Shown piece by piece: positions 1-64,000 of a stretch of 64,000 nucleotides of DNA. The translations under genes were made by a program, and so were the position numbers. The notes below the pieces were generated by a model, which saw only the letters and a list, made by a program, of their open reading frames with translations, was not told the DNA's origin and searched no databases. Every line of letters starts with the position of its first letter. The first letter of the stretch is position 1. Source of the stretch: Armatimonadota bacterium (GTDB lineage: Bacteria; Armatimonadota; Zipacnadia; Zipacnadales; JABUFB01); the NCBI GenBank assembly GCA_013314775.1, contig JABUFB010000005.1:62001-126000 (forward strand). The letters run 5' to 3'.

Positions 1-1082
1 ACGGTGGCGTCGAAGACCGCATCCGTTGTGCGGCTCCAGGGGAGCACGAGATTCTCGACGACGCGAGTGCCCTCCGCTTCGACCCAGTACGGCTGCAGAC
101 CCCGGCGCCCGTACTCGGTGTCCCCGTGCATCGAAAGGACCCGATATGCCCCGTCGGGCACATCCACGGCGAATGTCTGGCGCACCTGGGTGTGATAATA
201 CTCACTGGTCATCACGAAGTCGCGAAAGAGCGAGTCGCTTCCCGCGCCGCCACGGTCACGTTCCCCCAGGCCGGGGACATTAGCGCTTGCCGGTCCGAAG
301 TTGCTCTCCACCACCGGTTCTCCGCCCTCGTATGGAATCCAGCCGTAGCCTTTCTCACGCGAGTAGACGGTCTTCGAATCCACCACGCAGAACTGTGCGA
401 AACTCGGGGATCCCGCGGGGCCAAAGTCGAACGCCCACCAGGTGATGCCATCTTCAACGCGCTTCGGGTCGGAGACGCTCACGCTGTCTGGCGCCGCTCC
501 GGGCACGGGCGTTCCCCAGACCTCAATCTCGCTCAGGGTGATGTAGGCGCGTCCGGGCGCTGCGTGGAAGACGAAGCGCAGGCCGTCTGCCCGTCGGCTG
601 ATGCCGATCTCGTTCCAGCCATCGGTGACGGGAGAGATCGTTCCCACCTTGAGCACGTCCGGGAACTCCAGGGGGTCGCCCTTGAGATAGACGTCGATAG
701 CTGCAGCCCCGTGGGGGCCGGTTTCCGGGCAGAGCACCCAGATGCGTGCACGTTCAATGTCGTAGACCCCGTTCAGGCCGACTGTTAGCTCAGCTTGCTG
801 TTGGCCTTGCCAATAGGCATAGGGGAAAGGGGTGCGCTTGTGGTCTGTGCTGATGTCGCCGTTGGTGAGGGCGCCTTCGGCGAAGCTTGCGCGCGGCGCG
901 TCTTGGCCCCCTTTGAAGGGTGGATTCGCCTCCGCCCAGCCGCCGGTCAAAGGGCGCTCAAACTGCTCATATTGGCTGAACTCCGGATTACGGAGCCCGT
1001 TCTCCGTGAGCAGTCTGGCATTCTGGGCACAAGACATCGCGGCGACCACGAGCGCGATCAGCAGCATGAGCAGGCGCGACAT
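1..1082 (-). CDS. Secreted protein with discoidin-like region, 3' end beyond window
   Basis: Reading the minus strand from an ATG at 1082 gives an open frame of 360 codons that leaves the window at base 1 without a stop. It begins with a short hydrophobic signal sequence (MSRLLMLLIALVVAAMSCAQ). The next ~170 residues look like a galactose-binding/F5/8-type beta-sandwich: a 'PEFSQYE' opening, an 'ITLSEIEVWG' strand, and description of an object with a vector of aromatic residues. The later part (WWAFDFG, YGWIPYEGGEP) resembles malectin-like domains of polysaccharide-degrading enzymes. Only plus-strand shadow frames cover this stretch otherwise. Function is not recognisable; a secreted carbohydrate-binding or hydrolytic role is inferred from the fold hints and neighbours. 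It is divergently transcribed from the methyltransferase at 1220. Confidence 0.7.
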   Translation of the reverse strand, partial: MSRLLMLLIALVVAAMSCAQNARLLTENGLRNPEFSQYEQFERPLTGGWAEANPPFKGGQDAPRASFAEGALTNGDISTDHKRTPFPYAYWQGQQQAELTVGLNGVYDIERARIWVLCPETGPHGAAAIDVYLKGDPLEFPDVLKVGTISPVTDGWNEIGISRRADGLRFVFHAAPGRAYITLSEIEVWGTPVPGAAPDSVSVSDPKRVEDGITWWAFDFGPAGSPSFAQFCVVDSKTVYSREKGYGWIPYEGGEPVVESNFGPASANVPGLGERDRGGAGSDSLFRDFVMTSEYYHTQVRQTFAVDVPDGAYRVLSMHGDTEYGRRGLQPYWVEAEGTRVVENLVLPWSRTTDAVFDAT

Positions 1083-1219
1083 GGCACATCACTCCAGTCC
1101 CCGCTGCGCAGCCGGGGAGGGATAGAGCGGCAGGTGAGGGAACCCAAGCCACTACTCATTTCGCCGACTGCGCCCCTTGGCCCTGCGGCGCAGTCACCTC
1201 CGGTCGGAGGAACCTGGCG

Positions 1220-1816
1220 ATGAACAGCCCGTTCGAGACCGTCTACATCGTCGGGTTGGTGCTCGGGTCACTCATCCGGGCCGTTTATACTCGTGGCAGG
1301 CGATCTCGGCGCATTCTCACTTCGCGCTGTCATGCGCTGGATTCGGTGCTCTTGCTCCTTGCAGGGGTGGGCATGATCCCGGTGCCCATCGTCGCTCTTA
1401 CTACCGACTGGTTGAGTTTCGGCGGCTACACGACCCCGCCGATCGTTGGATGTGCTGGGACCGTACTGCTCGCCGCGGCGCTCTGGCTGCTGTGGCGGTC
1501 GCACCGTGACCTTGGCAGCAACTGGTCAGCGCGGATCGACGTGCGCGACGGCCAGGCCCTTGTCGTCACCGGCGTCTACAGCCGAATCCGGCATCCGATG
1601 TATGCCGCCCATTGGCTCTGGGCGATGGCTCAGCTCCTCTTGATTCAGAACTGGCTGGCCGGGCCCGCGATGCTCGTGTTCTATACACCCCTGTATTTCC
1701 TGCGGGTGGGCCAGGAGGAAGCGCTGATGCGCGAGCATTTCGGGCAGCCGTATGAGGACTACATGGCCCGCACCGGCCGCGTGCTGCCCCGATTGGGAGC
1801 GCGGCGCGTTGACTGA
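1220..1816 (+). CDS. Isoprenylcysteine carboxyl methyltransferase-like membrane protein
   Basis: A 198-residue protein with about four to five hydrophobic segments. The C-terminal half carries the ICMT/PEMT-family signature: a 'GVYSRIRHPMYAA' segment (the RHPxY motif), two hydrophobic helices, then 'QEEALMREHFGQPYEDY' followed by 'TGRVLPRL'. In this family these residues form the SAM-binding and catalytic face of an integral membrane methyltransferase. Bacterial members have varied or unknown lipid or small-molecule substrates. The start ATG at 1220 has a GGAGG about 9 nt upstream. The stop is 44 nt before the fucosidase start on the same strand, so co-transcription is possible. The substrate cannot be read from sequence. 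Confidence 0.8.
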   Translation: MNSPFETVYIVGLVLGSLIRAVYTRGRRSRRILTSRCHALDSVLLLLAGVGMIPVPIVALTTDWLSFGGYTTPPIVGCAGTVLLAAALWLLWRSHRDLGSNWSARIDVRDGQALVVTGVYSRIRHPMYAAHWLWAMAQLLLIQNWLAGPAMLVFYTPLYFLRVGQEEALMREHFGQPYEDYMARTGRVLPRLGARRVD

Positions 1817-1860
1817 GATCACCCCGGCGCTCAAGCGCGCCTATGGGAGGTCGTACAAGT

Positions 1861-3141
1861 ATGGCTGACAAAACGACTGCTCGTCCGCCTTGGTTCGACC
1901 AGCCCAGGCTGGGCATGTTCGTTCACTGGGGCATCTACGCGATCCCCGCCTGGCACGAGCAACTTCAGTGGCGGGGGCGCATGTCTCGCGCGGAGTATGT
2001 GAAATTCGCCGACCAATGGAACCCGGTGCGCTTCGACCCCGATGCCTGGCTTGACCTGGCGCAGGAAGCCGGGATGCAATACCTCTGCATCACCACGAAG
2101 CACCACGACGGCTTCTGTCTATGGAACACCAAGCAGACGCCCTTCAACACCATGAATACCCCGTACGGGAAGGATATCCTGGGAATGCTGGCCGAGGCCT
2201 GTCATCGCCGGGACTTCCCGCTCTTCCTGTACTATTCGTGCGCCGACTGGCATCATCCGAACTATCCGAACCAGGGACGGCATCACGAACTGCCGGGACC
2301 GGAGCCCGGAGACGACCCCGACCTGGGCAAGTACTTGGAGTTCCTGAAAGCTCAGGTGCGTGAACTGTGCAGCAATTATGGGCGCATTCACGGGTTCTGG
2401 TGGGACATGAATGTGCCGCAGCACCGGGACCCGTCGATCAATGCGATGATCCGCGAGCTCCAGCCAGGCATCGTCATCAACGACCGCGGGTATGACGAGG
2501 GGGATTTTGGCACGCCCGAGCGAGACTATCAGCAGGGGATCGACGCGCTCAAAGGCTTTGAGCGGCCCACCGAGGCATGCCAGTCAGTGGGCATCGAGAG
2601 CTGGGGATTTCGGCAGGACGAGGATTACTACACCGACCGGCACCTCATGCGCAGCATCGACCGGTATATGGCCAGAGGGGCTCACTACCTGCTCAACGTG
2701 GGGCCAACGGCGGAGGGAGTGATCCCTGCGCAGGCAGTGCAGGTTCTGCGCCGGGTGGGAGCGTGGTTCAGGCGCATCCGCGAGTCCGTGGAGGGCGTCG
2801 AACCGATGCCGGATCTTGTTGCGAGCAATGATGTACTGCTGACTCGGCGCGGCAATACGGTCTACGTGCATCTGCATCGCGACCCTCCGACTGCAGCGGT
2901 GAAGCTCAATCCGCTGGCGGTCGTGCCTCGGCGGGCGAAGCTCTTGAATACCGGCGCACCGGTAGACTGTGTCGTTGACCTGCTTCCCAGCGAGCATGCG
3001 TCCGGCAAGCCTTGCCTGCGCCTGCGGAACCTTCCGGTGAATACGCTGGCGAACACGTGCCTGGTGGTGCGGCTGGACTTCGACGCATTGCCGGAAGGCG
3101 CCGCTCCGGACGAGGACACGCCGGAGGTTCTCAGAATGTAG
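1861..3141 (+). CDS. GH29 alpha-L-fucosidase
   Basis: A 426-residue protein of glycoside hydrolase family 29, which releases alpha-linked L-fucose with retention of configuration. Family hallmarks are visible: 'LGMFVHWGIYAIPAWHEQ' near the N terminus, 'KHHDGFCLWNTKQTPFN', 'LFLYYSCADWHHP', and the segment 'HGFWWDMNV' whose Asp182 is the likely nucleophile. No signal peptide is seen, so it probably acts in the cytoplasm on imported oligosaccharides. The start at 1861 is preferred over an in-frame codon at 1843 because GGGAGG (1845-1850) lies 10 nt before it. It ends before a strong hairpin shared with the convergent Rid gene. The 'WWDM' context is slightly unlike the commoner 'WfDg', so a related specificity is possible. 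Confidence 0.88.
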   Translation: MADKTTARPPWFDQPRLGMFVHWGIYAIPAWHEQLQWRGRMSRAEYVKFADQWNPVRFDPDAWLDLAQEAGMQYLCITTKHHDGFCLWNTKQTPFNTMNTPYGKDILGMLAEACHRRDFPLFLYYSCADWHHPNYPNQGRHHELPGPEPGDDPDLGKYLEFLKAQVRELCSNYGRIHGFWWDMNVPQHRDPSINAMIRELQPGIVINDRGYDEGDFGTPERDYQQGIDALKGFERPTEACQSVGIESWGFRQDEDYYTDRHLMRSIDRYMARGAHYLLNVGPTAEGVIPAQAVQVLRRVGAWFRRIRESVEGVEPMPDLVASNDVLLTRRGNTVYVHLHRDPPTAAVKLNPLAVVPRRAKLLNTGAPVDCVVDLLPSEHASGKPCLRLRNLPVNTLANTCLVVRLDFDALPEGAAPDEDTPEVLRM

Positions 3142-3163
3142 CCGGAGGGCCGACGTAGAAGCT

Positions 3164-3194
3164 ACAGGGTCCCGAGTGGTGCTCGGGACCCTGT
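3164..3194. terminator. Bidirectional terminator hairpin
   Basis: A perfect 13-bp inverted repeat (ACAGGGTCCCGAG / CTCGGGACCCTGT) with a 5-nt TGGTG loop lies between the convergent fucosidase and Rid genes. No T-run follows on either side, so intrinsic termination is inferred from the stem alone. Confidence 0.7.
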
Positions 3195-3248
3195 GGACTG
3201 ACGTGATCGCCTGTTCCGCGCCGTGCGTGGAGCCCGGCACGCATCCCG

Positions 3249-4316
3249 TCAATCACATCGCGCGGCGTCCACCTCAAGCTCGAACAGAAGGTCGTCCCGG
3301 CAGATGATGTTATTCGCCACGATTGCCGGAAGCGCCGCGAGGTCCGGGCGCGAGGCCACGAACCGTTGATATGCGCCAACGTCGGAAGTGAGCCGGACAT
3401 AGGCTGTGGCGCGGGTGACGTGGCTCCAGTCCATCCCTCGCGATTCCAGGATGGCCTGGACAACCTCGAAAGTCTTCGCGACCTGACCGTCGACGTCGCC
3501 CACATACACCGTATTCCCATTCCGATCAATACTTGCGGTACCCGACACGAGCAGGCGCTTGCAGCCAGGCGTCGCCACCTCCACCACGCGGCTGAAAGAG
3601 CTTCCGTAAGCCAGCGCAGGGCACTGCAAAGGCGAGGGCACCGCTTGGATGCAGACCTGATCCGATTTGGGCTTCATCGCGAAAGCCGATGCAATCATGG
3701 CAGACCCGGCGGGGTTCGCGCCCCCGATGCCGGTGCTTGCGGGCACCAGCTTGCTGAAGACGTCCCGCTCATTGAAGAACCGGGTGCGGACCCCGTTGAA
3801 CTCCCCGTACCACTCGAGTATCTGGTCCAGGAAGAGCCAGGTGCGGACCACGTTGGAGAAGTCCATGTCCACCTGGGCGAGAGCTTTCTCTATGTTCTCG
3901 AAGGTCTCGCGTGCCTGTTCCGGGCGGGATTTGTGGGTGTGGATTGACCGGATGCCTGCGAGGGTGCATTCGGTGGCGTAGGGTGTCTCCACGACCGTGC
4001 CTACGACTCGCCCGTCAACAAGGAGCGGACGGGTCTCCGCACCCTGTACGGCATGGACGTAGACACCGCTCAGATCTGCGCCGTCCGGATGCTCATTGCA
4101 GACCCAGGTTACGGGAAAGTCCGGCTCCTCCCAGCCCGGTGTTGGGGGGCCGAACACGTCAGCGCGCACGATCCGTGCGCCCCCAGCCTTGTCCACCAGA
4201 TCGCTGATGTCCGTGCAGTCCGGACCGGACAGGGTCAGGAATAGTTCGTCAAACTCCTGCCTGTTCCGGGTGACGGTGTACAGCTGCTGCGAGGGTGCGG
4301 CGGCATGTTCGGCCAT
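3249..4316 (-). CDS. RidA/YjgF-family protein, two-domain
   Basis: A 355-residue protein whose C-terminal ~130 residues resemble the Rid (YjgF/YER057c/UK114) fold: 'LLVSGTASID', 'QVAKTFEVVQAILES', 'VTRATAYVRLTSD' and 'PAIVANNIICRDDLLFELEVDA'. The N-terminal ~200 residues are a related half with 'VVRTWLFLDQ'. Classical Rid proteins hydrolyse reactive enamines and imines; longer two-domain relatives include chorismatase-like enzymes, so the activity here is uncertain. The start at 4316 is chosen because CCGGAGG lies 8 nt upstream. The longer open frame overlaps the end of the upstream heme-protein gene. It follows heme protein A by 73 nt on the same strand and is probably co-transcribed with it. 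Confidence 0.75.
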   Translation of the reverse strand: MAEHAAAPSQQLYTVTRNRQEFDELFLTLSGPDCTDISDLVDKAGGARIVRADVFGPPTPGWEEPDFPVTWVCNEHPDGADLSGVYVHAVQGAETRPLLVDGRVVGTVVETPYATECTLAGIRSIHTHKSRPEQARETFENIEKALAQVDMDFSNVVRTWLFLDQILEWYGEFNGVRTRFFNERDVFSKLVPASTGIGGANPAGSAMIASAFAMKPKSDQVCIQAVPSPLQCPALAYGSSFSRVVEVATPGCKRLLVSGTASIDRNGNTVYVGDVDGQVAKTFEVVQAILESRGMDWSHVTRATAYVRLTSDVGAYQRFVASRPDLAALPAIVANNIICRDDLLFELEVDAARCD

Positions 4317-4389
4317 GAACGGACCTCCGGGTGAGCATCCGCTTGATGCTCTCTTGAGCTTTTCATTCCCCGAGACGTTCCCCCCGCTG

Positions 4390-7300
4390 TTAGTGTTCAC
4401 CTTCGTCGGGTACTCTCTCACCGCTGCGCAAGGCGGCCCGGTTGCGCATCTCGATCTCCAGGCGCTTTGCGTATTTCGCCTCGCGACGCAGATCCAGGTC
4501 GCAGGCGACGAAACCATCCATGTCCGCCCGTGGCCGCATGGCGAGCATCCGCTTGCCGGCCTCGATGATAGCCAGTGCTTCCCGGTATGCTTGCGGGTTC
4601 TTCTCGCGGATTGCAGAAAGGCACGGGCTCAGTTCGGGCCTGTCGAAGCTCACTTGCGGCCCGGAGTTAGCGTTGCAGGCTGCTTGCGCCGCGAGGGGCA
4701 CACCTGTCAGTTCCTCCAGGCGCTTGAGTTGCCGGTCGTCCAGCGGAGACCGCCCGGAAAGGTTGTCCGGATATGCGCTTGCGTATGTCGGGTAGTAGGG
4801 TGCATTGATGTCGATCCAGGTCACAATGCGGTCCAGATCCTCGGGCGTGAGCTTGTCGCCGACGTGCCCGGCTCTGAGGGTAGCCACGATCTTGCTGGCG
4901 TGGGATCCCCAGGATCGGGCCTGCTGGATCTGGGCCGGCCCTGCACCGATCGCCTTGATGAACCCGCGCCGCCAGAGTTCATTGTACGAGGCGTTGAAGA
5001 ACAGGTCGCGGTCGCCGGCGAGGTTCAGCGTCTTGCCTGCGGGTTTGCCATAGTCGTGGCAGGAAACGCACAGCCGGTCGAACACGGGCTGCACCTCGGC
5101 CATGTAGCTGAACAGCCGTGGCTCGCCCCTCCATGATTCCAGCTTGCGAGGCGCCTTGTCGAGAGCTTTCAGCATGCGCGGCAGCTTCGCCGGCGGCGCC
5201 ATATGTCGGTCTTCGTGGCAGCCCACACAGCCGGCATATTCCCCCGACTGCACCATGGTCCCGCTGCGCATGGACTGCACCATCATCCCGTCGGAATCGA
5301 GAAGCTGAAAGTAGACGAATCGGTCGGAAGGGACCTCGAAGTAGGCTGAGCCGTCCTCTTCCACGGGCACGGTCCCCAGAATTCGCTTGTTGTTGAAATC
5401 GTGCCAGCCCATCGCCGGGCTCTGACTGCCCTGGCCACCCCACCATGGGTAGACCCACTGCCGCTTCTCGGGGGACTCCACCACTCGCAGGTACTTCACA
5501 TCGCCGCGCTTCACTCCGGCCATGTGGGTGCCGCGGTACACGTCCACCACATAGAAGTACCCCGGCGCGTTGTCGAAGTTCCGTCGCGTGGGTATGTCCG
5601 GTGGACGGGTTCGAGCCGCAAGGGGCATGGGGTCGAAGCAGCCGGGCTCCTCGGTATGCAGGAGCAGTTCATTGCCGAACACGTCCAGCAGACAGATGCC
5701 CATCTGCTCGCCGCTGCCGGTCATGCGGGAGCACAGGAAGTACTTGCCCGCGCCCGCGCCCGTGTTGGGGTCGGCGAGAGGGTACGGGTCCTCGTACTTC
5801 GGGAACAGGTTCACGTACGAGTCGATCCCACCGATGTCGACACTCTCAATTGCCGACGCAGGCCAGATCCGGACCACGGCACGGCGGCCGTCAATGGCCA
5901 GACTGCGGTCAACGATGGCGATTGCGCCCCAGGGGCGGTCGTGACACGATGTGAAGGTGCAGACAACCTGCTCCGTTCCCGGGATGATTCGCGGGTCTAC
6001 TACGGCACCTGGCGAAGCGGTGTTGTTCCCCCAGTACACTGCATGATTGGTGCCATCGGGGTAGACCGTCCACAGGCCCTGGGCATCACCGAAATTGCGG
6101 TCCACGTACTCCCAGCGGTTGTACAGGATGCGGCCGTCGTGGGTCAGCGAGCCGTGACCTTCCATCAGAGTGCTCTTGCCGATCTGGTGGATGTTCGTCC
6201 CGTCCGGGTGCATGCGGAACAGGTTGGCCATGATGTGCCGGTTGCACATGCAGTACTTGGGCTCGCGGGTGGATGAGAATGCGATATCTCCACTCGGCAA
6301 GTACAAGGGGTCGATGTCGCTGACTCCCGGCGCGAAAGTCAGCTGTCGGGGTTCCCCGCCTGCCGCCGCTATCTCGTAGATGTGCGCGTCATCCCTGGCG
6401 TCCCGGCGCAGGGATACCAGGATGCGCGCGCCTTCGAAGTGCACGTCGGGGTCCCGCACGACGCCCTGCGGCAGGTCCAGGAGCGTGCGCACAGCCGCGC
6501 CGGCACCGAAGTCGATGGTCTTCAGCGCGCTGCCGCCGCGGAAGCTCCCGGTGTTGATCTCGCCGGTCTGGAACATGGTGGCGGTGTTGTGGTGGTCCGG
6601 CGCGTACTGTCTGCGCACAACGTAGAGGATTGGTTGCCCGCTGACCAGCGGATTGGCGATGAGAGCCTCGCGCTGCAGTTCGCGGAAGTCCTTGAGCGCT
6701 GCGCGGCGTGTTGAAGGGTCTTCGGAGGCGAGCGGTCCGTCAAGCGCTTCGAGACGAGCCAGGAACTCGTGTCCGCGCGGGTAACGCTCCCCGAATGTCG
6801 TGATAAGGTCTGCGATTGCGGCGCGCAGTGTTGCCGGGGTGCCCGGATCGGGCATTCCCGCAAGACGCAGGGCTTCCAGGATTACCTTATTCTGCGCGAA
6901 GTTCCGCTCTGTGGCGGCCGCGTCGATGGCGGCTTCCGCCTGGAAGTCATCGATGGTTATGTGTCCCCAGCCGCCCGTGTTGCCGTCCACGATGCGCAGG
7001 AAGAGGCGCTTGCCCACCAGCCCGGGGGCCGTCCACCGCACGGTCTGCATGGTCTCGGTGTTCTTACCCCGTGCCTGCATCTGCTCCTCACCATCATCGG
7101 CGGTGCAGAGGGCAACGTATGTGTCCTTGTGGGCCCCGCCGCCCACGAGAAGAGTCATCTCCGGTGCCTGAAGCAGGAACACAGGGGACTCGATGACGCC
7201 GGTGAAGCGGTCACTGGGTCGGTTGTCGCTTTGCTCGAGGGTGGACAGGAAATACTTCCCCTGCTTGTTGTATGGCTGCCCGGTATTGTGGAAGACCGCG

Positions 7301-7449
7301 CGGTCGCAGACGAGCTTGTCGAAGCCGCCTTCGATCACCCGCCAGCCCTGGAGATCGCCGGTCTCGAAATCGAACCGCAACTGCTCAGCCTGGACGCCGG
7401 ACCATAGACCGAGTAATCCCACGATGACCGAAGTCAATACGAGACGCAT
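4390..7449 (-). CDS. HzsA-related di-heme protein, paralogue A
   Basis: A 1019-residue exported protein (signal sequence MRLVLTSVIVGLLGLWSGVQA). After a galactose-binding-like N-terminal domain (~20-170) comes a PD40/TolB-like propeller ('EPRQLTFAPGVSDIDPLYLPS', 'MHPDGTNIHQIG', 'DGRILYNRWEYVDR'). The C-terminal third matches the pattern I know from HzsA-related proteins: 'GTVPVEEDGSAYFEVPSD', heme motif CVGCH (741-745), heme motif CVSCH (794-798), and the closing 'DLDRIVTWIDINAPYY'. A CX4CH (CTFTSCH) in the propeller replaces the AHH of the paralogues. The start at 7449 follows a GAGGG; the longer frame upstream lacks support. In hydrazine synthase this subunit carries two c-type hemes; activity here is unknown. 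It is divergent from B and upstream of the Rid gene. Confidence 0.82.
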   Translation of the reverse strand: MRLVLTSVIVGLLGLWSGVQAEQLRFDFETGDLQGWRVIEGGFDKLVCDRAVFHNTGQPYNKQGKYFLSTLEQSDNRPSDRFTGVIESPVFLLQAPEMTLLVGGGAHKDTYVALCTADDGEEQMQARGKNTETMQTVRWTAPGLVGKRLFLRIVDGNTGGWGHITIDDFQAEAAIDAAATERNFAQNKVILEALRLAGMPDPGTPATLRAAIADLITTFGERYPRGHEFLARLEALDGPLASEDPSTRRAALKDFRELQREALIANPLVSGQPILYVVRRQYAPDHHNTATMFQTGEINTGSFRGGSALKTIDFGAGAAVRTLLDLPQGVVRDPDVHFEGARILVSLRRDARDDAHIYEIAAAGGEPRQLTFAPGVSDIDPLYLPSGDIAFSSTREPKYCMCNRHIMANLFRMHPDGTNIHQIGKSTLMEGHGSLTHDGRILYNRWEYVDRNFGDAQGLWTVYPDGTNHAVYWGNNTASPGAVVDPRIIPGTEQVVCTFTSCHDRPWGAIAIVDRSLAIDGRRAVVRIWPASAIESVDIGGIDSYVNLFPKYEDPYPLADPNTGAGAGKYFLCSRMTGSGEQMGICLLDVFGNELLLHTEEPGCFDPMPLAARTRPPDIPTRRNFDNAPGYFYVVDVYRGTHMAGVKRGDVKYLRVVESPEKRQWVYPWWGGQGSQSPAMGWHDFNNKRILGTVPVEEDGSAYFEVPSDRFVYFQLLDSDGMMVQSMRSGTMVQSGEYAGCVGCHEDRHMAPPAKLPRMLKALDKAPRKLESWRGEPRLFSYMAEVQPVFDRLCVSCHDYGKPAGKTLNLAGDRDLFFNASYNELWRRGFIKAIGAGPAQIQQARSWGSHASKIVATLRAGHVGDKLTPEDLDRIVTWIDINAPYYPTYASAYPDNLSGRSPLDDRQLKRLEELTGVPLAAQAACNANSGPQVSFDRPELSPCLSAIREKNPQAYREALAIIEAGKRMLAMRPRADMDGFVACDLDLRREAKYAKRLEIEMRNRAALRSGERVPDEGEH

Positions 7450-7601
7450 GTGCCGAGGTCCCTCTTGTGGTGCCCGCGAATAGCTGCCGCCGATCCGGGG
7501 CCGCAGAGACTCTGAAGGTCTCTCACAGGAATTCGGAGAATACCCACTCAACAGGGAAACAATCGCCCTCTGCAGGGCGCCAATGACCGTTCCGCGAGGG
7601 G

Positions 7602-10397
7602 ATGCCGAAGCCGGTGAGAAGATGCGCATTGCTCGCGACACTCACGTGTCTGTGCCTGACCTGCGCTGCCGAACGCATTCCGCTGACGCCCGAGCAGCTT
7701 GAGGCGGACTGGCTGCTGCAGGAGCGCGACCTGCGACCCATCAGTACGAAGGATGACGCCCTGAGCGCCCTGGACGGTGTGAAAGACGGCGGCTGGGCCT
7801 TCCATACTGGCCTGGACAACCCACCCTGGTGGCAGGTGGACCTCGGCGAGGCTGTTGCGCTCGACCATGCGCTGGTTTTCAACCGTTGCGATGCAGCCGC
7901 CTCGCGCATGGACAGGATCATCGTCCTTCTCAGCGACGACGGCAAGGACTGGCGGCAGGTATACCAGCATAACGGGCCGACTTTCTACGGCGCACGCGGC
8001 GGTCCGCCTCTCAGGGTTGACCTGACCGGCCAGACCGCGCGGTACCTGCGGCTCACCGTGCCGGGACAATCCTTCCTGCACCTCGATGAGGTCGAAGTTT
8101 ACCCCGCAGCCGACCCCGAGCGCAATATCGCCCTGTGGAAGGAGGCGGACCAAAGCAGCATCAGCCAGTGGTCCTCGCGGGCCGTACGCCCCGGAGAGGA
8201 CGCACCGGTTTACCTGCTGGAGCGTGTCCTCGAACGCGGACAGAGACTGGCTGCCGACCTCGCGAGCGCCGGCTTGGACACGTCTCGTGCGGCTGAACTG
8301 CTGCGTGAAATCGCCGCAAAGGCGCCCAACGCCACAGGCGAAACCCGCGGGGACCTCTGGCGGCTCGCGCGGCACACCGTGCGCGAGATGGCTTTCCGCA
8401 ATCCGCTGCTCAATTTCGAGAGCATTCTCTTCGCGAAGCAGGTTCCCGGCAGTTTCAGTCACATGTCTGACCAGTACTACGGCTGGTGGTCGCGCCCCGG
8501 CGGCGGCCTGTTCATCCTGAGCGGCTGGAAGACGGACCAGCCAGTCGAGCGTTGCCTGACTTCGAGCTTCCCCGAAGGCAGCTTCATGCGCCCTGAACTG
8601 TCCTGGGACGGCAAACGCATCCTGTTCGCCTATTGCCGTTACTACCCGCATGTCGCAGGGTTGCCGGACAAGCAGAATAAGGAGAACGTCCCCGAAGACG
8701 CCTTTTACCACGTGTACGAGATGAACGTGGACGGCACCGGGATACGACAGCTAACGCGCGGCCGGTACGATGACTTCGACGCCCGCTACCTGCCATCGGG
8801 CGACATCGTGTTCCTGTCCACCCGACGCGGGCAAAAAACACAGACCAGCGCCGCAAGCGCCATGGCGACTCTGAATGCGACGCTGCCGGACTCCTACGTG
8901 CGTTGCGGGGGCGACGCGTACCGACCGGTGGCTGTCTACACCCTGCATCTCATGGACCGCGATGGCGGCAATATACGGCCCCTGTCACCTTTCGAGAACT
9001 TCGAATGGACCCCATCAATCGCCTCCGACGGACGCATCCTGTATGCGCGTTGGGACTACATCGACCGCAATAACATGCCCTACATGGGCCTGTGGTCGAT
9101 GAACCCCGACGGGACCAACCCGCGCATGGTCTATGGCAACTTCACCCACAGTCCCCATTGTGTGTTCGAAGCGCGGTCGATTCCGGGCTCACACAAGCTG
9201 ATTTTCACCGCGTCGGCGCACCACGCGATCACAGGGGGCAGCCTGGTGCTGCTTGACCCAATGCAGGGCTTTGACGGTCCCGAACCGCTTACGCGTCTGA
9301 CGCCGGAAGTGTGTTTCCCGGAGATCGAGGGCTGGCCCGAGACCTACTACACCAATCCGTTTCCTCTGTCGGAGACCTACTACCTGACCGCCTGGAGCAC
9401 GCAATGCGTGGCGCGCCAGGGCACCAGCGGGCCCAATAACTCTGTGGGCCTGTACCTGTTCGACGCCTTTGGCAACCTGGAACTGATCAATCGCGACAGC
9501 GAGATCTCCTGCATGTACCCGATTCCATTGCGGCCCCGGGAGATGCCGCAGGCCATCGCCGGGCCGGTGGACTGGAACGGTGGCGAGGGGCGTTTCGTGG
9601 TGCTGGATGTGCATGAAGGTCTCAGCGATGTCCCGCGGGGAACGGTGAAAGCCCTGCGGGTGGTGGCGGTTCCGCCGAAAACACAGCCGAACATGAACAC
9701 CCCCAATCTGGGGGTCACGGCAGACGATCCGGGGAAGTGCGTATTGGGCACGGTGCCCGTGGAGACCGATGGCTCGGCGTTCCTGCGGGTGCCATCCGGG
9801 GTCTCGGTGTTTTTTCAAGCCCTGGATGAGCACGGCCAGGCAATCCAGACCATGCGCAGCGTGACCTGCGTGCAGCCCGGCCAGACGTTGTCCTGCGTGG
9901 GTTGCCACGAACCCCGTAACTCGGCGCCGGGCGTGCGCAGAACCGCGGCGCTCGGTCGCGAACCGTCCAGACTCAGGCCCGGGCCCGAAGGCTCGTGGCC
10001 CCTTCGTTACGAGGACCTGGTGCAGCCTGTGCTGGACCGCAGGTGCATCCGCTGCCACAACCCGCAGAGCAAGAGCGAGGCTGCGGCGGCATTCGACCTC
10101 TGTGGCGCGGGCTCGTACCAGCGCATGTTGCGATGGGGCAAGCCCAGCCTGGCCGAGCACGTTGCGCAGCGGTACCGCGAGGGCAGCTCCAAAGTGAACG
10201 CAGGAGCCGCGCAGACCAGCCCAATACTGGCGATGCTGCGAGAAGGTCATCATGGGGTACAGCTGGAACAGGACGAGTGGGATCGTCTTATCACGTGGAT
10301 GGACACATACGGCCAGCGGCTGGGGTCCTTCAGCCCGGAGCAGGAACAGGAGTTGCGAGACCTGCGCGTCGCTCTTGCCGACCTGCTGGCCGAATAG
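7602..10397 (+). CDS. HzsA-related di-heme protein, paralogue B
   Basis: A 931-residue exported protein with signal sequence in the first ~23 residues, then a discoidin (F5/8C-like) domain ('FHTGLDNPPWWQVDLGE' about 68-83, ending 'FLHLDEVEVYPA'). A PD40 propeller follows ('LSWDGKRILFAYCRYY', 'YLPSGDIVFLSTRRG', 'MNPDGTNPRMVYGN', with the conserved 'ASAHHAITGGS'). Then comes an HzsA-like region 'LGTVPVETDGSAFLRVPSG' with heme motifs CVGCH (765-769) and CIRCH (815-819), and the end motif 'EWDRLITWMD'. The ATG at 7602 touches a GAGGGG; a GTG at 7614 would have better spacing and still give a signal peptide, so the start is uncertain by four codons. The next gene, the propeller/peroxidase fusion, starts 39 nt after its stop, suggesting an operon. 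Confidence 0.82.
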   Translation: MPKPVRRCALLATLTCLCLTCAAERIPLTPEQLEADWLLQERDLRPISTKDDALSALDGVKDGGWAFHTGLDNPPWWQVDLGEAVALDHALVFNRCDAAASRMDRIIVLLSDDGKDWRQVYQHNGPTFYGARGGPPLRVDLTGQTARYLRLTVPGQSFLHLDEVEVYPAADPERNIALWKEADQSSISQWSSRAVRPGEDAPVYLLERVLERGQRLAADLASAGLDTSRAAELLREIAAKAPNATGETRGDLWRLARHTVREMAFRNPLLNFESILFAKQVPGSFSHMSDQYYGWWSRPGGGLFILSGWKTDQPVERCLTSSFPEGSFMRPELSWDGKRILFAYCRYYPHVAGLPDKQNKENVPEDAFYHVYEMNVDGTGIRQLTRGRYDDFDARYLPSGDIVFLSTRRGQKTQTSAASAMATLNATLPDSYVRCGGDAYRPVAVYTLHLMDRDGGNIRPLSPFENFEWTPSIASDGRILYARWDYIDRNNMPYMGLWSMNPDGTNPRMVYGNFTHSPHCVFEARSIPGSHKLIFTASAHHAITGGSLVLLDPMQGFDGPEPLTRLTPEVCFPEIEGWPETYYTNPFPLSETYYLTAWSTQCVARQGTSGPNNSVGLYLFDAFGNLELINRDSEISCMYPIPLRPREMPQAIAGPVDWNGGEGRFVVLDVHEGLSDVPRGTVKALRVVAVPPKTQPNMNTPNLGVTADDPGKCVLGTVPVETDGSAFLRVPSGVSVFFQALDEHGQAIQTMRSVTCVQPGQTLSCVGCHEPRNSAPGVRRTAALGREPSRLRPGPEGSWPLRYEDLVQPVLDRRCIRCHNPQSKSEAAAAFDLCGAGSYQRMLRWGKPSLAEHVAQRYREGSSKVNAGAAQTSPILAMLREGHHGVQLEQDEWDRLITWMDTYGQRLGSFSPEQEQELRDLRVALADLLAE

Positions 10398-10436
10398 CTC
10401 AGACCTTCGCGTTCACAGCGAATCGGGAGAAAACAG

Positions 10437-12308
10437 ATGCTCCACGCCATGCGTCGTGCCGGTATTCCGTCGGGTGCGCGCGCTCGCTACTTCGCCCTGG
10501 GGTTGGTGGCGGTCATGCTGGTCGCTGGCGTCGCGCTCATCGGGCGGCCTGCAAGCACACAGGCAGGGCCCACTTACCATTCCCCCTTGTACATGGCCCT
10601 TTCGCCTGATCAGCAGACGCTCTACGTGACCGACCATACTGCCGATGGCCTGTGTGTCCTGTCCGCTAAGGATGGGTCGCTGGTCCGCACGGTGTCGATC
10701 CCGGCGCCGACAGGCGTCGCGGTCTCTCCCGATGGCGCAACGATTTATGTGGCGAGTTCGTTGCAGGACCGCGTCTATGAAGTCGATGCCGCGGATGGCC
10801 GCATCCGTGGATCCCTCGGCGTGGGCCGATACCCGGTCGGCCTTGCGGTATCCCCGGATGGCGCCACGTTGTACTGCTGCAATCAGTTCACCGATGATGT
10901 CTCCGTGATCGACACAGCCAATATGGCCGAAACGCGGCGTCTCAAAGCGATCCGCGAGCCCCGTTTCGTGGCGATCGCCGCCGCTGGTGACCGGCTGGTG
11001 GTTACGAACCAGCTTCCTCTGGGCTCCAACCTCGATGACTCCCTGGCGGCCGAGGCCACGGTAATCGACTTGCCCGGCGGTGATACCACGGCCGTCAAGC
11101 TCTCTCTGGGTGCGACCGATGTTGGGCAGGTCTGCTGTTCGCCCGACGGACGCTTCGCTTATATTCCCCACGTCCTGGCGCGCTGGCTCGTGCCACCGAC
11201 ACAGCTTGATCGGGGCTGGATCGCTACGAATGCACTGACGATCATCGACCTGCAGGAGAAGAAGCGGGTCAATACCGTGCTTCTGGATGATCTCGACCGC
11301 GGGGCTGCCAACCCGCAGGGCATCACGATCTCTCCGGACGGCGCGCGGCTGTACGTCACCCACGCAGGCACCCATGAGATACAGGTCATCGACCGGGCAA
11401 AGCTTCACAAACTGGTTGACGAGTGGCCGGCCGACGCGCTCACGGAGCTTGAGAATGACCTGACCGCCGTCTACCGGGCCGGTGTGCGCATCCGCGTGCC
11501 TTGTGGAGGCGTTGGCCCTCGCTCGGCTGCCGCCACGTCGGACGCGGTTTTCGCTGCGAATTACTACAGCGGCGATATTACCCGGCTGCCCGCTGATGGC
11601 AAGGGCAAGCCGACGATGATTGCGCTGGGAAACCAGCCGGAGATGGACTCCGTACGGCGCGGCGAAATGCTGTTCAACGACGCCCGCATATGCTTCCAGG
11701 GATGGCAATCCTGCGCAACCTGCCACCCCGAGGGACGCGCGGACGGGCTGGCGTGGGACCTGCTCAATGATGGGATCGGTAATCCGAAGAACGCCAAGTC
11801 GCTGCTTCTTTCGGGCCCGACGCCTCCGGTCATGGCCCACGGCGTTCGGGGTAGCATGGAGATCGCGGTCGGGACCGGGCTCAAGTACATTCTCTTCCAC
11901 GTCCCAACCAATAACGAGATCCCGGACATCGCCGCGTACATCGATTCCATGAAACCCGAACGGAGCCCGCACCGGAATCCCGACGGCACGCTGTCGGAGG
12001 CGGCCCAGCGCGGCAAGGCCATCTTTGAACGTGAGGACGTTCAGTGCGCCAAGTGCCACCCGGCGCCGCTGTATACCGACCTGCAGACATACGATGTGGG
12101 TACCCGCGGGCCATACGACCGCCGCGACGATTTCGACACTCCCACCCTCGTCGAGATGTTCCGCAGTGCGCCGTATCTGCATGACGGCAGCGCGGTGACC
12201 ATGATGGACGTCCTGACAACGTACAACAAGAACGACAAGCACGGCGTCACCTCGCACCTGTCGCAGCAGGAACTGAACGACCTGGTGGAATACCTGCTGT
12301 CCCTGTAG
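10437..12308 (+). CDS. YVTN-propeller / di-heme CcP-like fusion (HzsB-HzsC-like layout)
   Basis: A 623-residue protein with an N-terminal membrane/signal segment (ALGLVAVMLVAGVALIG). Residues ~45-400 form a YVTN/YncE-type beta-propeller with repeating 'VAVSPDGATIYVA' and 'LAVSPDGATLYCC' blades. Residues ~405-623 form a di-heme cytochrome c peroxidase/MauG-like domain: CATCH (426-430) in 'CATCHPEGRADGLAWDLLND', 'PPVMAHGVRG', and CAKCH (537-541) followed by 'FDTPTLVEMFRSAPYLHDG'. In hydrazine synthase the beta subunit is a seven-bladed propeller and gamma a CcP-like di-heme protein, and in Scalindua these two are reported as one fused polypeptide. Similar propeller-cytochrome fusions occur outside anammox, so identity is not proven. 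It sits between HzsA-related genes B and C on the same strand. Confidence 0.82.
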   Translation: MLHAMRRAGIPSGARARYFALGLVAVMLVAGVALIGRPASTQAGPTYHSPLYMALSPDQQTLYVTDHTADGLCVLSAKDGSLVRTVSIPAPTGVAVSPDGATIYVASSLQDRVYEVDAADGRIRGSLGVGRYPVGLAVSPDGATLYCCNQFTDDVSVIDTANMAETRRLKAIREPRFVAIAAAGDRLVVTNQLPLGSNLDDSLAAEATVIDLPGGDTTAVKLSLGATDVGQVCCSPDGRFAYIPHVLARWLVPPTQLDRGWIATNALTIIDLQEKKRVNTVLLDDLDRGAANPQGITISPDGARLYVTHAGTHEIQVIDRAKLHKLVDEWPADALTELENDLTAVYRAGVRIRVPCGGVGPRSAAATSDAVFAANYYSGDITRLPADGKGKPTMIALGNQPEMDSVRRGEMLFNDARICFQGWQSCATCHPEGRADGLAWDLLNDGIGNPKNAKSLLLSGPTPPVMAHGVRGSMEIAVGTGLKYILFHVPTNNEIPDIAAYIDSMKPERSPHRNPDGTLSEAAQRGKAIFEREDVQCAKCHPAPLYTDLQTYDVGTRGPYDRRDDFDTPTLVEMFRSAPYLHDGSAVTMMDVLTTYNKNDKHGVTSHLSQQELNDLVEYLLSL

Positions 12309-12340
12309 GCCACAAGTCGGGGCGAAGTGAGTACGCAGTT

Positions 12341-12374
12341 CTCCTGCCCGGGGTGGCGACGCCCCGGGCAGGAG
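12341..12374 (+). terminator. Terminator hairpin after the propeller/peroxidase gene
   Basis: A perfect 13-bp stem (CTCCTGCCCGGGG / CCCCGGGCAGGAG) with an 8-nt loop lies 32 nt after the stop. There is no T-run, so it may also be an attenuating or RNA-processing hairpin inside a longer operon leading to gene C. Confidence 0.65.
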
Positions 12375-12420
12375 TACATTCAGCCGCGGAATCCCGTCCG
12401 CATCCGGGAGCCTTAGCGCG

Positions 12421-15400
12421 ATGAGCAACCGTCTCACGTATGTATGGATGTCGGTGCTGTTTGTGATTCTCCGCCCGGTCTTCTGCCAGGATGCGCCGGT
12501 CACGCCTGACAGCCTGTACGTTCGCAGCGATACCTGGCAGCATTCGTTGGAAGCATCCCTGCAGCGTCTCGCGGCCTTGGAGAAAGCCGAACGCACCGCA
12601 GCTTCCGGCGGGGTGGAACTTGGCCCATGGTACGCCGCGGGCTCCTTCAGCAACCTGGACGGGAAGGGTTTCGCCCATCGATATCCCCCCGAGCAGGCGG
12701 TCAAGCTCGACGCGCAGTATCCCGGCATGTATGGCTCCACCGTCAGCTGGCGGCGCATGGACATGTTCGAGGACGGGCAAGTTCACAGCCTGCTGCCTCA
12801 TTTCCAGCACACCGAATGGGCTATCTGCTACCTGTATCGCACTATCACCACGCGCACCGGAGGCACCCTCAAGGTGTCCTTCGGCAGCGACGATGGTCTC
12901 GCGGTGTGGTTCAACGGACAGAAGATCGTGTCGCAGGATGTGCCTCGCGGGCCCGGCCCAGACCAGGCAGTTGAGACCCTGGAACTTGAGCCGGGGGAGA
13001 ACCACCTTCTGCTGAAGATCGTGAACCGCACTGGCGGCTGGGGGTTCTATTTCCGCGCAGAACAGGTGGCCGGAGACTTCGAGCCGTGGCACGTCATTGG
13101 ACCCTTCGACAACACTGACGGCAAGGGGTACACCACCGCTTACCCGCCCGAGCGGGAGATCGACTATGCGCGCACGTACCCCGGGATGAAGAACACCGTG
13201 GCCGCCTGGCGACCGATGGAGCGTTTCGTAGACGGGCAGGTCCATGATCTGCGGCCCCATTTCAAGCACACCGACTGGGCCATTGCATATCTGCACCGGG
13301 TCATCAATGCGAAGCGCGATGAGGAGATCACCGGTTATTTCGGCAGCGACGACGGTCTCGCCGTCTGGCTCAACGGGGAGAAGCTCATTGCGAAGGAGAA
13401 GGTTCCGCGCGGGCCTGCACCGGACCAGGACAAGGCGGTCCTGCGTCTGAAGAAGGGGCGCAATGATCTGCTCGTGAAGATCGTCAACCAGACCGGCGGG
13501 TGGGGCTTCTACTTCCACACGAAGCCCGGTGGAGGAGATCCCGAAGAGAACCCAGTGCGTCGCCAGCGCATCGCCGCCATCTGGGATCGCCTCCGCGTTG
13601 ATTTCACCTCTCCGGAAGACGTGCGACAGATGAAGGACGAGAGCGCTGACGGCATCTGGCCCATCGGCTGGCACCCCACCGACTGGGCCTCCCTGGCCCG
13701 GCGATACCAGGACGCGACCCGGACCCGTCTGAGCGCTGCGCAGCGGCTTCTTGATGGCCTGCGGCTCGATCTCGGCGAAGATGAATGTGCGGCCGAGGCG
13801 CGGGCCATCCTGTCCGTGACCTCCGCGCCGTCGAGGACACCCGACGCGGACGCTGTTGAAGCTCTACGCGCACCGTACCACCAGGCTGCGCGCCTGCAAG
13901 ACCTGTTCGCAGGCCTCGCGAAGCTGGTGAGCATCGGCCTCGCGGTGGACGACCTGTCTGCGACTTATCCCGGCCAGTACCCGGGTGCCGAGTTCCGAGG
14001 CGCGCTCGATGACTTGCGCGCGCGCCGGACTGCACTCCTCGCGGGCAGGGGCGGCGCATACGGGCAGCTTGATGCCGTAGCGGTCTCGGCGTGGGAGGAG
14101 GAGATCACCGCACTGCAACGCAAGGCGCTGATCGAAGCCAATCCGGTACTGGATTTCGGTGAACTGCTGTTCATCACCCGCAAGCCCGGCGGCGGCAACC
14201 CCGGCCTGCCCCAGAACTGGCAGGGCAACTCCAGCATGCGCCGCAACGGCTGGGACACGGCGATCTCTATTCTTTCGTCGGCGCGCGGTGGGGGTACTGT
14301 TCGCACGATCTTTCACTCCCCCAGCGCTTTCGTGGGCGATCTGAATCTGTCCTTCGACGCCACCCGGATACTGTTTTCCATGCCTGATGAGGCCAGGAGG
14401 ATGACTTATCAGGTGTGGGAGATCGGCACGGACGGGAGCGGTCTGCGCCAGGTGAGCGTGGGCCCGGACGAAGACTATGACAACTACGACGCCTGCTACC
14501 TGCCCGATGGCCGTGTCATATTCACTTCCACTCGCTGCTACCAGGCTGTGCCCTGCACTGGCGGTGACCACGTGGCGCTACTGTATCTGATGGACGCTGA
14601 CGGCGGGAATGTGCGGCAACTCACTTTCGACCAGGACCACAGCTGGGACCCCACGGTCCTGAACGATGGTCGGATCATCTACACCCGCTGGGAATACAAC
14701 GATACGCCCCATTACTTCAGCCGGATTCTCTTTTCGATGAACCCCGACGGCACGCGCCAGAGCGCATTCTATGGGACTAACTCGTTCTTTCCGAACACCA
14801 TGATGTACCCGCGGCCTATCCCCGGCAGCGCGACGAAGATTGTGTGCATCCTCTCTGGGCACCACGGGAACCCGCGTATGGGGGAAGTCGCCATCATCGA
14901 CACCGCGCAAGGCGAGCGCGAGGCTGAGGGCGTGGTACAGATCCTGCCCGAACGCCACCGGAAGATCGAGCCGGTTATCGTGGACCAGTACGCTACCGGA
15001 AAGTGGCCCCAGTTTGTGCAGCCGTGGCCACTGTCCGACAAGTACTTCCTGGTCTCCTGCAAGCCTTCACCCGACGACTGGTGGGGGCTGTATCTGGTGG
15101 ATGTCTTCGACAACCTGGTGCCGATTCGCGTGGAACCCGGCGCGGCGCTCATGGAGCCGATCCCGCTGTGCCCGCGCAAGACGCCGCCGATCATCCCCGA
15201 TGCGGTCGATCTGAAGCGCAAGGACGCACTGGTCTATCTGTTCGACATATATCGGGGTGAAGGTCTGGACGGCGTGCCGCGCGGGAGCATCAAGAAGCTG
15301 CGGCTCATCGAACCGGTCTACAGGTACTGGGGCAATGGCGAGACCTACAGCACGTCCATCGATGGGACCTGGGACGTGAAGCGCATACTCGGGACGGTGC

Positions 15401-16083
15401 CCGTGGAAGCGGACGGATCTGCGTTCTTCCGGGTGCCTGCCAACACTCCGATCATGGTCCAGCCCATCGACGGACGGAACATGGCACAACAGCAGATGCG
15501 GAGCTGGTTCACGGCTATGCCGGGCGAAGTGCTGTCCTGCGTGGGCTGCCACGAGCGCAGGCGCGAGGTGCCGACAACCGGGGGCCGCGCACTCGCACAG
15601 GCGCGCCCACCTTCGGAAATCGAGCCCTGGCGCGGGCCGGCGCGCGGATTCTCCTTCGAAGCCGAAGTGCAACCTGTGCTGGATCGCCACTGCGTACGGT
15701 GTCATTCCAAGGGAGCCCTTGACTTGCGCCCCGCAGGAACACCGGGCGCGCGCGAGGCTCGGTTCAGCCCGGCGTATGATTCCTTGCACCCGTACGTCCG
15801 CCGGCCAGGTCTGGAGGCCACCATGCACATGCTGCCGCCGCGGGAGTTCGCGGCGAGCACCAGCCAGCTTGTGCAGTTGCTGGGTAAGGGGCATTTCGGG
15901 GTGAAGCTCACCGGGGAGGATTGGGACCGGATCATCACCTGGATTGACCTGAACGTCCCATACTCCGGTGACTGGCGCGATGCGATCCCACCTGCGCCGG
16001 AGAACCTCATCAGGCGGCGCGAGGAAATCCGCGCGCAGGACGCCTGGGCTGTAGCTCAACGGGAAGCGCAGGTGCGGCCATGA
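12421..16083 (+). CDS. HzsA-related di-heme protein, paralogue C, duplicated N-terminal module
   Basis: A 1220-residue exported protein and the longest paralogue. After the signal sequence, two tandem copies of a PA14/GLEYA-like beta-sandwich occupy about residues 66-210 and 220-367; each has 'DGKG', 'YPGM', 'DGQVH' and 'FGSDDGLAVW.NG'. A helical linker follows, then a PD40 propeller ('LLYLMDADGGNVRQLTFDQD', 'MNPDGTRQSAFYG', 'SGHHGNPRMGEVAIID'). The HzsA-like region has 'LGTVPVEADGSAFFRVPAN' with heme motifs CVGCH (1040-1044) and CVRCH (1091-1095), and closes with 'EDWDRIITWIDLNVPYSGDW'. The start has GGGAG upstream. Its stop overlaps the SUMF1-like start (ATGA), implying translational coupling. 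Periplasmic or cell-surface location is inferred; the reaction is unknown. Confidence 0.82.
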   Translation: MSNRLTYVWMSVLFVILRPVFCQDAPVTPDSLYVRSDTWQHSLEASLQRLAALEKAERTAASGGVELGPWYAAGSFSNLDGKGFAHRYPPEQAVKLDAQYPGMYGSTVSWRRMDMFEDGQVHSLLPHFQHTEWAICYLYRTITTRTGGTLKVSFGSDDGLAVWFNGQKIVSQDVPRGPGPDQAVETLELEPGENHLLLKIVNRTGGWGFYFRAEQVAGDFEPWHVIGPFDNTDGKGYTTAYPPEREIDYARTYPGMKNTVAAWRPMERFVDGQVHDLRPHFKHTDWAIAYLHRVINAKRDEEITGYFGSDDGLAVWLNGEKLIAKEKVPRGPAPDQDKAVLRLKKGRNDLLVKIVNQTGGWGFYFHTKPGGGDPEENPVRRQRIAAIWDRLRVDFTSPEDVRQMKDESADGIWPIGWHPTDWASLARRYQDATRTRLSAAQRLLDGLRLDLGEDECAAEARAILSVTSAPSRTPDADAVEALRAPYHQAARLQDLFAGLAKLVSIGLAVDDLSATYPGQYPGAEFRGALDDLRARRTALLAGRGGAYGQLDAVAVSAWEEEITALQRKALIEANPVLDFGELLFITRKPGGGNPGLPQNWQGNSSMRRNGWDTAISILSSARGGGTVRTIFHSPSAFVGDLNLSFDATRILFSMPDEARRMTYQVWEIGTDGSGLRQVSVGPDEDYDNYDACYLPDGRVIFTSTRCYQAVPCTGGDHVALLYLMDADGGNVRQLTFDQDHSWDPTVLNDGRIIYTRWEYNDTPHYFSRILFSMNPDGTRQSAFYGTNSFFPNTMMYPRPIPGSATKIVCILSGHHGNPRMGEVAIIDTAQGEREAEGVVQILPERHRKIEPVIVDQYATGKWPQFVQPWPLSDKYFLVSCKPSPDDWWGLYLVDVFDNLVPIRVEPGAALMEPIPLCPRKTPPIIPDAVDLKRKDALVYLFDIYRGEGLDGVPRGSIKKLRLIEPVYRYWGNGETYSTSIDGTWDVKRILGTVPVEADGSAFFRVPANTPIMVQPIDGRNMAQQQMRSWFTAMPGEVLSCVGCHERRREVPTTGGRALAQARPPSEIEPWRGPARGFSFEAEVQPVLDRHCVRCHSKGALDLRPAGTPGAREARFSPAYDSLHPYVRRPGLEATMHMLPPREFAASTSQLVQLLGKGHFGVKLTGEDWDRIITWIDLNVPYSGDWRDAIPPAPENLIRRREEIRAQDAWAVAQREAQVRP

Positions 16084-17042
16084 AGCGCGTTCTGACGGTC
16101 CTCGTCGTGTGCTGGATGTACACGGTGGCACTGGTCGCTGATGATGCGCCGAGGGGCTGGCCTTTCGACACTGCCGAGGCCCAGCGGCGACAGCAGGAAT
16201 GCGCTGGGGAACTTGGCGGCGAGATCACCCGCTCGCTGACGCTGCCGGGCGGAGGCACACTTGCGCTTGTCCTGGTTCCGGCCGGACAGTTCCTGATGGG
16301 CGCGCCGGAAGGCGAGTCGCTGCTGGATCCAGACGAGGTTCCGCGCTTCGTCGCCGAGGTTCCCGGCCCGTTTTGGATGAGCCGGTGCGAGATTACGAAT
16401 GCCCAGTACCGGCTGTTCAGGCCTGATCATTCCAGCGGCAACATTGACACATACTGGAAGGATCGCGTGGGGCCAGGTCCGTCACTTGACGCCGACGACC
16501 AGCCCGTTGTCCGCGTCTCCTGGCACGAAGCCAAAGCCTTCTGCCAATGGCTGGGGAAGCAACTGGGGAAGACGGTGCGCCTGCCGACCGAACCCGAGTG
16601 GGAGTGGGCCTGTCGCGCGGGAACCGACAGCCGGTTCCATTGCGACCCGGCAGAGCTTGACAAGTACGCGAACCTCGCAGATGCCAGCCTGCGCTCCGTC
16701 AAGCCGTGGGCAGTGCGTGACAACGAACGCAATGACGGAGTGGCGGTCTCAGCAAGTGTGGGCCGCTATCTGCCCAATGCCTGGGGTCTATGCGATATGC
16801 ATGGGAACGTGGCGGAGTGGTGCGAGAGTCTGTATCAACCGTACCCGCTGAACGCGACAAAGGAGTCCGATGCGACCGCTGACCCCGAAGCTCCCCGCGT
16901 CGTTCGCGGCGGGTCGTGGGATGATCGCCCGCGCCGCATACGCTCTGCATTCCGGCTGAGCTACCCGCCGTCGCAGAGGGTTTACAACGTGGGGTTCCGG
17001 GTCATTCTTGCCGATCCAGAACCTGCAACGTTGGGCCGGTAG
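16080..17042 (+). CDS. Exported SUMF1/FGE-fold protein
   Basis: A 320-residue protein with an N-terminal signal sequence (MKRVLTVLVVCWMYTVALVA) and a formylglycine-generating-enzyme-like (SUMF1) domain: 'LVPAGQFLMGAPEGE', 'MSRCEITNAQYRLF', 'VSWHEAKAFCQWLGKQLG', 'RLPTEPEWEWACRAG', 'GLCDMHGNVAEWCES', 'RVVRGGSWDDRPRRIRSAFR' and 'NVGFRVI'. True FGEs have catalytic cysteines following the RGGS segment; here that segment is RGGSWDDRPRR with none, so sulfatase activation is unlikely. SUMF1-fold proteins without that pair serve as iron oxidoreductases (EgtB-like), binding proteins or unknowns. The start overlaps the stop of heme protein C by four bases, so the two are probably made together. Confidence 0.8.
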   Translation: MKRVLTVLVVCWMYTVALVADDAPRGWPFDTAEAQRRQQECAGELGGEITRSLTLPGGGTLALVLVPAGQFLMGAPEGESLLDPDEVPRFVAEVPGPFWMSRCEITNAQYRLFRPDHSSGNIDTYWKDRVGPGPSLDADDQPVVRVSWHEAKAFCQWLGKQLGKTVRLPTEPEWEWACRAGTDSRFHCDPAELDKYANLADASLRSVKPWAVRDNERNDGVAVSASVGRYLPNAWGLCDMHGNVAEWCESLYQPYPLNATKESDATADPEAPRVVRGGSWDDRPRRIRSAFRLSYPPSQRVYNVGFRVILADPEPATLGR

Positions 17043-17171
17043 GCATTCCCAGTCATCCAACGCAACGTCCATCGCTATCCAACATTCCACGTCCGCGTTA
17101 CGTCTCGATCCCCGTGTTGATACTGTCGTGTGTTTTCTCGCAGAACTGTGAGAATTCAAACAACGTTCGTA

Positions 17172-17201
17172 TTGACTTTTTGATGGCCGTACCTGTATAA
17201 T
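17172..17201 (+). promoter_or_regulatory. Sigma-70-type promoter upstream of the small DNA-binding-like gene
   Basis: TTGACT at 17172-17177 and TATAAT at 17196-17201 with an 18-bp spacer, in a locally AT-rich stretch of an otherwise GC-rich window. The predicted transcription start is near 17208, giving a leader of about 34 nt before the GTG at 17242. Confidence 0.7.
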
Positions 17202-17241
17202 ACACGCCATGAGGGATATGGACGCAATGGAGGTGATCACC

Positions 17242-17760
17242 GTGGAGCACGGGAACGTTCTTCGGTTTGTCAACATACAGGGAATACGCGATCGGATCGA
17301 AGAGTTGCGCCCGGCCGCGAATGAGTTCGATGCGTTGGTGCGTCTGTTGGACGCAGTGAACCGCGAGCTTGGCGGTGATAGTGCAGTCGCGGGAGCAACG
17401 GCCGCTCCCAGGTTGTCAGGCTCACAGGCCGAGACAGGGCCCGGTGGCGCTGATGCCCGGAAGGGGTACGGAGGCGAGGATCTGGTGGACCACGTCTTGC
17501 CGATCCTCGCGGACGCGAATGGCCCGATGGCGACCCAGGATATTCTGACTGCGCTGGAGGCCCGGGGGATAGCGTGTTCTGGCACGAGCGCTCGGAACAC
17601 ACTGTATAGCGCTCTGCACAGGAGCGACCGGGTAGAGCGTGTCGGGAGAGGGCTGTGGCAGCCTGCTGGACGCAGGGCTGGGGACGTGCAGGCGACTGCC
17701 CAGTCGAGTCGGTCGACAGAAGATACCGAGGAAGGTGATGCAGACGACCGCGAACAGTAA
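17242..17760 (+). CDS. Small protein with C-terminal winged-helix (HARE-HTH-like) domain
   Basis: A 172-residue protein if started at the GTG at 17242, which has GGAGGTGATC placed 8 nt upstream, a near-perfect anti-16S match; ATGs at 17209, 17218 and 17227 are in frame but lie at or just after the predicted transcription start. The N terminus ('IRDRIEELRPAANEFDALVRLLDAVN') is helical and possibly coiled. The C-terminal part, 'VLPILADANGPMATQDILTALEARG ...NTLYSALHRSDRVERVGRGLW', broken by a short linker, looks like a HARE-HTH winged helix that typically couples to DNA or chromatin regulators. The last ~30 residues are acidic and low in complexity. No specific target can be inferred; it lies between heme gene clusters. 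Confidence 0.65.
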   Translation: MEHGNVLRFVNIQGIRDRIEELRPAANEFDALVRLLDAVNRELGGDSAVAGATAAPRLSGSQAETGPGGADARKGYGGEDLVDHVLPILADANGPMATQDILTALEARGIACSGTSARNTLYSALHRSDRVERVGRGLWQPAGRRAGDVQATAQSSRSTEDTEEGDADDREQ

Positions 17761-17936
17761 CCAGAACGCAGAACGCCCCCTATCCCGCCAAGGTCTCAGG
17801 GGCGCTCCAGCCATACACGGCCACTGGGGGTGGTTGCCCCATGGCCCGACGGGTCGAGAGAGAGGACCCGAGTTAAATGGTTTATACCAGACGGAGGCCT
17901 CTTGCGCAAGAGTGAAGTTTCGGTGAGGTGTATGCC
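17761..17936 (+). other. Intergenic stretch between the two small HTH-like genes
   Basis: No gene seen. It holds two weak inverted repeats: CGCCCC...GGGGCG around 17771-17805 and CGGGTC...GACCCG around 17850-17873. Either could form a modest hairpin. GGTGAGG at 17922-17928 is the ribosome binding site for the next gene. Confidence 0.4.
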
Positions 17937-18278
17937 ATGGACGACGCCGGCCTGAAAAAACGCCTTCTGTCGGTGCTGTGCTCGCAAGCAGTAGGACCGG
18001 AGAACGCCAAGAGCGCAGACACACTTGCACAACTCGTAGGCATCAAGCAGAGTCGAGAGAACGTCGAACTGCGCGGACTGATCCGCGATCTGTTATTCCT
18101 CGGGTACCCGGTCTGCGCGGCCACGGGTGCTCGTTGCCGGGGCTTCTTCATCGCGACGGAACGCCAGCAGTTGGTGCGATACCGCGATAGTCTGAGCAAC
18201 CGGATTGCCGAGATCGCGAAGCGACGTGACGCTGTGGACCGCGCCATTGCTGCGTGGGATGAGATGCGGGCAGCCTGA
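17937..18278 (+). CDS. Small hypothetical protein, HTH-like with C-terminal helix
   Basis: A 113-residue protein beginning at ATG 17937, chosen because GGTGAGG sits 8 nt upstream; an in-frame GTG three codons earlier overlaps that site. Residues ~10-75 resemble a winged-helix fold seen in small phage or chromosomal regulators: 'ENVELRGLIRDLLFLGYPVCAA' followed by 'RGFFIATERQQLVRYRDSL', where the last helix resembles an amphipathic coil ending 'AEIAKRRDAVDRAIAAWDEM'. I do not recognise a named family. It probably follows the previous small gene in one transcript. Confidence 0.6.
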   Translation: MDDAGLKKRLLSVLCSQAVGPENAKSADTLAQLVGIKQSRENVELRGLIRDLLFLGYPVCAATGARCRGFFIATERQQLVRYRDSLSNRIAEIAKRRDAVDRAIAAWDEMRAA

Positions 18279-18291
18279 CGTGGAATGGCCA

Positions 18292-18316
18292 GGGGCCGCC
18301 GTCGCATGGCGGCCCC
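18292..18316. terminator. Bidirectional terminator hairpin
   Basis: A 9-bp perfect stem (GGGGCCGCC / GGCGGCCCC) with a 7-nt loop lies between the small HTH-like gene and the convergent stop of heme protein D. Confidence 0.55.
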
Positions 18317-18319
18317 CCG

Positions 18320-21300
18320 CTACTCCGCCGGGCCGGTTGCTCCCAGGACCTTGGCCTTCATCAGCGCGTAGTTCGCGTCCTCCCGGCTCAGCCAGGTGAG
18401 GCCGCGGCACTGCTCCCAGCCGCCCTCGCTCTCAGCGAGCGGTGACATGAGCACCCGGCTTTCCTCGGGGATCGCCACGTTCACCAGCGCCTCCAGCGGC
18501 TGCTCGCTCATCCCCTCGTGGCACTCATTACACGCGCTCCTCACATGCTCGCGCAGGGCCGCCACGCCCTCTTCGGAAGGCTTTCGGCGCTCCGGTCTGG
18601 TGAATGAGTAGTCGCCGTAATACTGGCCGTTCAGGTCCAGCCACTCCGCGATGCGGGTGAAGCTATCGGGGTCGATTGGGGCCTTGCGGTGGTGCTCGTT
18701 GAGCAGGAATCGCGCGAGTTTTCCGGCGTGCGAGCCATAGTCCATGATCTTGCTGATGTCGGTCTGCTCGTTGCGATGGGCGAGGGCGACCCAGCCCGGC
18801 CGCGTCACCAGGGCCTCGTAAGACTGACTGAACTGGCCCTTCGGAGTGCCCAGCAGGTCGAGGTTACCCGCGGTCCGCTTGAGCCCGTGACAGCGGATGC
18901 AGTAGCGATCAAGCACTGGCTGCACTGAGCGAGCGTAGCTGAACCCCCCGGCGTATCGCGGGCCGGCAGTTGGCTGGAGCTCCTTTGCCTCGGCGGGGGC
19001 GAGGCGCCGGCCACCATAGGGCAGGGAGCCCCGGGGTTCGTGGCATCCGGCACAACTGATGACCTCGCCGGGCTGCAGGTAGACCTGGCTGCGCATGCTG
19101 AACACGGCCATGTTGTTTTCATCGAGAAGCTGGAACAGCAGGGGTTCTTGGGCGGGTGCGCGGAACGCCACAGAACCGTCCTCTTCGACCGGAACGGTCC
19201 CCACTACACCCTTGACTATCTCCTGGCTCACCCAGCTGCGCTCCGGGACGGAAGCAGTGGGCTGCTCTATCATGCGCACCACACGCAGGCGCTTGATGGT
19301 GCCCGGGATCAGCGGCTCTACGCTGTCGTAGACATTCTGGATCAGGAAAACACCGTCAGCACGTCCCGGCTCCAGTGAGGACGAGAGCACCGGTGGCACC
19401 GGCCGCGGCCGGACCGGGATGGGGGAGAAGCAGGACATCCTCGGGTCCCGGTAGATCAGCTCCCGGCCGCCGAGGGTGTCCACGAGGTAGATCCCATAGG
19501 CTTCAGTCGCCTGCACATTGCCCTGAGAAACCAGCCGGTCGGGGCTGTAGGCTGCGAGATACAGGTCTTCGGAAAGCGGCCAGGGCTGGCTGTAGCTGCC
19601 GATGGGCCAGCCTTCGGTTTCGGGGAAACTGGCGTCAGGGGTGATGCGCCGGACAGCATCAAGCCCATCTTCGCCGAGGCGGCGGTCAATGGCGATGATC
19701 GATCCGGCTGTATACGAATGGTGGGCCATCGCCGTGGCCGCGACGAGATCGGTCCCAGGGATCGGCTTGGCCTCGGCGATCATGCACGGATTGCGCGTGG
19801 AATTTCCATAGTAATGGGCCACTGCGGTACCATCAGGCCGGGTGGTCCACAGACTCTGCAGTACGGTGTCGTGGCGGTTGATGTAGTCCCAGCGGGTGTA
19901 GATGATCAGGCCGCTGGGTAAGACAGCCGGATCCCACTCGTTGGCTTCGCCATAGCTGAGACGCGTGATGTTGCCCCCGTTGGCGTCACACCGGTAGAGA
20001 ACATAGGAGGGGGTGTAGCGGCCTCCGTGGCAGCGACCGAAGCCCTGGTTGCGGGTGGAGACAAAGGCGATCCCGCCATCCGGCAGGTAGCAGGGGTCGA
20101 AATCTTCAATGAGGACGGTGGTGCGGCCCATCCACCCTTGCAGCGGATCGACGCCGGGCACTCCGGTGAGTTGTCGAACCACGCCCGAGACAAGGTCAAG
20201 CTCGTACAGGAAGAATTGTCGCGCATTGCGGTCCTGGACGGTGTGATCACAGAAGCTGAACACCACACGGCGACCGTCGTATGACAGGTCCGGGTGGAGG
20301 ACGGAGCCGACCGGCAGCTTGTCCGCGAGCAGCGGCACTGCCAGGGGCTGCGAGCGCCAGGACTTCAGGAGCACAATACCATCACCCGGGCGGCTGTGAC
20401 GGCCCTCATACTGATCCACCATGTGGCTGTACAGGGGAGGCGGGCGCTTGGTGATAAGCAGGTCGCTGAAGTCCAGCAAAGGATGGGACAAGATCATCTC
20501 GCGCCGCAATTTGCGCACGTCGAGATACAGCGACTGCCAGTCAGTCCCAGGCTTCGCTTCCGCTATCCGTGCCTCGAGACCCTTCAGTCGCTCCGCAAGG
20601 TCTGGCAGGGGCCTTGCGGCAGACACGAACTCCAGCGTCTTGCGCGCGAGCTCGAGGGCGTCGGCGGTAGCGGCGCGGAACAGCGCGTTGTCAGCTCCCG
20701 CGCCCATCCTCTTCGGGGGTGTGTACGTTGACCAGGGGCTGGAGCTACTCTGGGTCGCGGGCTGGTCCAGGGCGATGTTCAAGTCGGGCTTATCGGCGGC
20801 GTAGACCTCGACTTCGTCCAGGTGCAGGTAGCTGCGACCGGGCAATTGCAGCCGCACGTAACGAGCCTTCTGGCCCTGAAGCGGCACTTCCATGGGCTTG
20901 CCATCTAGCGCGCCGTGGAAGAGCACACCCTGGTTCTGCCACACCTGCCGCCAGTTGTAGCCATCGCTGGACAGGAGCATCATCAGTACATTGTTACGCG
21001 AGCCGGCGTCCTCGCGGTTGTACAGTAGCGCGCGGTCAAGGACATATTCCTTGCCTAGGTCCACTTGCCACCAGGGCTTCTCCTCAAGCTGGGTGTGGAA
21101 TCCGGTGCCGCCGTCCTTGACGCCGTCCACAGCCCCCGGTGCGTCGTCATCAACGGACACCGATGCGCCTGGCGTGGGCTTCTTTTGCCTCGCCTGGCGA
21201 ATCCAGTCAAGTTCCAGCAGCAGGTCGTTGATCTCCAGTGGAAAGTCCCGGGCGATACGCTGGATGAGGGTGTCCGGGCCCTGGTCGACGGCGAATGCGA

Positions 21301-21877
21301 AGCCGGATGGCCCAGCGCCATTGCAGATTTTGAGGAGCAGGTGGTTTTCGCCTTTCCTTAGCTTCAAAGTGAGACGCTCGTCACCCAGTGTGCAGGCGCG
21401 CCCAATATTGTGTGCCAGCAGCTTCTCTCCATTGAGCCACACCACGATGGAATCATCACTACCCAGCAGGATCGGCAGTTCCTGTGCCTCGGGCACCGTG
21501 ATCGTGCGGTAGAGGTAGACGGCGATCCAGTCGTCATCGCCGAAGATGCGCAGGGAGTTCTCCTGGCCGTCGCGGAAGCGCGTGCCCGGTTGCCAGCGCA
21601 CCGTCCTGCCGCCCTTGCCCTCGTAGGAGGCCTGGAGGTCGATGGCTTTCTCGGGCGGATATACGGCGTCGAACCCCTTACCGTCCGGGGAATCGAAGGG
21701 CCCGATGTAGTACCAGCGTCCGAACTCCAGGCCACTGCCCTCGGCTTTGAGCGACGCTAGCCAGGTCTCGCGCGCGGTGTCGCACCGTACGTATTCATAA
21801 GCCAGCACCGGAGAGAGTTGCGTTGGCAGGAGCACAGCGGCGATGATGGAGATCAGCGCGGACCTCAGCCTTTTCAT
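18320..21877 (-). CDS. HzsA-related tri-heme protein, paralogue D
   Basis: A 1185-residue exported protein (signal sequence MKRLRSALISIIAAVLLPTQ). It combines a single PA14-like module (~50-200; 'WYYIGPFDSPDGKGFDAVYP', 'GSDDSIVVWLNGEKL'), a discoidin domain (~240-370; 'KPWWQVDLGKEYVLDRALLYN', broken here for length) and a PD40 propeller with 'MAHHSYTAGSIIAIDRR'. The HzsA-like region 'VGTVPVEEDGSVAFRAPAQ' carries CAGCH (942-946) and CIRCH (993-997). Unlike the others, it has an extra C-terminal heme motif CNECH (1116-1120) after the usual end motif 'RIAEWLDLNGQYYGDY'. The start lies 9 nt after the ccsA stop, so resB, ccsA and this gene look like one operon that couples heme attachment with its client. 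Confidence 0.83.
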   Translation of the reverse strand: MKRLRSALISIIAAVLLPTQLSPVLAYEYVRCDTARETWLASLKAEGSGLEFGRWYYIGPFDSPDGKGFDAVYPPEKAIDLQASYEGKGGRTVRWQPGTRFRDGQENSLRIFGDDDWIAVYLYRTITVPEAQELPILLGSDDSIVVWLNGEKLLAHNIGRACTLGDERLTLKLRKGENHLLLKICNGAGPSGFAFAVDQGPDTLIQRIARDFPLEINDLLLELDWIRQARQKKPTPGASVSVDDDAPGAVDGVKDGGTGFHTQLEEKPWWQVDLGKEYVLDRALLYNREDAGSRNNVLMMLLSSDGYNWRQVWQNQGVLFHGALDGKPMEVPLQGQKARYVRLQLPGRSYLHLDEVEVYAADKPDLNIALDQPATQSSSSPWSTYTPPKRMGAGADNALFRAATADALELARKTLEFVSAARPLPDLAERLKGLEARIAEAKPGTDWQSLYLDVRKLRREMILSHPLLDFSDLLITKRPPPLYSHMVDQYEGRHSRPGDGIVLLKSWRSQPLAVPLLADKLPVGSVLHPDLSYDGRRVVFSFCDHTVQDRNARQFFLYELDLVSGVVRQLTGVPGVDPLQGWMGRTTVLIEDFDPCYLPDGGIAFVSTRNQGFGRCHGGRYTPSYVLYRCDANGGNITRLSYGEANEWDPAVLPSGLIIYTRWDYINRHDTVLQSLWTTRPDGTAVAHYYGNSTRNPCMIAEAKPIPGTDLVAATAMAHHSYTAGSIIAIDRRLGEDGLDAVRRITPDASFPETEGWPIGSYSQPWPLSEDLYLAAYSPDRLVSQGNVQATEAYGIYLVDTLGGRELIYRDPRMSCFSPIPVRPRPVPPVLSSSLEPGRADGVFLIQNVYDSVEPLIPGTIKRLRVVRMIEQPTASVPERSWVSQEIVKGVVGTVPVEEDGSVAFRAPAQEPLLFQLLDENNMAVFSMRSQVYLQPGEVISCAGCHEPRGSLPYGGRRLAPAEAKELQPTAGPRYAGGFSYARSVQPVLDRYCIRCHGLKRTAGNLDLLGTPKGQFSQSYEALVTRPGWVALAHRNEQTDISKIMDYGSHAGKLARFLLNEHHRKAPIDPDSFTRIAEWLDLNGQYYGDYSFTRPERRKPSEEGVAALREHVRSACNECHEGMSEQPLEALVNVAIPEESRVLMSPLAESEGGWEQCRGLTWLSREDANYALMKAKVLGATGPAE

Positions 21878-21886
21878 GTGAACGGG

Positions 21887-22831
21887 TCACCCGTCTGTGG
21901 TGTTGCGTGAATCGGTCTCAGCGACGTGCGCTTCCCCCACTCGGCGCTCGGCCGCCTGTCGAATCCAGTACAGTATCCCCCATCCTGCCGCCAGTGCAAG
22001 CGCTCCGTAGGCGAAGATTGCCAGGGAAACGTGGATATGCAGCCACAGTTTGTTCTGAAGGGCCGGCGGCAGGGCAGTATGGCCCTTGTGCGGGAAGTAC
22101 AGATATCCGTACATGGCAATCAGCAGTGCGAGCGGAAGGCCGGCTGTGAGCGCCAGACCCTGACCCCGGAGTGACGCAACCAGCGCACACAGCACGATCC
22201 CCCACACGAACCAGAGCGAGAAGTCGTAGCCGCTGGTGAAGGTGATGCGCCCCGCGTCCACCATGCGCATTACCAGCACTGCCGAAAGTGCCAGCAGACC
22301 GGCGAAAGCCGCCACCTGGGCCGCCTTGCTCGACCCCGCCACGCCGCGCGCAAGGTTCCCGGCAGACAGCGCAAAGGCCACCAGGAACAGCACGAATGCG
22401 GCAGTGGTTAGCAGTGCCTCCGCCGTACTGACGCCCGAAAAGCCGCCCAGTAGCCGTCCTTCGGGCGATGCGTGGGCTAAGCCGTAGGAGTGAAGGCTCT
22501 GCAGGTAGTTCACACCGGCATACGTGAACAGGACCGCTGCCAGCCCTATAACCGCGAACCCGGCCGAAGCAGCGCCGCCCCAGTTCCTCTGCTTGCGTCC
22601 GTGCAGATATGCCGCGTAAATGAGCCATGTGACCAGTGACGCGGTCTCTTTCGGGTCCCAGCTCCACCAGCGCTGCCAAACATACTGTGCCCACACTGCC
22701 CCGGTGATGATGACCATTGTCAGGAGCGGGAATCCAAAGGCGATGGTGCGGTAGATGTTGCGGTCGATTTCATCAAGCGGCGGCAGGCTGCTGCAGATGT
22801 GCGCCCACACGCCCCGAGAAGGTCGCGTCAT
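21887..22831 (-). CDS. ccsA: CcsA/CcsB-type heme handling protein with swapped halves
   Basis: A 314-residue polytopic membrane protein of System II cytochrome c biogenesis, which delivers heme for attachment to CXXCH motifs. The WWD heme-binding signature 'WWSWDPKETASLVTWLIYAA' is at 55-74 and 'SLHSYG' at 112-117. In usual CcsA proteins this region is C-terminal. Here it comes first, and the region normally N-terminal ('RMVDAGRITFTSGYDFSLWF' near 189-208, 'LWLHIHVSLAIFAYG' at 262-276, 'GILYWI') follows. The order therefore looks circularly permuted, with the break in the cytoplasmic loop before 'LDEIDRNIYRTIAFGFPLL'. The start codon overlaps the resB stop (ATGA), supporting the N terminus. 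Conserved histidines appear present in both halves. Confidence 0.82.
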   Translation of the reverse strand: MTRPSRGVWAHICSSLPPLDEIDRNIYRTIAFGFPLLTMVIITGAVWAQYVWQRWWSWDPKETASLVTWLIYAAYLHGRKQRNWGGAASAGFAVIGLAAVLFTYAGVNYLQSLHSYGLAHASPEGRLLGGFSGVSTAEALLTTAAFVLFLVAFALSAGNLARGVAGSSKAAQVAAFAGLLALSAVLVMRMVDAGRITFTSGYDFSLWFVWGIVLCALVASLRGQGLALTAGLPLALLIAMYGYLYFPHKGHTALPPALQNKLWLHIHVSLAIFAYGALALAAGWGILYWIRQAAERRVGEAHVAETDSRNTTDG

Positions 22832-24309
22832 GCGGGGCCTCCAGCGGAATTGTCTATCTTGTCACCCACGCCCACGAATACCTCATGGAATGCCGAACCA
22901 AGGCGGAGCATGTCTTCATTGTCGCGCCCCGGGCCGATCGCGGCAAGAGAGACCTTGACGCCGTCCTCGCCCTCTACGAGGCGCACCGTGGCCTGGTTTG
23001 CCCGAAGGTAGAAGATGAGCATCATCCCCAGGAGGCAGCCCACAAAGCCTGTCCAGACCAGGGGTACTCCGGGGTCTCGCCGGATCCCCAGGCCCGACCA
23101 GGACAGGGCGCGCTCGAAGGTGATTTCGCCGCCCGGAATCGGCGCCGACTGACCGGTGAAAATGGGTTTCATATCGCGGATATCGTGCGTCCCGTCTTCC
23201 GCGACGGCAACCACGGACAGGCCCAGGGCCGGCCGGCCGGGAATCTCGGAACCGCTGCCTTCCACCCGCCCCTGACGCTCGACGGCATCCGGAACGAACC
23301 ACCGGGCGACCAGCGCCGTCTTCCGGTCGGGCAGGATCACCGCGGCGTTGTCCTTCCGGAAGCGCCATCGCAGCCCCTGGTCGTTCTCGCCCGCGGGTTC
23401 AAGAGGAAAGAAAACGGAGTAATCTTCGCCCTCGACGGTCACGGTCGCCTCGGCTCCGGCCATGCCCCAGCTCGATTGGCTTATGTAGAACCCGCGGTAC
23501 TTGAGGGGGTGGTTGACGCGTATGGTCCGGCGAAGGCGCTCCTGCCCGGATTCAAGGACGGACAGGTCGCTGTAGTAGTTCTCGATACCACCCGATTCAG
23601 GGTCGGGACGCACCTCGAAGGAGTTGAGGCGCAGGTCAAAGGGCATGCGACCGTCGGGGTCCTTGTACGTCTCGCCTTCGACGATGATCGCCGTTGTGTC
23701 TACCGAAGTCGCCGGCAGTGACCCAAGAAGGGCGCCGAAGCCTATCAGGAAGATGGAGTAGTGGGTCAATGCCGGACCCCAGGCCGCCCAGCGGAAGCGG
23801 GACAGATAGATCCAATGGGCGCCCTGGTGCTCGCCAAGGTCGTGCACGGCGAATCCGGCGCTCCTCGCAGCGAGGCGTACCGACGCCGGCATCTTCTCGA
23901 CGGACGGCGCCGTGAACGTCGTCGCATTGCTCTCGGCGAAACGTGCTGCTGCAGCCGCTGCCGTGGGGACTCGCCACCGCCCAATTGACAGTCGCCAGAG
24001 CCGACGTGTGCAGGCGACCAGACTGACCATCAGGATGCCGCTGATGAGCAGGAACCACCACGACGTGAACACTCGGTCCAGACCAAGAAGGGGTACAAGG
24101 CGCCCGAAGACGCCATACCATTCCTGGTAGAGTTCGGGGGGCTGCTTCTGGGGAATGATCGCACCGGTCAGGCTCCCTGCCGCGAGGGCCGCGAGGATAA
24201 CCATGACGACACGCATTTCGCTCAGGCGCGACAAGAGGAACCGCAGCAGCCGGCCTGCGGTAATCTCCGGGTTCGTCGGCGAGGGTGTGTTCGGGGAAGG
24301 GTCGGCCAC
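22828..24309 (-). CDS. resB: ResB/Ccs1 cytochrome c biogenesis protein
   Basis: A 493-residue protein of the ResB (Ccs1) family, partner of CcsA in System II cytochrome c maturation. Hydrophobic segments are seen near 34-53 (VVMVILAALAAGSLTGAIIP), 85-101 (WWFLLISGILMVSLVAC), ~178-195 (HYSIFLIGFGALLGSL) and ~430-447 (TGFVGCLLGMMLIFYL). The large stretch between the third and fourth is the periplasmic domain, with 'YYSDLSVLESG' and 'HPLKYRGFYISQSSWG', typical of ResB. Length is within the family range. It overlaps ccsA by four bases. It is divergent from heme protein E, so the intergenic 24310-24444 may hold promoters for both. Confidence 0.9.
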   Translation of the reverse strand: MADPSPNTPSPTNPEITAGRLLRFLLSRLSEMRVVMVILAALAAGSLTGAIIPQKQPPELYQEWYGVFGRLVPLLGLDRVFTSWWFLLISGILMVSLVACTRRLWRLSIGRWRVPTAAAAAARFAESNATTFTAPSVEKMPASVRLAARSAGFAVHDLGEHQGAHWIYLSRFRWAAWGPALTHYSIFLIGFGALLGSLPATSVDTTAIIVEGETYKDPDGRMPFDLRLNSFEVRPDPESGGIENYYSDLSVLESGQERLRRTIRVNHPLKYRGFYISQSSWGMAGAEATVTVEGEDYSVFFPLEPAGENDQGLRWRFRKDNAAVILPDRKTALVARWFVPDAVERQGRVEGSGSEIPGRPALGLSVVAVAEDGTHDIRDMKPIFTGQSAPIPGGEITFERALSWSGLGIRRDPGVPLVWTGFVGCLLGMMLIFYLRANQATVRLVEGEDGVKVSLAAIGPGRDNEDMLRLGSAFHEVFVGVGDKIDNSAGGPA

Positions 24310-24444
24310 GCACCGCCTCCGGATCGGTTCTGGGCAGTCTCCGGGTGTGCAGTATTGCAGGAGAGCTGCCTGTCTTGAGGGAATATGTGCAATGCCAATT
24401 GGTCATCGGGCCTGCATTTACCTGCCCGGCCGGGAGACAATCCA

Positions 24445-27240
24445 ATGCACCGTCGCTTGACATGTTGCGTGCTGTGTCTTCTCTTCGGCCTCGGCTGTGC
24501 GTTCGGCTGGGCGCACAGTTCATCGGACTACGCCGCGAGTATTCGCGAAGACTGGGATTGGCAAGCGCGTGTCGGCGAACCGGTTACCAACCCCAGCGGC
24601 GAGATACAGGGCGCGCCGGCGTGGGCTGATGCGGCCGGTGGAGTGGATGGCGAGCGAACCGGCAGCTACGGCTTTCACACCACCAACTCGAAGAATCCCT
24701 GGTGGCAGGTGGACCTGGGCGAGCCGGTTCGGATCGGCCGGATCATTGCATACAACCGCAACGAGAACGGGCTCGAACATCGGGCTTCGGGCATGCTGAT
24801 CCTGGTCTCACAAGACGGAAAAGCCTGGCAGGAAGTGTTCCGACACACAGGCGAACCCTTCGGGGGCATTCGCGATGGCAAGCCGCTGACCGTGGATTTC
24901 GGCGAGAAGCCGGTGGAAGGCCGGTTCGTCCGCTGCGCGTTAGAGAAACAGGGCTCCTTCCATCTCGATGAAGTCGAAGTATACCCCGCGGGAGAGCCGG
25001 ACCGCAACGTTGCCCTGAACAAGCCCGCCGATCAAAGCAGCGCAGGTCGGTCCTCGCGTTACCACGACAATTCGCCTGTGGCTGAGGAACGGCGATGGCC
25101 AACTGAGACCATCGCGAGAGCGCTGAGTCGCCAAGAACTGCTGCTGTCGGCGCTTGCTGCACTGGACGGCGACAGGCGGGCAGCTTTCGCCGCAGAATTG
25201 AGGGCTGCCCGACAGGATCTGGATGCGCTGTCAGCCGCACCTGTCTCGTCACTTGCGCGTCGTGATCTCTACTACCGCGTGATGGAGGCCGGCCGCCGGC
25301 TGGCGCTCACCAATCCACTGCTGGACTTCGACGCGCTGGTCTTTGTGAAGCGCAGACCCGGTGCCATCGCCCACATGTGCGACCAGTTCTTCGGAAGCCT
25401 GGCGCGGCCCGGCGGGTCCTTGTGTGTGTTGGAGAACCTGCGGGGAGAGCCCACGGTGCGAGACGTCATCGGTGGCCGGCTTCCCCTGGGCAGCTATCTG
25501 TCTCCGGACCTGTCCTGGGATGGCCGGCGCATCGTTTTTGCCTATGCGAAAGGCGATGCGGCACGCGAGCCGGTCTGGAGCAGTTCGCCTGACCTGGCGT
25601 ACCACATCTTCACCGTGAACCTGGACGGAACGGACTTGCGGCAGATCACAGAGGGCCGTTTTGACGACATCCACCCGCGCTGGCTGCCGGACGGGGACAT
25701 CGTGTTCATTTCCACACGGCGCGGAGGGGAGACCCGGTGCAGCGGCCGTCCGGTGCCCACATACACGCTGCACAGGATGAAGCCCGACGGTTCACACATC
25801 ACCCGGCTATCCTGTCACGAGACCCACGAGTGGCACCCGTCCATTTTGCCCGACGGCTCGCTATTGTATACCCGCTGGGACTACGTGGACCGGCACACCA
25901 ATATCTCGCACAGCCTGTGGAGCTGCCGCCCCGACGGATCAGCCCCCGTGGCGGTGTACGGGAACTACAACCACGAACGCAAACCGTGGGGGCTCTGGTC
26001 GGCCCAGCCTGTCCCGGGTTCTCGCAAGATCCTCGCGATTGCCGGCGCTCATCATGGCTATGCCGCAGGTTCGCTGGTGATGATCGACCCCCTGCTGGAT
26101 TTCGATGGGAGCGATCCCGTGGAGCGCCTCTCGCCGGAGATCGCCTTCCCGGAGGCCGAAGGCTATCCGTACTCGGCATTCGACACTCCCTGGCCGCTGA
26201 GCGAGGATTTCTACCTGGTCGCGTACAGCCCGGCCTGGTCAACCCACAGTGCCGAGCACCAGGTAACCACGGGCATCTATCTCGCGGACCGTTTCGGGAA
26301 CCGGACTCTGCTGTACCGCGATCCGGAATGGCCGTCGCAGGGCCCGGTGCCGGTGCGTCCGAAGACGCGCCCCGATGTGTATCCTTTTGCCACGGAACGG
26401 GGGCCCGAGACTGGGCGGTTTCTGGTGGCGAACGTGCGCGCCAGCGGGCAAGCCTTCCCCAATGTGCCCATCAAAGGCCTGAGGATTGTGCAGATCTTGC
26501 CGAAGACCACCTACGCGGCGGATGAGCCGAGAATAAGCGTGGCGCGGCAGATTTCGGCGCGGGTTGTGGTGGGGGAGGTGCCGGTTGAGAGGGATGGATC
26601 TGCGTATTTTGAGGCGCCCGCGGGGGTGCCCGTGTATTTCCAGGCCCTGGATGAGAATCGTATGGCGGTCCAGACCATGCGCAGCATCACTTATCTGCAG
26701 CCCGGCGAGGTGCGCGCGTGCATCGGCTGCCACGAACCGAGGCAGTCGGCGGTGGCAGTGCGCCGTCCGCTTGCGGCAGTACGGGAAGCGTCGGTTCCCT
26801 CACCCGGCCCGGAAGGCACCCGGCCGTTCTCCTACATGCGATTGGTGCAGCCGGTGCTGGACCGCCACTGTACGCGCTGCCACAGCTCCGGTGGCAGAGC
26901 GGCGAAGCTGCCCCTGACCGGTGACTTCGCGTCCAAGAAGTCGGCGTTCACGCGCTCCTACGAGACCCTTGCGAGAAAGAGTCTGGTGCCCTGGTTCGAC
27001 AGTGTCAATGGTGGTGAGTGGATTCCTCAAAGCACCCCCGGCAAGATCGGGGCCCGGGCGAGCAAGCTCGTGAACATGCTGCGCGAGGGGCATCAGGGCG
27101 TGAATATGCCCGCCGATGATCTGTATCGGATATCGCTGTGGGTCGACTTGAACGTGCCCTTCTACGGGAGCTACGAACCGCAGCACGTAGCTGCACAGCG
27201 CGCCGGAGATGATCCGCCAATGGAAGAGATACTGCAGTAG
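24445..27240 (+). CDS. HzsA-related di-heme protein, paralogue E
   Basis: A 931-residue exported protein, started at ATG 24445 because GGGAGA lies upstream and a signal sequence (MHRRLTCCVLCLLFGLGCAF) follows; the longer frame to 24385 adds 20 residues without signal character. Domains: discoidin (~50-190; 'NPWWQVDLGEPVRIGRIIAY', 'SFHLDEVEVYPAGEP'), helical linker, PD40 propeller ('FTVNLDGTDLRQITEGRFDD', 'MKPDGSHITRLS', 'GAHHGYAAGSLVMID'). The HzsA-like region 'VGEVPVERDGSAYFEAPAG' has heme motifs CIGCH (759-763) and CTRCH (809-813), and the end 'LYRISLWVDLNVPFYGSY'. Architecture is closest to B. It stands alone, divergent from resB, which would make the heme machinery available to it. Confidence 0.83.
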   Translation: MHRRLTCCVLCLLFGLGCAFGWAHSSSDYAASIREDWDWQARVGEPVTNPSGEIQGAPAWADAAGGVDGERTGSYGFHTTNSKNPWWQVDLGEPVRIGRIIAYNRNENGLEHRASGMLILVSQDGKAWQEVFRHTGEPFGGIRDGKPLTVDFGEKPVEGRFVRCALEKQGSFHLDEVEVYPAGEPDRNVALNKPADQSSAGRSSRYHDNSPVAEERRWPTETIARALSRQELLLSALAALDGDRRAAFAAELRAARQDLDALSAAPVSSLARRDLYYRVMEAGRRLALTNPLLDFDALVFVKRRPGAIAHMCDQFFGSLARPGGSLCVLENLRGEPTVRDVIGGRLPLGSYLSPDLSWDGRRIVFAYAKGDAAREPVWSSSPDLAYHIFTVNLDGTDLRQITEGRFDDIHPRWLPDGDIVFISTRRGGETRCSGRPVPTYTLHRMKPDGSHITRLSCHETHEWHPSILPDGSLLYTRWDYVDRHTNISHSLWSCRPDGSAPVAVYGNYNHERKPWGLWSAQPVPGSRKILAIAGAHHGYAAGSLVMIDPLLDFDGSDPVERLSPEIAFPEAEGYPYSAFDTPWPLSEDFYLVAYSPAWSTHSAEHQVTTGIYLADRFGNRTLLYRDPEWPSQGPVPVRPKTRPDVYPFATERGPETGRFLVANVRASGQAFPNVPIKGLRIVQILPKTTYAADEPRISVARQISARVVVGEVPVERDGSAYFEAPAGVPVYFQALDENRMAVQTMRSITYLQPGEVRACIGCHEPRQSAVAVRRPLAAVREASVPSPGPEGTRPFSYMRLVQPVLDRHCTRCHSSGGRAAKLPLTGDFASKKSAFTRSYETLARKSLVPWFDSVNGGEWIPQSTPGKIGARASKLVNMLREGHQGVNMPADDLYRISLWVDLNVPFYGSYEPQHVAAQRAGDDPPMEEILQ

Positions 27241-27261
27241 CCCCCGGTTGCGTCGGGCTTC

Positions 27262-28065
27262 TCAGCGCCTCAACTCGAACACATCTACCTGGTCGCCGTA
27301 GAACTGTGGCACGAACAGCCGGTTATTCGCACGGTCCAGACCGATATCCGCGGCGGAGTTCACGTCGGCCAGGGCGCGGGCCTGCAGGTGATCGGCGGAG
27401 ATCAGCCAGACCTTGTTCCCCAGGAAATCGGAGACGATCATTTCACCGGTATCCAGCACTTCGATGCCGTCCAGCGCCGTAAAATGCTGGGCCAGCCCGA
27501 AGGGCTGCGGGTCCTTCACGCCTGCCGGATCCAGTTCGTACACTTCGTGGTCTTCCCAGCTTACCGCGTACATGTGGCCCTTGTGGAAGGTGATCCCGTT
27601 GATGACCGGCACGCCCTTCATCCAGCGTACGTGCCGGGTCGGCGGGTCAATGCGCACCACCATGCCCCTTCCGGTATCCGATGCCCAGACAGCCCTGCCG
27701 TCGGTGGCGAGGTCATTGAGGCGCTGAGCGTCAGGAACTTTGATGGTGGCGGTGGACTCCGGGTCGTCCAGTGAGAAAACCTGGACCTGATTGATGTCCG
27801 CGCAGTAGAGGAAGCCGTTGAGCACGCACATGCCCTTGGGTGCTCCCAGCGGGGCGTCCTTCGTCCGCTCGCGCCATTTGAGGGTCTCGATGGAGCCGTC
27901 GGCGTTCAGTCGCGAAATGAAGCCGACATTGTCATTCTCCCATCCGGGCCCCACGATATTTGAGACATACACGTACCCCGTGTCCGGATCGTGGTAGACG
28001 CTCTCGGGCACCACCATGCCCTTGATGGACAGGATCAGCGCGGCGATCAGGGCTTTCTCAAGCAT
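27262..28065 (-). CDS. SMP-30/NHL-like beta-propeller protein
   Basis: A 267-residue protein starting at ATG 28065 (GGAGAG 8 nt upstream; an ATG two codons earlier is too close). A short hydrophobic N terminus (MLEKALIAALILSIKG) suggests export or membrane anchoring. The rest is a six-bladed propeller of SMP-30/gluconolactonase/NHL type: 'PESVYHDPDTGYVYVSNI', 'GAPKGMCVLNGFLYCADINQ', 'LNDLATDGRAVWASDTGRG', 'VINGITFHKGHMYAVSWEDH' and 'LDGIEVLDTGEMIVSDFLGN'. The fold binds a metal and may hydrolyse lactones in some members, but many are of unknown function. It is convergent with heme protein E with only ~20 nt between stops, and divergent from the sulfatase. Confidence 0.75.
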   Translation of the reverse strand: MLEKALIAALILSIKGMVVPESVYHDPDTGYVYVSNIVGPGWENDNVGFISRLNADGSIETLKWRERTKDAPLGAPKGMCVLNGFLYCADINQVQVFSLDDPESTATIKVPDAQRLNDLATDGRAVWASDTGRGMVVRIDPPTRHVRWMKGVPVINGITFHKGHMYAVSWEDHEVYELDPAGVKDPQPFGLAQHFTALDGIEVLDTGEMIVSDFLGNKVWLISADHLQARALADVNSAADIGLDRANNRLFVPQFYGDQVDVFELRR

Positions 28066-28235
28066 GGTCATCTCTCCAGTTGTCGATAGCGACCCAGACA
28101 ATTGTTTCCCGTGCTTTTCGCCGTCGGACTCCCGCGTACCTGCAATCCGCGAAGGTCGAGACGCCGACTGAGGGGAATGCACCATGGGACGGGCGCATCG
28201 TCTCGTTCCCCGCCCGTGCACAGGAGCGATGAGCC

Positions 28236-29957
28236 ATGCCTGACACTCCGCGCCGCCCCAATGTGGTGCTGGTAATCACCGACGACCAGGGTTATGGAGA
28301 CCTGGGCTGCCACGGCAACCCCATTATCCAGACACCCAACATCGATGCGCTGCACTCACAGAGCGTGCGGCTCACCAACTTCCACGTGGGACCTACCTGT
28401 GCACCTACTCGCGCCGGCCTCATGACCGGGCGTTACTGCAACTGCACTGGCGTCTGGCACACCATCGGCGGCCGATCCTTGCTGCGCAAGGACGAGATCA
28501 CCCTGGGGGATGTGTTCCGCGCCGGTGGGTATCGCACCGGGATGTTTGGTAAGTGGCACTTGGGTGACAATTATCCTTTCCGCCCCCACGACCGTGGCTT
28601 CGACGAAGCGCTCTACCATGGGGGCGGCGGCGTGAGCCAGACCAATGACTGGTGGGGCAACGACTACTTTGACGACATCTACCTGCGCAACGGCGAGCCG
28701 GAGGCGTTCCAGGGTTACTGCACCGACGTGTGGTTCTCGCAGGCAATGGATTTCGTGGAGCGGAACCGCCAACAGCCGTTCTTCTGCTATCTGTCCACCA
28801 ATGCGCCCCACAGCCCGCACAATGTCCCCGAGCGGTATGCGCGATTGTACGAGGGGCTACCCTGCGAGCGCGACCGGTTTTATGGGATGATTACCAATAT
28901 CGACGACAACATGGCCCGCTTGCGCGCGCACCTGCGCGAGCTTGGTCTGGAACGGGACACGATCCTGATCTTCATGACCGACAACGGGACCGCGAACGGC
29001 TGCCGGCTGGATCGCAGCGGATTCGTGGTGGATGGCTACAACGCCGGAATGCGGGGAGTGAAGGGCTGGGAGTACGACGGCGGGCACCGAGTGGTCTTCT
29101 TCCTGCACTGGCCCGGTGGCGGGATGGATCAGGGGCGGGATGTGGGCGAACTCGCGGCAAACATCGACGTGATGCCCACTCTGGTGGACCTGTGCGGCAT
29201 CCCGGGCCCCAGTCCCGAAAACGTACACGGGATCAGCCTGGCTCCGCTCTTGCGCGGGGAAGCGGAGAGCCTGCCGGCGCGCACCATCGTAACGGACTCC
29301 CAGCGCGTCGAAAGTCCCATCAAGTGGAAGCAGAGCGCAACCATGACCCAGCGCTGGCGGCTGGTCAACGGGACGCAGTTGTTCGACATCCAGGCTGACC
29401 CCGGGCAGCGCAAGGACATTGCGGCGGATCATCCCGACGTCGTGGAGCAACTGCGCGGCGAGTACGAGAAATGGTGGAACATCGTATCGGAGCGCTTCGA
29501 TGATGACCCGGCGATCATTATCGGCTCAGACAATGAGCCGGTGTCGATGATCACCACCCATGACTGGCACAATGAGAACAGCGAGTGCGCCTGGAACCAG
29601 GGGATGGTGCGCCAGGGCCACCGCTGCAATGGATACTGGGCAATCGACGTGGCGAGACCGGGACGGTATGAGTTCGAATTGCGCCGCTGGCCGCGCCAGG
29701 AAGATCGTGGAATGACCGAGGGCATTCCGGGAGAGATTGTGGATTGGTACACAGGCGGCAAAGCCCTGCCACTGAGGGAAGCCCGCATCCAGGTGGGTGA
29801 CTGTGAGGCGAGCCGGGCCATCGGGCCCCGCGACAAGGCGGCGGTGTTTGAGTTTCGGCTTCCCGCGGGCCTGACGAGTCTGCAGACGTGGCTTGTGGAC
29901 GAGAACGGCGAAGACATTGGCGCGTATTTCGTGTACGCCCAGCGCGTGGGGGACTGA
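28236..29957 (+). CDS. Sulfatase (arylsulfatase type)
   Basis: A 573-residue alkaline phosphatase-superfamily sulfatase. Visible are the N-terminal metal-binding 'NVVLVITDDQGYGDLGCHGN' segment, the modification motif CAPTR (55-59) within 'GPTCAPTRAGLMTGRY', 'GKWHLGDNYPFRPHDRGFDE', and the later 'DNGTANG'. Cys55 would be converted to formylglycine for hydrolysis of a sulfate ester. The C-terminal ~150 residues ('RYEFELRRWPRQED') are an extra beta domain beyond a simple sulfatase. No signal peptide is seen, so a cytoplasmic site or non-classical export is suggested. It probably removes sulfate from saccharides handled by neighbouring enzymes. Substrate is unknown. Confidence 0.9.
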   Translation: MPDTPRRPNVVLVITDDQGYGDLGCHGNPIIQTPNIDALHSQSVRLTNFHVGPTCAPTRAGLMTGRYCNCTGVWHTIGGRSLLRKDEITLGDVFRAGGYRTGMFGKWHLGDNYPFRPHDRGFDEALYHGGGGVSQTNDWWGNDYFDDIYLRNGEPEAFQGYCTDVWFSQAMDFVERNRQQPFFCYLSTNAPHSPHNVPERYARLYEGLPCERDRFYGMITNIDDNMARLRAHLRELGLERDTILIFMTDNGTANGCRLDRSGFVVDGYNAGMRGVKGWEYDGGHRVVFFLHWPGGGMDQGRDVGELAANIDVMPTLVDLCGIPGPSPENVHGISLAPLLRGEAESLPARTIVTDSQRVESPIKWKQSATMTQRWRLVNGTQLFDIQADPGQRKDIAADHPDVVEQLRGEYEKWWNIVSERFDDDPAIIIGSDNEPVSMITTHDWHNENSECAWNQGMVRQGHRCNGYWAIDVARPGRYEFELRRWPRQEDRGMTEGIPGEIVDWYTGGKALPLREARIQVGDCEASRAIGPRDKAAVFEFRLPAGLTSLQTWLVDENGEDIGAYFVYAQRVGD

Positions 29958-29975
29958 GGCGAGGGGGCGCGCCAG

Positions 29976-29999
29976 ACGGTGGCGTGCTCCTTCCACCGT
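29976..29999 (+). terminator. Possible terminator of the sulfatase gene
   Basis: A 7-bp perfect stem (ACGGTGG / CCACCGT) with a 10-nt loop begins 18 nt after the stop. There is no T-run. Confidence 0.4.
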
Positions 30000-30247
30000 G
30001 CATTGCTCCAGGCAAGCGAGGCAATCCCTTGAAACCTGCCCCGGGGGAAACCCCGGTATGTGCGGCCCATTCCATTTCCCAGCGCCGCCGTCCTGGCACA
30101 CATGCCAGACCTGTGCGAGGGGCTGTCGGTAATTGCGACGTAAGAAGGTACCCGACGTCGGGGTGTGGAACACCCTGACTATCAGGCAACCAGCATCCCA
30201 GGGACAGGCGCAAAGTGGCCTGCCCATCAACTACAGGAGGCTTTGAG
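30000..30247 (+). other. Leader region of the DUF1080-type gene
   Basis: No gene seen. It contains two strong small hairpins: CCGGGG with a GAAA loop and CCCCGG near 30041-30056, and GGGTGT-GGA-ACACCC near 30161-30175. GACGT/ACGTC repeats lie between. An AGGAGG at 30235-30240 precedes the start. I compared it with known riboswitch patterns from memory (cobalamin in particular) and found no convincing match. Confidence 0.4.
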
Positions 30248-30997
30248 ATGGCTGACGGCAAGATCGGCTATGACGACACCCCGGTTCTGGTGGGCGCGAA
30301 GTGGCACGTCCACGATGGCAACCGTCCGCAGCCCAAGGTTGTGACCCCCGGCACCAACAGCACCCAGGAAGCGCCCGGGATTCCCCCGAGCGATGCCGTG
30401 ATTCTCTTCGACGGTAAGGACCTGAGTGGATGGGTGGCAAAGAATGGTGGCGAAGCCGGCTGGAAGGTTGAGGACGGCTACATGGAGGTCGTACCGGGCA
30501 CCGGGAACATCCAGACCAAGGAGCACTTTGGCGACTGCCAGCTTCACCTGGAGTTCCGCTCACCCCACGAGGTCAAGGGCGAGGGGCAGGGCCGCGGCAA
30601 TAGTGGCGTGTTTCTCATGGGCAGGTACGAGATCCAGGTTCTGGACTGCTACGATAACCCGACCTATCCAGACGGCACAACCGGCGCCATTTACGGGCAG
30701 TTCCCTCCCCTGGCCAACGCCTGCCGCAAGCCCGGCGAGTGGTCAGAGTATGACATCATATGGGAGGCCCCGCGGTTCGAGGGAAACCGCGTGATCCGCC
30801 CCGCATATGTTACGGTGTTGCTCAATGGCATTGTCCTGCACCACCACAAGGAGTTGCTGGGCGTCACCAGCCACCGCGTTCTGACCACCTACGAACCCCA
30901 CGGACTGGTGGGCCCGCTGGAACTTCAGGACCACGGCGACCTGGTGCGCTTCCGAAACATCTGGTATCGACCGCTCCTGGACTACGACGCCGAATAG
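30248..30997 (+). CDS. DUF1080-family protein (3-keto-disaccharide hydrolase type)
   Basis: A 249-residue protein of the DUF1080/LamG-like fold: 'AVILFDGKDLSGWVAKNGG', 'GWKVEDGYMEVVPGTGNI', 'LHLEFRSPHEVKGEGQGRG', 'NSGVFLMGRYEIQVLD' and 'EYDIIWEAPRFEGNRVIRPA'. Members include 3-keto-glycoside hydrolases/lyases, alongside many uncharacterised proteins. An AGGAGG 7 nt upstream fixes the start at 30248. No signal peptide is present, unlike many relatives, and a ~35-residue N-terminal extension precedes the domain. The Gfo/Idh/MocA oxidoreductase at 35620 could supply a 3-keto sugar substrate, but that is inference from context only. Confidence 0.85.
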   Translation: MADGKIGYDDTPVLVGAKWHVHDGNRPQPKVVTPGTNSTQEAPGIPPSDAVILFDGKDLSGWVAKNGGEAGWKVEDGYMEVVPGTGNIQTKEHFGDCQLHLEFRSPHEVKGEGQGRGNSGVFLMGRYEIQVLDCYDNPTYPDGTTGAIYGQFPPLANACRKPGEWSEYDIIWEAPRFEGNRVIRPAYVTVLLNGIVLHHHKELLGVTSHRVLTTYEPHGLVGPLELQDHGDLVRFRNIWYRPLLDYDAE

Positions 30998-31019
30998 TGT
31001 TGGTCGCGTTGGAGCGACG

Positions 31020-31057
31020 ATCCATAGCGGCAGCCCGGAAGGGCTGCCGCTATGGAT
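31020..31057 (+). terminator. Strong terminator hairpin after the DUF1080-type gene
   Basis: A perfect 17-bp inverted repeat (ATCCATAGCGGCAGCCC and its complement) with a GGAA loop starts 22 nt after the stop. This is the longest small hairpin noticed in the window. The GH2 gene starts 82 nt later. Confidence 0.75.
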
Positions 31058-31139
31058 TCATGAGACAAGGACCTGCAGCCGAACGCGGTGAATCACTACC
31101 AGTCGCATCTCTCCAGACGTACCCAAGGGGGCCAGTGCT

Positions 31140-34100
31140 GTGCCACGCCTTCTCGCCGCGGCTATCGCACTTGTCTGCTGCCTTGCGCAGGCCGGGCCAA
31201 CCATGCAGGACCCGGAGATGCGTCCTGCGCTTTGCCTCAACGGTGAATGGCAGTTCCAGCCTGCGACGGACGCACTTGATCCGCCCTCTGCGGACGCCTG
31301 GGACGCCGTGCCGATCCGCATTCCTTCGCCCTGGAACGTCAACTCCTTCTCGCGTGGCGACGGTGGGGACTTCGTGGCCTTTCCGAGCTACCCGGAATCG
31401 TGGGAAAAAGTGAGCGCGGCGTGGCACCGGAGAGAGTTCACCTTGCCCGAGGCCATGCGCGGCAAGAGCATCTTCCTGCGCTTTGAGGCCGTGAGTTTCC
31501 GCGCGGAAGTCTATGTAAACGGGAAGCTCGCGGGGACCAACGAGGACGCCTTCCTGCCCTTCGAACTGGACGTGACTGAGCTTGTGCGTTTCGGCGGACC
31601 CAACGAACTGCTGGTGGGCGTGCAGGGACACCATCTGTTCAACGTAAAGGGGCGAGCGACCTACGGCTGGGGGAGTTTCTGGGGCGGGCACATCCACGGC
31701 ATTTGGCAGGATGTGTGGCTTGTCGCAAGACCAAAGATCTGCGTCCGTGATGCTTTCGTGATGACCAGCGTTGAAGATCGGGTCATTACGCTTCAGATCA
31801 CGCTTGCGAACCAGTCCAGCCAAGCTGCCCGGGTGCGGTTGAACAACCACATCTTCCCGGCGGACAAACCGGCGCCAGGCAGCGTACCGGAAAAGGGGTT
31901 TCAGCGCAGGTGGGTTGAGATCGGTGCCGGTGAGACCTGTACCGTAACGCTCAAGGAACCCTGGGCATCCCCGCGTCTGTGGTGGCCGGATGCCCCGTAT
32001 CTCTACATGCTCGTGACCCGCATCTACCTCACCGATGACGCCAGTGAACCGCTGGATATGTTGCGTACCCGCTTCGGCTTCCGAGAGTTCAGGATCGGCC
32101 CAGACGGCCGTAAGTTCCAGCTCAACGGGGTGACCTGGTCGGGGCGCGGAGACGCCTGGCACTTCATGGGCATCCCGCAACTCACACCCGCCTATGCCCG
32201 GGCGTGGTACGAGATGGCCAAGTCCTGTAACATCAACATCATCCGTCTGCACGCTCAGGTCTACCCGGAATACTACCTGGACGTGGCCGATGAGATGGGC
32301 ATGCTGATCGTGGATGAGACCGCCCTGTGGGGCTCGGCCATCAACTTCTGGTACAATGACGATTTCCTGCGTCGGGCCCGCGACCACGTCAGACGCCTGG
32401 TCCTGCGCGACAGGAACCATCCTTCCGTGGTGCTCTGGAGCGTGGCGAACGAGATCTATGCCCGGAAGGCCGACGACAATGCCCCGAGCCTGGACTGGAT
32501 ATTCGCCCGCTACGCAGAATGGGCGCAAGAGATGAAAGACCTCGACCCCACCCGCGAGGTATCGAGCGACGGCGACAACGACCTCAACGGGCGCCTGAAC
32601 ATCTACAGCTACCACTATCCGGGAGCGGGAGACCCCAAGCGCGGGAAGATCACCACCATTGGCGAAGCGGGGAGCATGTACTACTCCACGCCGCCGGAGG
32701 TCGCCCATGCCATCGGCGACCGGGCGTACCGGACCTCGAATGACCGCATGGAAGCGGTGGCCATCGAAACCGCGGACCTCATCGAAGGCTACCGCAAATG
32801 GGCTGCTTACGCCACGCCGTTCAACATCGCCTGGTATGGACTGGAGCCCCTGCCGATAGACGCGGAGTTCCAGTACGATGATCTCACCGCGCCGGGCGTG
32901 AAGCCTGAGCGCCTGGGCCCTTACACCACAACCCTCAATGCCGGGCGCGACCCGAAGCTCCCGAGTTTCCGGCCCAATCCCTTGTATGTGGCGGTGAAGG
33001 ACGCTTTCGAGCCGATCCGTTTCTTTCTGAAAGAGCGCGGTGCGGCTCTCTGGGCGGGGCAAGAGACCGTGCGCCACCTCACCGTCCACAATGACACGCT
33101 GGAGCGTGCCGGGTTGTCACTCGCCTGGCAGTTCAGCGTGGAAGGCAAGCTTGTAGTTCGGCGCACAGAACGCCTCACGCTGGCCCCGGGTGAGATGTCG
33201 GAAGTCGAGCTTGTGATCCCGGTTCCAGCGGTGCCTGAGAAAGCCGAAGCAGTCGATGCTCTGCTCGAACTACGACTTTCGCGGGGCGGCATGACCTGCT
33301 ACCGGCAGCGCGTCGGATACACCGTCTATGCCCCCGGTCACGAGTGGTCAGCCCGGGGCCTGCTGCGCTCGATGCCCCCCATTGCTCTCTTCGACCCGTC
33401 CGGGATGACCGCGGCTCTGTTTTCCCGGCTTGGAGTGGCATTCACTGAGTACGCCAGTGTTGACGAACTGCTATCAGCCCTGTGGCCGCAGGACGATAGA
33501 GTCGTGGCCGTTGTGGGGGCGAGTTCCGGAATCACTGCCGATGATGCCCTGCGCCTGGACGACTCGCCCCACCCTGTGGTGGTATTCGAGAATAACCCGG
33601 CTTTCTACGGCGACCGCTTCTATTGCACGCGTCATGGGGGAACGTACAGGCGAGGGTTCGCCACTCCGTGGCTTGCCGTGGACCCCGATGCATCTGCTCA
33701 CCTCTCCTTCTGGGGCGAAGATGGTGTGATCGCGCGGGCTGCATGCGGGCGGGAAGTGCATGGGAATGTGGTCCCCCTGGTCACCTGCGGAGATGGGGAT
33801 CTTGCGATGTTTGCGGCCCAGCGTCACGGTCGGCCGCGCATCTTCTCGGAGTTGTGCCTCATCGAAAAAGCAGAGACGGAGCCTACCGCTGCAGTGCTCG
33901 CGAGGCTATCCATTCTCATGGCCGCATTCCCGGGGTCGGATTGGCCCACCGGGACTGCTCCGGCGCGTGTGCTGTCTCCTGAGGACTCGCGGTTTGGCAC
34001 TGTGGGGGAAGTCCTCGGAGTCCTGAGCACGGAAGAACCGCCCGGCGTGCTCCTGTGCGATGGTTCGGCGCCGCCGACCGACCCCGGGGCCGTCCGCTCC

Positions 34101-35543
34101 GCTCTGGGCTCGGGAGACCCCCGCAGCGTGCTTCTCTGCGGTCTACGCCCCGAGACGTTGGACGCCTGGAACGCAGTCCTGCCGGTGAAGCTCTCCCTGG
34201 AGCCCTGTCCGGCAGTCCAGCTCATCCGCGCCGATGAGGGATCGCCGCTGGTCTGGGGCATCAACCATCGAGACCTGTTTTGGATAGAAGAGAACAACAC
34301 GCGTCCGCTCATGGATTGGGCGGTGACCTGCGAGGGCCCCGATGCGCAGCCGCTCCTTGTCACCAACCACACTGACTGGCGCCGCTGGTGCTGGCAGGGC
34401 GAGAACATCAAGACAGGAGCGCTCCTCCGCTCCGAACGCGAGCCCTTCAGGGAACAGACCGGACTGCTGCGGATGCCCTCGGGCGCCTCTCAACTGCTGG
34501 TCTCCCAGGTGCGACTTGATCCAACCAGCCCCAAGTCCATGCGCTACTACAGCCAGCTTCTCACCAACCTGGGCGTGCCCCTGCGTCGCGGCAAAGCTAC
34601 TTCCGTGGACATGACCGCCTTCAACGTGGACTCCGACGGATTCATCCTGTCATGGCTGCTCTGCGGGCCTTTCGCAAAGGCGGATTCGCTTCCAGTGGGC
34701 ACACCGGGCTTTGCGCCCGAACCCGGTCTGCTCAATGCCGGGCGCATCTGGGGCGCACACCGGTCTGGGGCGCCCGTGGTGGACTTCACCCGGCCCGAAC
34801 TGTTTGGCGAACTGCAGGACGTGGCAGTCTACGCGGCAACCTGGGTCCGTGCTGAAGAGGACACCCCTGTCCAGTTGTGGCTGGGTAGCGACGACGGGGT
34901 GACGGTATGGCTCAATGGACAGCAGGTCCACAGCAATGCGGCGGTGCGCCCGGTCACGCCTGATTCCGACCGCGTCCCGGACCTCACCCTGAAGGCCGGC
35001 TGGAACGTCCTGGTGCTGCGAGTGGATCAGGGCTGGGGCGAGTGGGGGGTGTGTGCGCGGTTCGTGGACCGGGATGGCCGGCCGCTTGAAGGCATCAAGG
35101 TCTCGCACCAGGGGCCGGCGATGGCGCGCATGGAACTGTCCCGCGACAACTGGACGGCCACTGCGAGCCCCTCAAAGGAGAGTGTGGCCAGTGCATTTGA
35201 CGGTGACCCGGCGACACGGTGGTCCACCGGGGAGCCGCAGCGGGATGGCATGCAATTCACAGTGAATCTTGGATCGGAGCAGACCGTGAGCCAGATCGTG
35301 CTGGATTCAGAAAACTCGCCCGGTGACTACCCGCGAGGCCTTCGGGTGGAGGCATCGTCAGACGGGCACAACTGGAAAACGGTGGCCGAGTGCGATGACT
35401 GTTCCAGCGCACAGTCGGGCGGGGTGCTGAAGCTCATTATCGACCCGACAACCGCGAGTGCGCTGCGATTCACCCAGACCCGCCCGGCAGGTTGCGCGGG
35501 CGGGCTGTGGTGGTCGATCCATGAGTTGCGGTTGTTGAAGTGA
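31140..35543 (+). CDS. Very large multi-domain GH2-family enzyme
   Basis: A 1467-residue protein with a GTG start (AAGGGGG upstream) and a signal sequence (MPRLLAAAIALVCCLAQAG). The N-terminal half is a GH2 beta-galactosidase/glucuronidase-type module: sugar-binding domain ('AWHRREFTLPEAMRGKSIF', 'EVYVNGKLAGTNEDAFLPFE'), immunoglobulin-like domain, and TIM barrel with 'HPSVVLWSVANEI' (acid/base Glu438) and 'ITTIGEAGSM' (nucleophile Glu509). After ~600 residues lies a long region I cannot name. Near 1240-1310 there is a PA14-like module ('WLGSDDGVTVWLNGQQVHSN') and the C terminus is discoidin-like ('SAFDGDPATRWSTGEPQ', 'LRVEASSDGHNWKTVAECD'). GH2 enzymes are usually 600-1100 residues, so this one is extended. 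Specificity is undetermined. Confidence 0.85.
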   Translation: MPRLLAAAIALVCCLAQAGPTMQDPEMRPALCLNGEWQFQPATDALDPPSADAWDAVPIRIPSPWNVNSFSRGDGGDFVAFPSYPESWEKVSAAWHRREFTLPEAMRGKSIFLRFEAVSFRAEVYVNGKLAGTNEDAFLPFELDVTELVRFGGPNELLVGVQGHHLFNVKGRATYGWGSFWGGHIHGIWQDVWLVARPKICVRDAFVMTSVEDRVITLQITLANQSSQAARVRLNNHIFPADKPAPGSVPEKGFQRRWVEIGAGETCTVTLKEPWASPRLWWPDAPYLYMLVTRIYLTDDASEPLDMLRTRFGFREFRIGPDGRKFQLNGVTWSGRGDAWHFMGIPQLTPAYARAWYEMAKSCNINIIRLHAQVYPEYYLDVADEMGMLIVDETALWGSAINFWYNDDFLRRARDHVRRLVLRDRNHPSVVLWSVANEIYARKADDNAPSLDWIFARYAEWAQEMKDLDPTREVSSDGDNDLNGRLNIYSYHYPGAGDPKRGKITTIGEAGSMYYSTPPEVAHAIGDRAYRTSNDRMEAVAIETADLIEGYRKWAAYATPFNIAWYGLEPLPIDAEFQYDDLTAPGVKPERLGPYTTTLNAGRDPKLPSFRPNPLYVAVKDAFEPIRFFLKERGAALWAGQETVRHLTVHNDTLERAGLSLAWQFSVEGKLVVRRTERLTLAPGEMSEVELVIPVPAVPEKAEAVDALLELRLSRGGMTCYRQRVGYTVYAPGHEWSARGLLRSMPPIALFDPSGMTAALFSRLGVAFTEYASVDELLSALWPQDDRVVAVVGASSGITADDALRLDDSPHPVVVFENNPAFYGDRFYCTRHGGTYRRGFATPWLAVDPDASAHLSFWGEDGVIARAACGREVHGNVVPLVTCGDGDLAMFAAQRHGRPRIFSELCLIEKAETEPTAAVLARLSILMAAFPGSDWPTGTAPARVLSPEDSRFGTVGEVLGVLSTEEPPGVLLCDGSAPPTDPGAVRSALGSGDPRSVLLCGLRPETLDAWNAVLPVKLSLEPCPAVQLIRADEGSPLVWGINHRDLFWIEENNTRPLMDWAVTCEGPDAQPLLVTNHTDWRRWCWQGENIKTGALLRSEREPFREQTGLLRMPSGASQLLVSQVRLDPTSPKSMRYYSQLLTNLGVPLRRGKATSVDMTAFNVDSDGFILSWLLCGPFAKADSLPVGTPGFAPEPGLLNAGRIWGAHRSGAPVVDFTRPELFGELQDVAVYAATWVRAEEDTPVQLWLGSDDGVTVWLNGQQVHSNAAVRPVTPDSDRVPDLTLKAGWNVLVLRVDQGWGEWGVCARFVDRDGRPLEGIKVSHQGPAMARMELSRDNWTATASPSKESVASAFDGDPATRWSTGEPQRDGMQFTVNLGSEQTVSQIVLDSENSPGDYPRGLRVEASSDGHNWKTVAECDDCSSAQSGGVLKLIIDPTTASALRFTQTRPAGCAGGLWWSIHELRLLK

Positions 35544-35583
35544 GGGAGCGGAGAAGCCGCCCCATCCATGGCTGTTGGGTGGT

Positions 35584-35615
35584 GACGCACAGCGCCCACA
35601 TGGGGGCTGTGCGTC
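35584..35615. terminator. Bidirectional terminator hairpin
   Basis: A 10-bp outer stem (GACGCACAGC / GCTGTGCGTC) plus an inner CCC/GGG step and an ACAT loop lies between the convergent GH2 and Gfo/Idh/MocA genes. Confidence 0.6.
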
Positions 35616-35619
35616 CGCA

Positions 35620-36633
35620 TCAGCTCAGCGGCACCGGCACCTTCTCACCCGTGCGGGAACTCTCAATGGCTGCAAGGACCATGGAGAGTGACTTGATGTT
35701 GTCGTGGCACTCGGTCTGCGGCGCCTTACCTGTGCGCAGGTAGTCCAGCATCTCGCGCAGTGCCCCGTGCATTCCGCCGAACTCCAGGGGAGAGGGCACA
35801 ATCGTCGCGTCCTTCAGCGACCGGTGGAAGCCCTCATCGTTGGTGATTATCTGGCCGCGCGGATCGGCGTCCTGTTCGTACAGGAGTGTGCCCTGAGTGC
35901 CGATGATTCGCCAGTTGCCGTTCCAGCTTGTATGGCACCCTTCGGCGCACCAGCTCCCCCGGTATGTAAAGATCACGCCGTCCGTCATTTCGAAGATACA
36001 ACTCGCCGCGGCATCGCCTTTGTACCAGGATCCTTTCGGGTTGAACTCCCGGCAGTAGACACTTACCGGGTCCAGGCCTGTCATGAACCGGGCGAGGTCG
36101 AAATGATGGATGGCCATGTCCAGGATCAGCGGGCTGTCCATTTCGTCGCGGAACCCCCCGAAATGAGCGCCGATGTAGAAGTCGCAGTTGATCGTGGTAA
36201 TATCCCCGATCGATCCGTGGGCGACAGTGGCGCGCACTGAATCGTGCCGCCGGTCCCAGCGCCGGGACTGGCTCACCATGTACAGTCGCCCGGTCTTCTC
36301 CGAGGTGGCCACCTGTCGCCGCGCTTCGTCCATACTGGAAGCCATGGGCTTCTCGCCGATGACGTGGCACCCGGCCTCCAGCGCGGTGCAGGTCACCTCA
36401 CAGTGGGCTTCGGGAACGGTCAGGTCCACCACAAAATCCGGCCTGTGTTTCGCCAGGGCGGCACACAGGTCGCCGGTTGCCTCGGCATCCAGTTCGTACT
36501 TGGCTATCTGGGCAAGAGCGGCGTCTGGATTGAGGTCAACAACCGCTGCGACATGCACTCCCTCGGCCTTGAGCGGCGGGAACCAGGCGTTGGATATCCC
36601 CCCGGCTCCCACGACAACTGCTGTCTCCGGCAT
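35620..36633 (-). CDS. Gfo/Idh/MocA-family oxidoreductase
   Basis: A 337-residue NAD(P)-dependent sugar or inositol dehydrogenase-like protein. The N-terminal Rossmann fold starts 'AVVVGAGGISNAWFPPLKAE', with 'VVDLNPDAALAQIAKYELDA', 'DFVVDLTVPEAHCEVTCTAL' and the family hallmark 'HVIGEKPMASSMDEARRQV' (EKP lysine). The C-terminal part has 'LILDMAIHHFDLARFMTG', containing the catalytic-type histidine. Start 36633 follows GAGAGGAG about 10 nt upstream; a longer frame has no such site. It is the last gene of a minus-strand operon, 26 nt behind the beta-helix gene. It may oxidise a sugar released by its neighbours. Confidence 0.88.
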   Translation of the reverse strand: MPETAVVVGAGGISNAWFPPLKAEGVHVAAVVDLNPDAALAQIAKYELDAEATGDLCAALAKHRPDFVVDLTVPEAHCEVTCTALEAGCHVIGEKPMASSMDEARRQVATSEKTGRLYMVSQSRRWDRRHDSVRATVAHGSIGDITTINCDFYIGAHFGGFRDEMDSPLILDMAIHHFDLARFMTGLDPVSVYCREFNPKGSWYKGDAAASCIFEMTDGVIFTYRGSWCAEGCHTSWNGNWRIIGTQGTLLYEQDADPRGQIITNDEGFHRSLKDATIVPSPLEFGGMHGALREMLDYLRTGKAPQTECHDNIKSLSMVLAAIESSRTGEKVPVPLS

Positions 36634-36659
36634 TGTAAGCTGCTCCTCTCGGTCCGAAC

Positions 36660-39600
36660 TCACTGGGGTTTGCGGACGCCTGCGGTGATGCCGATGAGGA
36701 TCGGCACGCCGCCGCCCTCCTCGGCCACCATCTCAACTTCGGTCACATCGCACCAGTCGTGGGGATTCACCCATGCCATCATGTACACGGAGACCTTCTC
36801 AAATGTCTGATTGCTCCCGCTCCAGGCCACCTGCGTTGTGGTCGGATACTCGCGGTCCAGTGGCAGGTGGGCGTTGGGATCGGACCAGTCGCGGATGTTC
36901 TCGCCGCCAATGACGCTGAGCGTCTCCGAAGTGCCGTCTCCGCGGCGGATGATGTACTTCCAGTGGGTCCTGCCGCTTCCCAGCCAGGCGCCGGAATGCA
37001 AGAAGTAAAGGACATCTGCCTTCTTTTTCACCGGGATGACTACCCGCGCCGGGAGGTCGCTCTGGGGCCGGAAACCGGACTTGAGCACCAGGCAGCCCAG
37101 CGGGGCGTTGATCTGGAATGGGACGCCGTTGAACTCCTGCAGCCCCGTGGGGAAACTACGCAGGTCGGTTGTCGGGCCCTGATCACTCCAGCCACCGATA
37201 CCGTCGTCCGCTTTCTCATCCGCAAAGCCGCGGTTCATGAGAGCGGAGATATCAACCGGCGTGAATGCCAGGTTCTTTGGAACCGCCGGGCGCTCCACAA
37301 TGCGCCGGGTGCCCGCGATCTCGTACGGGCCCATGTCCGGCCCATTGCCCAGGGGGCGTCTACGTCCACGGGCATCGAAGGGAACATCCGGAAGCAACTC
37401 GCCCTGGTCAACTCCCGGGGAGTCGGGCTGCAGGCGCAGGTCCATTCCTGGCGAGCGCTCGAAAACAGGCGCGGCGGAGATGGAGTGCTTGCCGAACCCT
37501 GAAGCTTCCCGCCAATTCTCCACGGTCGAGAACGCCGCCCCTCCGAATCCCCAGCGAACCAGTGGTACGCCGCCCGAGCTATACAGCAGGTTGTAGTCGG
37601 ACTGGTTCCCATAGGTGTCCTCGTCAACTCCATTGCGGCGCAGGGAGAGCTGGCAGGACAGGTTGTTGACGAGGATGTTGTTGCGCACGTCCACATCGTG
37701 GGTGGACATGTAGACAGTCACGGACTTGCGTTCCCCGTAGTCCGAGACATCGGCGCTCTCGCGCCGGGCCCATTCGGCGAAGATACCGGCCGACTCATTG
37801 CGGTAGCACAGGTTATTGTAGACCTTGGTGTGGGGCGAGGAGGAGATGAAGATGCCGTTGCCACCTGAGCCGCCCTCGGTGCGCGTGGCCTGACAGTTCA
37901 CCGGTGCATAGCCCTTCTTCTCAAGAGGACTCAGGTCGATCCCGGGCAGTGTGTTGCGATTGTTGGCGCACACATTGTTGCGGACGATCACGCCCCGGCT
38001 GATTTCCACCATGATCCCGGGGCCTTCGTTGTCGTGGCAGTAGCACCCCTCGATCACGCTGTCATTGCACGAGCCGTCGAACCACAGGCCGGGGCCATAA
38101 TTGAAGGCGAACTCCGAGTTGCGCACGGTGGACTTGTTGAACCACGGGATGAGCTTGGCCCCGCCGCCATGCCAGCCGGGAGAGTATCGCCAATAGTTAT
38201 TGTGGGTGACGACGCAGCCTTCGATAAGCTGGTTTTCGCCCACCCCCGCTCCCATCCCCGAATTGCCGCAGTACGAAGCTTCGCAGCGCAGGATACGGTT
38301 GTCGAAGCCCGACATGCTGATGCCCACAAAGTTTGCCCAGGTGACAATGCAGTCCTCAAGGCTGCAATCGAGCCCGCTGACGCCCGAGGAAGACCAGTTC
38401 GTGACCCCTGCCATGTTGAACTGGCGCATCTGGAAACCGCGCACGCGTACGTGGCGGCGACCCACGGTGATGCCCCAGCCGCGCACGGGCACTTCGACGC
38501 CGGGGTTATTCGGGTCGAAAGGCTCGCCGGTGTCCACAGGCCAGATGGTAATGGTCCCAGTGGACTCATCCCAGAAGCATTTGCCCTCTCGCAGCTCTTC
38601 GGGCGTCCGTACCCGGAGAAGCACGATGGCCTCATCGCGGATGCCGTCTCGCTGGAAGACTTCATGCACATTGGCCGAGACAAGCCGTCCGCCCACGGCA
38701 AACTTCCGGACGAACTCATCCGTCCAGCCGGTCTTCCGCCAGACTTCGCCGTCTTTCTCCCAACCCGTCACGACTTCGGAGCCCTTCACCACCACGGTCT
38801 CGCCGGGAGCGGCCTGCACGGTGATCGGCTTGTCGGGCCGACCGATCAGGTCGAGTACTACCGACTCCCGATACACGCCGCCCCGGACAGTAAGCGTGTC
38901 GCCGGGCAGGAGTTCCTTGACACCGCGATTGATGGTCTTGAACGGCTGCTCCCGGGTGCCAGGGTTGTCATCGGATGCATTCGGGGCGTTGGTGTCAACG
39001 AAGAACTCGACGGGCTCGGGGCGCGGCTCGGGAGCCGGCGGTGTGGAGAAGTCCGGCTTCACGGGATCGGTCGGCCCCGCCAGCGGGATTGCCGGGGTCT
39101 CGGCCTCAACCTGAGCGATGACCACGGGTTGTGCGGGTTCGGAGTCCTGAGCGGTGATCCAGTACCGGGCGCTGCGAGAGATGCGCAGTTCGTCGATCTC
39201 TGTGCCCGCTGACCCGATCCCGGCAAGAGTGGGGATGCGCGAGGGCAGCTTACCGGTGGCCCAGGACCGATTCGCTTCCTGCTTTGCACCAGTATGGGCG
39301 GTGTCCACGGGGAACCCGTCCAGAAAGAGAGTGTACCAGTCGGGGGTCCAGGAGACCGCAAGATGGTGCCAGTCTCCCGCGCCCCAGCGGTTGGCGTACT
39401 GCCAGTGTTGGGACTGGACGTTCCCCATGCTCTGCGCCCAGCCGTCAGAGGCGCTGAAAAGCACGTGGTTGTACCGGTCGCGCAGGATGGAGTACCCGAA
39501 CCCGTCGGTACTCAGGGTGACCAGGAAGTGGTCATTGTTGTCCCGGCCCTCCCACGCGGGCCGGAACCAGAACTCGATCGTCCCGCCCTGCAACAGATCG

Positions 39601-40346
39601 CGATACCTCCCGGGCACCTGCAAGAGCTCTTCGGCGCCGATGCGGTAGGCCTGTCCCTGCACGCCGCCCACCAGTTGCCCCGTGAAAAGCGCGCCCTCGG
39701 CCAGCGGTGCGTCCCCGGTGGCTATGGCCAGCGTGGCGTCATCCGACACCACGGGAGCAGCGAGATCAGGAGCATTCACGCGCGTGCCCTCGATCTCAAT
39801 CGAGACATCATCGAGGAGCGCTTTGCCTGCGCCGAGGGTGAAGCTGACGCCGGCGGCGCCTTGCGGCAGGGCGAAGTCGGCTTGGTATTCTACGTACCCC
39901 TTCGCGTCTGCGTTGCCTATCGCCTGGAAGGGTGGGTAGAGCATTTTCGCGGGGGCATCCGTGAGGACCAGCCCGACGGATAGCCCTGGCTTTCCGGTGG
40001 CCCAGACCCGAACCCTCCCTTTGGCCTCCTGGCGTGCGGGCAAGTAAGGCAGGAACACTTCGCCCGGCGCCAGTTCCAGCGCGCAGTTGCCGGAATGCGC
40101 CCTCTCGGGGTCCTCAACGAGCCGGATGGCGTGGTCTGTCTTGCGCGCCGCGATGGCCCCGTAGTTGATCTGCCAGACCTGGGGCAGACGCGGGGAGAGG
40201 TTGAGTTGCGCATCCGCTGCGGACCCACGGAAGGACTCGTTGACTGCCTCCGTGCGTTCGAAACCGCCATTGACATCGATCACATCCGCCTGTGTGGCGA
40301 AAGACGTGATGACCAGCAGTGCAGCGATACAGGTCGGCGCTCTCAT
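36660..40346 (-). CDS. Secreted LamG plus right-handed parallel beta-helix protein
   Basis: A 1228-residue exported protein (signal MRAPTCIAALLVITSFATQA). Residues ~25-165 look like a carbohydrate-binding jelly roll; ~205-400 are a LamG/concanavalin-like domain ('GTIEFWFRPAWEGRDNNDHF', 'DWHHLAVSWTPDWYTLFLDG', each cut to fit). From ~450, 'DDNPGTREQPFKTINRGVKE' and 'PGDTLTVRGGVYRESVVLD' mark a DUF1565/NosD-like right-handed beta-helix with many 'N.I.' turns ('VYNNLCYRNESAGIFAEWAR', 'VRNNILVNNLSC'). Parallel beta-helices of this kind are often polysaccharide lyases, glycosidases or epimerases. The start ATG at 40346 (GGGAGAG 8 nt upstream) lies 5 nt after the stop of the upstream gene. Catalytic residues cannot be assigned. 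Confidence 0.8.
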   Translation of the reverse strand: MRAPTCIAALLVITSFATQADVIDVNGGFERTEAVNESFRGSAADAQLNLSPRLPQVWQINYGAIAARKTDHAIRLVEDPERAHSGNCALELAPGEVFLPYLPARQEAKGRVRVWATGKPGLSVGLVLTDAPAKMLYPPFQAIGNADAKGYVEYQADFALPQGAAGVSFTLGAGKALLDDVSIEIEGTRVNAPDLAAPVVSDDATLAIATGDAPLAEGALFTGQLVGGVQGQAYRIGAEELLQVPGRYRDLLQGGTIEFWFRPAWEGRDNNDHFLVTLSTDGFGYSILRDRYNHVLFSASDGWAQSMGNVQSQHWQYANRWGAGDWHHLAVSWTPDWYTLFLDGFPVDTAHTGAKQEANRSWATGKLPSRIPTLAGIGSAGTEIDELRISRSARYWITAQDSEPAQPVVIAQVEAETPAIPLAGPTDPVKPDFSTPPAPEPRPEPVEFFVDTNAPNASDDNPGTREQPFKTINRGVKELLPGDTLTVRGGVYRESVVLDLIGRPDKPITVQAAPGETVVVKGSEVVTGWEKDGEVWRKTGWTDEFVRKFAVGGRLVSANVHEVFQRDGIRDEAIVLLRVRTPEELREGKCFWDESTGTITIWPVDTGEPFDPNNPGVEVPVRGWGITVGRRHVRVRGFQMRQFNMAGVTNWSSSGVSGLDCSLEDCIVTWANFVGISMSGFDNRILRCEASYCGNSGMGAGVGENQLIEGCVVTHNNYWRYSPGWHGGGAKLIPWFNKSTVRNSEFAFNYGPGLWFDGSCNDSVIEGCYCHDNEGPGIMVEISRGVIVRNNVCANNRNTLPGIDLSPLEKKGYAPVNCQATRTEGGSGGNGIFISSSPHTKVYNNLCYRNESAGIFAEWARRESADVSDYGERKSVTVYMSTHDVDVRNNILVNNLSCQLSLRRNGVDEDTYGNQSDYNLLYSSGGVPLVRWGFGGAAFSTVENWREASGFGKHSISAAPVFERSPGMDLRLQPDSPGVDQGELLPDVPFDARGRRRPLGNGPDMGPYEIAGTRRIVERPAVPKNLAFTPVDISALMNRGFADEKADDGIGGWSDQGPTTDLRSFPTGLQEFNGVPFQINAPLGCLVLKSGFRPQSDLPARVVIPVKKKADVLYFLHSGAWLGSGRTHWKYIIRRGDGTSETLSVIGGENIRDWSDPNAHLPLDREYPTTTQVAWSGSNQTFEKVSVYMMAWVNPHDWCDVTEVEMVAEEGGGVPILIGITAGVRKPQ

Positions 40347-40351
40347 CAAGC

Positions 40352-43300
40352 TCACTCTCCCGCGGGAGCATCTTGCGCCATCTTTGCAACCTCATCAGCA
40401 GATAGTGCCCGACTGTAAATGCGTACCTCGTCCAGAACACCGCGGAAATAAGCCCTGTGGCCCGCCTCGTAGTTGCCAATCGTCATGTTGTGCCCGTCCC
40501 AGTTGATCCTGCCCCTGCGTTCCATCTGTCCACAAGGCTTTCCGTCGGCAAACAGTCGGATCATCTCGCCGTTGCAGGTTCCGACCACATGTATCCAGCG
40601 CCCCACCGGCAGAGGCTCGGCGGAGACGAGATGGTGGCTCCAGCCGCTGACGGGCACTGCGAAACAAAGGCGTCCGCCGCTGGTCACACCCATCCGAAAT
40701 CCCGCGTTCCCGGGCCCGTGGAGACTGTTGATGAACCACTTATCCTGTTGTCCCGGCTCACCGACTTTGATCCAGCAGGAGACTGTCAACTCGCGCATTT
40801 TGAATTTCAGGTTGGGTCCGGGGACGGTGACGGCGCCCCCGTCGCACACCAGCGCCTTGCCTTTCACGCCGGGCACTCGCGCCGCGTCGGTGATGAACCC
40901 ACCCCGGCCGTTCCCGGTCCAGTCCCAGGCGTAACCCGTATCCTCAGGTTCGTCAAAGGTGTACCACGCCTCCAGATCAGCTTCGAGGCCGCTCTCGGCA
41001 ACCATTCTCTGCGCGCAGTGGGCGATGCGCTCCTTGAACCCGCGGTAGAGGGAGTCATAGGGACCCAGGCCGAGGTCCTCGGGGACCAGGTCCACGTGCG
41101 GGGGGTCATCGGTGAAGGCCTTTCGGGCCGCGTCGAGGTAGCCGAACCCGTACTCGCGGTGCGGGGAGATATAATGGCCCTCGCCAAACTCGTTCCAGTT
41201 GTCGAGCAGGATCATCTTGCTGCCGAGGCTGGTTTCCGGGAAGCTCTGCGCCATAGCTTTCGCCCGTGAGCAGGCCTCGGAGAATTCCTCCGGGGTAAGG
41301 CGCCAGATGGAACTGCTGTAGTGCCAAGGAGTGGAATCCCAGCCCATGGAGACCGTGAGCACTTCCGGGATGATCCCTTGCTCCGCGTGCTTCTTCCAAT
41401 AGCGTTCCTGCGCTTCGATTGCCTCCCGGCCGGTGGGTCTTTCGGCGGACATGGGCCAGCAGTAGGCGAAGGTGTAGTCGAGCCCCTCATCGGCCATGAG
41501 TTGCAGGGGACGGGGGTCGGTGCCCCGATACTCACCCAGGAGAATTAAGCCGGCAAACCCCGCATCCACGCAGGCTTGTCGCGCCTTGTTCAAGGCCATA
41601 CGCACATTTTCTACACTGCCGAGGTCGTCCACGAGGTATTCCGGGCGGTAAATGAACAAGACGGGTTTGTTGTCGATCTTGAGGTACTCGGGGCGCTTGA
41701 AGTAGTTGTCGATCCACCAGGGCAGGAGGTTTGTCAGGAAGTCCTCCTCGGACGCAACGCCGGATCGCCCGCGTGCCTGGTTCTCCCACATGATGGTGAA
41801 CTTGAACTGGTCGCGGTAGCGCGCGTTGAATAGGCCGTCGTGAATGGCATGGCCCAGGAACTGCTCCACCGGCCCTCCCTGTGACGCCCGGTACCAGCAG
41901 TAGACGAAGAAGTTGATCCCGTGATCCAGCGCCCACTTGATCTCCCAGTCGGTCACTTCGGGATTGTGCTCGTCATACCAGCTTAGCGCCGGTTCGCGCT
42001 CGGGAAATGGTTCGATGAGTTCCCAGCCGCTGCCCCGTGCCCCCTGCTTCCACAGCGGGCAGTAGTGCGCACCCACCAGGATGTCGCTCTTCGGTGGTTG
42101 GGGCGCGGGCACATAGTCGGCCTTTGGCACATCCACCGCCGGGTCGAAACGGATGGGCCACGTTGACTGGCTGCTTTCCGCACCGTCTACTGAGATTCTC
42201 AGGCCGAACTGCACGATGCCGGGGGTCTCGGCGCGCACGGTCCAACTTGCTTCGCCACGCGCGAGATGGGGCAGGGATGCGATGAGCTGGGGGTTGCCTT
42301 CGAGGACCTCCACGCCCGGGGGAGGATCGAGTTGCAGCGTCACATCGTGCGCGATCCCGCCATAGTTGGTGACCTCTGCGCGGATCTGCGCTTCCCTGCC
42401 CGCGCGAATGATGGGCCTGCCAGACAGCACTCGTAGCGGCACCACCTCAGCCTGCACTTCGGGGGTGGCGGCAACGGTGAGGGAGGCCAATCGTGTCTCT
42501 GCCTCCCGGTCGGACGGCACCAGCGCCAGCATGAGCAGGTCGCCGCTCCACTGGGGCACGTCGCTCAGGTCCACGACGTAGGAATGCATCTTCCCGTCCG
42601 CGCGCAGGGGGATGACCGCCGCGCCCGGTCCGGCCGAGGTCTGGAAGAGCAACTTGCCCCGGTTCCCGGTGCTCACGCTCATTCGAAGGGAGACGAATGG
42701 CTTGTCGCCCACCGGAAGCTGCAGCCTGCGGTGAGCAATGCCGGGTTCACTGGGCGCGGTTTTCAGCAGCAGCCCTTCCGGCGTCGCACTGACTTCGCCC
42801 GAGACCCGCTGCCAGTGTTCAGGGAGAAGTCGCGCCTCAGTGGTTCTTGGCCCCTGGGGATCTGGGGCCAGGCCGAACTGGGCGCCGAGGACCTCGGTGG
42901 CAGAAAGCGCACGGTCGTACAGGCGAACCTCGTCGATCACTCCCTTGAAACCCGCGGGGGCCCACTTGAAGGGCAGGCCCACCAGAAGAGGCTCCCGTCC
43001 GCCTGTGACCCGCCCCGGCCTGCTTTGGCTGTACTCCTGCCCATTCACCCAGAGGCTGGCCATGCTGCCGTCCCAGGAAGCAACTGCGTGGTACCACTGG
43101 CCCGCCTCCAGGATAGGGCCGCGCACCCGGGGCTCCAGGCTGCCATTGAGGTCAGGGAAGAAGGACAGCCTACGCGCCTCACCGGGCGGGTCGATGCGCA
43201 GCATGAACACGCCTGCGAGGTTCACCACGCTCGCGTTTTCGGAGACCGTATCCGGCCGGAACCACAGGTCCACGGTGAATCCCCTGGACAGGTCGGGCAC

Positions 43301-43540
43301 GCTCCCCGACGCAAGAGTCAGGCCACCTTTGCCCGAAAGCACCAGCCCAAGCCCGTGTCGCCCCTCTCCGCTTTGCGCTTCTACGGCCTGAGCATCGCGT
43401 CCGTGCTCCGAACTGTCCTTGCCCAGCGCTGCGGGGTCTTCGAAACGGTACCAGGCGAAGGGCGTGCTGTCGGCCTGGCACCAGCACGGCAGCACAATGA
43501 GCATCGTGAGCACCACCAGTCGCAGTATGACATCGGGCAT
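40352..43540 (-). CDS. LamG / GH99-like (WbsX) / LamG secreted protein
   Basis: A 1062-residue exported protein (signal near MPDVILRLVVLTMLIVLPCW). An N-terminal LamG domain (~30-200, 'SVVNLAGVFMLRIDPPGEAR', 'AVASWDGSMASLWVNGQEY') is followed by an NEW3/CARDB-like region. The central ~470-830 is a GH99/WbsX-like TIM barrel: 'DILVGAHYCPLWKQGARGSG', 'INFFVYCWYRASQGGPVEQF', 'KFTIMWENQARGRSG', 'DNKPVLFIYRPEYLVDDLG' and 'ILLDNWNEFGEGHYISP'. A second LamG domain ends the protein ('TVSCWIKVGEPGQQDKWF'). The start at 43540 has AAGGGGGCC upstream. It heads a three-gene operon and is divergent from the PL11-like lyase. Endo-acting glycoside hydrolysis is plausible but unproven. Confidence 0.8.
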   Translation of the reverse strand: MPDVILRLVVLTMLIVLPCWCQADSTPFAWYRFEDPAALGKDSSEHGRDAQAVEAQSGEGRHGLGLVLSGKGGLTLASGSVPDLSRGFTVDLWFRPDTVSENASVVNLAGVFMLRIDPPGEARRLSFFPDLNGSLEPRVRGPILEAGQWYHAVASWDGSMASLWVNGQEYSQSRPGRVTGGREPLLVGLPFKWAPAGFKGVIDEVRLYDRALSATEVLGAQFGLAPDPQGPRTTEARLLPEHWQRVSGEVSATPEGLLLKTAPSEPGIAHRRLQLPVGDKPFVSLRMSVSTGNRGKLLFQTSAGPGAAVIPLRADGKMHSYVVDLSDVPQWSGDLLMLALVPSDREAETRLASLTVAATPEVQAEVVPLRVLSGRPIIRAGREAQIRAEVTNYGGIAHDVTLQLDPPPGVEVLEGNPQLIASLPHLARGEASWTVRAETPGIVQFGLRISVDGAESSQSTWPIRFDPAVDVPKADYVPAPQPPKSDILVGAHYCPLWKQGARGSGWELIEPFPEREPALSWYDEHNPEVTDWEIKWALDHGINFFVYCWYRASQGGPVEQFLGHAIHDGLFNARYRDQFKFTIMWENQARGRSGVASEEDFLTNLLPWWIDNYFKRPEYLKIDNKPVLFIYRPEYLVDDLGSVENVRMALNKARQACVDAGFAGLILLGEYRGTDPRPLQLMADEGLDYTFAYCWPMSAERPTGREAIEAQERYWKKHAEQGIIPEVLTVSMGWDSTPWHYSSSIWRLTPEEFSEACSRAKAMAQSFPETSLGSKMILLDNWNEFGEGHYISPHREYGFGYLDAARKAFTDDPPHVDLVPEDLGLGPYDSLYRGFKERIAHCAQRMVAESGLEADLEAWYTFDEPEDTGYAWDWTGNGRGGFITDAARVPGVKGKALVCDGGAVTVPGPNLKFKMRELTVSCWIKVGEPGQQDKWFINSLHGPGNAGFRMGVTSGGRLCFAVPVSGWSHHLVSAEPLPVGRWIHVVGTCNGEMIRLFADGKPCGQMERRGRINWDGHNMTIGNYEAGHRAYFRGVLDEVRIYSRALSADEVAKMAQDAPAGE

Positions 43541-43713
43541 CCTGGCCCCCTTGCGTCCCATCCGGTAAGCCTCCTTCGTCGAACTCAGACGTGCTGAGGG
43601 AACGTCAACGCATGCGCGGGCGTTGGTCCCAAGGAATCCGCATTATCGGCGGTGAACAGACTCGGGTCATATTTCCGTCTGCGCGCTCACAGACCTTCAA
43701 ATGGAGGAACATC

Positions 43714-46700
43714 ATGCCGCGGTTTGTTGCCCTGATGCTCTTGTTGCTCTTGCCCCTGTTGGTGTCCGCCCAGCAGGAGTTGGTCTTCGAAGCGGAGGAC
43801 GTTTCCTCACCTTCGGAGGCCTGGGCGAAGGATATCACGCCCAAGGACCGCTGGAATCTGTGGTCGAAGGACAAGGACGCGGAGCTCAAGTGGTCCGGCG
43901 GCAAGGTCTTGCAGTCCCCACAGGTGATGCAGGACCGTGAGAAGCCGGAGGACGGGGCTCCAGTGCTCCACGTGGTCCTCGAGAATATCCCCGACGGGCG
44001 CTACCAGGTGGTGCTCAAGTATGGGCGCGCCCTGGCGGCATCTCTCGACCAGGAGAAGTGGATCAACCTGTCCAATACGGGCGGCGAACTCGGGCGCTTC
44101 GACATCACTGGCGGAAAGTTCGAGTTCTGGGTGGACGACCGGTTCGCGGACGCCAACAGCCCCGGGTTCACGTACTTCGACAACATTCGGCTCATCCCGC
44201 TCATGGCCGAAAAGAACGGCGTCACCAACGGGGACTTCCAGGCAGGCAATGATATGCCCGGCAGCGGCTGGAGCTGGTTCTCCCGGGAACAGAAGGGTGG
44301 CGTGACTTTCTCCGATGAGGGCCGCAACGGATCGCGCTGTGCACTGATCACTCACGAGGGCGAGCGCGACTACGCCTTTACCAACGCCGGCAGGCTCAAC
44401 GTAGAGCCCGGGCAGACCTGGGTCGCTTCCGCATGGATGAAGTGCGAAAACACCGACAGTGCAGACCTGGCCATCGTGGCGCTTTCGGGCGGCAAGCTGG
44501 TGAGCTGGAGTATCGGCTCGGACGGCGTCTACGGCACCACAGATTGGAAAAAGGTGCAGGCCGAAGCGTATATCCCCCAGGGCGTGGACCAGATCCACGT
44601 GCGGGTGGTGGGCAGTGGCAATGCGAAGGTCTGGGTCGATGACGTCGCTTTCGAGGCCAGCACTACTCCCCAGCGCGTGCGGCCGAAGGGGCCGGTGAAT
44701 GGCTGGGCAAAGGAGCGCGTGGAAGAGCAGATCACCCGCGGACTGGTCGCTCTGCCCAGGGAGGATGGCAGCGTCTACGTGGGCTGGCGGCTGCTCAAGA
44801 ACGATCCGCCGGACATTGCTTTCAACGTCTATCGGGCCGCCGGACGGATGCTCCCGGTAAAGATCAGTGAGCAGCCGGTCACGAAGACCACGGACTTCAT
44901 CGACATGGACCCACCCCGGGGCATCGACTTCTCCTACTGGGTGAAGCCCGTGGTGGACGGCAAGGAAGGCGTGCCTTCCGACCAGGCCTTCCTTCCCGCC
45001 GATCCAACGCCCACCGGTTATGTATCCATCAAGCTGGACGGTGACTACAGCTTCCAGAAGTGCGGGATCGCCGATCTCGACGGCGACGGCCGGTATGACT
45101 ACGTTCTCAAGCAGCCCGGCGATAACATTGACCCGTACCAGGGCTACTGGACCCCCAGCCCAGACACATACAAGCTCGAGGCATATACCAGTGACGGCGA
45201 GTTCCTTTGGAGGAAGGACCTGGGCTGGGCGATTGAGCGTGGAATCTGGTATTCACCGTGTCTCGTGTTCGACTTCGACGGTGACGGCAAGGCCGAAGTC
45301 GCCGTGAAGACCGGTGACGGCGATCCGCGCGATCCTGATGGTCGCGTACGCTCCGGCCCGGAATATATCTCGATTCTTGACGGCATGACCGGCGAGGAGA
45401 AGGCACGCGCAGACTGGCCCTCGCGACAGGGATTTGGCGGCGGACTGAATGGCTATAACTACGCGTCGCGCAACCAGTTGGGTGTAGGCTACCTCGACGG
45501 CAAGACGCCCTGCCTGCTGGTGGCACGGGGCACTTACACCGTCATGAAGGTGGACGCCTATCAGTACCACGACGGAAAGCTGGAACTGCTCTGGAGCTTC
45601 GACAGCCGCGACGAGGTCGGTCCTTACGCCGGGCAAGGCGCCCATTTCATGCACTCGGCCGACGTGGACGGTGACGGCCGTGATGAGGTCATCCTTGGTT
45701 CCAGCGTCATCGACGATGATGGCAAGGGGCTGTGGACAACGGGCCTCGGTCATCCGGACAAGTGTTATGTGGGGGACATCGACCCCAACCGCCCGGGCAT
45801 GGAGATCTTCTACGTCATCGAGCCACGGCGGAAAGAGAATGGCGTCTGTCTGGTGGATGCAGCCACGGGCGAGATTATCTGGGGGACCAGTTTCGAGACT
45901 TTCCACGTTGGTTCAGGTATGGCGGCGGACATCGACCCGACAAAGCTAGGCATGGAATGCTGGGCATGCGAGGACCCCAAGGGCGACCCTGCCGGGCTGA
46001 AGTATAACAACAACCCGCCGCGCTGGATTTTCTCCGCCTCCGGCGAGTTGCTGGGGCAGGAGGAGAAGGTCCCGTCGATGATCACTGCATACTGGGACGC
46101 GGACGGCCTGCGCGAACTGGTGGGCGGCGGACGGATCTACAAGTACCGCGGGCAGACCGTGGCCCAGGGCATCCAGGGGAGCCAGGTGATATGGGCGGAT
46201 GTCCTCGGCGACTGGCGCGAGGAGATCATCACCAGCGTCAAGGGTGAGATGCGCATCTATTCCACCACCATCCCTGCCAGTGATCGACGCGTCTGCCTCA
46301 TGCAGGACCCCGTCTACCGTATCGACACCGCTAACAACGCCATGGGGTACAATCAGCCGCCGATGACCAGCTACTTCATGGGCCAAAGCGGCGCGGTGCT
46401 CTGGATGGACACGGGCTCTGCATCAATCCGCTTTGGACAGCCGCGAGAAGTCAATGTGGTGCTTGAAGCCCCGGCGAAGCAGGCGGTCCAGGGCACCGTT
46501 GTTCTCACAGGCAGCGACGACCTGACAATTGCGCCTGGGCAGGTCGAGATCAACGCTCCCGCCGGGGGCAAAGCGGAAGCCACCTTTACCGTTTCCCTCC
46601 GCGATAGGCCCGCCTTCCTGGCGGGGGTGAAGAGCCTGGCCTTGACCGCGACGCTAACCGCGGATGAGCCCCTCCAGGCGAGCGCGTCCCTGCGCGCCGA

Positions 46701-47139
46701 GGATGAACTTCCCGAAGGTGCGTTGGTGGTGGAAGCCGAGAGTTTCACGGCGCAGGAGGGTGGGGAGGTCCAAATCCGCGAGGACAAGGTGGGGCACTCC
46801 GGCAAGTCTTTCTCTCACTGGGACGCTGCCGGTCACGCGCTGACATGGAAGGCAGAGGTGCCGGCAGACGGCGAGTATATGCTGGTCGTGCGCTACTGCT
46901 CCACCTGGGACGTGGACCGGGAGATTGCCATCGACGGTGGTCAGCGGGTGAAACAGAGGTTCGTGTCCACTGGCGGCTTCAGCAGCACATCCAGCGACTG
47001 GCTGCACGCTCCCGTCAAGGATGCGGACGGAAAGACGGCATTGCTGTCCCTGAAGGCCGGCGAACATATCATCGAGATGGTGAATACCGACGGCAAGGGG
47101 ATGAACCTGGACTACATCGCCCTGGTACCGAAGGGCTGA
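43714..47139 (+). CDS. Rhamnogalacturonan lyase-like protein (PL11 type)
   Basis: A 1141-residue exported protein (signal MPRFVALMLLLLLPLLVSAQ), start fixed by GGAGG before 43714. N-terminal ~20-330: two carbohydrate-binding-like beta-sandwiches. Residues ~330-940 carry the PL11 eight-bladed propeller pattern: 'GLVALPREDGSVYVGWRLLK', 'IAFNVYRAAGRM', 'CGIADLDGDGRYDYVLKQPG', 'FDFDGDGKAEVAVKTGDGDP', 'NYASRNQLGVGYLDGKTP' and 'SADVDGDGRDEVILGSSVID'. These Asp-rich blades bind calcium. C-terminal ~1010-1141 is CBM35-like ('LVVEAESFTAQEGGEVQIRE'). It would cleave rhamnogalacturonan I backbone by beta-elimination, implying pectin use. It is followed 14 nt later by a small gene. Confidence 0.88.
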   Translation: MPRFVALMLLLLLPLLVSAQQELVFEAEDVSSPSEAWAKDITPKDRWNLWSKDKDAELKWSGGKVLQSPQVMQDREKPEDGAPVLHVVLENIPDGRYQVVLKYGRALAASLDQEKWINLSNTGGELGRFDITGGKFEFWVDDRFADANSPGFTYFDNIRLIPLMAEKNGVTNGDFQAGNDMPGSGWSWFSREQKGGVTFSDEGRNGSRCALITHEGERDYAFTNAGRLNVEPGQTWVASAWMKCENTDSADLAIVALSGGKLVSWSIGSDGVYGTTDWKKVQAEAYIPQGVDQIHVRVVGSGNAKVWVDDVAFEASTTPQRVRPKGPVNGWAKERVEEQITRGLVALPREDGSVYVGWRLLKNDPPDIAFNVYRAAGRMLPVKISEQPVTKTTDFIDMDPPRGIDFSYWVKPVVDGKEGVPSDQAFLPADPTPTGYVSIKLDGDYSFQKCGIADLDGDGRYDYVLKQPGDNIDPYQGYWTPSPDTYKLEAYTSDGEFLWRKDLGWAIERGIWYSPCLVFDFDGDGKAEVAVKTGDGDPRDPDGRVRSGPEYISILDGMTGEEKARADWPSRQGFGGGLNGYNYASRNQLGVGYLDGKTPCLLVARGTYTVMKVDAYQYHDGKLELLWSFDSRDEVGPYAGQGAHFMHSADVDGDGRDEVILGSSVIDDDGKGLWTTGLGHPDKCYVGDIDPNRPGMEIFYVIEPRRKENGVCLVDAATGEIIWGTSFETFHVGSGMAADIDPTKLGMECWACEDPKGDPAGLKYNNNPPRWIFSASGELLGQEEKVPSMITAYWDADGLRELVGGGRIYKYRGQTVAQGIQGSQVIWADVLGDWREEIITSVKGEMRIYSTTIPASDRRVCLMQDPVYRIDTANNAMGYNQPPMTSYFMGQSGAVLWMDTGSASIRFGQPREVNVVLEAPAKQAVQGTVVLTGSDDLTIAPGQVEINAPAGGKAEATFTVSLRDRPAFLAGVKSLALTATLTADEPLQASASLRAEDELPEGALVVEAESFTAQEGGEVQIREDKVGHSGKSFSHWDAAGHALTWKAEVPADGEYMLVVRYCSTWDVDREIAIDGGQRVKQRFVSTGGFSSTSSDWLHAPVKDADGKTALLSLKAGEHIIEMVNTDGKGMNLDYIALVPKG

Positions 47140-47153
47140 AAGGAGTCGATACG

Positions 47154-47387
47154 ATGTCGGACGGCACTGAAGCCACACTCATCGCAACCTGCGCAGACTA
47201 CCTCAAGACGACTTACGGCGAGGAACTGCTGGAGTGGGACATCCTGGACAACTCTGTGGACAATGGCAACGGCCGCCTGCGGATGGAGTGCGTTGTGCGG
47301 GCAGGCGCGAGCCGGTCCCGGTGGCAGAAGACCTTCACCTTCAAGAACGGCAGGGTCACGAATATGACGTGGCAATACCTCGGGTAA
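47154..47387 (+). CDS. 77-residue hypothetical protein
   Basis: A small protein starting at ATG 47154 with AAAGGAG about 8 nt upstream, 14 nt after the PL11-like stop. The sequence (MSDGTEATLIATCADYLKTT..., ending NGRVTNMTWQYLG) is rich in beta strands after an N-terminal helix and has no signal peptide or cysteine pair. I do not recognise the family. The good ribosome site and tight spacing support it as real and co-transcribed. Confidence 0.65.
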   Translation: MSDGTEATLIATCADYLKTTYGEELLEWDILDNSVDNGNGRLRMECVVRAGASRSRWQKTFTFKNGRVTNMTWQYLG

Positions 47388-47425
47388 TGCATGCAAGAGG
47401 GCCGGTCCTTCAGTAATGAAAGACC

Positions 47426-47454
47426 TTGCTCAAAGCTTCTCTTTTCTGTAAGAT
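47426..47454 (+). promoter_or_regulatory. Sigma-70-type promoter of the prepilin-like gene
   Basis: TTGCTC at 47426-47431 and TAAGAT at 47449-47454 with a 17-bp spacer in a locally AT-rich stretch. The predicted transcription start near 47461 places the hairpin at 47466-47495 at the very 5' end of the message. Confidence 0.55.
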
Positions 47455-47465
47455 GCAGGGGTCCA

Positions 47466-47495
47466 GGTGGCGCTCCAATTGTGTGGAGCGCCACC
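47466..47495 (+). promoter_or_regulatory. Perfect 12-bp hairpin in the prepilin 5' leader
   Basis: GGTGGCGCTCCA and its exact complement enclose an ATTGTG loop. It lies between the predicted transcription start and the AGGAGG at about 47506-47511. It could be a terminator for the gene ending at 47387, but the upstream promoter makes a 5' stabilising or regulatory stem-loop at least as likely. Confidence 0.6.
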
Positions 47496-47523
47496 GTTAT
47501 CTCTCCAGGAGGTCCTTTGCGCA

Positions 47524-48189
47524 ATGGTTCGACGTTCCGGCTTCACTCTCATTGAACTGCTCGTGGTCATCGCCATCATAGCCATACTCGCCGCGATCCT
47601 CTTTCCCGTGTTTGCGAGGGCGCGGGAGAAGGCCCGTGCCGCGTCCTGCCAGTCCAATCTCAAACAGATCGGCATCGCCTGGGCCATGTACATCCAGGAC
47701 TACGACGAAACGCTGCCGGGCTTGTACACCGTGACCCCGGGGCTTTCCGGAGGGTACTTCCACACACCCGAGGTCCTCAACCCCTACGTCAAGAATGTGC
47801 AGCTGTGGCTTTGCCCCTCGGACAAGTCCTCCTACCAGGCTTTCCAGGACCCGCCTGGTCTGAACATCAACTACGGCTACAACCAGAGCCGGTTCGCCCA
47901 GGCCTCAGTCCAGTTTGACGGCTTCCTTCCCCTGGCCAAGATCGACGACCCTGCCCAGACCATCGTCTTCATGGACGACACAAACCTGTATGCCGGGCCT
48001 TACAACCCCTACGTTCCGGTAGGCTACAATCCGGCGGAGAATGTGCCCAACGACCCGACGCAGGCCAACACTGCAAGCTGCCGCGCGGTCCCGCGCCACA
48101 ATGACATGTACAACATCCTCTTCGCGGATTCGCACGTGAAGACGATGAAGGACACCCAGTACCGCCACTGGTCCTACTGGACCGACTAA
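47524..48189 (+). CDS. Type IV pilin-like/DUF1559-like prepilin
   Basis: A 221-residue protein with a class III prepilin leader: MVRRSG followed by [20 protein letters not shown], the G6/F7 cleavage site for prepilin peptidase and Glu at +5. The next segment, '[16 protein letters not shown]' then '[18 protein letters not shown]', is the form I associate with Armatimonadota, whose genomes carry many such pseudopilin-like proteins. The remaining ~150 residues form a beta-rich head with an '[18 protein letters not shown]' end resembling the H-X9-DG motif of DUF1559 proteins. Start 47524 has AGGAGG upstream. It is probably a minor pseudopilin or surface protein; an exact role is not visible. Confidence 0.88.
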
Positions 48190-48222
48190 CCTTCTGGCTC
48201 TCGCCCCATCACCCTGCAAACA

Positions 48223-48255
48223 CGCGCAGCACGGCGACCCTTCGCCGTGCTGCGC
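48223..48255. terminator. Terminator hairpin, probable group IIC intron target
   Basis: A perfect stem of about 14 bp (GCGCAGCACGGCGA / TCGCCGTGCTGCGC) with a CCCT loop starts ~35 nt after the prepilin stop. It would serve both the prepilin gene and the convergent MBL gene, whose stop now lies beyond the intron. Group IIC introns are known to insert right behind such stem-loops. Confidence 0.75.
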
Positions 48256-48261
48256 TGATTC

Positions 48262-50123
48262 GTATGCCGGGCATGTTCATGATCTCGGAGGTGGAAGTCC
48301 TCTACGGTATCGGAGACCGTAACCGTTAAGCGAAGGCAAGGGCGTCGCCGCGAGGCGGGGTCTGAAAGAAGCCTTAGCCACAGCCACGACCTGACGAACA
48401 GAAATCGGATAGAAGGCATCGAGCGCCGGGTGAGCTGGCGAACGACAGTGAAACCCGAGGTCTCCAAAGGCGGCCCGGTGTAAATCCGGCAGGTGCGGGG
48501 CGAAAGATCATGGGCTTATCCCGGGAGATCTGCCTGTCTGCCACAGATGTGGCTACCTGATCGGCAACGGTCGGGGATGGGCGGGCAGAAGTCAGCAAAG
48601 GCCATAGTACCTCGCCGTGTGAGGGAAGGGCTGAACACCAGCTACAAGGACCCACGTGAGGGATCGGACACGTCATGCGGCAGAAAACCAGGCAACTGGC
48701 CTTCGACTGGGGGGAGGACGGTGAATTCCGTCCGGGCCTCAGTGAAGGGCTCGACACGTGCCTGCCGCCTTCACGCACGGGAGCCTTGGCGCACGGCCTG
48801 ATGGAGGCTGTGGTTGCCGCCGACAATATGCGGCAAGCTCTGAAGCGCGTCTGCGCGAACAAGGGCAGCCCCGGCGTCGACGGGATGAGGGTCGACGAAT
48901 TGAAGGGCTACCTGACGGGCGCGTGGCCGCAAATCCGCAAGGCCCTGCTGGAGGGGACATATCGCCCGCAGCCGGTGAAGCGAGTGGACATTCCGAAGCC
49001 GGATGGCGGGACACGACAGCTGGGCGTCCCGACAGTGTTGGACCGGCTGATCCAGCAGGCGCTGCTGCAAGTGTTGTTCCCGCTGTACGAGCCCACGTTT
49101 TCTCCCCACAGCTACGGCTTCCGTCCGGGCAGAAACGCCCACCAGGCTGTGGAAGCGGCCCGCGGATACGTGGCGGAAGGGAAGATGTGGGTGGTGGACC
49201 TCGACCTTGAGAAGTTCTTCGACCGGGTGAACCACGACGTGTTGATGGGCCTTGTCCGGCAGCGCATCGGCGACCGGCGCGTGCTGCGCCTGATCCGCCG
49301 GTACCTGCAGGCCGGTGTCCTGTTCAACGGCGTGGTGACGGACCGGTACGAGGGCACACCTCAGGGCGGTCCGCTGTCTCCGCTGCTTGCCAACATCCTG
49401 CTGAACGAGTTGGACAGGGAGCTGGAGCGCCGAGGCCATTGCTTCTGTCGGTACGCCGACGACTGCAACATCTACGTCGGCAGCCGACGCGCGGGCCTTC
49501 GCGTGATGAGTTCGGTGACGGAGTTCCTGGAACGCAGGCTGCGATTGCGAGTGAACCGCGACAAGAGCGCGGTTGCCCGTCCGTGGCATCGCAAGTTCCT
49601 TGGCTATCGGATCATCCTGCAACGTGAAGTGCGCCTGACCATCGCCCCGGAAAGCCTGCAGCGCGCGAAGCACAAGATACGTTGCCTCACGCGCCGCAAT
49701 CGGGGAGTGAGCCTGGAGCGAGTGCTGCAAGAGCTGCGGACGTTCACCGACGGTTGGGTGACGTATTTCCGCTACGCGCGCAGCCCTTCGCTGTTCAGGG
49801 AGTTGGATCAATGGATCAGGCGTCGCCTGCGGTGCTACGTATGGAAGCAGTGGAAGAAACCTCGAAACCGAGCGCGGGAACTGATGAAGGCGGGCGTGGC
49901 CCCGGACCTGGCCTGGAGGACGGCCTATAGTGGGGCGAGGCTGTGGCGTATGGCGGGAAGCCGCGCCCTGACCCAAGCACTGAGCAATAGACGACTTCGG
50001 AACTGGGCTATCACAGCCTACTTGAACGGTACGAGGCGCTTGCCGCTGCGTGAACCGCCCGGTGCGGACCCGCATGCCGGGTGGTGTGGGAGGCGGGGTC
50101 GGCAACGACCCCGCCTACCCGAT
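48262..50123 (+). mobile_element. Group II intron, bacterial class C (IIC) type
   Basis: About 1.86 kb. The 5' part contains the familiar domain I segments GAGGTGGAAGTCC and GGCAAGGGCGTCGCCGCGAG. The RT/maturase lies in the middle. Domain V is visible at 50054-50085: ACCGCCCGG, TGCG, GACC loop, CGCA, TG bulge, CCGGGTGGT. Domain VI is at 50088-50120: an 11-bp stem (AGGCGGGGTCG / CGACCCCGCCT) with a GCAA loop, and a bulged A at 50117 between it and the GGG/CCC base, the expected branch point 7 nt from a GAT 3' end. The 5' boundary (GTATG at 48262) is inferred from distance to the terminator stem and may be off by a few bases, since consensus is GTGYG. Confidence 0.82.
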
Positions 50124-50261
50124 ACCAGACCGGTTATCCTGCGATGTCGACGAAGGCCTCCGTCGCCTGTCCCATGCGCTCGTTCCCGAGGGTCACGTCT
50201 GCGGCGATGGCCACGCGTGGCAGGCCCTTGTAACGCTGGCTCACGGAAAGCTCGAACTTGA
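48675..50261 (+). CDS. ltrA: Group II intron reverse transcriptase/maturase
   Basis: A 528-codon frame whose first ~440 residues match group II intron RTs: 'NKGSPGVDGMRVDELKGYL', 'YRPQPVKRVDIPKPDGGTRQ', 'DRLIQQALLQVLFPLYEPTF', 'SYGFRPGRNAHQAV', 'VVDLDLEKFFDRVNHDVLM', 'GTPQGGPLSPLLANILLNEL' and the catalytic YADD at 260-263, followed by domain X ('FTDGWVTYFRYARSPSLF'). No DNA-binding/endonuclease domain is seen, as usual for class C. The frame does not stop in domain IV but runs through domains V and VI and out of the intron to 50261, so the last ~70-80 codons are probably not functional protein; a lost stop or a frameshift is possible. The start has no strong ribosome site. Confidence 0.88.
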   Translation: MRQKTRQLAFDWGEDGEFRPGLSEGLDTCLPPSRTGALAHGLMEAVVAADNMRQALKRVCANKGSPGVDGMRVDELKGYLTGAWPQIRKALLEGTYRPQPVKRVDIPKPDGGTRQLGVPTVLDRLIQQALLQVLFPLYEPTFSPHSYGFRPGRNAHQAVEAARGYVAEGKMWVVDLDLEKFFDRVNHDVLMGLVRQRIGDRRVLRLIRRYLQAGVLFNGVVTDRYEGTPQGGPLSPLLANILLNELDRELERRGHCFCRYADDCNIYVGSRRAGLRVMSSVTEFLERRLRLRVNRDKSAVARPWHRKFLGYRIILQREVRLTIAPESLQRAKHKIRCLTRRNRGVSLERVLQELRTFTDGWVTYFRYARSPSLFRELDQWIRRRLRCYVWKQWKKPRNRARELMKAGVAPDLAWRTAYSGARLWRMAGSRALTQALSNRRLRNWAITAYLNGTRRLPLREPPGADPHAGWCGRRGRQRPRLPDTRPVILRCRRRPPSPVPCARSRGSRLRRWPRVAGPCNAGSRKART

Positions 50262-51963
50262 CTGTCCCCTCCTGTCCGGGCGCCAGCTTGACCTCGCGTG
50301 AGGATGGCTCGAAGGCTATCTGGCCCGGCCCGGCCATGGCGACGCGAACAGAGACCGGCTCCTGCCGGGGGTTCGTGATCTCCACGGTCAGCTTTGCCTT
50401 GCCGCCCCGTCTGGCCTCGATCTGGTAAGGCCGAATGCGCACCCAGTAGGGGTTGATGGCATCCAGCCCCGCATCCTCCGGCAGGATGCGGCGGAAGAGG
50501 GTGCGAAGCTGCTGGGTGTGCTGGCGCAGCGACGCGAACTCGTCGGCATGCGGCACCCACGGCTCACCGTGCCCGGGGGCGATGATATCCGCTCTCAGGC
50601 CCATCAGCCGATGCGCGCACTCCTCGTGGCTGCCGAAGCGCAGGTTGTTGCGCATAATGACGGGGCATGCCAGATGATTGCCTATGCGCTGCAGGCTGTC
50701 GCCGGTGAACAGCACGCGTTTTCCGTCGACGTGGAGCAATACCAACGAGTGGTACTCAGTCTGGCCGGGGAAATGCCATGCCTGTAGCCGGAATCCTTTC
50801 CATTCAAATTCCTCACCGTCAGCCAGCGTGCGCGCCACCGGAATTGGCGTGGGTAGCAGGCACAATTCGCTGTAGCGTTCGGGGTGTTCGAGAATGTCCT
50901 GAAGCACCTCGGATGCCCAGACCTCGGTGCCAAAGCGCCTCCGCAAGTAGGGGAACCCGGCAACGTGGTCATCGTGGTAATGGGTCGGTATCGCCACATC
51001 GACGGACTTGAGGCCGTGGCGGTTCTGCAGTTCCCACAGCCCATGGTCGACATACCTCGTTGTCTCCCAGGGCTCGCGGTACGTCTCGTGCATCCCGAAA
51101 TGCGGACCATCCGGGGTCCCATGATCGATGAAGAGCGCCTGGCCGTTTTCCGCGACCAGGGCATACCATGCGCAGCATGCCTGCGGGAAGGCGAACAGGT
51201 GCTCGGTAATCTGGACCGGCCGCTGGAGGCAGGGAAGCTCCGAGCCCGTGCGCCAGCGGTACCACGCACGGGCGTTGTCCTGAAGCGCACGCAGAGCCGG
51301 CCGGGCATTGGGGATGGGCTCTCCGTGGGATGGGCAGATCAGCTCCACAGGTTCGCGTTGGAGTCGGATTGCCGAATAAGCGGTCTGGTCGGCGCCCTCA
51401 CATCCGCCGTAGTTGTGCTCCAGATCATGCAGGCTCGGAAACCTGCCGTCGTCGCAGAGAAGGTCGCCGGTAAAGGCCACTTGTTGGCCATCGATTTCGC
51501 AGAGCAGCGAGCACGCGCCGCGGGTGTGTCCGGGAGTGGGGATGATGTGGAACTCAAAGCCCCGCCAGCGGAAGATCTCGTAGTCCTGAAGCGGCTGATC
51601 CACAGGCAGGTCAGTCAGGCGTGTCTGCACAGTGCTGCGGCCATTGTAGCTGTCATAGACGGGGCGACTCTGCATGTACTGCGAAGCATGCTCGAAGAGG
51701 AAGCGCTCATGTTCGGGAACCGCGACCCGCGCCCCCTTGCTGACCAGCTTTTCTGCGCCCTGGTTCTGATCGCGGTGGTGGTGGGTGAACAGCAACCACT
51801 CCACCTCCTCCACACCCAGGCCGCGCAGGCGCGCGGTGAACCCGGCGTCCCCGCAGTCGATGACCAGGGCCCGGCTTCCTTTGCGGATCAGATAGGCATT
51901 GCAGGTGTCGCGCAACAGGTACAGGTGCTCCGACAGCCGAATCGGCTCGGTGACCTGGGCCAC
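50134..51963 (-). CDS. Tandem metallo-beta-lactamase-fold protein
   Basis: A 609-residue protein with two MBL-fold domains in one chain. The first has HHHRD (61-65) in 'WLLFTHHHRDQNQGAEKL', 'PTPGHTRGACSLL' and 'FTGDLLCDDG'. The second has HYHDDH (328-333) in 'PTHYHDDHVAG', 'HFPGQTEYHSLVLL', 'FTGDSLQRIG' and 'IAPGHGEPWVP'. Both appear to keep metal-ligand histidines, though the first has D-Q-N rather than D-H in HxHxDH. A C-terminal ~100-residue beta domain ('KAKLTVEITNPRQEPVSVRV') is CARDB/NEW3-like. The GTG start at 51963 has GGGAGG 8 nt upstream. No signal peptide is seen. Hydrolase activity is likely; the substrate is unknown. Confidence 0.83.
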   Translation of the reverse strand: MAQVTEPIRLSEHLYLLRDTCNAYLIRKGSRALVIDCGDAGFTARLRGLGVEEVEWLLFTHHHRDQNQGAEKLVSKGARVAVPEHERFLFEHASQYMQSRPVYDSYNGRSTVQTRLTDLPVDQPLQDYEIFRWRGFEFHIIPTPGHTRGACSLLCEIDGQQVAFTGDLLCDDGRFPSLHDLEHNYGGCEGADQTAYSAIRLQREPVELICPSHGEPIPNARPALRALQDNARAWYRWRTGSELPCLQRPVQITEHLFAFPQACCAWYALVAENGQALFIDHGTPDGPHFGMHETYREPWETTRYVDHGLWELQNRHGLKSVDVAIPTHYHDDHVAGFPYLRRRFGTEVWASEVLQDILEHPERYSELCLLPTPIPVARTLADGEEFEWKGFRLQAWHFPGQTEYHSLVLLHVDGKRVLFTGDSLQRIGNHLACPVIMRNNLRFGSHEECAHRLMGLRADIIAPGHGEPWVPHADEFASLRQHTQQLRTLFRRILPEDAGLDAINPYWVRIRPYQIEARRGGKAKLTVEITNPRQEPVSVRVAMAGPGQIAFEPSSREVKLAPGQEGTVKFELSVSQRYKGLPRVAIAADVTLGNERMGQATEAFVDIAG

Positions 51964-52107
51964 GTGGCCTCCCTCCCGGCGCCACTCCCCAGACCGTGCT
52001 GGCCGGCATCCGCGGCGTGCCGACCCGTTCCCGGTATTGGGGTTGGATCTGTCGCGTCCGCCCGGTACGTCGCTGCTCCCTGGTCCCCGCCCCCGTTGTG
52101 CCCCTCG

Positions 52108-53823
52108 TCAGATCCCCATCCTCATGCGCAGTTCCTCCAGTTCCCGGTGGAGGACCCCACTCTCCAGGGCCCCGACGTAGGCCTCGGGGAGGAGGGAACG
52201 AGACGTGCATGAAAGCACCGACAAGAGCTCCATGAGCCGGATCTGGTCGGCGTTCGAAGTGGTCGGAGGGATGTAATCGCCAACGGCGAAGGTCAGGTCA
52301 TCCGGGCTGACGCTTTCACGCCCGTCGAAAACTGCCTTGCGCTGGGCGATCCGCACGACTTCCTTCAGATCTGCGCCCGAGTAACCCGCAGTCTGGTCGG
52401 CGGCGGCACCGAGGTCCTCCACACAGTGGGGTACCTTGAGGGATCGGAAGGTTACCTCAAAGATGGCCTTGCGGGCGTCCCGGTCCGGCAGGAGGAACGG
52501 TAGTTTGAGGTCGAACCGTCCCGCCCGAAGGGTCGACGGGTCGATTAGATCCGGACGGTTGGTCGCCGCCCCGAACAGGATTTTTCCCTGGTGGCGTTCG
52601 TCGCTGAGGAAGGCGTTGAACATCGCGAAGACGCGCCGGCTTACCCCGCTGTCCGAGTCGCTGGTGACCCGTCGGCCGTACGACTGGTCGAACTCGTCGA
52701 TGAAGACGAAAACGGGCGACAACGCCTCCAGATAGTGAAAGAGCTTCTCGAGGTTGGATTCAGTCGCGCCAACGTACTTGCTGAAAACGTTCTTGAGCTG
52801 GACGAATGGGATCCCGCAGTCTTTGGCAAAGCACTCCATGCAGAAGGTTTTCCCGCAACCAGGCGGGCCGGTGAGCAGGATGCCTTTCGGGACTACCGCC
52901 GTCTTTCCGGAACGAAGTGCCTCGGCGGTGCGCAGGAGAATCTCTTTCTGCTTATCCACGCCGGCGAGGGCCTCCAGCCCCATCCGGGGCATGGTGAACT
53001 CCACCAGGTCCCCGATTTCTATTTCAATGGCTCGGCGCTTCCATTCAGCAACTAGCTCGAACGTCACCTGGCGTTGCTGACGTATGGCGCCACGCAGGAG
53101 CGACCCCACCTGAGTGAGTGACAGCCCATTGGTGATCTCGGCCAGCACTTCGGGTGTCATGGCCAGTTCGGGCCGCGAATCTCCCAATGCTTCCAGCTCG
53201 AACTCCACGTACCGGGCCCGGTCGCCTTTCTCTGGCATCGGGATCTCAACGACTTCGGTCCGCGATGCCCGAGCGTACAACTCTTCGCTCACGTCCGCCA
53301 GTGATGCGGCAATCAGGAATACGAAACTGTTGCGGCGCAGGAGTCGAGGGTCGTCACCGAGCTGGCGGAGCATGGTGACGAGGCGCCGCTCGTCGAAACT
53401 CATGAACCGCGCCTCCTCGCGGGGCGCGATCTTGTCCAGGTAATCCACGATCAGCGCCACGCCGTTGCGCGAAAAGAGATACTCCTGCAAGAGTGGGAGC
53501 GCAACGGCGGGCTTGATGATCTCCTCGTCGGTGGGACGGCCGCCGGATTGCCTGCGGTAGACCTGGAGGAATGCGTCGAACTCCCGCTGTGTTTCGGGCT
53601 GCGGGAACTGCATGCCGCGGCTGATGTCGTAGACGACGACTTTCTTGTCTGCGCAGAAAGCGTGTTCCAGAAACTCCGGCAACTGCAGATACCTGCCGGA
53701 GTAAGGGAAACGATCGCGCACGCCGTGCAGGATGAAGACGGAGGCGTTTGCGGACATATATGAGTCGCGGATCTGAGTTACCCACGCCGGCATGTTGCCC
53801 GAAGTGGCCGTGACTTCCTGCAT
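52108..53823 (-). CDS. AAA+ ATPase with a degenerate N-terminal domain
   Basis: A 571-residue protein. The C-terminal half is a classical AAA domain: Walker A GPPGCGKT (319-326), Walker B with D376/E377 in 'VFVFIDEFDQS', sensor-like 'ILFGAATNRPDLIDPSTLRA', arginine-finger 'GRFDLKLPF' and the lid 'TAGYSGADLKEVVRIAQRKA'. The N-terminal ~270 residues look like a second, ATPase-like fold without Walker motifs ('VFILHGVRDRFPYSGRYL', 'VALIVDYLDKIAPREEARFM'). It lies 39 nt behind the PspA-like gene, with GAGGAAG upstream of its ATG. A membrane-remodelling or disassembly partner for PspA, by analogy to Vps4/ESCRT-III, is an inference. Confidence 0.85.
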   Translation of the reverse strand: MQEVTATSGNMPAWVTQIRDSYMSANASVFILHGVRDRFPYSGRYLQLPEFLEHAFCADKKVVVYDISRGMQFPQPETQREFDAFLQVYRRQSGGRPTDEEIIKPAVALPLLQEYLFSRNGVALIVDYLDKIAPREEARFMSFDERRLVTMLRQLGDDPRLLRRNSFVFLIAASLADVSEELYARASRTEVVEIPMPEKGDRARYVEFELEALGDSRPELAMTPEVLAEITNGLSLTQVGSLLRGAIRQQRQVTFELVAEWKRRAIEIEIGDLVEFTMPRMGLEALAGVDKQKEILLRTAEALRSGKTAVVPKGILLTGPPGCGKTFCMECFAKDCGIPFVQLKNVFSKYVGATESNLEKLFHYLEALSPVFVFIDEFDQSYGRRVTSDSDSGVSRRVFAMFNAFLSDERHQGKILFGAATNRPDLIDPSTLRAGRFDLKLPFLLPDRDARKAIFEVTFRSLKVPHCVEDLGAAADQTAGYSGADLKEVVRIAQRKAVFDGRESVSPDDLTFAVGDYIPPTTSNADQIRLMELLSVLSCTSRSLLPEAYVGALESGVLHRELEELRMRMGI

Positions 53824-53862
53824 CTGTGCTTCCTCGTGGCGGTCGTGGTATTCCGCACGGGC

Positions 53863-54681
53863 CTACTGCTGCTGGGTGTCCTCCTGCCTGGGCTGGGCCC
53901 AATTGACATCGCCGGTCATATCCTGCTGCTCCACGGTCTCCGGCGGAGACGGGGGTGCTTCGGTCTGCAGGGGCACGGATTCCATGGTTTTGACCGGGGC
54001 TTCCTCTTCGGGTAGCAGCCCCAGTTGCCGCTGATACTCCTGGTAGGCCGCCTCGGCAGAATCCAGCGCAACATCTTGTTCGAGTTCGGAAATCTGTGTC
54101 TCCACGCTGCTCTGGGCCACCTCGATGCGGGCCTCGGCCCGGGCGAGCTTCTCGTCAATCACTTCGGTCATGCGCTGGAGGGTATCGGTCTCGTCACCTG
54201 TCTCGAAGGTCCCCATAATCTCGGCCATCTCGGCCTCGACCTGCGCCCGTTTGGCCCGGTCGATCTGGTGCATTGCCTCCTGCATCTGCTGGCGCACCTT
54301 GGCCTCGAAGGCGGCGCGCATCTTCAGCATGCGCTGGGAGTTCTCCTTGGCCCGCAGGAGAGCTGCCTGGGTCTCCGCGAGCTCCTTTTCAGCCTGCTGG
54401 AGCTGCATGATGAGCGCTTTGGCGGCCTCCTTGCGCTCGGGACCGGCTTTCACGGCTGCCTCGACCTGGGGCTTGAGGCGTGCAACCGCTTCGGACTGTC
54501 GGTCTAACTGCATTTCCAGCATCTTCTCGTGCTTCACGATCTCTGCAACCTGGCGGTTCAGCTCAGGGATCTTCTCCCGCAGGTCGTCGCGAAGCTGCCG
54601 CAAGATCATCTCGGGATCCTCCGCGCCCCGGATCAGCCAACCGAAAAGCGCCCGAAATATGCGCTTGATGCGTTTCCACAT
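53863..54681 (-). CDS. PspA/IM30-family membrane stress protein
   Basis: A 272-residue protein beginning with a short amphipathic helix (MWKRIKRIFRALFGWLIRGA), followed by 'EDPEMILRQLRDDLREKIPE' and a long helical coiled coil to ~200, typical of PspA/IM30/Vipp1, which are structurally related to ESCRT-III and assemble on stressed membranes. The last ~55 residues are proline- and acid-rich and probably disordered ('EAPPSPPETVEQQDM'). Start 54681 is supported by GAGGTGAATC upstream; the longer frame has no such site. The AAA+ gene follows on the same strand, making a plausible operon. Confidence 0.85.
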   Translation of the reverse strand: MWKRIKRIFRALFGWLIRGAEDPEMILRQLRDDLREKIPELNRQVAEIVKHEKMLEMQLDRQSEAVARLKPQVEAAVKAGPERKEAAKALIMQLQQAEKELAETQAALLRAKENSQRMLKMRAAFEAKVRQQMQEAMHQIDRAKRAQVEAEMAEIMGTFETGDETDTLQRMTEVIDEKLARAEARIEVAQSSVETQISELEQDVALDSAEAAYQEYQRQLGLLPEEEAPVKTMESVPLQTEAPPSPPETVEQQDMTGDVNWAQPRQEDTQQQ

Positions 54682-54840
54682 GGATGATTCACCTCGTGTA
54701 ATGTGACAGGCAAAGGCACAGGTGCATCTGCCGGGGCACATGCTCAGGTTTGTTTCTACTTGGCCGGGTGGGAATCCTGCGTCGGACAACGTCTTTTTTC
54801 GTAGCGGCGCTGAATCGTTGCTTTTCGATCCACCGTTGTA

Positions 54841-54882
54841 GAGAGAAAAAGAGACGGCGGGCACTGGATGGGCCCGCCGTCT
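54841..54882 (-). terminator. Intrinsic terminator of the VIT-VWA gene
   Basis: Read on the minus strand, an 11-bp perfect stem (AGACGGCGGGC / GCCCGCCGTCT) with a 9-nt loop is followed by CTTTTTCTCTC. This is the only terminator in the window with a clear T-run. The rest of 54682-54840 shows no gene and should hold the PspA promoter. Confidence 0.8.
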
Positions 54883-54920
54883 GCGTGTACGAACTCGAGG
54901 GAGAGTGCCAGTTCTGGCGT

Positions 54921-57146
54921 CTAACCCCGCGCATTGCGGAGATTATCTATGTCCTCTCGGGTCAAAGTCGTCTTTCCGTCGGCGCCAATCTGCACCGCCC
55001 GGCCGTTGAGGACGAATACGACATTGTCGGAAATCGCCAGGTACTGGTTGGCCATCGGGAACTCCCGGCTGAGTTGGAAGTACGCCTCGCTGTACGCCTG
55101 AACTTTGAGTGGCTCGCCGAACTTCGCCGGGTCATAGCGCAGGTCCTGGACCTGCCCGCGACGGTTCACGAACCCGCGTTGTCCTCGGGCTTGAACGTTA
55201 CTGATCGTGACCTCCTCACCTTTCTCATTGAGGTACCGGTTCCGGGTTACCAGACTGGCGCTGTCTCGCATGCGCTGAGCGTTCTGAGCCTGGGATGTCG
55301 CCCAGCCTCCTCCGCGCTGCTCGAAGGCCACACCCATGGCTGCCTCAGCCGCTGGGGCGGCTGCCGCCATGCCTGCCGGGCCGGTGATCGGGGCGTCCTC
55401 GTCGGCCAGGAAGGCCGTGTACTCAGTGAGGATTCCATATTCCGTGCTCAGGGCGACAATCTCGTCCACCAGCTCTTTCCCCTTGCCATGCAGGCGAATC
55501 TGGTCCAACAGGAACCCGATCTTGCGGGACGCCCACAAGGGCGCAAGATACTCAGTATGGTCCCGGGTTTCGGGGAAGGTCACCTTCGTCTCGAAGCTGC
55601 GCTTCGCATCTCCCGCCTTGCCGGAAAGAGTGATCGTGGTGGTCCCGCAGCTTTCGCTCTTGTAGCGACCGAATACCGCCAGTTGAGAGCCGGAGAACAG
55701 GTCCGGCAGTTCGCGCGGGTAGCTGTCATAGGTCTTCACGGTGCCGAAGTCCAGCTCCAGCTCTGTGAGAACCGGCTGGGCGATCTTTGAATACCAGCTG
55801 GAGACCTTCACCTCGATGTTTTCGCCGGGGCGCACGTAGGTGGACACGCCGCCGTTTTCGTCCGCCACGCGGTCGAGGAAGTGGGTGTCCACATCATAAC
55901 CCACGCCGAAGGTGAAGATGCGGGTGGGCAGGGACTTGTCGGCGATCTGTTTCTTCGCATCATCCGCGATCTGATCCGGGTCTGTGACCTCTCCCACCGT
56001 AGGCAGTCCGTCCGTGATCAAGGCGATGTAATTGGGATGCTTCTCGCCCCTCGCACGGATGGCGCTTGCCAAGGCCTCGCTCATCGCGGTCCCGCCGCGC
56101 GCCGTGATGTCGGCCACGAACTTGCGGGCCTTGTCGATATTCTCCTTGCTCGCCGGCATCAGCCCCTCGCCCAGGGATTCCACGGTGGAGGAGAAGGCCA
56201 GTATCTCGAACTCATCCTGAGGATTGAGGCTGTTGACGCAGAACTCCAGGGCTTTGCAGGCCTGCTCGATCTTCTCCCCGGCCATGGAACCGGAACGGTC
56301 GAGCACGAAGATCACTGACTTGGGCGCGGCTTTCGCGGGCCCGGCGTCCTCGCTTGATGGGGACGCCAGGAGCAGGAAGAACCCGTCCTCATTCTTCTCT
56401 TTGAAGGTCAGGACGCTGGTGGTCACATCCTGCTTCGCGGGCGAATAGTGCAAGATCATGTCCCGATCAGGCTTGGTGTTGGTCTCCTCGTAGGACACCA
56501 CCACTTCGCCGTCCGCCTTGCGGCTCACGTCCACCTCATGGCTGGGCGAATAGACCGCGCCGATCTTGCCCTCGGACTTGATCTTCGCCTCGAACACTGT
56601 CTCGCGGATGGGCTTGGCCGAGAACTTCTCCGTGCTCATGGGGTAGTTGTACGAGACCAGCCCATTGTCGAACCCGAGAAGCTCAGTGTAGCGAAGCTCA
56701 ATGCGCCTTTCGCCGCGCCCAGGGATGGGGTAGATGCGGGCCCGATATGTGTTGCGGCCGGTGTACTCCAGCAGCGCGGGGTCCTTGCGCTTGCGGACGA
56801 TCTCTTCGTAGATGGAAACGGCCTTCTCGCGCTCGAGGATCTCCCCGGGCATTGGCTTGCCGTCTACGATCAGCGTGAAGTCCTTGACGACTGCCCCAGG
56901 CGGCAGGGGGAAGATGTACGTGGCCTCCTGCTCGCGGTCGGTCTCGTTTACGAATACCTGGTCCACGTAGGTGGTGGCGATCTGACCCTCGATGCTCACC
57001 TTGACGTGGTGATATTTGATGCTGAAGTAGGGGGCTTCTTCGATGGGGCGCAGCGGCGGGATGAGAATCCCGTCAGCAGCGACACCCGCGCAGATTGCCA
57101 CAGACAGTATCGTCACCCAAAGATGCACCAGCGCGCGTCGCGACAT
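54921..57146 (-). CDS. Exported VIT plus von Willebrand factor A domain protein
   Basis: A 741-residue exported protein (signal MSRRALVHLWVTILSVAICA). The VIT domain (~35-160) has 'VDQVFVNETDREQEATYIFP', 'KPMPGEILEREKAVSIYEE' and 'YRARIYPIPGRGERRIELRY'; the VWA domain (~277-450) has the MIDAS DRSGS (283-287) in 'VIFVLDRSGSMAGEKIEQAC' and 'ALITDGLPTVGEV'. A C-terminal region includes 'GKGKELVDEIVALSTEYGIL' and 'TEYTAFLADEDAP', usual for bacterial inter-alpha-trypsin inhibitor-like proteins. Function in bacteria is unclear; metal-dependent adhesion at the cell surface is likely. Start 57146 has GGGAGG 8 nt upstream; an upstream extension in the same frame is unsupported. Confidence 0.88.
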   Translation of the reverse strand: MSRRALVHLWVTILSVAICAGVAADGILIPPLRPIEEAPYFSIKYHHVKVSIEGQIATTYVDQVFVNETDREQEATYIFPLPPGAVVKDFTLIVDGKPMPGEILEREKAVSIYEEIVRKRKDPALLEYTGRNTYRARIYPIPGRGERRIELRYTELLGFDNGLVSYNYPMSTEKFSAKPIRETVFEAKIKSEGKIGAVYSPSHEVDVSRKADGEVVVSYEETNTKPDRDMILHYSPAKQDVTTSVLTFKEKNEDGFFLLLASPSSEDAGPAKAAPKSVIFVLDRSGSMAGEKIEQACKALEFCVNSLNPQDEFEILAFSSTVESLGEGLMPASKENIDKARKFVADITARGGTAMSEALASAIRARGEKHPNYIALITDGLPTVGEVTDPDQIADDAKKQIADKSLPTRIFTFGVGYDVDTHFLDRVADENGGVSTYVRPGENIEVKVSSWYSKIAQPVLTELELDFGTVKTYDSYPRELPDLFSGSQLAVFGRYKSESCGTTTITLSGKAGDAKRSFETKVTFPETRDHTEYLAPLWASRKIGFLLDQIRLHGKGKELVDEIVALSTEYGILTEYTAFLADEDAPITGPAGMAAAAPAAEAAMGVAFEQRGGGWATSQAQNAQRMRDSASLVTRNRYLNEKGEEVTISNVQARGQRGFVNRRGQVQDLRYDPAKFGEPLKVQAYSEAYFQLSREFPMANQYLAISDNVVFVLNGRAVQIGADGKTTLTREDIDNLRNARG

Positions 57147-57571
57147 GAGCTTCGCCTCCCGGCCGTTGTCTGGAGCTATTGCCCAGCACGTCATTATGCG
57201 CCACTGCCAGATGGACGGATGGCAAGGCCGGTATGTTCCGCAATCGAAACTGTGCGTGCAGGGTCCGTAACAAGCGGTCGCATACGGGGGCGACGAAGAT
57301 GGGACTGGCATTACGCGTCGACCGCAGGCGGTCACCAACCGGGTGCTTGTACCCGGCGGGGCAAGCCTTCGCGGAGTGCGCATTGGGTGCAGGCGCGGTC
57401 TGTGGATGACGCTCGGAGCCGGATGCCGGTCTCCCAATGCGGAAGGAGAACCTCGCTGCCCCTCATTACCTTCATCACTGGGAGGGCGCATCGGGTTGTC
57501 CGGCGAATGTAATCCCGCGTGGGCGCGATGGCCCGGCTGCGAACAGACACCTGATGGGCTGGGGATGCCCG
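57147..57571. other. Divergent intergenic region without a gene
   Basis: This ~425-bp stretch separates the divergent VIT-VWA and TIM-barrel genes. The frames across it look like shadows: no ribosome site pairs with a plausible protein. Promoters for both directions should lie here but I could not pick a well-spaced -35/-10 pair. Confidence 0.5.
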
Positions 57572-58318
57572 ATGCGATTCGGTCTCGAGATAGGATTCGA
57601 GGATGGCGAGGACGACCTGGCCCGTGTGGCGAGGCTCGCAGAGATCGGGTACCAGTATATCCACCTCTCGGTGGACTGCCTTCGTTGCGGCGCGGAACCC
57701 GAGACCTACTACGCGGTGCGCCGGGCCCTGAAACGCGCGGCCCTGCGGCCCGAGGTCTTCTCGTGGGCGATGCCCCCGGAGATGCCACTGGTGGGTGATG
57801 ATGTTCACTGGCCCGCCACCGAGAAGCATCTGGCCCTTGCGCTGGAGCGCATCGAGGAGACAGGCGGGCAGGTCCTCGCTTTTCCGGCCAATCCGGGCGC
57901 ACGGGTCCCGCCCGACTACCCCATTGACGACGCGGTGAACCAGGTCCGGTATTTCCTGGGGATCGCTGCCGACTATGCCGGCTCTATCGGCCTCGCCCTG
58001 GGTGATCTGCTCCGGCCTCCAGAAGACGCCGATGAATCGGCGCCGGACGCAGAGGAGCTTCTCAGACTCCTCGGACGGCCCGAGATCTCGCTGCTGTTGG
58101 AAGGGCCACGGGATCAAGGAAGAGTCCGTGATGACCTTGACGTAGCTCGCGTGGCGCAGGTGATTGTCTGCGGCGACGAGCCGGACAGACTGGAAGACTG
58201 GGTAACTTCTATGGCGCGCGCGGGCTACGCCGGACGCGTTACCATCCAGCTGGCAAGTCTTGATGAAGATACGGCAAGTGAAGCGCTGCAAGCTGCCCGT
58301 CGGGCAGGCGGGGCTTGA
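57572..58318 (+). CDS. Sugar phosphate isomerase/epimerase-like TIM barrel
   Basis: A 248-residue protein from ATG 57572 (GGGG 8 nt upstream): 'MRFGLEIGFEDGEDDLARVA', 'LAEIGYQYIHLSVDCL', 'FSWAMPPEMPLVGDDVHWP' and 'LERIEETGGQVLAFPANPGA'. This matches the AP-endonuclease-2/xylose-isomerase-like TIM-barrel fold. The C-terminal half departs from the family norm, with 'LLLEGPRDQGRVRDDLDVA' in place of usual metal ligands, so an active isomerase is not certain. It precedes the DUF6807-like gene by 65 nt on the same strand. Confidence 0.6.
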   Translation: MRFGLEIGFEDGEDDLARVARLAEIGYQYIHLSVDCLRCGAEPETYYAVRRALKRAALRPEVFSWAMPPEMPLVGDDVHWPATEKHLALALERIEETGGQVLAFPANPGARVPPDYPIDDAVNQVRYFLGIAADYAGSIGLALGDLLRPPEDADESAPDAEELLRLLGRPEISLLLEGPRDQGRVRDDLDVARVAQVIVCGDEPDRLEDWVTSMARAGYAGRVTIQLASLDEDTASEALQAARRAGGA

Positions 58319-58383
58319 CTTCCCCTCGCCGGGGTTGGTTAACTAACCACACCAGCGGTACAACACGAGGAGGCGCAAGCATC

Positions 58384-59577
58384 ATGGCCGAGTCTCACCA
58401 GCCGGGCACAATTCTCGAAGTCAATGCCGGACTCCACGATCGCAAGGACGCGATCGTTACCTGGACCTGCTCAGGCGGTTGCGACTGCGAATGCGACTGC
58501 GAGGTCGGGCACGTCCTGTACGAGCTGGACGAAAACGGAAACCAGGGCGCGGAAGTGCCCTGCCAGTGCATTCCTGACTGCGGGTGCGAAGATGACTGCG
58601 GAGGGGAGTGCGGCAGCCTTACGTGGGTCGTCCCCGAGCTCAAAGCGGGGCAGACGAAGCGCTATATTATCGGCGATGGCCAACCCACGCAGGTTCCCGG
58701 TGTGACAGTTGGCCTCACCCCGGGCGAGAAGGCCGATTTCGTCGTGGCAGGAACGCCTTTCACGAGCTACGTGGTGAAGGAGGGCATTGCCCGACCGTAC
58801 TGCTATCCCGTCTACGGACCGGGCGGCGCCGAGGTCACGAATCTCGGCCCCTCGGACCATGTGCACCACAAGTCCATGTACATCGCGCAGGGTGAGGTCA
58901 ACGGCTGCGACAACTGGTCGGAGCTTGAGGGCCACGCATCGACGATCAACCGCGAAGTCCATGTGACTGCGGAAGGCCCGGTTTTCGGCGAGATCGTGAG
59001 CATCAGCGACTGGGTCAGCGCTAAGGGCCAGAACATCCTGCAGGAGATCACCGCGATCCGGGTCTACAACACCCCGGACAACCGCCGTATCATGGACTGG
59101 GACATCACCTGGTTCGCGGCCTACGGCGGCGTGTTCTTCGGAGATACCAAGGAAGCCGGGACCCTTGCGGTGCGTGTGGCCGAGAGTATGGAGGTCCGCA
59201 ACGGTGGCACCATCCGCAACTCCTACGGCGGCTTGAACGACGATGAGTGCTGGGGCAAGCGCGCGGAATGGGTGGACTACTACGGCCCTGTGACCTCCGG
59301 CGTTGCCGGGATCACGATAATGGACCATCCGGACAACCTGCGATTTCCGACTTACTGGCATGTGCGCGGCTACGGTCTGTTCACCGCGAACCAGTGGGGG
59401 ATTCACGACTTCACCGGTGACTGGAGCCAGCGCGGCGACCTTGCCCTGGAAGCAGGCGATGCCCTGAACTTTGTGTTCCGGGTGTACATCCACGATGGTG
59501 ACACGGATCATGCGGCAGTGGCGGCCAAGTACATTGACTTCATCTACCCGCCGAAGGTGACCGTGGTCCAGAGCTGA
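58384..59577 (+). CDS. DUF6807/PmoA-like protein with Cys-rich insert
   Basis: A 397-residue protein from ATG 58384 (GGAGG upstream). From ~100 on it matches a family common in Planctomycetes and relatives, annotated as DUF6807 or 'PmoA family' although unrelated to proven methane oxygenase: 'ARPYCYPVYGPGGAEVTNLG', 'SDHVHHKSMYIAQGEVNG', 'DWDITWFAAYGGVFFGDTKE', 'GVAGITIMDHPDNLRFPTYW' and 'HVRGYGLFTANQWGIHDF'. Near the N terminus, residues 29-76 contain 11 cysteines (29, 33, 35, 37, 39, 60, 62, 66, 68, 72, 76), many as CxC with acidic neighbours. This insert is unusual for the family and could bind metal. No signal peptide is seen. A strong hairpin ends the unit. Confidence 0.78.
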   Translation: MAESHQPGTILEVNAGLHDRKDAIVTWTCSGGCDCECDCEVGHVLYELDENGNQGAEVPCQCIPDCGCEDDCGGECGSLTWVVPELKAGQTKRYIIGDGQPTQVPGVTVGLTPGEKADFVVAGTPFTSYVVKEGIARPYCYPVYGPGGAEVTNLGPSDHVHHKSMYIAQGEVNGCDNWSELEGHASTINREVHVTAEGPVFGEIVSISDWVSAKGQNILQEITAIRVYNTPDNRRIMDWDITWFAAYGGVFFGDTKEAGTLAVRVAESMEVRNGGTIRNSYGGLNDDECWGKRAEWVDYYGPVTSGVAGITIMDHPDNLRFPTYWHVRGYGLFTANQWGIHDFTGDWSQRGDLALEAGDALNFVFRVYIHDGDTDHAAVAAKYIDFIYPPKVTVVQS

Positions 59578-59608
59578 ACAGCGTCCGAGATTGACAGAGC
59601 CTCAAATG

Positions 59609-59647
59609 AAACGGCAGGGGGCGCCGTTGGCGCACCCCCTGCCGTTT
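59609..59647. terminator. Strong terminator hairpin after the DUF6807-like gene
   Basis: A 13-bp perfect stem (AAACGGCAGGGGG / CCCCCTGCCGTTT) topped by a CGCC-GTT-GGCG inner stem. The A-tract and T-tract at its ends suggest it works in both directions. Confidence 0.8.
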
Positions 59648-59713
59648 GCTGTGACCTGCCGGACCCAATGTTCGCATGCAGGAACTGCCACTAATGCACG
59701 GAGACAAATCGAC

Positions 59714-60058
59714 GTGAAGGAACTCAGTACGCTGCACCGCAAGGTCCCGTTCTACTATGACGGACAGGTTGGCGAAGATACGATCATCCATTACGGTGAA
59801 GGTGGCCGGAAGACCACGCGGATCAGCTCCGCGGGGTGGAAGGCCATGTTGAAGGAGTTCAGCGGGCAGGAAGTGCGACTGGGCCGCTCTCCTCGCAACC
59901 CGTCCCCGGGCAGCCTGGGCGAATGGCTGAAGAAAGTGTTGCGGCGACCCGGCATCGCTTCTTACGTGGCACCGATCCTGATTGCCGAGGGGTACGCCGA
60001 AGAGGTGCCCGGCGAGAAGAGCTCGCGCATACGCTTTTTCGGAAACGGTGAGCACTGA
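59714..60058 (+). CDS. 114-residue hypothetical protein
   Basis: A small protein started at GTG 59714 (GGAGAC upstream); an in-frame ATG at 59591 lies before the terminator and is rejected. The sequence begins MKELSTLHRKVPFYYDGQ and continues 'TIIHYGEGGRKTTRISSAGW' and 'LGEWLKKVLRRPGIASYVAP'; it is basic, with no signal peptide or known motif. Unknown function. It ends 82 nt before the GH51 start and may share its transcript. Confidence 0.6.
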   Translation: MKELSTLHRKVPFYYDGQVGEDTIIHYGEGGRKTTRISSAGWKAMLKEFSGQEVRLGRSPRNPSPGSLGEWLKKVLRRPGIASYVAPILIAEGYAEEVPGEKSSRIRFFGNGEH

Positions 60059-60140
60059 AGGAGGCCCGGGTTCCCCCGCGGCGAAGTTTATGGGACGCGC
60101 GTTGGGAGCGCGATCTCAGTGGAAGCCGGAGGGGATTGCC

Positions 60141-62681
60141 GTGCATGGAGCCATCATCGGATGCGTCGCCTTGCTGCTGATCGCCGGGCATGCGCAGGCG
60201 GATTTCGACGACCCCTTTGATGCCCCCGCACTCGACGAAAGATGGGAGTGGTACGTTCCCAAGCCTGGTCCCGAGCTTTCACTAACCGCCAATCCTGGCC
60301 ATCTGCGCATCACACTGCCTGCCGTGCCAGGCGGCTACAACCATTGGGTCAATCCCGACGCCAAGCAGGCTCCCCTGCTCATCACTGCCGCCCCACAGGA
60401 AGACTTTCTGCTGTCCGCCCGGATCAAGCTGATCTCGCACAATCCCCAGAGCAACTTCCACCTTGCGCTGATCACCGGATTCTCCAGGCGGTACCTGCTG
60501 GGCTGGGGACCGTTCTTCGCGCCGGCACTCGGGAACCCCACCCAGGCCCCCGAATTGTGGGGGGAACCCACCGGACAGGGCGGTTATCTCAAGCTCAAGG
60601 CGGACTGCACTGACGTGATTCTCGCCATCCGCAAGCGTGGACGGGTCTACGAGATGCTGGTGCGCGAGGCTGAGAACGCTCCCTGGCGCACGATCGGCAG
60701 TTGGGAGACCCCGTGGCCATCGAAATACGTCGGCTTCATGGGCAAGACATTCGGCGATTCGGGGCCCGTGATCGTGGACATCGACTGGGTGCGCCTGGAG
60801 TCGTCAACTCCGGCTCCCGTTGAACCACTGAGGGCGAGCATCAAGGTGGACGCAATGCACCAGGGCTGGCCGCTGGACGAGATGCGCTTCGGCCAGTTCA
60901 TTGAGCACATGTTCGACTGCATCCAGAATGGCATCTGGGCAGAGCTTGTCTGGAACCGCAAGTTCACCGGTGCGGTGGACGGCAATGGGGTAGTCGAAGG
61001 CTGGCGGGCCAGCGGCCTGCGCGAGGGCGTTCGTTACAGCCGCGACAACCGCGTGTACTACTGCCCGGCTCAATCGCAGCGGATCGAGCTCCCGGAAGGG
61101 GATCCCGCGGGTATCTCGCAGCAGTTCGGTCTGCGAGGAGGAGTGGAGTACAGGGCGCGATTGGTTGCCAGACAGGACGGTCTCGCAGGTCCGGTCAGCC
61201 TGCTTTTCATGGATGGCGACCGCCTGATCTCCCGCGCTGAGGTCACGGTTGGGCAGGACTGGACTGTCAGGGAAGTGACTCTCGCGGGGCCGGAGCACGA
61301 GTGCACCGGGCGCTTTGTCATTCAGGCGGCCGGTCCGGGCACGCTTTGGCTGGGGGCGGTGTCCGTGATGCCGGCGGACAACGTTGAGGGCTTCCGGGCA
61401 GATGTGCTTGAGGCCATCAGAGAGATACGGCCCCCCGTCGTGCGCTGGCCGGGAGGGAACTTCGTGTCCGGATACGACTGGCGCGACGGCATTGGCGAAC
61501 GCGACCGCAGGCCACCACGCTGGAACCGCGCCTGGAATCACTGGGAGTTCAATGACGTCGGAACAGACGAGTTCATCCGCTTCGCTCGGCTGATCGAGAC
61601 GAAGCCGTACATCTGCGTGAATGCGGGCGAGGGCAATGCCCGGGACGCCGCGGCCTGGGTGGAATACTGCAACGGAGCGGCGGACACGCACTGGGGCAGG
61701 GTGCGGGCTGATGGCGGCAATCCGAAACCGTACGCGGTGGAGATATGGGGCATCGGCAACGAGATCTACGGCCCGTGGCAACTGGGGCATTTGCCGGCAA
61801 CGCGATACGGGATCAAGGCGGTGGAGTTCGCCGAGGCGATGAGGGCCGTGGACCCGGGCATCCGCTTGATCGGAGTCGGCGTTGAGGCGGACGGCTGGAA
61901 TGGCTGGAACGCCGAGGTCTCGCGCATCGCCGGTCACACCTTCGACTGGCTCTCGGTTCACTATTACCTGGGGATCGAGTCGCGCGATGACCCGGTGCTG
62001 AACTACATGTCTGTGCTCGGAGGTCCACCTGCGGTGGAGAGGATGCTGGATCGTTCCTGGCAGATCGCGCGGGAGGCGTCGGGCAAGGACCTGCCAATCG
62101 CCTTCGATGAGTGGAATGTGGTGGTTGACAACGGCGCGTCCGTCTACTCCCTGCGTGACGGACTGTTTGCATGCGCCGTGTTCAACGCCCTGCACCGCCT
62201 CGGACCAAAATGCCCCATGGCGAATCTGGCGCAGCTTGTAAATGTACTGGGGGCTGTCGAGACCACCCAGACGCGGGTGCTGCGCACGCCGGTCCATCGG
62301 GCGTTCCAGCTTTACACGGAGACAAGCCAGCCTGTGGGTGTACCAGTGGAGCAGGAGTGCCCGTCCATCGAGACGCCCGGCGGGAGAGTGGATGCCCTGG
62401 ATGTGGTGGCATCGCGCAGCGAGGACCGATCGGCGCTGACCATCGCGCTGATCAACCGAATGCCGGGCGATCCGGTAACGGCAGATATACAGCTGGGAGA
62501 TTTCGTGGCGCGCGGTTCGGTCAAGGTCTCGGCGCTGATGGCCGACACCCCGGAGACCACGAATACCTTCGAGCATCCCGACCAGGTGACGATCAAGCGC
62601 TGGAGCATTCCGGTGGACGACTTGCGCTCGCTGGAAGTGCCTCCGCACACGGCAATGGTGCTTGAATTGGAGAGGGAGTAG
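60141..62681 (+). CDS. GH51 alpha-L-arabinofuranosidase with lectin-like N domain
   Basis: An 846-residue exported protein. GTG 60141 is preferred because GGAGGGG lies 8 nt upstream and a signal sequence (MHGAIIGCVALLLIAGHAQA) follows; an ATG at 60090 adds 17 residues before it. Residues ~22-215 resemble a DUF1349/concanavalin-like beta-sandwich. The GH51 core follows: 'RFGQFIEHMFDCIQNGIWAE', 'VVRWPGGNFVSGYDWRDGIG', 'EIWGIGNEIYGPWQ' with acid/base Glu541, and 'PIAFDEWNVVV' with nucleophile Glu657, then a C-terminal beta domain. GH51 enzymes remove alpha-L-arabinose from arabinan or arabinoxylan; this fits a pectin-using organism. It is convergent with the glycosyltransferase. Confidence 0.9.
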   Translation: MHGAIIGCVALLLIAGHAQADFDDPFDAPALDERWEWYVPKPGPELSLTANPGHLRITLPAVPGGYNHWVNPDAKQAPLLITAAPQEDFLLSARIKLISHNPQSNFHLALITGFSRRYLLGWGPFFAPALGNPTQAPELWGEPTGQGGYLKLKADCTDVILAIRKRGRVYEMLVREAENAPWRTIGSWETPWPSKYVGFMGKTFGDSGPVIVDIDWVRLESSTPAPVEPLRASIKVDAMHQGWPLDEMRFGQFIEHMFDCIQNGIWAELVWNRKFTGAVDGNGVVEGWRASGLREGVRYSRDNRVYYCPAQSQRIELPEGDPAGISQQFGLRGGVEYRARLVARQDGLAGPVSLLFMDGDRLISRAEVTVGQDWTVREVTLAGPEHECTGRFVIQAAGPGTLWLGAVSVMPADNVEGFRADVLEAIREIRPPVVRWPGGNFVSGYDWRDGIGERDRRPPRWNRAWNHWEFNDVGTDEFIRFARLIETKPYICVNAGEGNARDAAAWVEYCNGAADTHWGRVRADGGNPKPYAVEIWGIGNEIYGPWQLGHLPATRYGIKAVEFAEAMRAVDPGIRLIGVGVEADGWNGWNAEVSRIAGHTFDWLSVHYYLGIESRDDPVLNYMSVLGGPPAVERMLDRSWQIAREASGKDLPIAFDEWNVVVDNGASVYSLRDGLFACAVFNALHRLGPKCPMANLAQLVNVLGAVETTQTRVLRTPVHRAFQLYTETSQPVGVPVEQECPSIETPGGRVDALDVVASRSEDRSALTIALINRMPGDPVTADIQLGDFVARGSVKVSALMADTPETTNTFEHPDQVTIKRWSIPVDDLRSLEVPPHTAMVLELERE

Positions 62682-62705
62682 CGCGGACGGCCTGCCCGCA
62701 CCCTC

Positions 62706-64000
62706 TTAGTCCTCAGCAATGGGTTGTTTTCGCTCCAGGATGTCCACGAAGGTGCGATATGGCGGAAATGGCCGTCTCACGAACCGGCGCTTCATCGCGG
62801 CGTCCGGATCGGGGTTCAGGTTGAGAGTGACCTTGGGCTCAAAGCCCTCCTCCTTCACCATGCGGTCCAGTGACGATGGGCCGGCGCCCTTCCTCTCGCT
62901 GGCTCCCGAACCCGGGGAGCGCTCCCAGATGATGCGCTGAGCAGCCGCAACATCGTGTTGCTGCACCGCGTAGGCATTGAGCGCAGGGGTGCCCTGCTGC
63001 TTCAGATACCACAACATCGCGGGATGTCCGGTGATCACCAGGTCTCCGGGCTGATAGGCCTCGCCGATGCGCCTGGCTACTTCTCGCCAGTCGTCGAGCG
63101 CCTGCGTACCAAGGTAGTCGCGCCCGGCAAACATGTTGGCCTGCCCCAAAGCCGCAATCATCGTGGCCGCCAGCAGCCCCATAGCAGCGGGCATCCGATT
63201 ACCGGACCGCATGAGCAGGAGAGCCTTCAGGGCAAGATACGCCGCGTTGCTGGCAAGGTAGTAACAGGCCACCGCCATCCGCGGGAGCCAGATGAACATG
63301 GCAACCGGCACGGCGGCCAGCACGAGGAGCACGGCACAGGGGTTCGGGCCGGTCACGAGACCTGATGCGAACGACGCTCTTCGCCGAAGTGCAGACAGGG
63401 CCCACGCGAGAGCGATTGCGGTCACCAGGGCGTAGGGGACCACGATATGCCAGCGCCAGGGAAGGAGCGTCGCCCCGACGTCGAAGGAGTACAACAGGTA
63501 AGCGATCTTGCCAAGGATGCCCCCCTCAATGGGTGCCCGGTCGAAGCCGGCTGAGCCGCGGATGAGGCCGGGAATCTTGATGGCCACCCACGGGGCGACG
63601 ATGAGCGCAGACAGAGCATGGGCCCCCAGCAGGACTGTCCACAATCGTGCCCGGCGCCGGACGGGCGTGAGTGCGTAGATGATCCACTGGACCAGCACGA
63701 TGCCCGCAAAGGTCAGGTTGTACAGGGCGCCAGCGATACAGGCGAGAATGAGGCCGGTTGTGGTCGCACGGGTTCTCCCCCGAAGGATGATCGAGATCCA
63801 GCACCAGATTGCGAGTAGCGCCAGCGCCGCAAAGGGCATGTACCAGCGCGCCGAGCGGCTGAACAGGACCAGGTGGGGAGAGATCGCCGCCAGGTAAGCC
63901 GATGCAATGGCAATGCGCCTATCGCCTGCAAGATCCCGGACGATGAGATACACCAGGGGGATGAGGAGGATCCCGGCGATCGCAGCAGGAATACGCACCG
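62706..64000 (-). CDS. Polytopic glycosyltransferase (GT39/PMT-like), N terminus beyond window
   Basis: An open frame of 431 codons that enters from the right edge. The first visible residues ('RIPAAIAGILLIPLVYLIVR') are the middle of a GT39/ArnT-type membrane glycosyltransferase, after the missing catalytic first loop, and are followed by 'YLAAISPHLVLFSRSARWYM' (the S-R-aRmY motif). About eight hydrophobic helices follow, then a soluble tail with 'YQPGDLVITGHPAMLWYLKQ', which resembles a C-terminal extracytoplasmic part. Members move sugars from lipid-linked donors to lipid or protein. A GTG at 63998 is unlikely to be the true start. Confidence 0.78.
   Translation of the reverse strand, partial: VRIPAAIAGILLIPLVYLIVRDLAGDRRIAIASAYLAAISPHLVLFSRSARWYMPFAALALLAIWCWISIILRGRTRATTTGLILACIAGALYNLTFAGIVLVQWIIYALTPVRRRARLWTVLLGAHALSALIVAPWVAIKIPGLIRGSAGFDRAPIEGGILGKIAYLLYSFDVGATLLPWRWHIVVPYALVTAIALAWALSALRRRASFASGLVTGPNPCAVLLVLAAVPVAMFIWLPRMAVACYYLASNAAYLALKALLLMRSGNRMPAAMGLLAATMIAALGQANMFAGRDYLGTQALDDWREVARRIGEAYQPGDLVITGHPAMLWYLKQQGTPALNAYAVQQHDVAAAQRIIWERSPGSGASERKGAGPSSLDRMVKEEGFEPKVTLNLNPDPDAAMKRRFVRRPFPPYRTFVDILERKQPIAED

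Follow-up and report, generated by a model that had tools for sequence, protein, structure and literature searches.

A hydrazine synthase-like heme protein cluster, probably acting on sugars, that recurs in many bacteria

The window (the whole 64,000-nucleotide stretch of an Armatimonadota contig that we analyzed) carries a fused propeller/di-heme gene, F, between two genes, B and C, whose products resemble the alpha subunit (HzsA) of hydrazine synthase (HZS). The original prediction had placed such a trio on one strand, and this layout held throughout: B and C match the HZS_alpha family PF18582 (2e-24 and 1e-28), F matches the hydrazine_BC model and the coordinates agree. The genes in and around the trio are:

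3249..4316, minus strand: RidA/FkbO-Hyg5-like protein, immediately following A (the ORF spans 3249-4517, with ATG 4316 the probable start; PF01042/PF21168; best PDB match FkbO, 4bps)
4390..7449, minus strand: A, HzsA-like protein with two hemes, pointing away from B (PF18582, 3.8e-34)
7602..10397, plus strand: B, HzsA-like, 931 aa; F5/8-type galactose-binding domain, 6-bladed-type propeller, HZS_alpha and C-terminal cytochrome c
10437..12308, plus strand: F, 623 aa; 7-bladed YVTN/YncE-type propeller fused to a CcP/MauG-type di-heme domain, HzsBC-like
12421..16083, plus strand: C, HzsA-like, 1220 aa (PF18582, 1.2e-28), of a different subfamily from B in the tree
16080..17042, plus strand: FGE/SUMF1-like protein (PF03781, 6e-53), sharing its first 4 bp with C
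18320..21877, minus strand: D, HzsA-like; carries an F5/8 domain and, at 1116, a third CXXCH
21887..22831, minus strand: CcsB-type cytochrome c assembly protein (TIGR03144, above cut-off)
22828..24309, minus strand: ResB-type cytochrome c assembly protein (PF05140, 5e-58)
24385..27240, plus strand: E, HzsA-like with F5/8 domain (PF18582, 9e-24)

Gaps of 39 bp separate B from F and of 112 bp F from C, and a scan found no promoter- or terminator-like sites in either; its totals were 2 promoter-like sites against 2.3 expected and 10 terminator-like sites against 5.5 expected. The ORF of A opens at 7641, and the translation suggests an ATG start at 7449, ahead of a signal-like N-terminus. B, F and C are likewise predicted to be exported from their signal-like N-termini. 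With A, B, C, D and E, the window holds five of the 11 HZS_alpha genes in the genome, which has a single copy of F. A fucosidase, a sulfatase, a GH2 enzyme and an RG lyase are also encoded within the window. The genome is a MAG of a bacterium that degrades polysaccharides, and the nearest named sequence, from 'Armatimonadetes bacterium Gw_SlDig_bin_68', matches at 91% identity over a fragment.

The HzsA-like proteins carry paired CXXCH motifs (765 and 815 in B, 1040 and 1091 in C) and score 41-60 bits against the NCBIfam HzsA model, below its cut-off of 800. An AlphaFold2 model of B (pLDDT 84, pTM 0.82) matched HZS alpha (5c2v_A) with a Z score of 34.9 over 544 residues (271-913, spanning all three domains), ahead of TolB (Z 25.5), which covered the propeller region. 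The rmsd of 5.2 A over the whole HZS alpha match means that the domain arrangement is alike only roughly. F combines a lactonase/YncE propeller and a CCP_MauG domain in Pfam searches, and its best NCBIfam model was hydrazine_BC (1.4e-63), which represents fused beta and gamma subunits of HZS, followed by gamma and beta singly; the score of 215 bits is below the cut-off of 1250. Chains B and C of 5c2v came out on top of a PDB sequence search with F, 5c2v_C being second-best. The propeller half of the AlphaFold2 model of F (pLDDT 87, pTM 0.87) superposed on HZS beta (5c2v_B) with a Z score of 46.9 (337 residues, 2.0 A), and the next PDB entry reached 35.9. Propellers filled the fold-search lists for F, so that this match covers the propeller half; the di-heme half resembles HZS gamma by sequence, and its CXXCH motifs, at 426 and 537 exactly as predicted, align with those of gamma. 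The three folds of the prediction were thus recovered as HZS alpha and beta by structure models and as gamma by sequence, and the overall build of the B/F/C system is probably like that of hydrazine synthase.

Similarity of fold did not extend to the key catalytic residues of hydrazine synthase. The roles assigned to gamma Cys165 (third heme bond), to His144 and Asp168 at heme gamma-I and to alpha Tyr591 (heme ligand) follow two reports (PMC12758564, PMC12607021). Our gamma reference was an anammox sequence whose numbering fits Kuenenia (CASCH 102-106, His144, Cys165), and in this alignment the Cys165/Asp168 segment is absent from all 126 non-anammox sequences, F included. PMC12758564 aligns a clade I cysteine with Cys165; our alignment puts that cysteine three residues off. 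At the position of alpha Tyr591, four residues past the CXXCH histidine, B has Asn and C has Arg, and 5/5 anammox sequences have Tyr. The C-terminal heme of the HzsA-like proteins has a conserved histidine one column off His772. By inspection, the anammox YGNC segment with the zinc ligand Cys303 reads YGNF in B and YGTN in C; Cys303 is not defining for HZS, because it is missing in Scalinduaceae as well, according to PMC12758564. The tunnel loop of the beta propeller (245-260) is of equal length in F, with its acidic residues altered (Gln and Asp in F).

CcP and MauG use a tryptophan between their hemes. The corresponding residue of F is Ala467, in the column of gamma His144, and the F-clade members shown carry Ser, Ile or Ala there; Trp occupies the column in 38 of 126 non-anammox sequences, including the 10-heme and HzsA-less ones shown. 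Without this tryptophan, electron transfer in F may depart from the CcP scheme.

The HAO/HDH family (PF13447) had no match in the window genome versus 12-14 matches in each of three anammox genomes, and there were no nitrogen genes among the annotated recurring neighbors of F. The residues, the score cut-offs and the missing HAO/HDH family rule out hydrazine synthase proper; judged by sequence, the cluster is not hydrazine synthase.

We placed F by FastTree analysis of all 134 sequences and obtained supports from an IQ-TREE analysis of 49. In the 49-sequence tree, the F clade, which takes in a natural fusion to an HzsA-like protein (L191), was supported at 97/91, and its sister group (99/96) was small and drawn mostly from HzsA-less genomes. 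Anammox HzsBC grouped instead with 10-heme and related homologues (84/88) in an assemblage resembling the published clades I-III, and the F clade did not include the 10-heme sequences of clade I type (L189, L193). A third, separate clade (GEN) consisted of propeller/di-heme fusions whose genomes lack HzsA; a generic YncE-cytochrome fusion without a link to HzsA was rejected as an identity for F on this ground. F did not group with generic YncE-cytochrome proteins, the outcome that would have spoken against the original prediction; the clade in which it fell is associated with HzsA-like genes. An AU test did not reject the grouping of F and anammox sequences as one clade (p=0.12), and their separation is therefore supported, not forced. 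The parallel drawn in the prediction with the fused beta-gamma protein of Scalindua proved weak: both fused anammox sequences nest inside the anammox group and the fused state is general among non-anammox homologues, so sharing it does not point to a close relationship. The hydrazine synthase-like reading thus stood as regards the three folds, the conserved adjacency and the fusions described below, but not as regards kinship to hydrazine synthase proper, from which F falls in a separate clade at the AU value given above.

We screened relatives of F for HzsA-like genes in 80 named loci and in 20 Armatimonadota and 32 Planctomycetota regions. The propeller part of F scored 96.5 bits with NF052342 in a six-frame search, and bit scores with this model alone failed to separate the F clade from other fusions; for this reason, an F-family HMM was used instead. 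With the window excluded, a same-strand HzsA-like gene lay within 400 bp at 56/100 F-clade loci and within 10 kb at 70/100. Where at least 3 kb of sequence was present on both sides, the counts were 40/66 and 51/66, respectively. In the remaining 30 of the 100 loci, many of them on short contigs, an HzsA-like gene was not seen within 10 kb. The adjacent loci came from Armatimonadota, Verrucomicrobiota, Planctomycetota, Acidobacteriota and Bacteroidota, plus a single record that bears the label Pseudomonadota. HZS_alpha genes were present in each of the 45 named genomes with F relatives that we tested; these genomes had been picked by similarity to F and show the dependence one way only. In genome samples, HZS_alpha genes occurred in 71/392 Planctomycetota and 16/61 Armatimonadota, and in the latter sample an F-clade gene was present in 13/16 genomes with HZS_alpha (11 full, 2 fragments) versus 0/45 of the others.

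Neighboring frames overlapped by 3-4 bp at some loci, and two draft genomes encoded alpha-betagamma fusions in single ORFs free of internal stops (L191, 1730 aa; L090, 1481 aa); in both, HZS_alpha precedes CCP_MauG. These natural fusions support a predicted contact among the alpha-, beta- and gamma-like parts. Each genome gave 1 to 6 matches to F (E<1e-30), with pieces of a single gene sometimes counted separately, and this held also for genomes that carried 25-35 HzsA-like genes; the ratio of HzsA-like to F genes was 11:1 in the window genome and up to 35:2 elsewhere. The association between F and HzsA-like genes is real, and the adjacency anticipated from the window is conserved in relatives across at least five phyla, with HzsA-F fusions among them.

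A, B and C fall in different HzsA-like subfamilies of the tree, each of which contains F-adjacent genes from other loci; one kind of F therefore accompanies several kinds of HzsA-like protein. Domains added to the HzsA-like core vary as well: among 42 such proteins, F5/8 domains were present in 15, NPCBM in 4 and PF03781 (FGE) in 16. In Bacteroidota and Akkermansia (L106, L098), the FGE domain is joined to the HzsA-like protein at its C-terminal end. An invariant Cys and Tyr mark the propeller (C712 and Y759 of C).

Clustering of the genes around F revealed a recurring cassette of RidA/FkbO-like proteins, FGE domains, CcsB/ResB-type cytochrome c assembly proteins and IclR-type regulators. Of 26 loci with a RidA/FkbO-Hyg5-like gene in the neighborhood of F, 22 have it immediately after F, whereas the copy in the window comes after A. 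F operons, mostly of Bacteroidota, also included an exported-looking cupin that matches D-lyxose isomerases in the PDB (1e-12), and sulfatases, a GFO/IDH/MocA protein and Dak1 kinases were among the recurring neighbors. The cassette and the galactose-binding modules point to glycan-derived substrates. Given its recurrence beside sugar-related genes, the cluster probably encodes a heme enzyme with sugars as substrates, found in many bacteria, gut species included. Host genomes are rich in sugar-type genes and binding modules in any case. Our literature search for HZS-like genes tied to polysaccharide use returned nothing relevant, and the publications found contained no tested activity for any member of the F clade.

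The reading we prefer, at a probability of roughly 0.5, is an exported heme system built like HZS, in which F and interchangeable HzsA-like partners carry out redox chemistry on carbohydrate-derived substrates in the periplasm. The HzsA-like subunit (propeller, HZS_alpha heme domain and C-terminal cytochrome c) would pair with the fused betagamma-like F, and several interchangeable partners, 11 in this genome, would share one F. The galactose-binding modules of many partners could place the enzyme on particular glycans or products. F would serve as the electron-transfer half and the heme I site of the HzsA-like protein as the substrate site. The most likely reaction would be a periplasmic redox conversion of carbohydrate-derived substrates, not hydrazine synthesis, and the RidA/FkbO-like protein may act as a cytoplasmic follow-up enzyme. 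For the window organism, we infer the physical complex, the division of labor between its parts and the substrate class.

The chief alternatives to this reading are a maturation role for F and a peroxidase-type role. The many-to-one ratio could also be read as the mark of a maturation enzyme. F would then be a MauG/MbnH-like protein that oxidatively modifies HzsA-like proteins, for example by forming a cross-link at the heme, with the invariant Cys and Tyr of their propeller (C712 and Y759 of C) as possible targets. Such a role would explain why one F, or a few, suffices for up to 35 HzsA-like genes, and it agrees with the MauG/MbnH-type di-heme domain. We consider it unlikely: the closest match to the propeller half of F is HZS beta, whose role is structural; permanent fusions fit subunits better than they fit enzymes that modify other proteins; and members of the F clade have Ala, Ser or Ile where MauG and CcP have their tryptophan. 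The same missing tryptophan argues against a cytochrome c peroxidase-type system that detoxifies peroxide or NO with HzsA-like proteins as electron donors. The CcP/MauG family of the C-terminal half of F and its multi-heme partners are what such a system would have, but it leaves unexplained why partners should number as many as 35 and why many of them should carry galactose-binding modules, and it seems to us improbable.

Quite unlikely, too, is that F and the HzsA-like genes only travel together in a glycan-utilization island, with no physical or functional coupling between them. The island-like setting, with its glycoside hydrolases and sulfatases, and the 30/100 F loci at which no HzsA-like gene was seen nearby would fit mere co-inheritance; the single-ORF fusions, the frame overlaps of 3-4 bp and a genome-wide co-occurrence that holds even where the genes are not adjacent speak against it. 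A strictly hydrazine synthase-like reaction, making an N-N or N-O compound from NO or hydroxylamine and ammonia or an amine, is highly improbable despite the like folds, the two hemes kept in each half and the equal length of the beta tunnel loop, since alpha Tyr591 and gamma His144, Cys165 and Asp168 are absent, an HAO/HDH-family gene was not found in the genome nor nitrogen genes among the annotated recurring neighbors, and anammox HzsBC clusters with homologues other than F.

Similar clusters have been described outside anammox bacteria. Hagglund et al. (2025; PMC12758564) describe co-located HzsA-like and fused HzsBC-like genes, in clades I-IV, with catalytic residues missing, and Suarez et al. 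(2023; PMC10732223) describe HzsABC-like genes of Phycisphaerae UBA1845 and suggest a wider enzyme family with other substrates. The published clusters are alike in having an HzsA-like gene beside a fused beta-gamma-like gene and in not conserving the HZS residues; the same arrangement having been published for other organisms, the locus belongs to a known kind. The F clade is probably the published clade IV, given that it holds Sedimentisphaerales members and has variable gene order, and F differs from clades I-III as presented there in having Ala in place of Trp at the His144 position. Against those accounts, the window genome is set apart by its Armatimonadota host and by an F flanked by two HzsA-like genes of different subfamilies out of 11 genome-wide, and F relatives and the window by the alpha-betagamma fusions (in relatives) and the RidA/FkbO, FGE and CcsB/ResB cassette. 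What appears new relative to those sources is the occurrence in Armatimonadota, the many-to-one ratio of HzsA-like genes to F, the fusion of alpha to betagamma and the cassette of RidA/FkbO, FGE, cytochrome c assembly, IclR and sugar-isomerase-like genes.

With anammox HzsABC (PDB 5C2V; fused HzsBC in Scalindua), the window proteins share the alpha and beta folds, the CcP-like gamma part, two CXXCH motifs each in alpha and gamma and the length of the tunnel loop. They differ in the spacing of the alpha CXXCH pair (approximately 50 residues, versus approximately 100 in anammox), in the absence of Tyr591, His144, Cys165, Asp168 and the anammox partner genes, and in having paralogous alpha-like partners with galactose-binding or FGE domains. 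Di-heme CcP, MauG and MbnH belong to the family of the C-terminal half of F and share its two CXXCH motifs, but F is fused to an HZS-beta-like propeller and has its catalytic Trp replaced.

Hydrazine synthase was, to our knowledge, long held to have no relatives. The whole three-part architecture of HZS, alpha-betagamma fusions included, is present in non-anammox bacteria, and homologues of hzsA and hzsBC in metagenomes should accordingly not be called anammox markers. We raise as a tentative and rather doubtful possibility that these systems form a widespread class of exported HZS-like heme enzymes, in gut Akkermansia and Parabacteroides, soil and sediment, in which one betagamma-like electron-transfer subunit would serve interchangeable glycan-binding alpha-like subunits in a new redox reaction on sugars, and of which hydrazine synthase would be an offshoot. 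Because the architecture occurs outside anammox, one can look for the ancestral chemistry behind hydrazine synthesis among ordinary bacteria, some of them cultivable, and the single-copy systems of Bacteroidota and Akkermansia are open to such study.

The propeller of the HzsA-like proteins carries a Cys and a Tyr that are conserved in 42 of 42 sequences. In the two HzsA-like genes flanking F, the HzsBC-like propeller/di-heme fusion, these residues are:

7602-10397 (+), gene B: C435 and Y486
12421-16083 (+), gene C: C712 and Y759

The pair could possibly provide metal or heme ligands in place of Cys303 and Tyr591 of the hydrazine synthase alpha subunit.

Two loci encode HzsA-like and F-like propeller/di-heme proteins in one open frame (L191:4542-9734 (-), 1730 aa; L090:7292-11737 (+), 1481 aa). 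A compact system of consecutive HzsA-FGE, F and RidA/FkbO genes (L098:6300-12864) occurs in a mouse-derived Akkermansia muciniphila assembly with one HZS_alpha gene genome-wide. In Bacteroidota loci, the second gene downstream of F encodes a D-lyxose-isomerase-like cupin, which has no Pfam family and is putatively exported. Examples, with further loci also carrying it, are:

L106:12889-13602, cupin
L102:4124-4825, cupin
L118:12961-13671, cupin

The sister group of F's clade (L184, L185, L186, L188, L190 and L194) comes from mostly HzsA-less genomes; there, a second F-related frame (~1000 residues, 2-3 CXXCH) overlaps or follows the F-like gene.

Other genes in the window include:

48675-50261 (+), group II intron reverse transcriptase/maturase
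1843-3141, fucosidase
28236-29957, sulfatase
31140-35543, GH2
40352-43561, WbsX-like
43591-47139, rhamnogalacturonan lyase 11

The last five place the window in a setting of glycan degradation.
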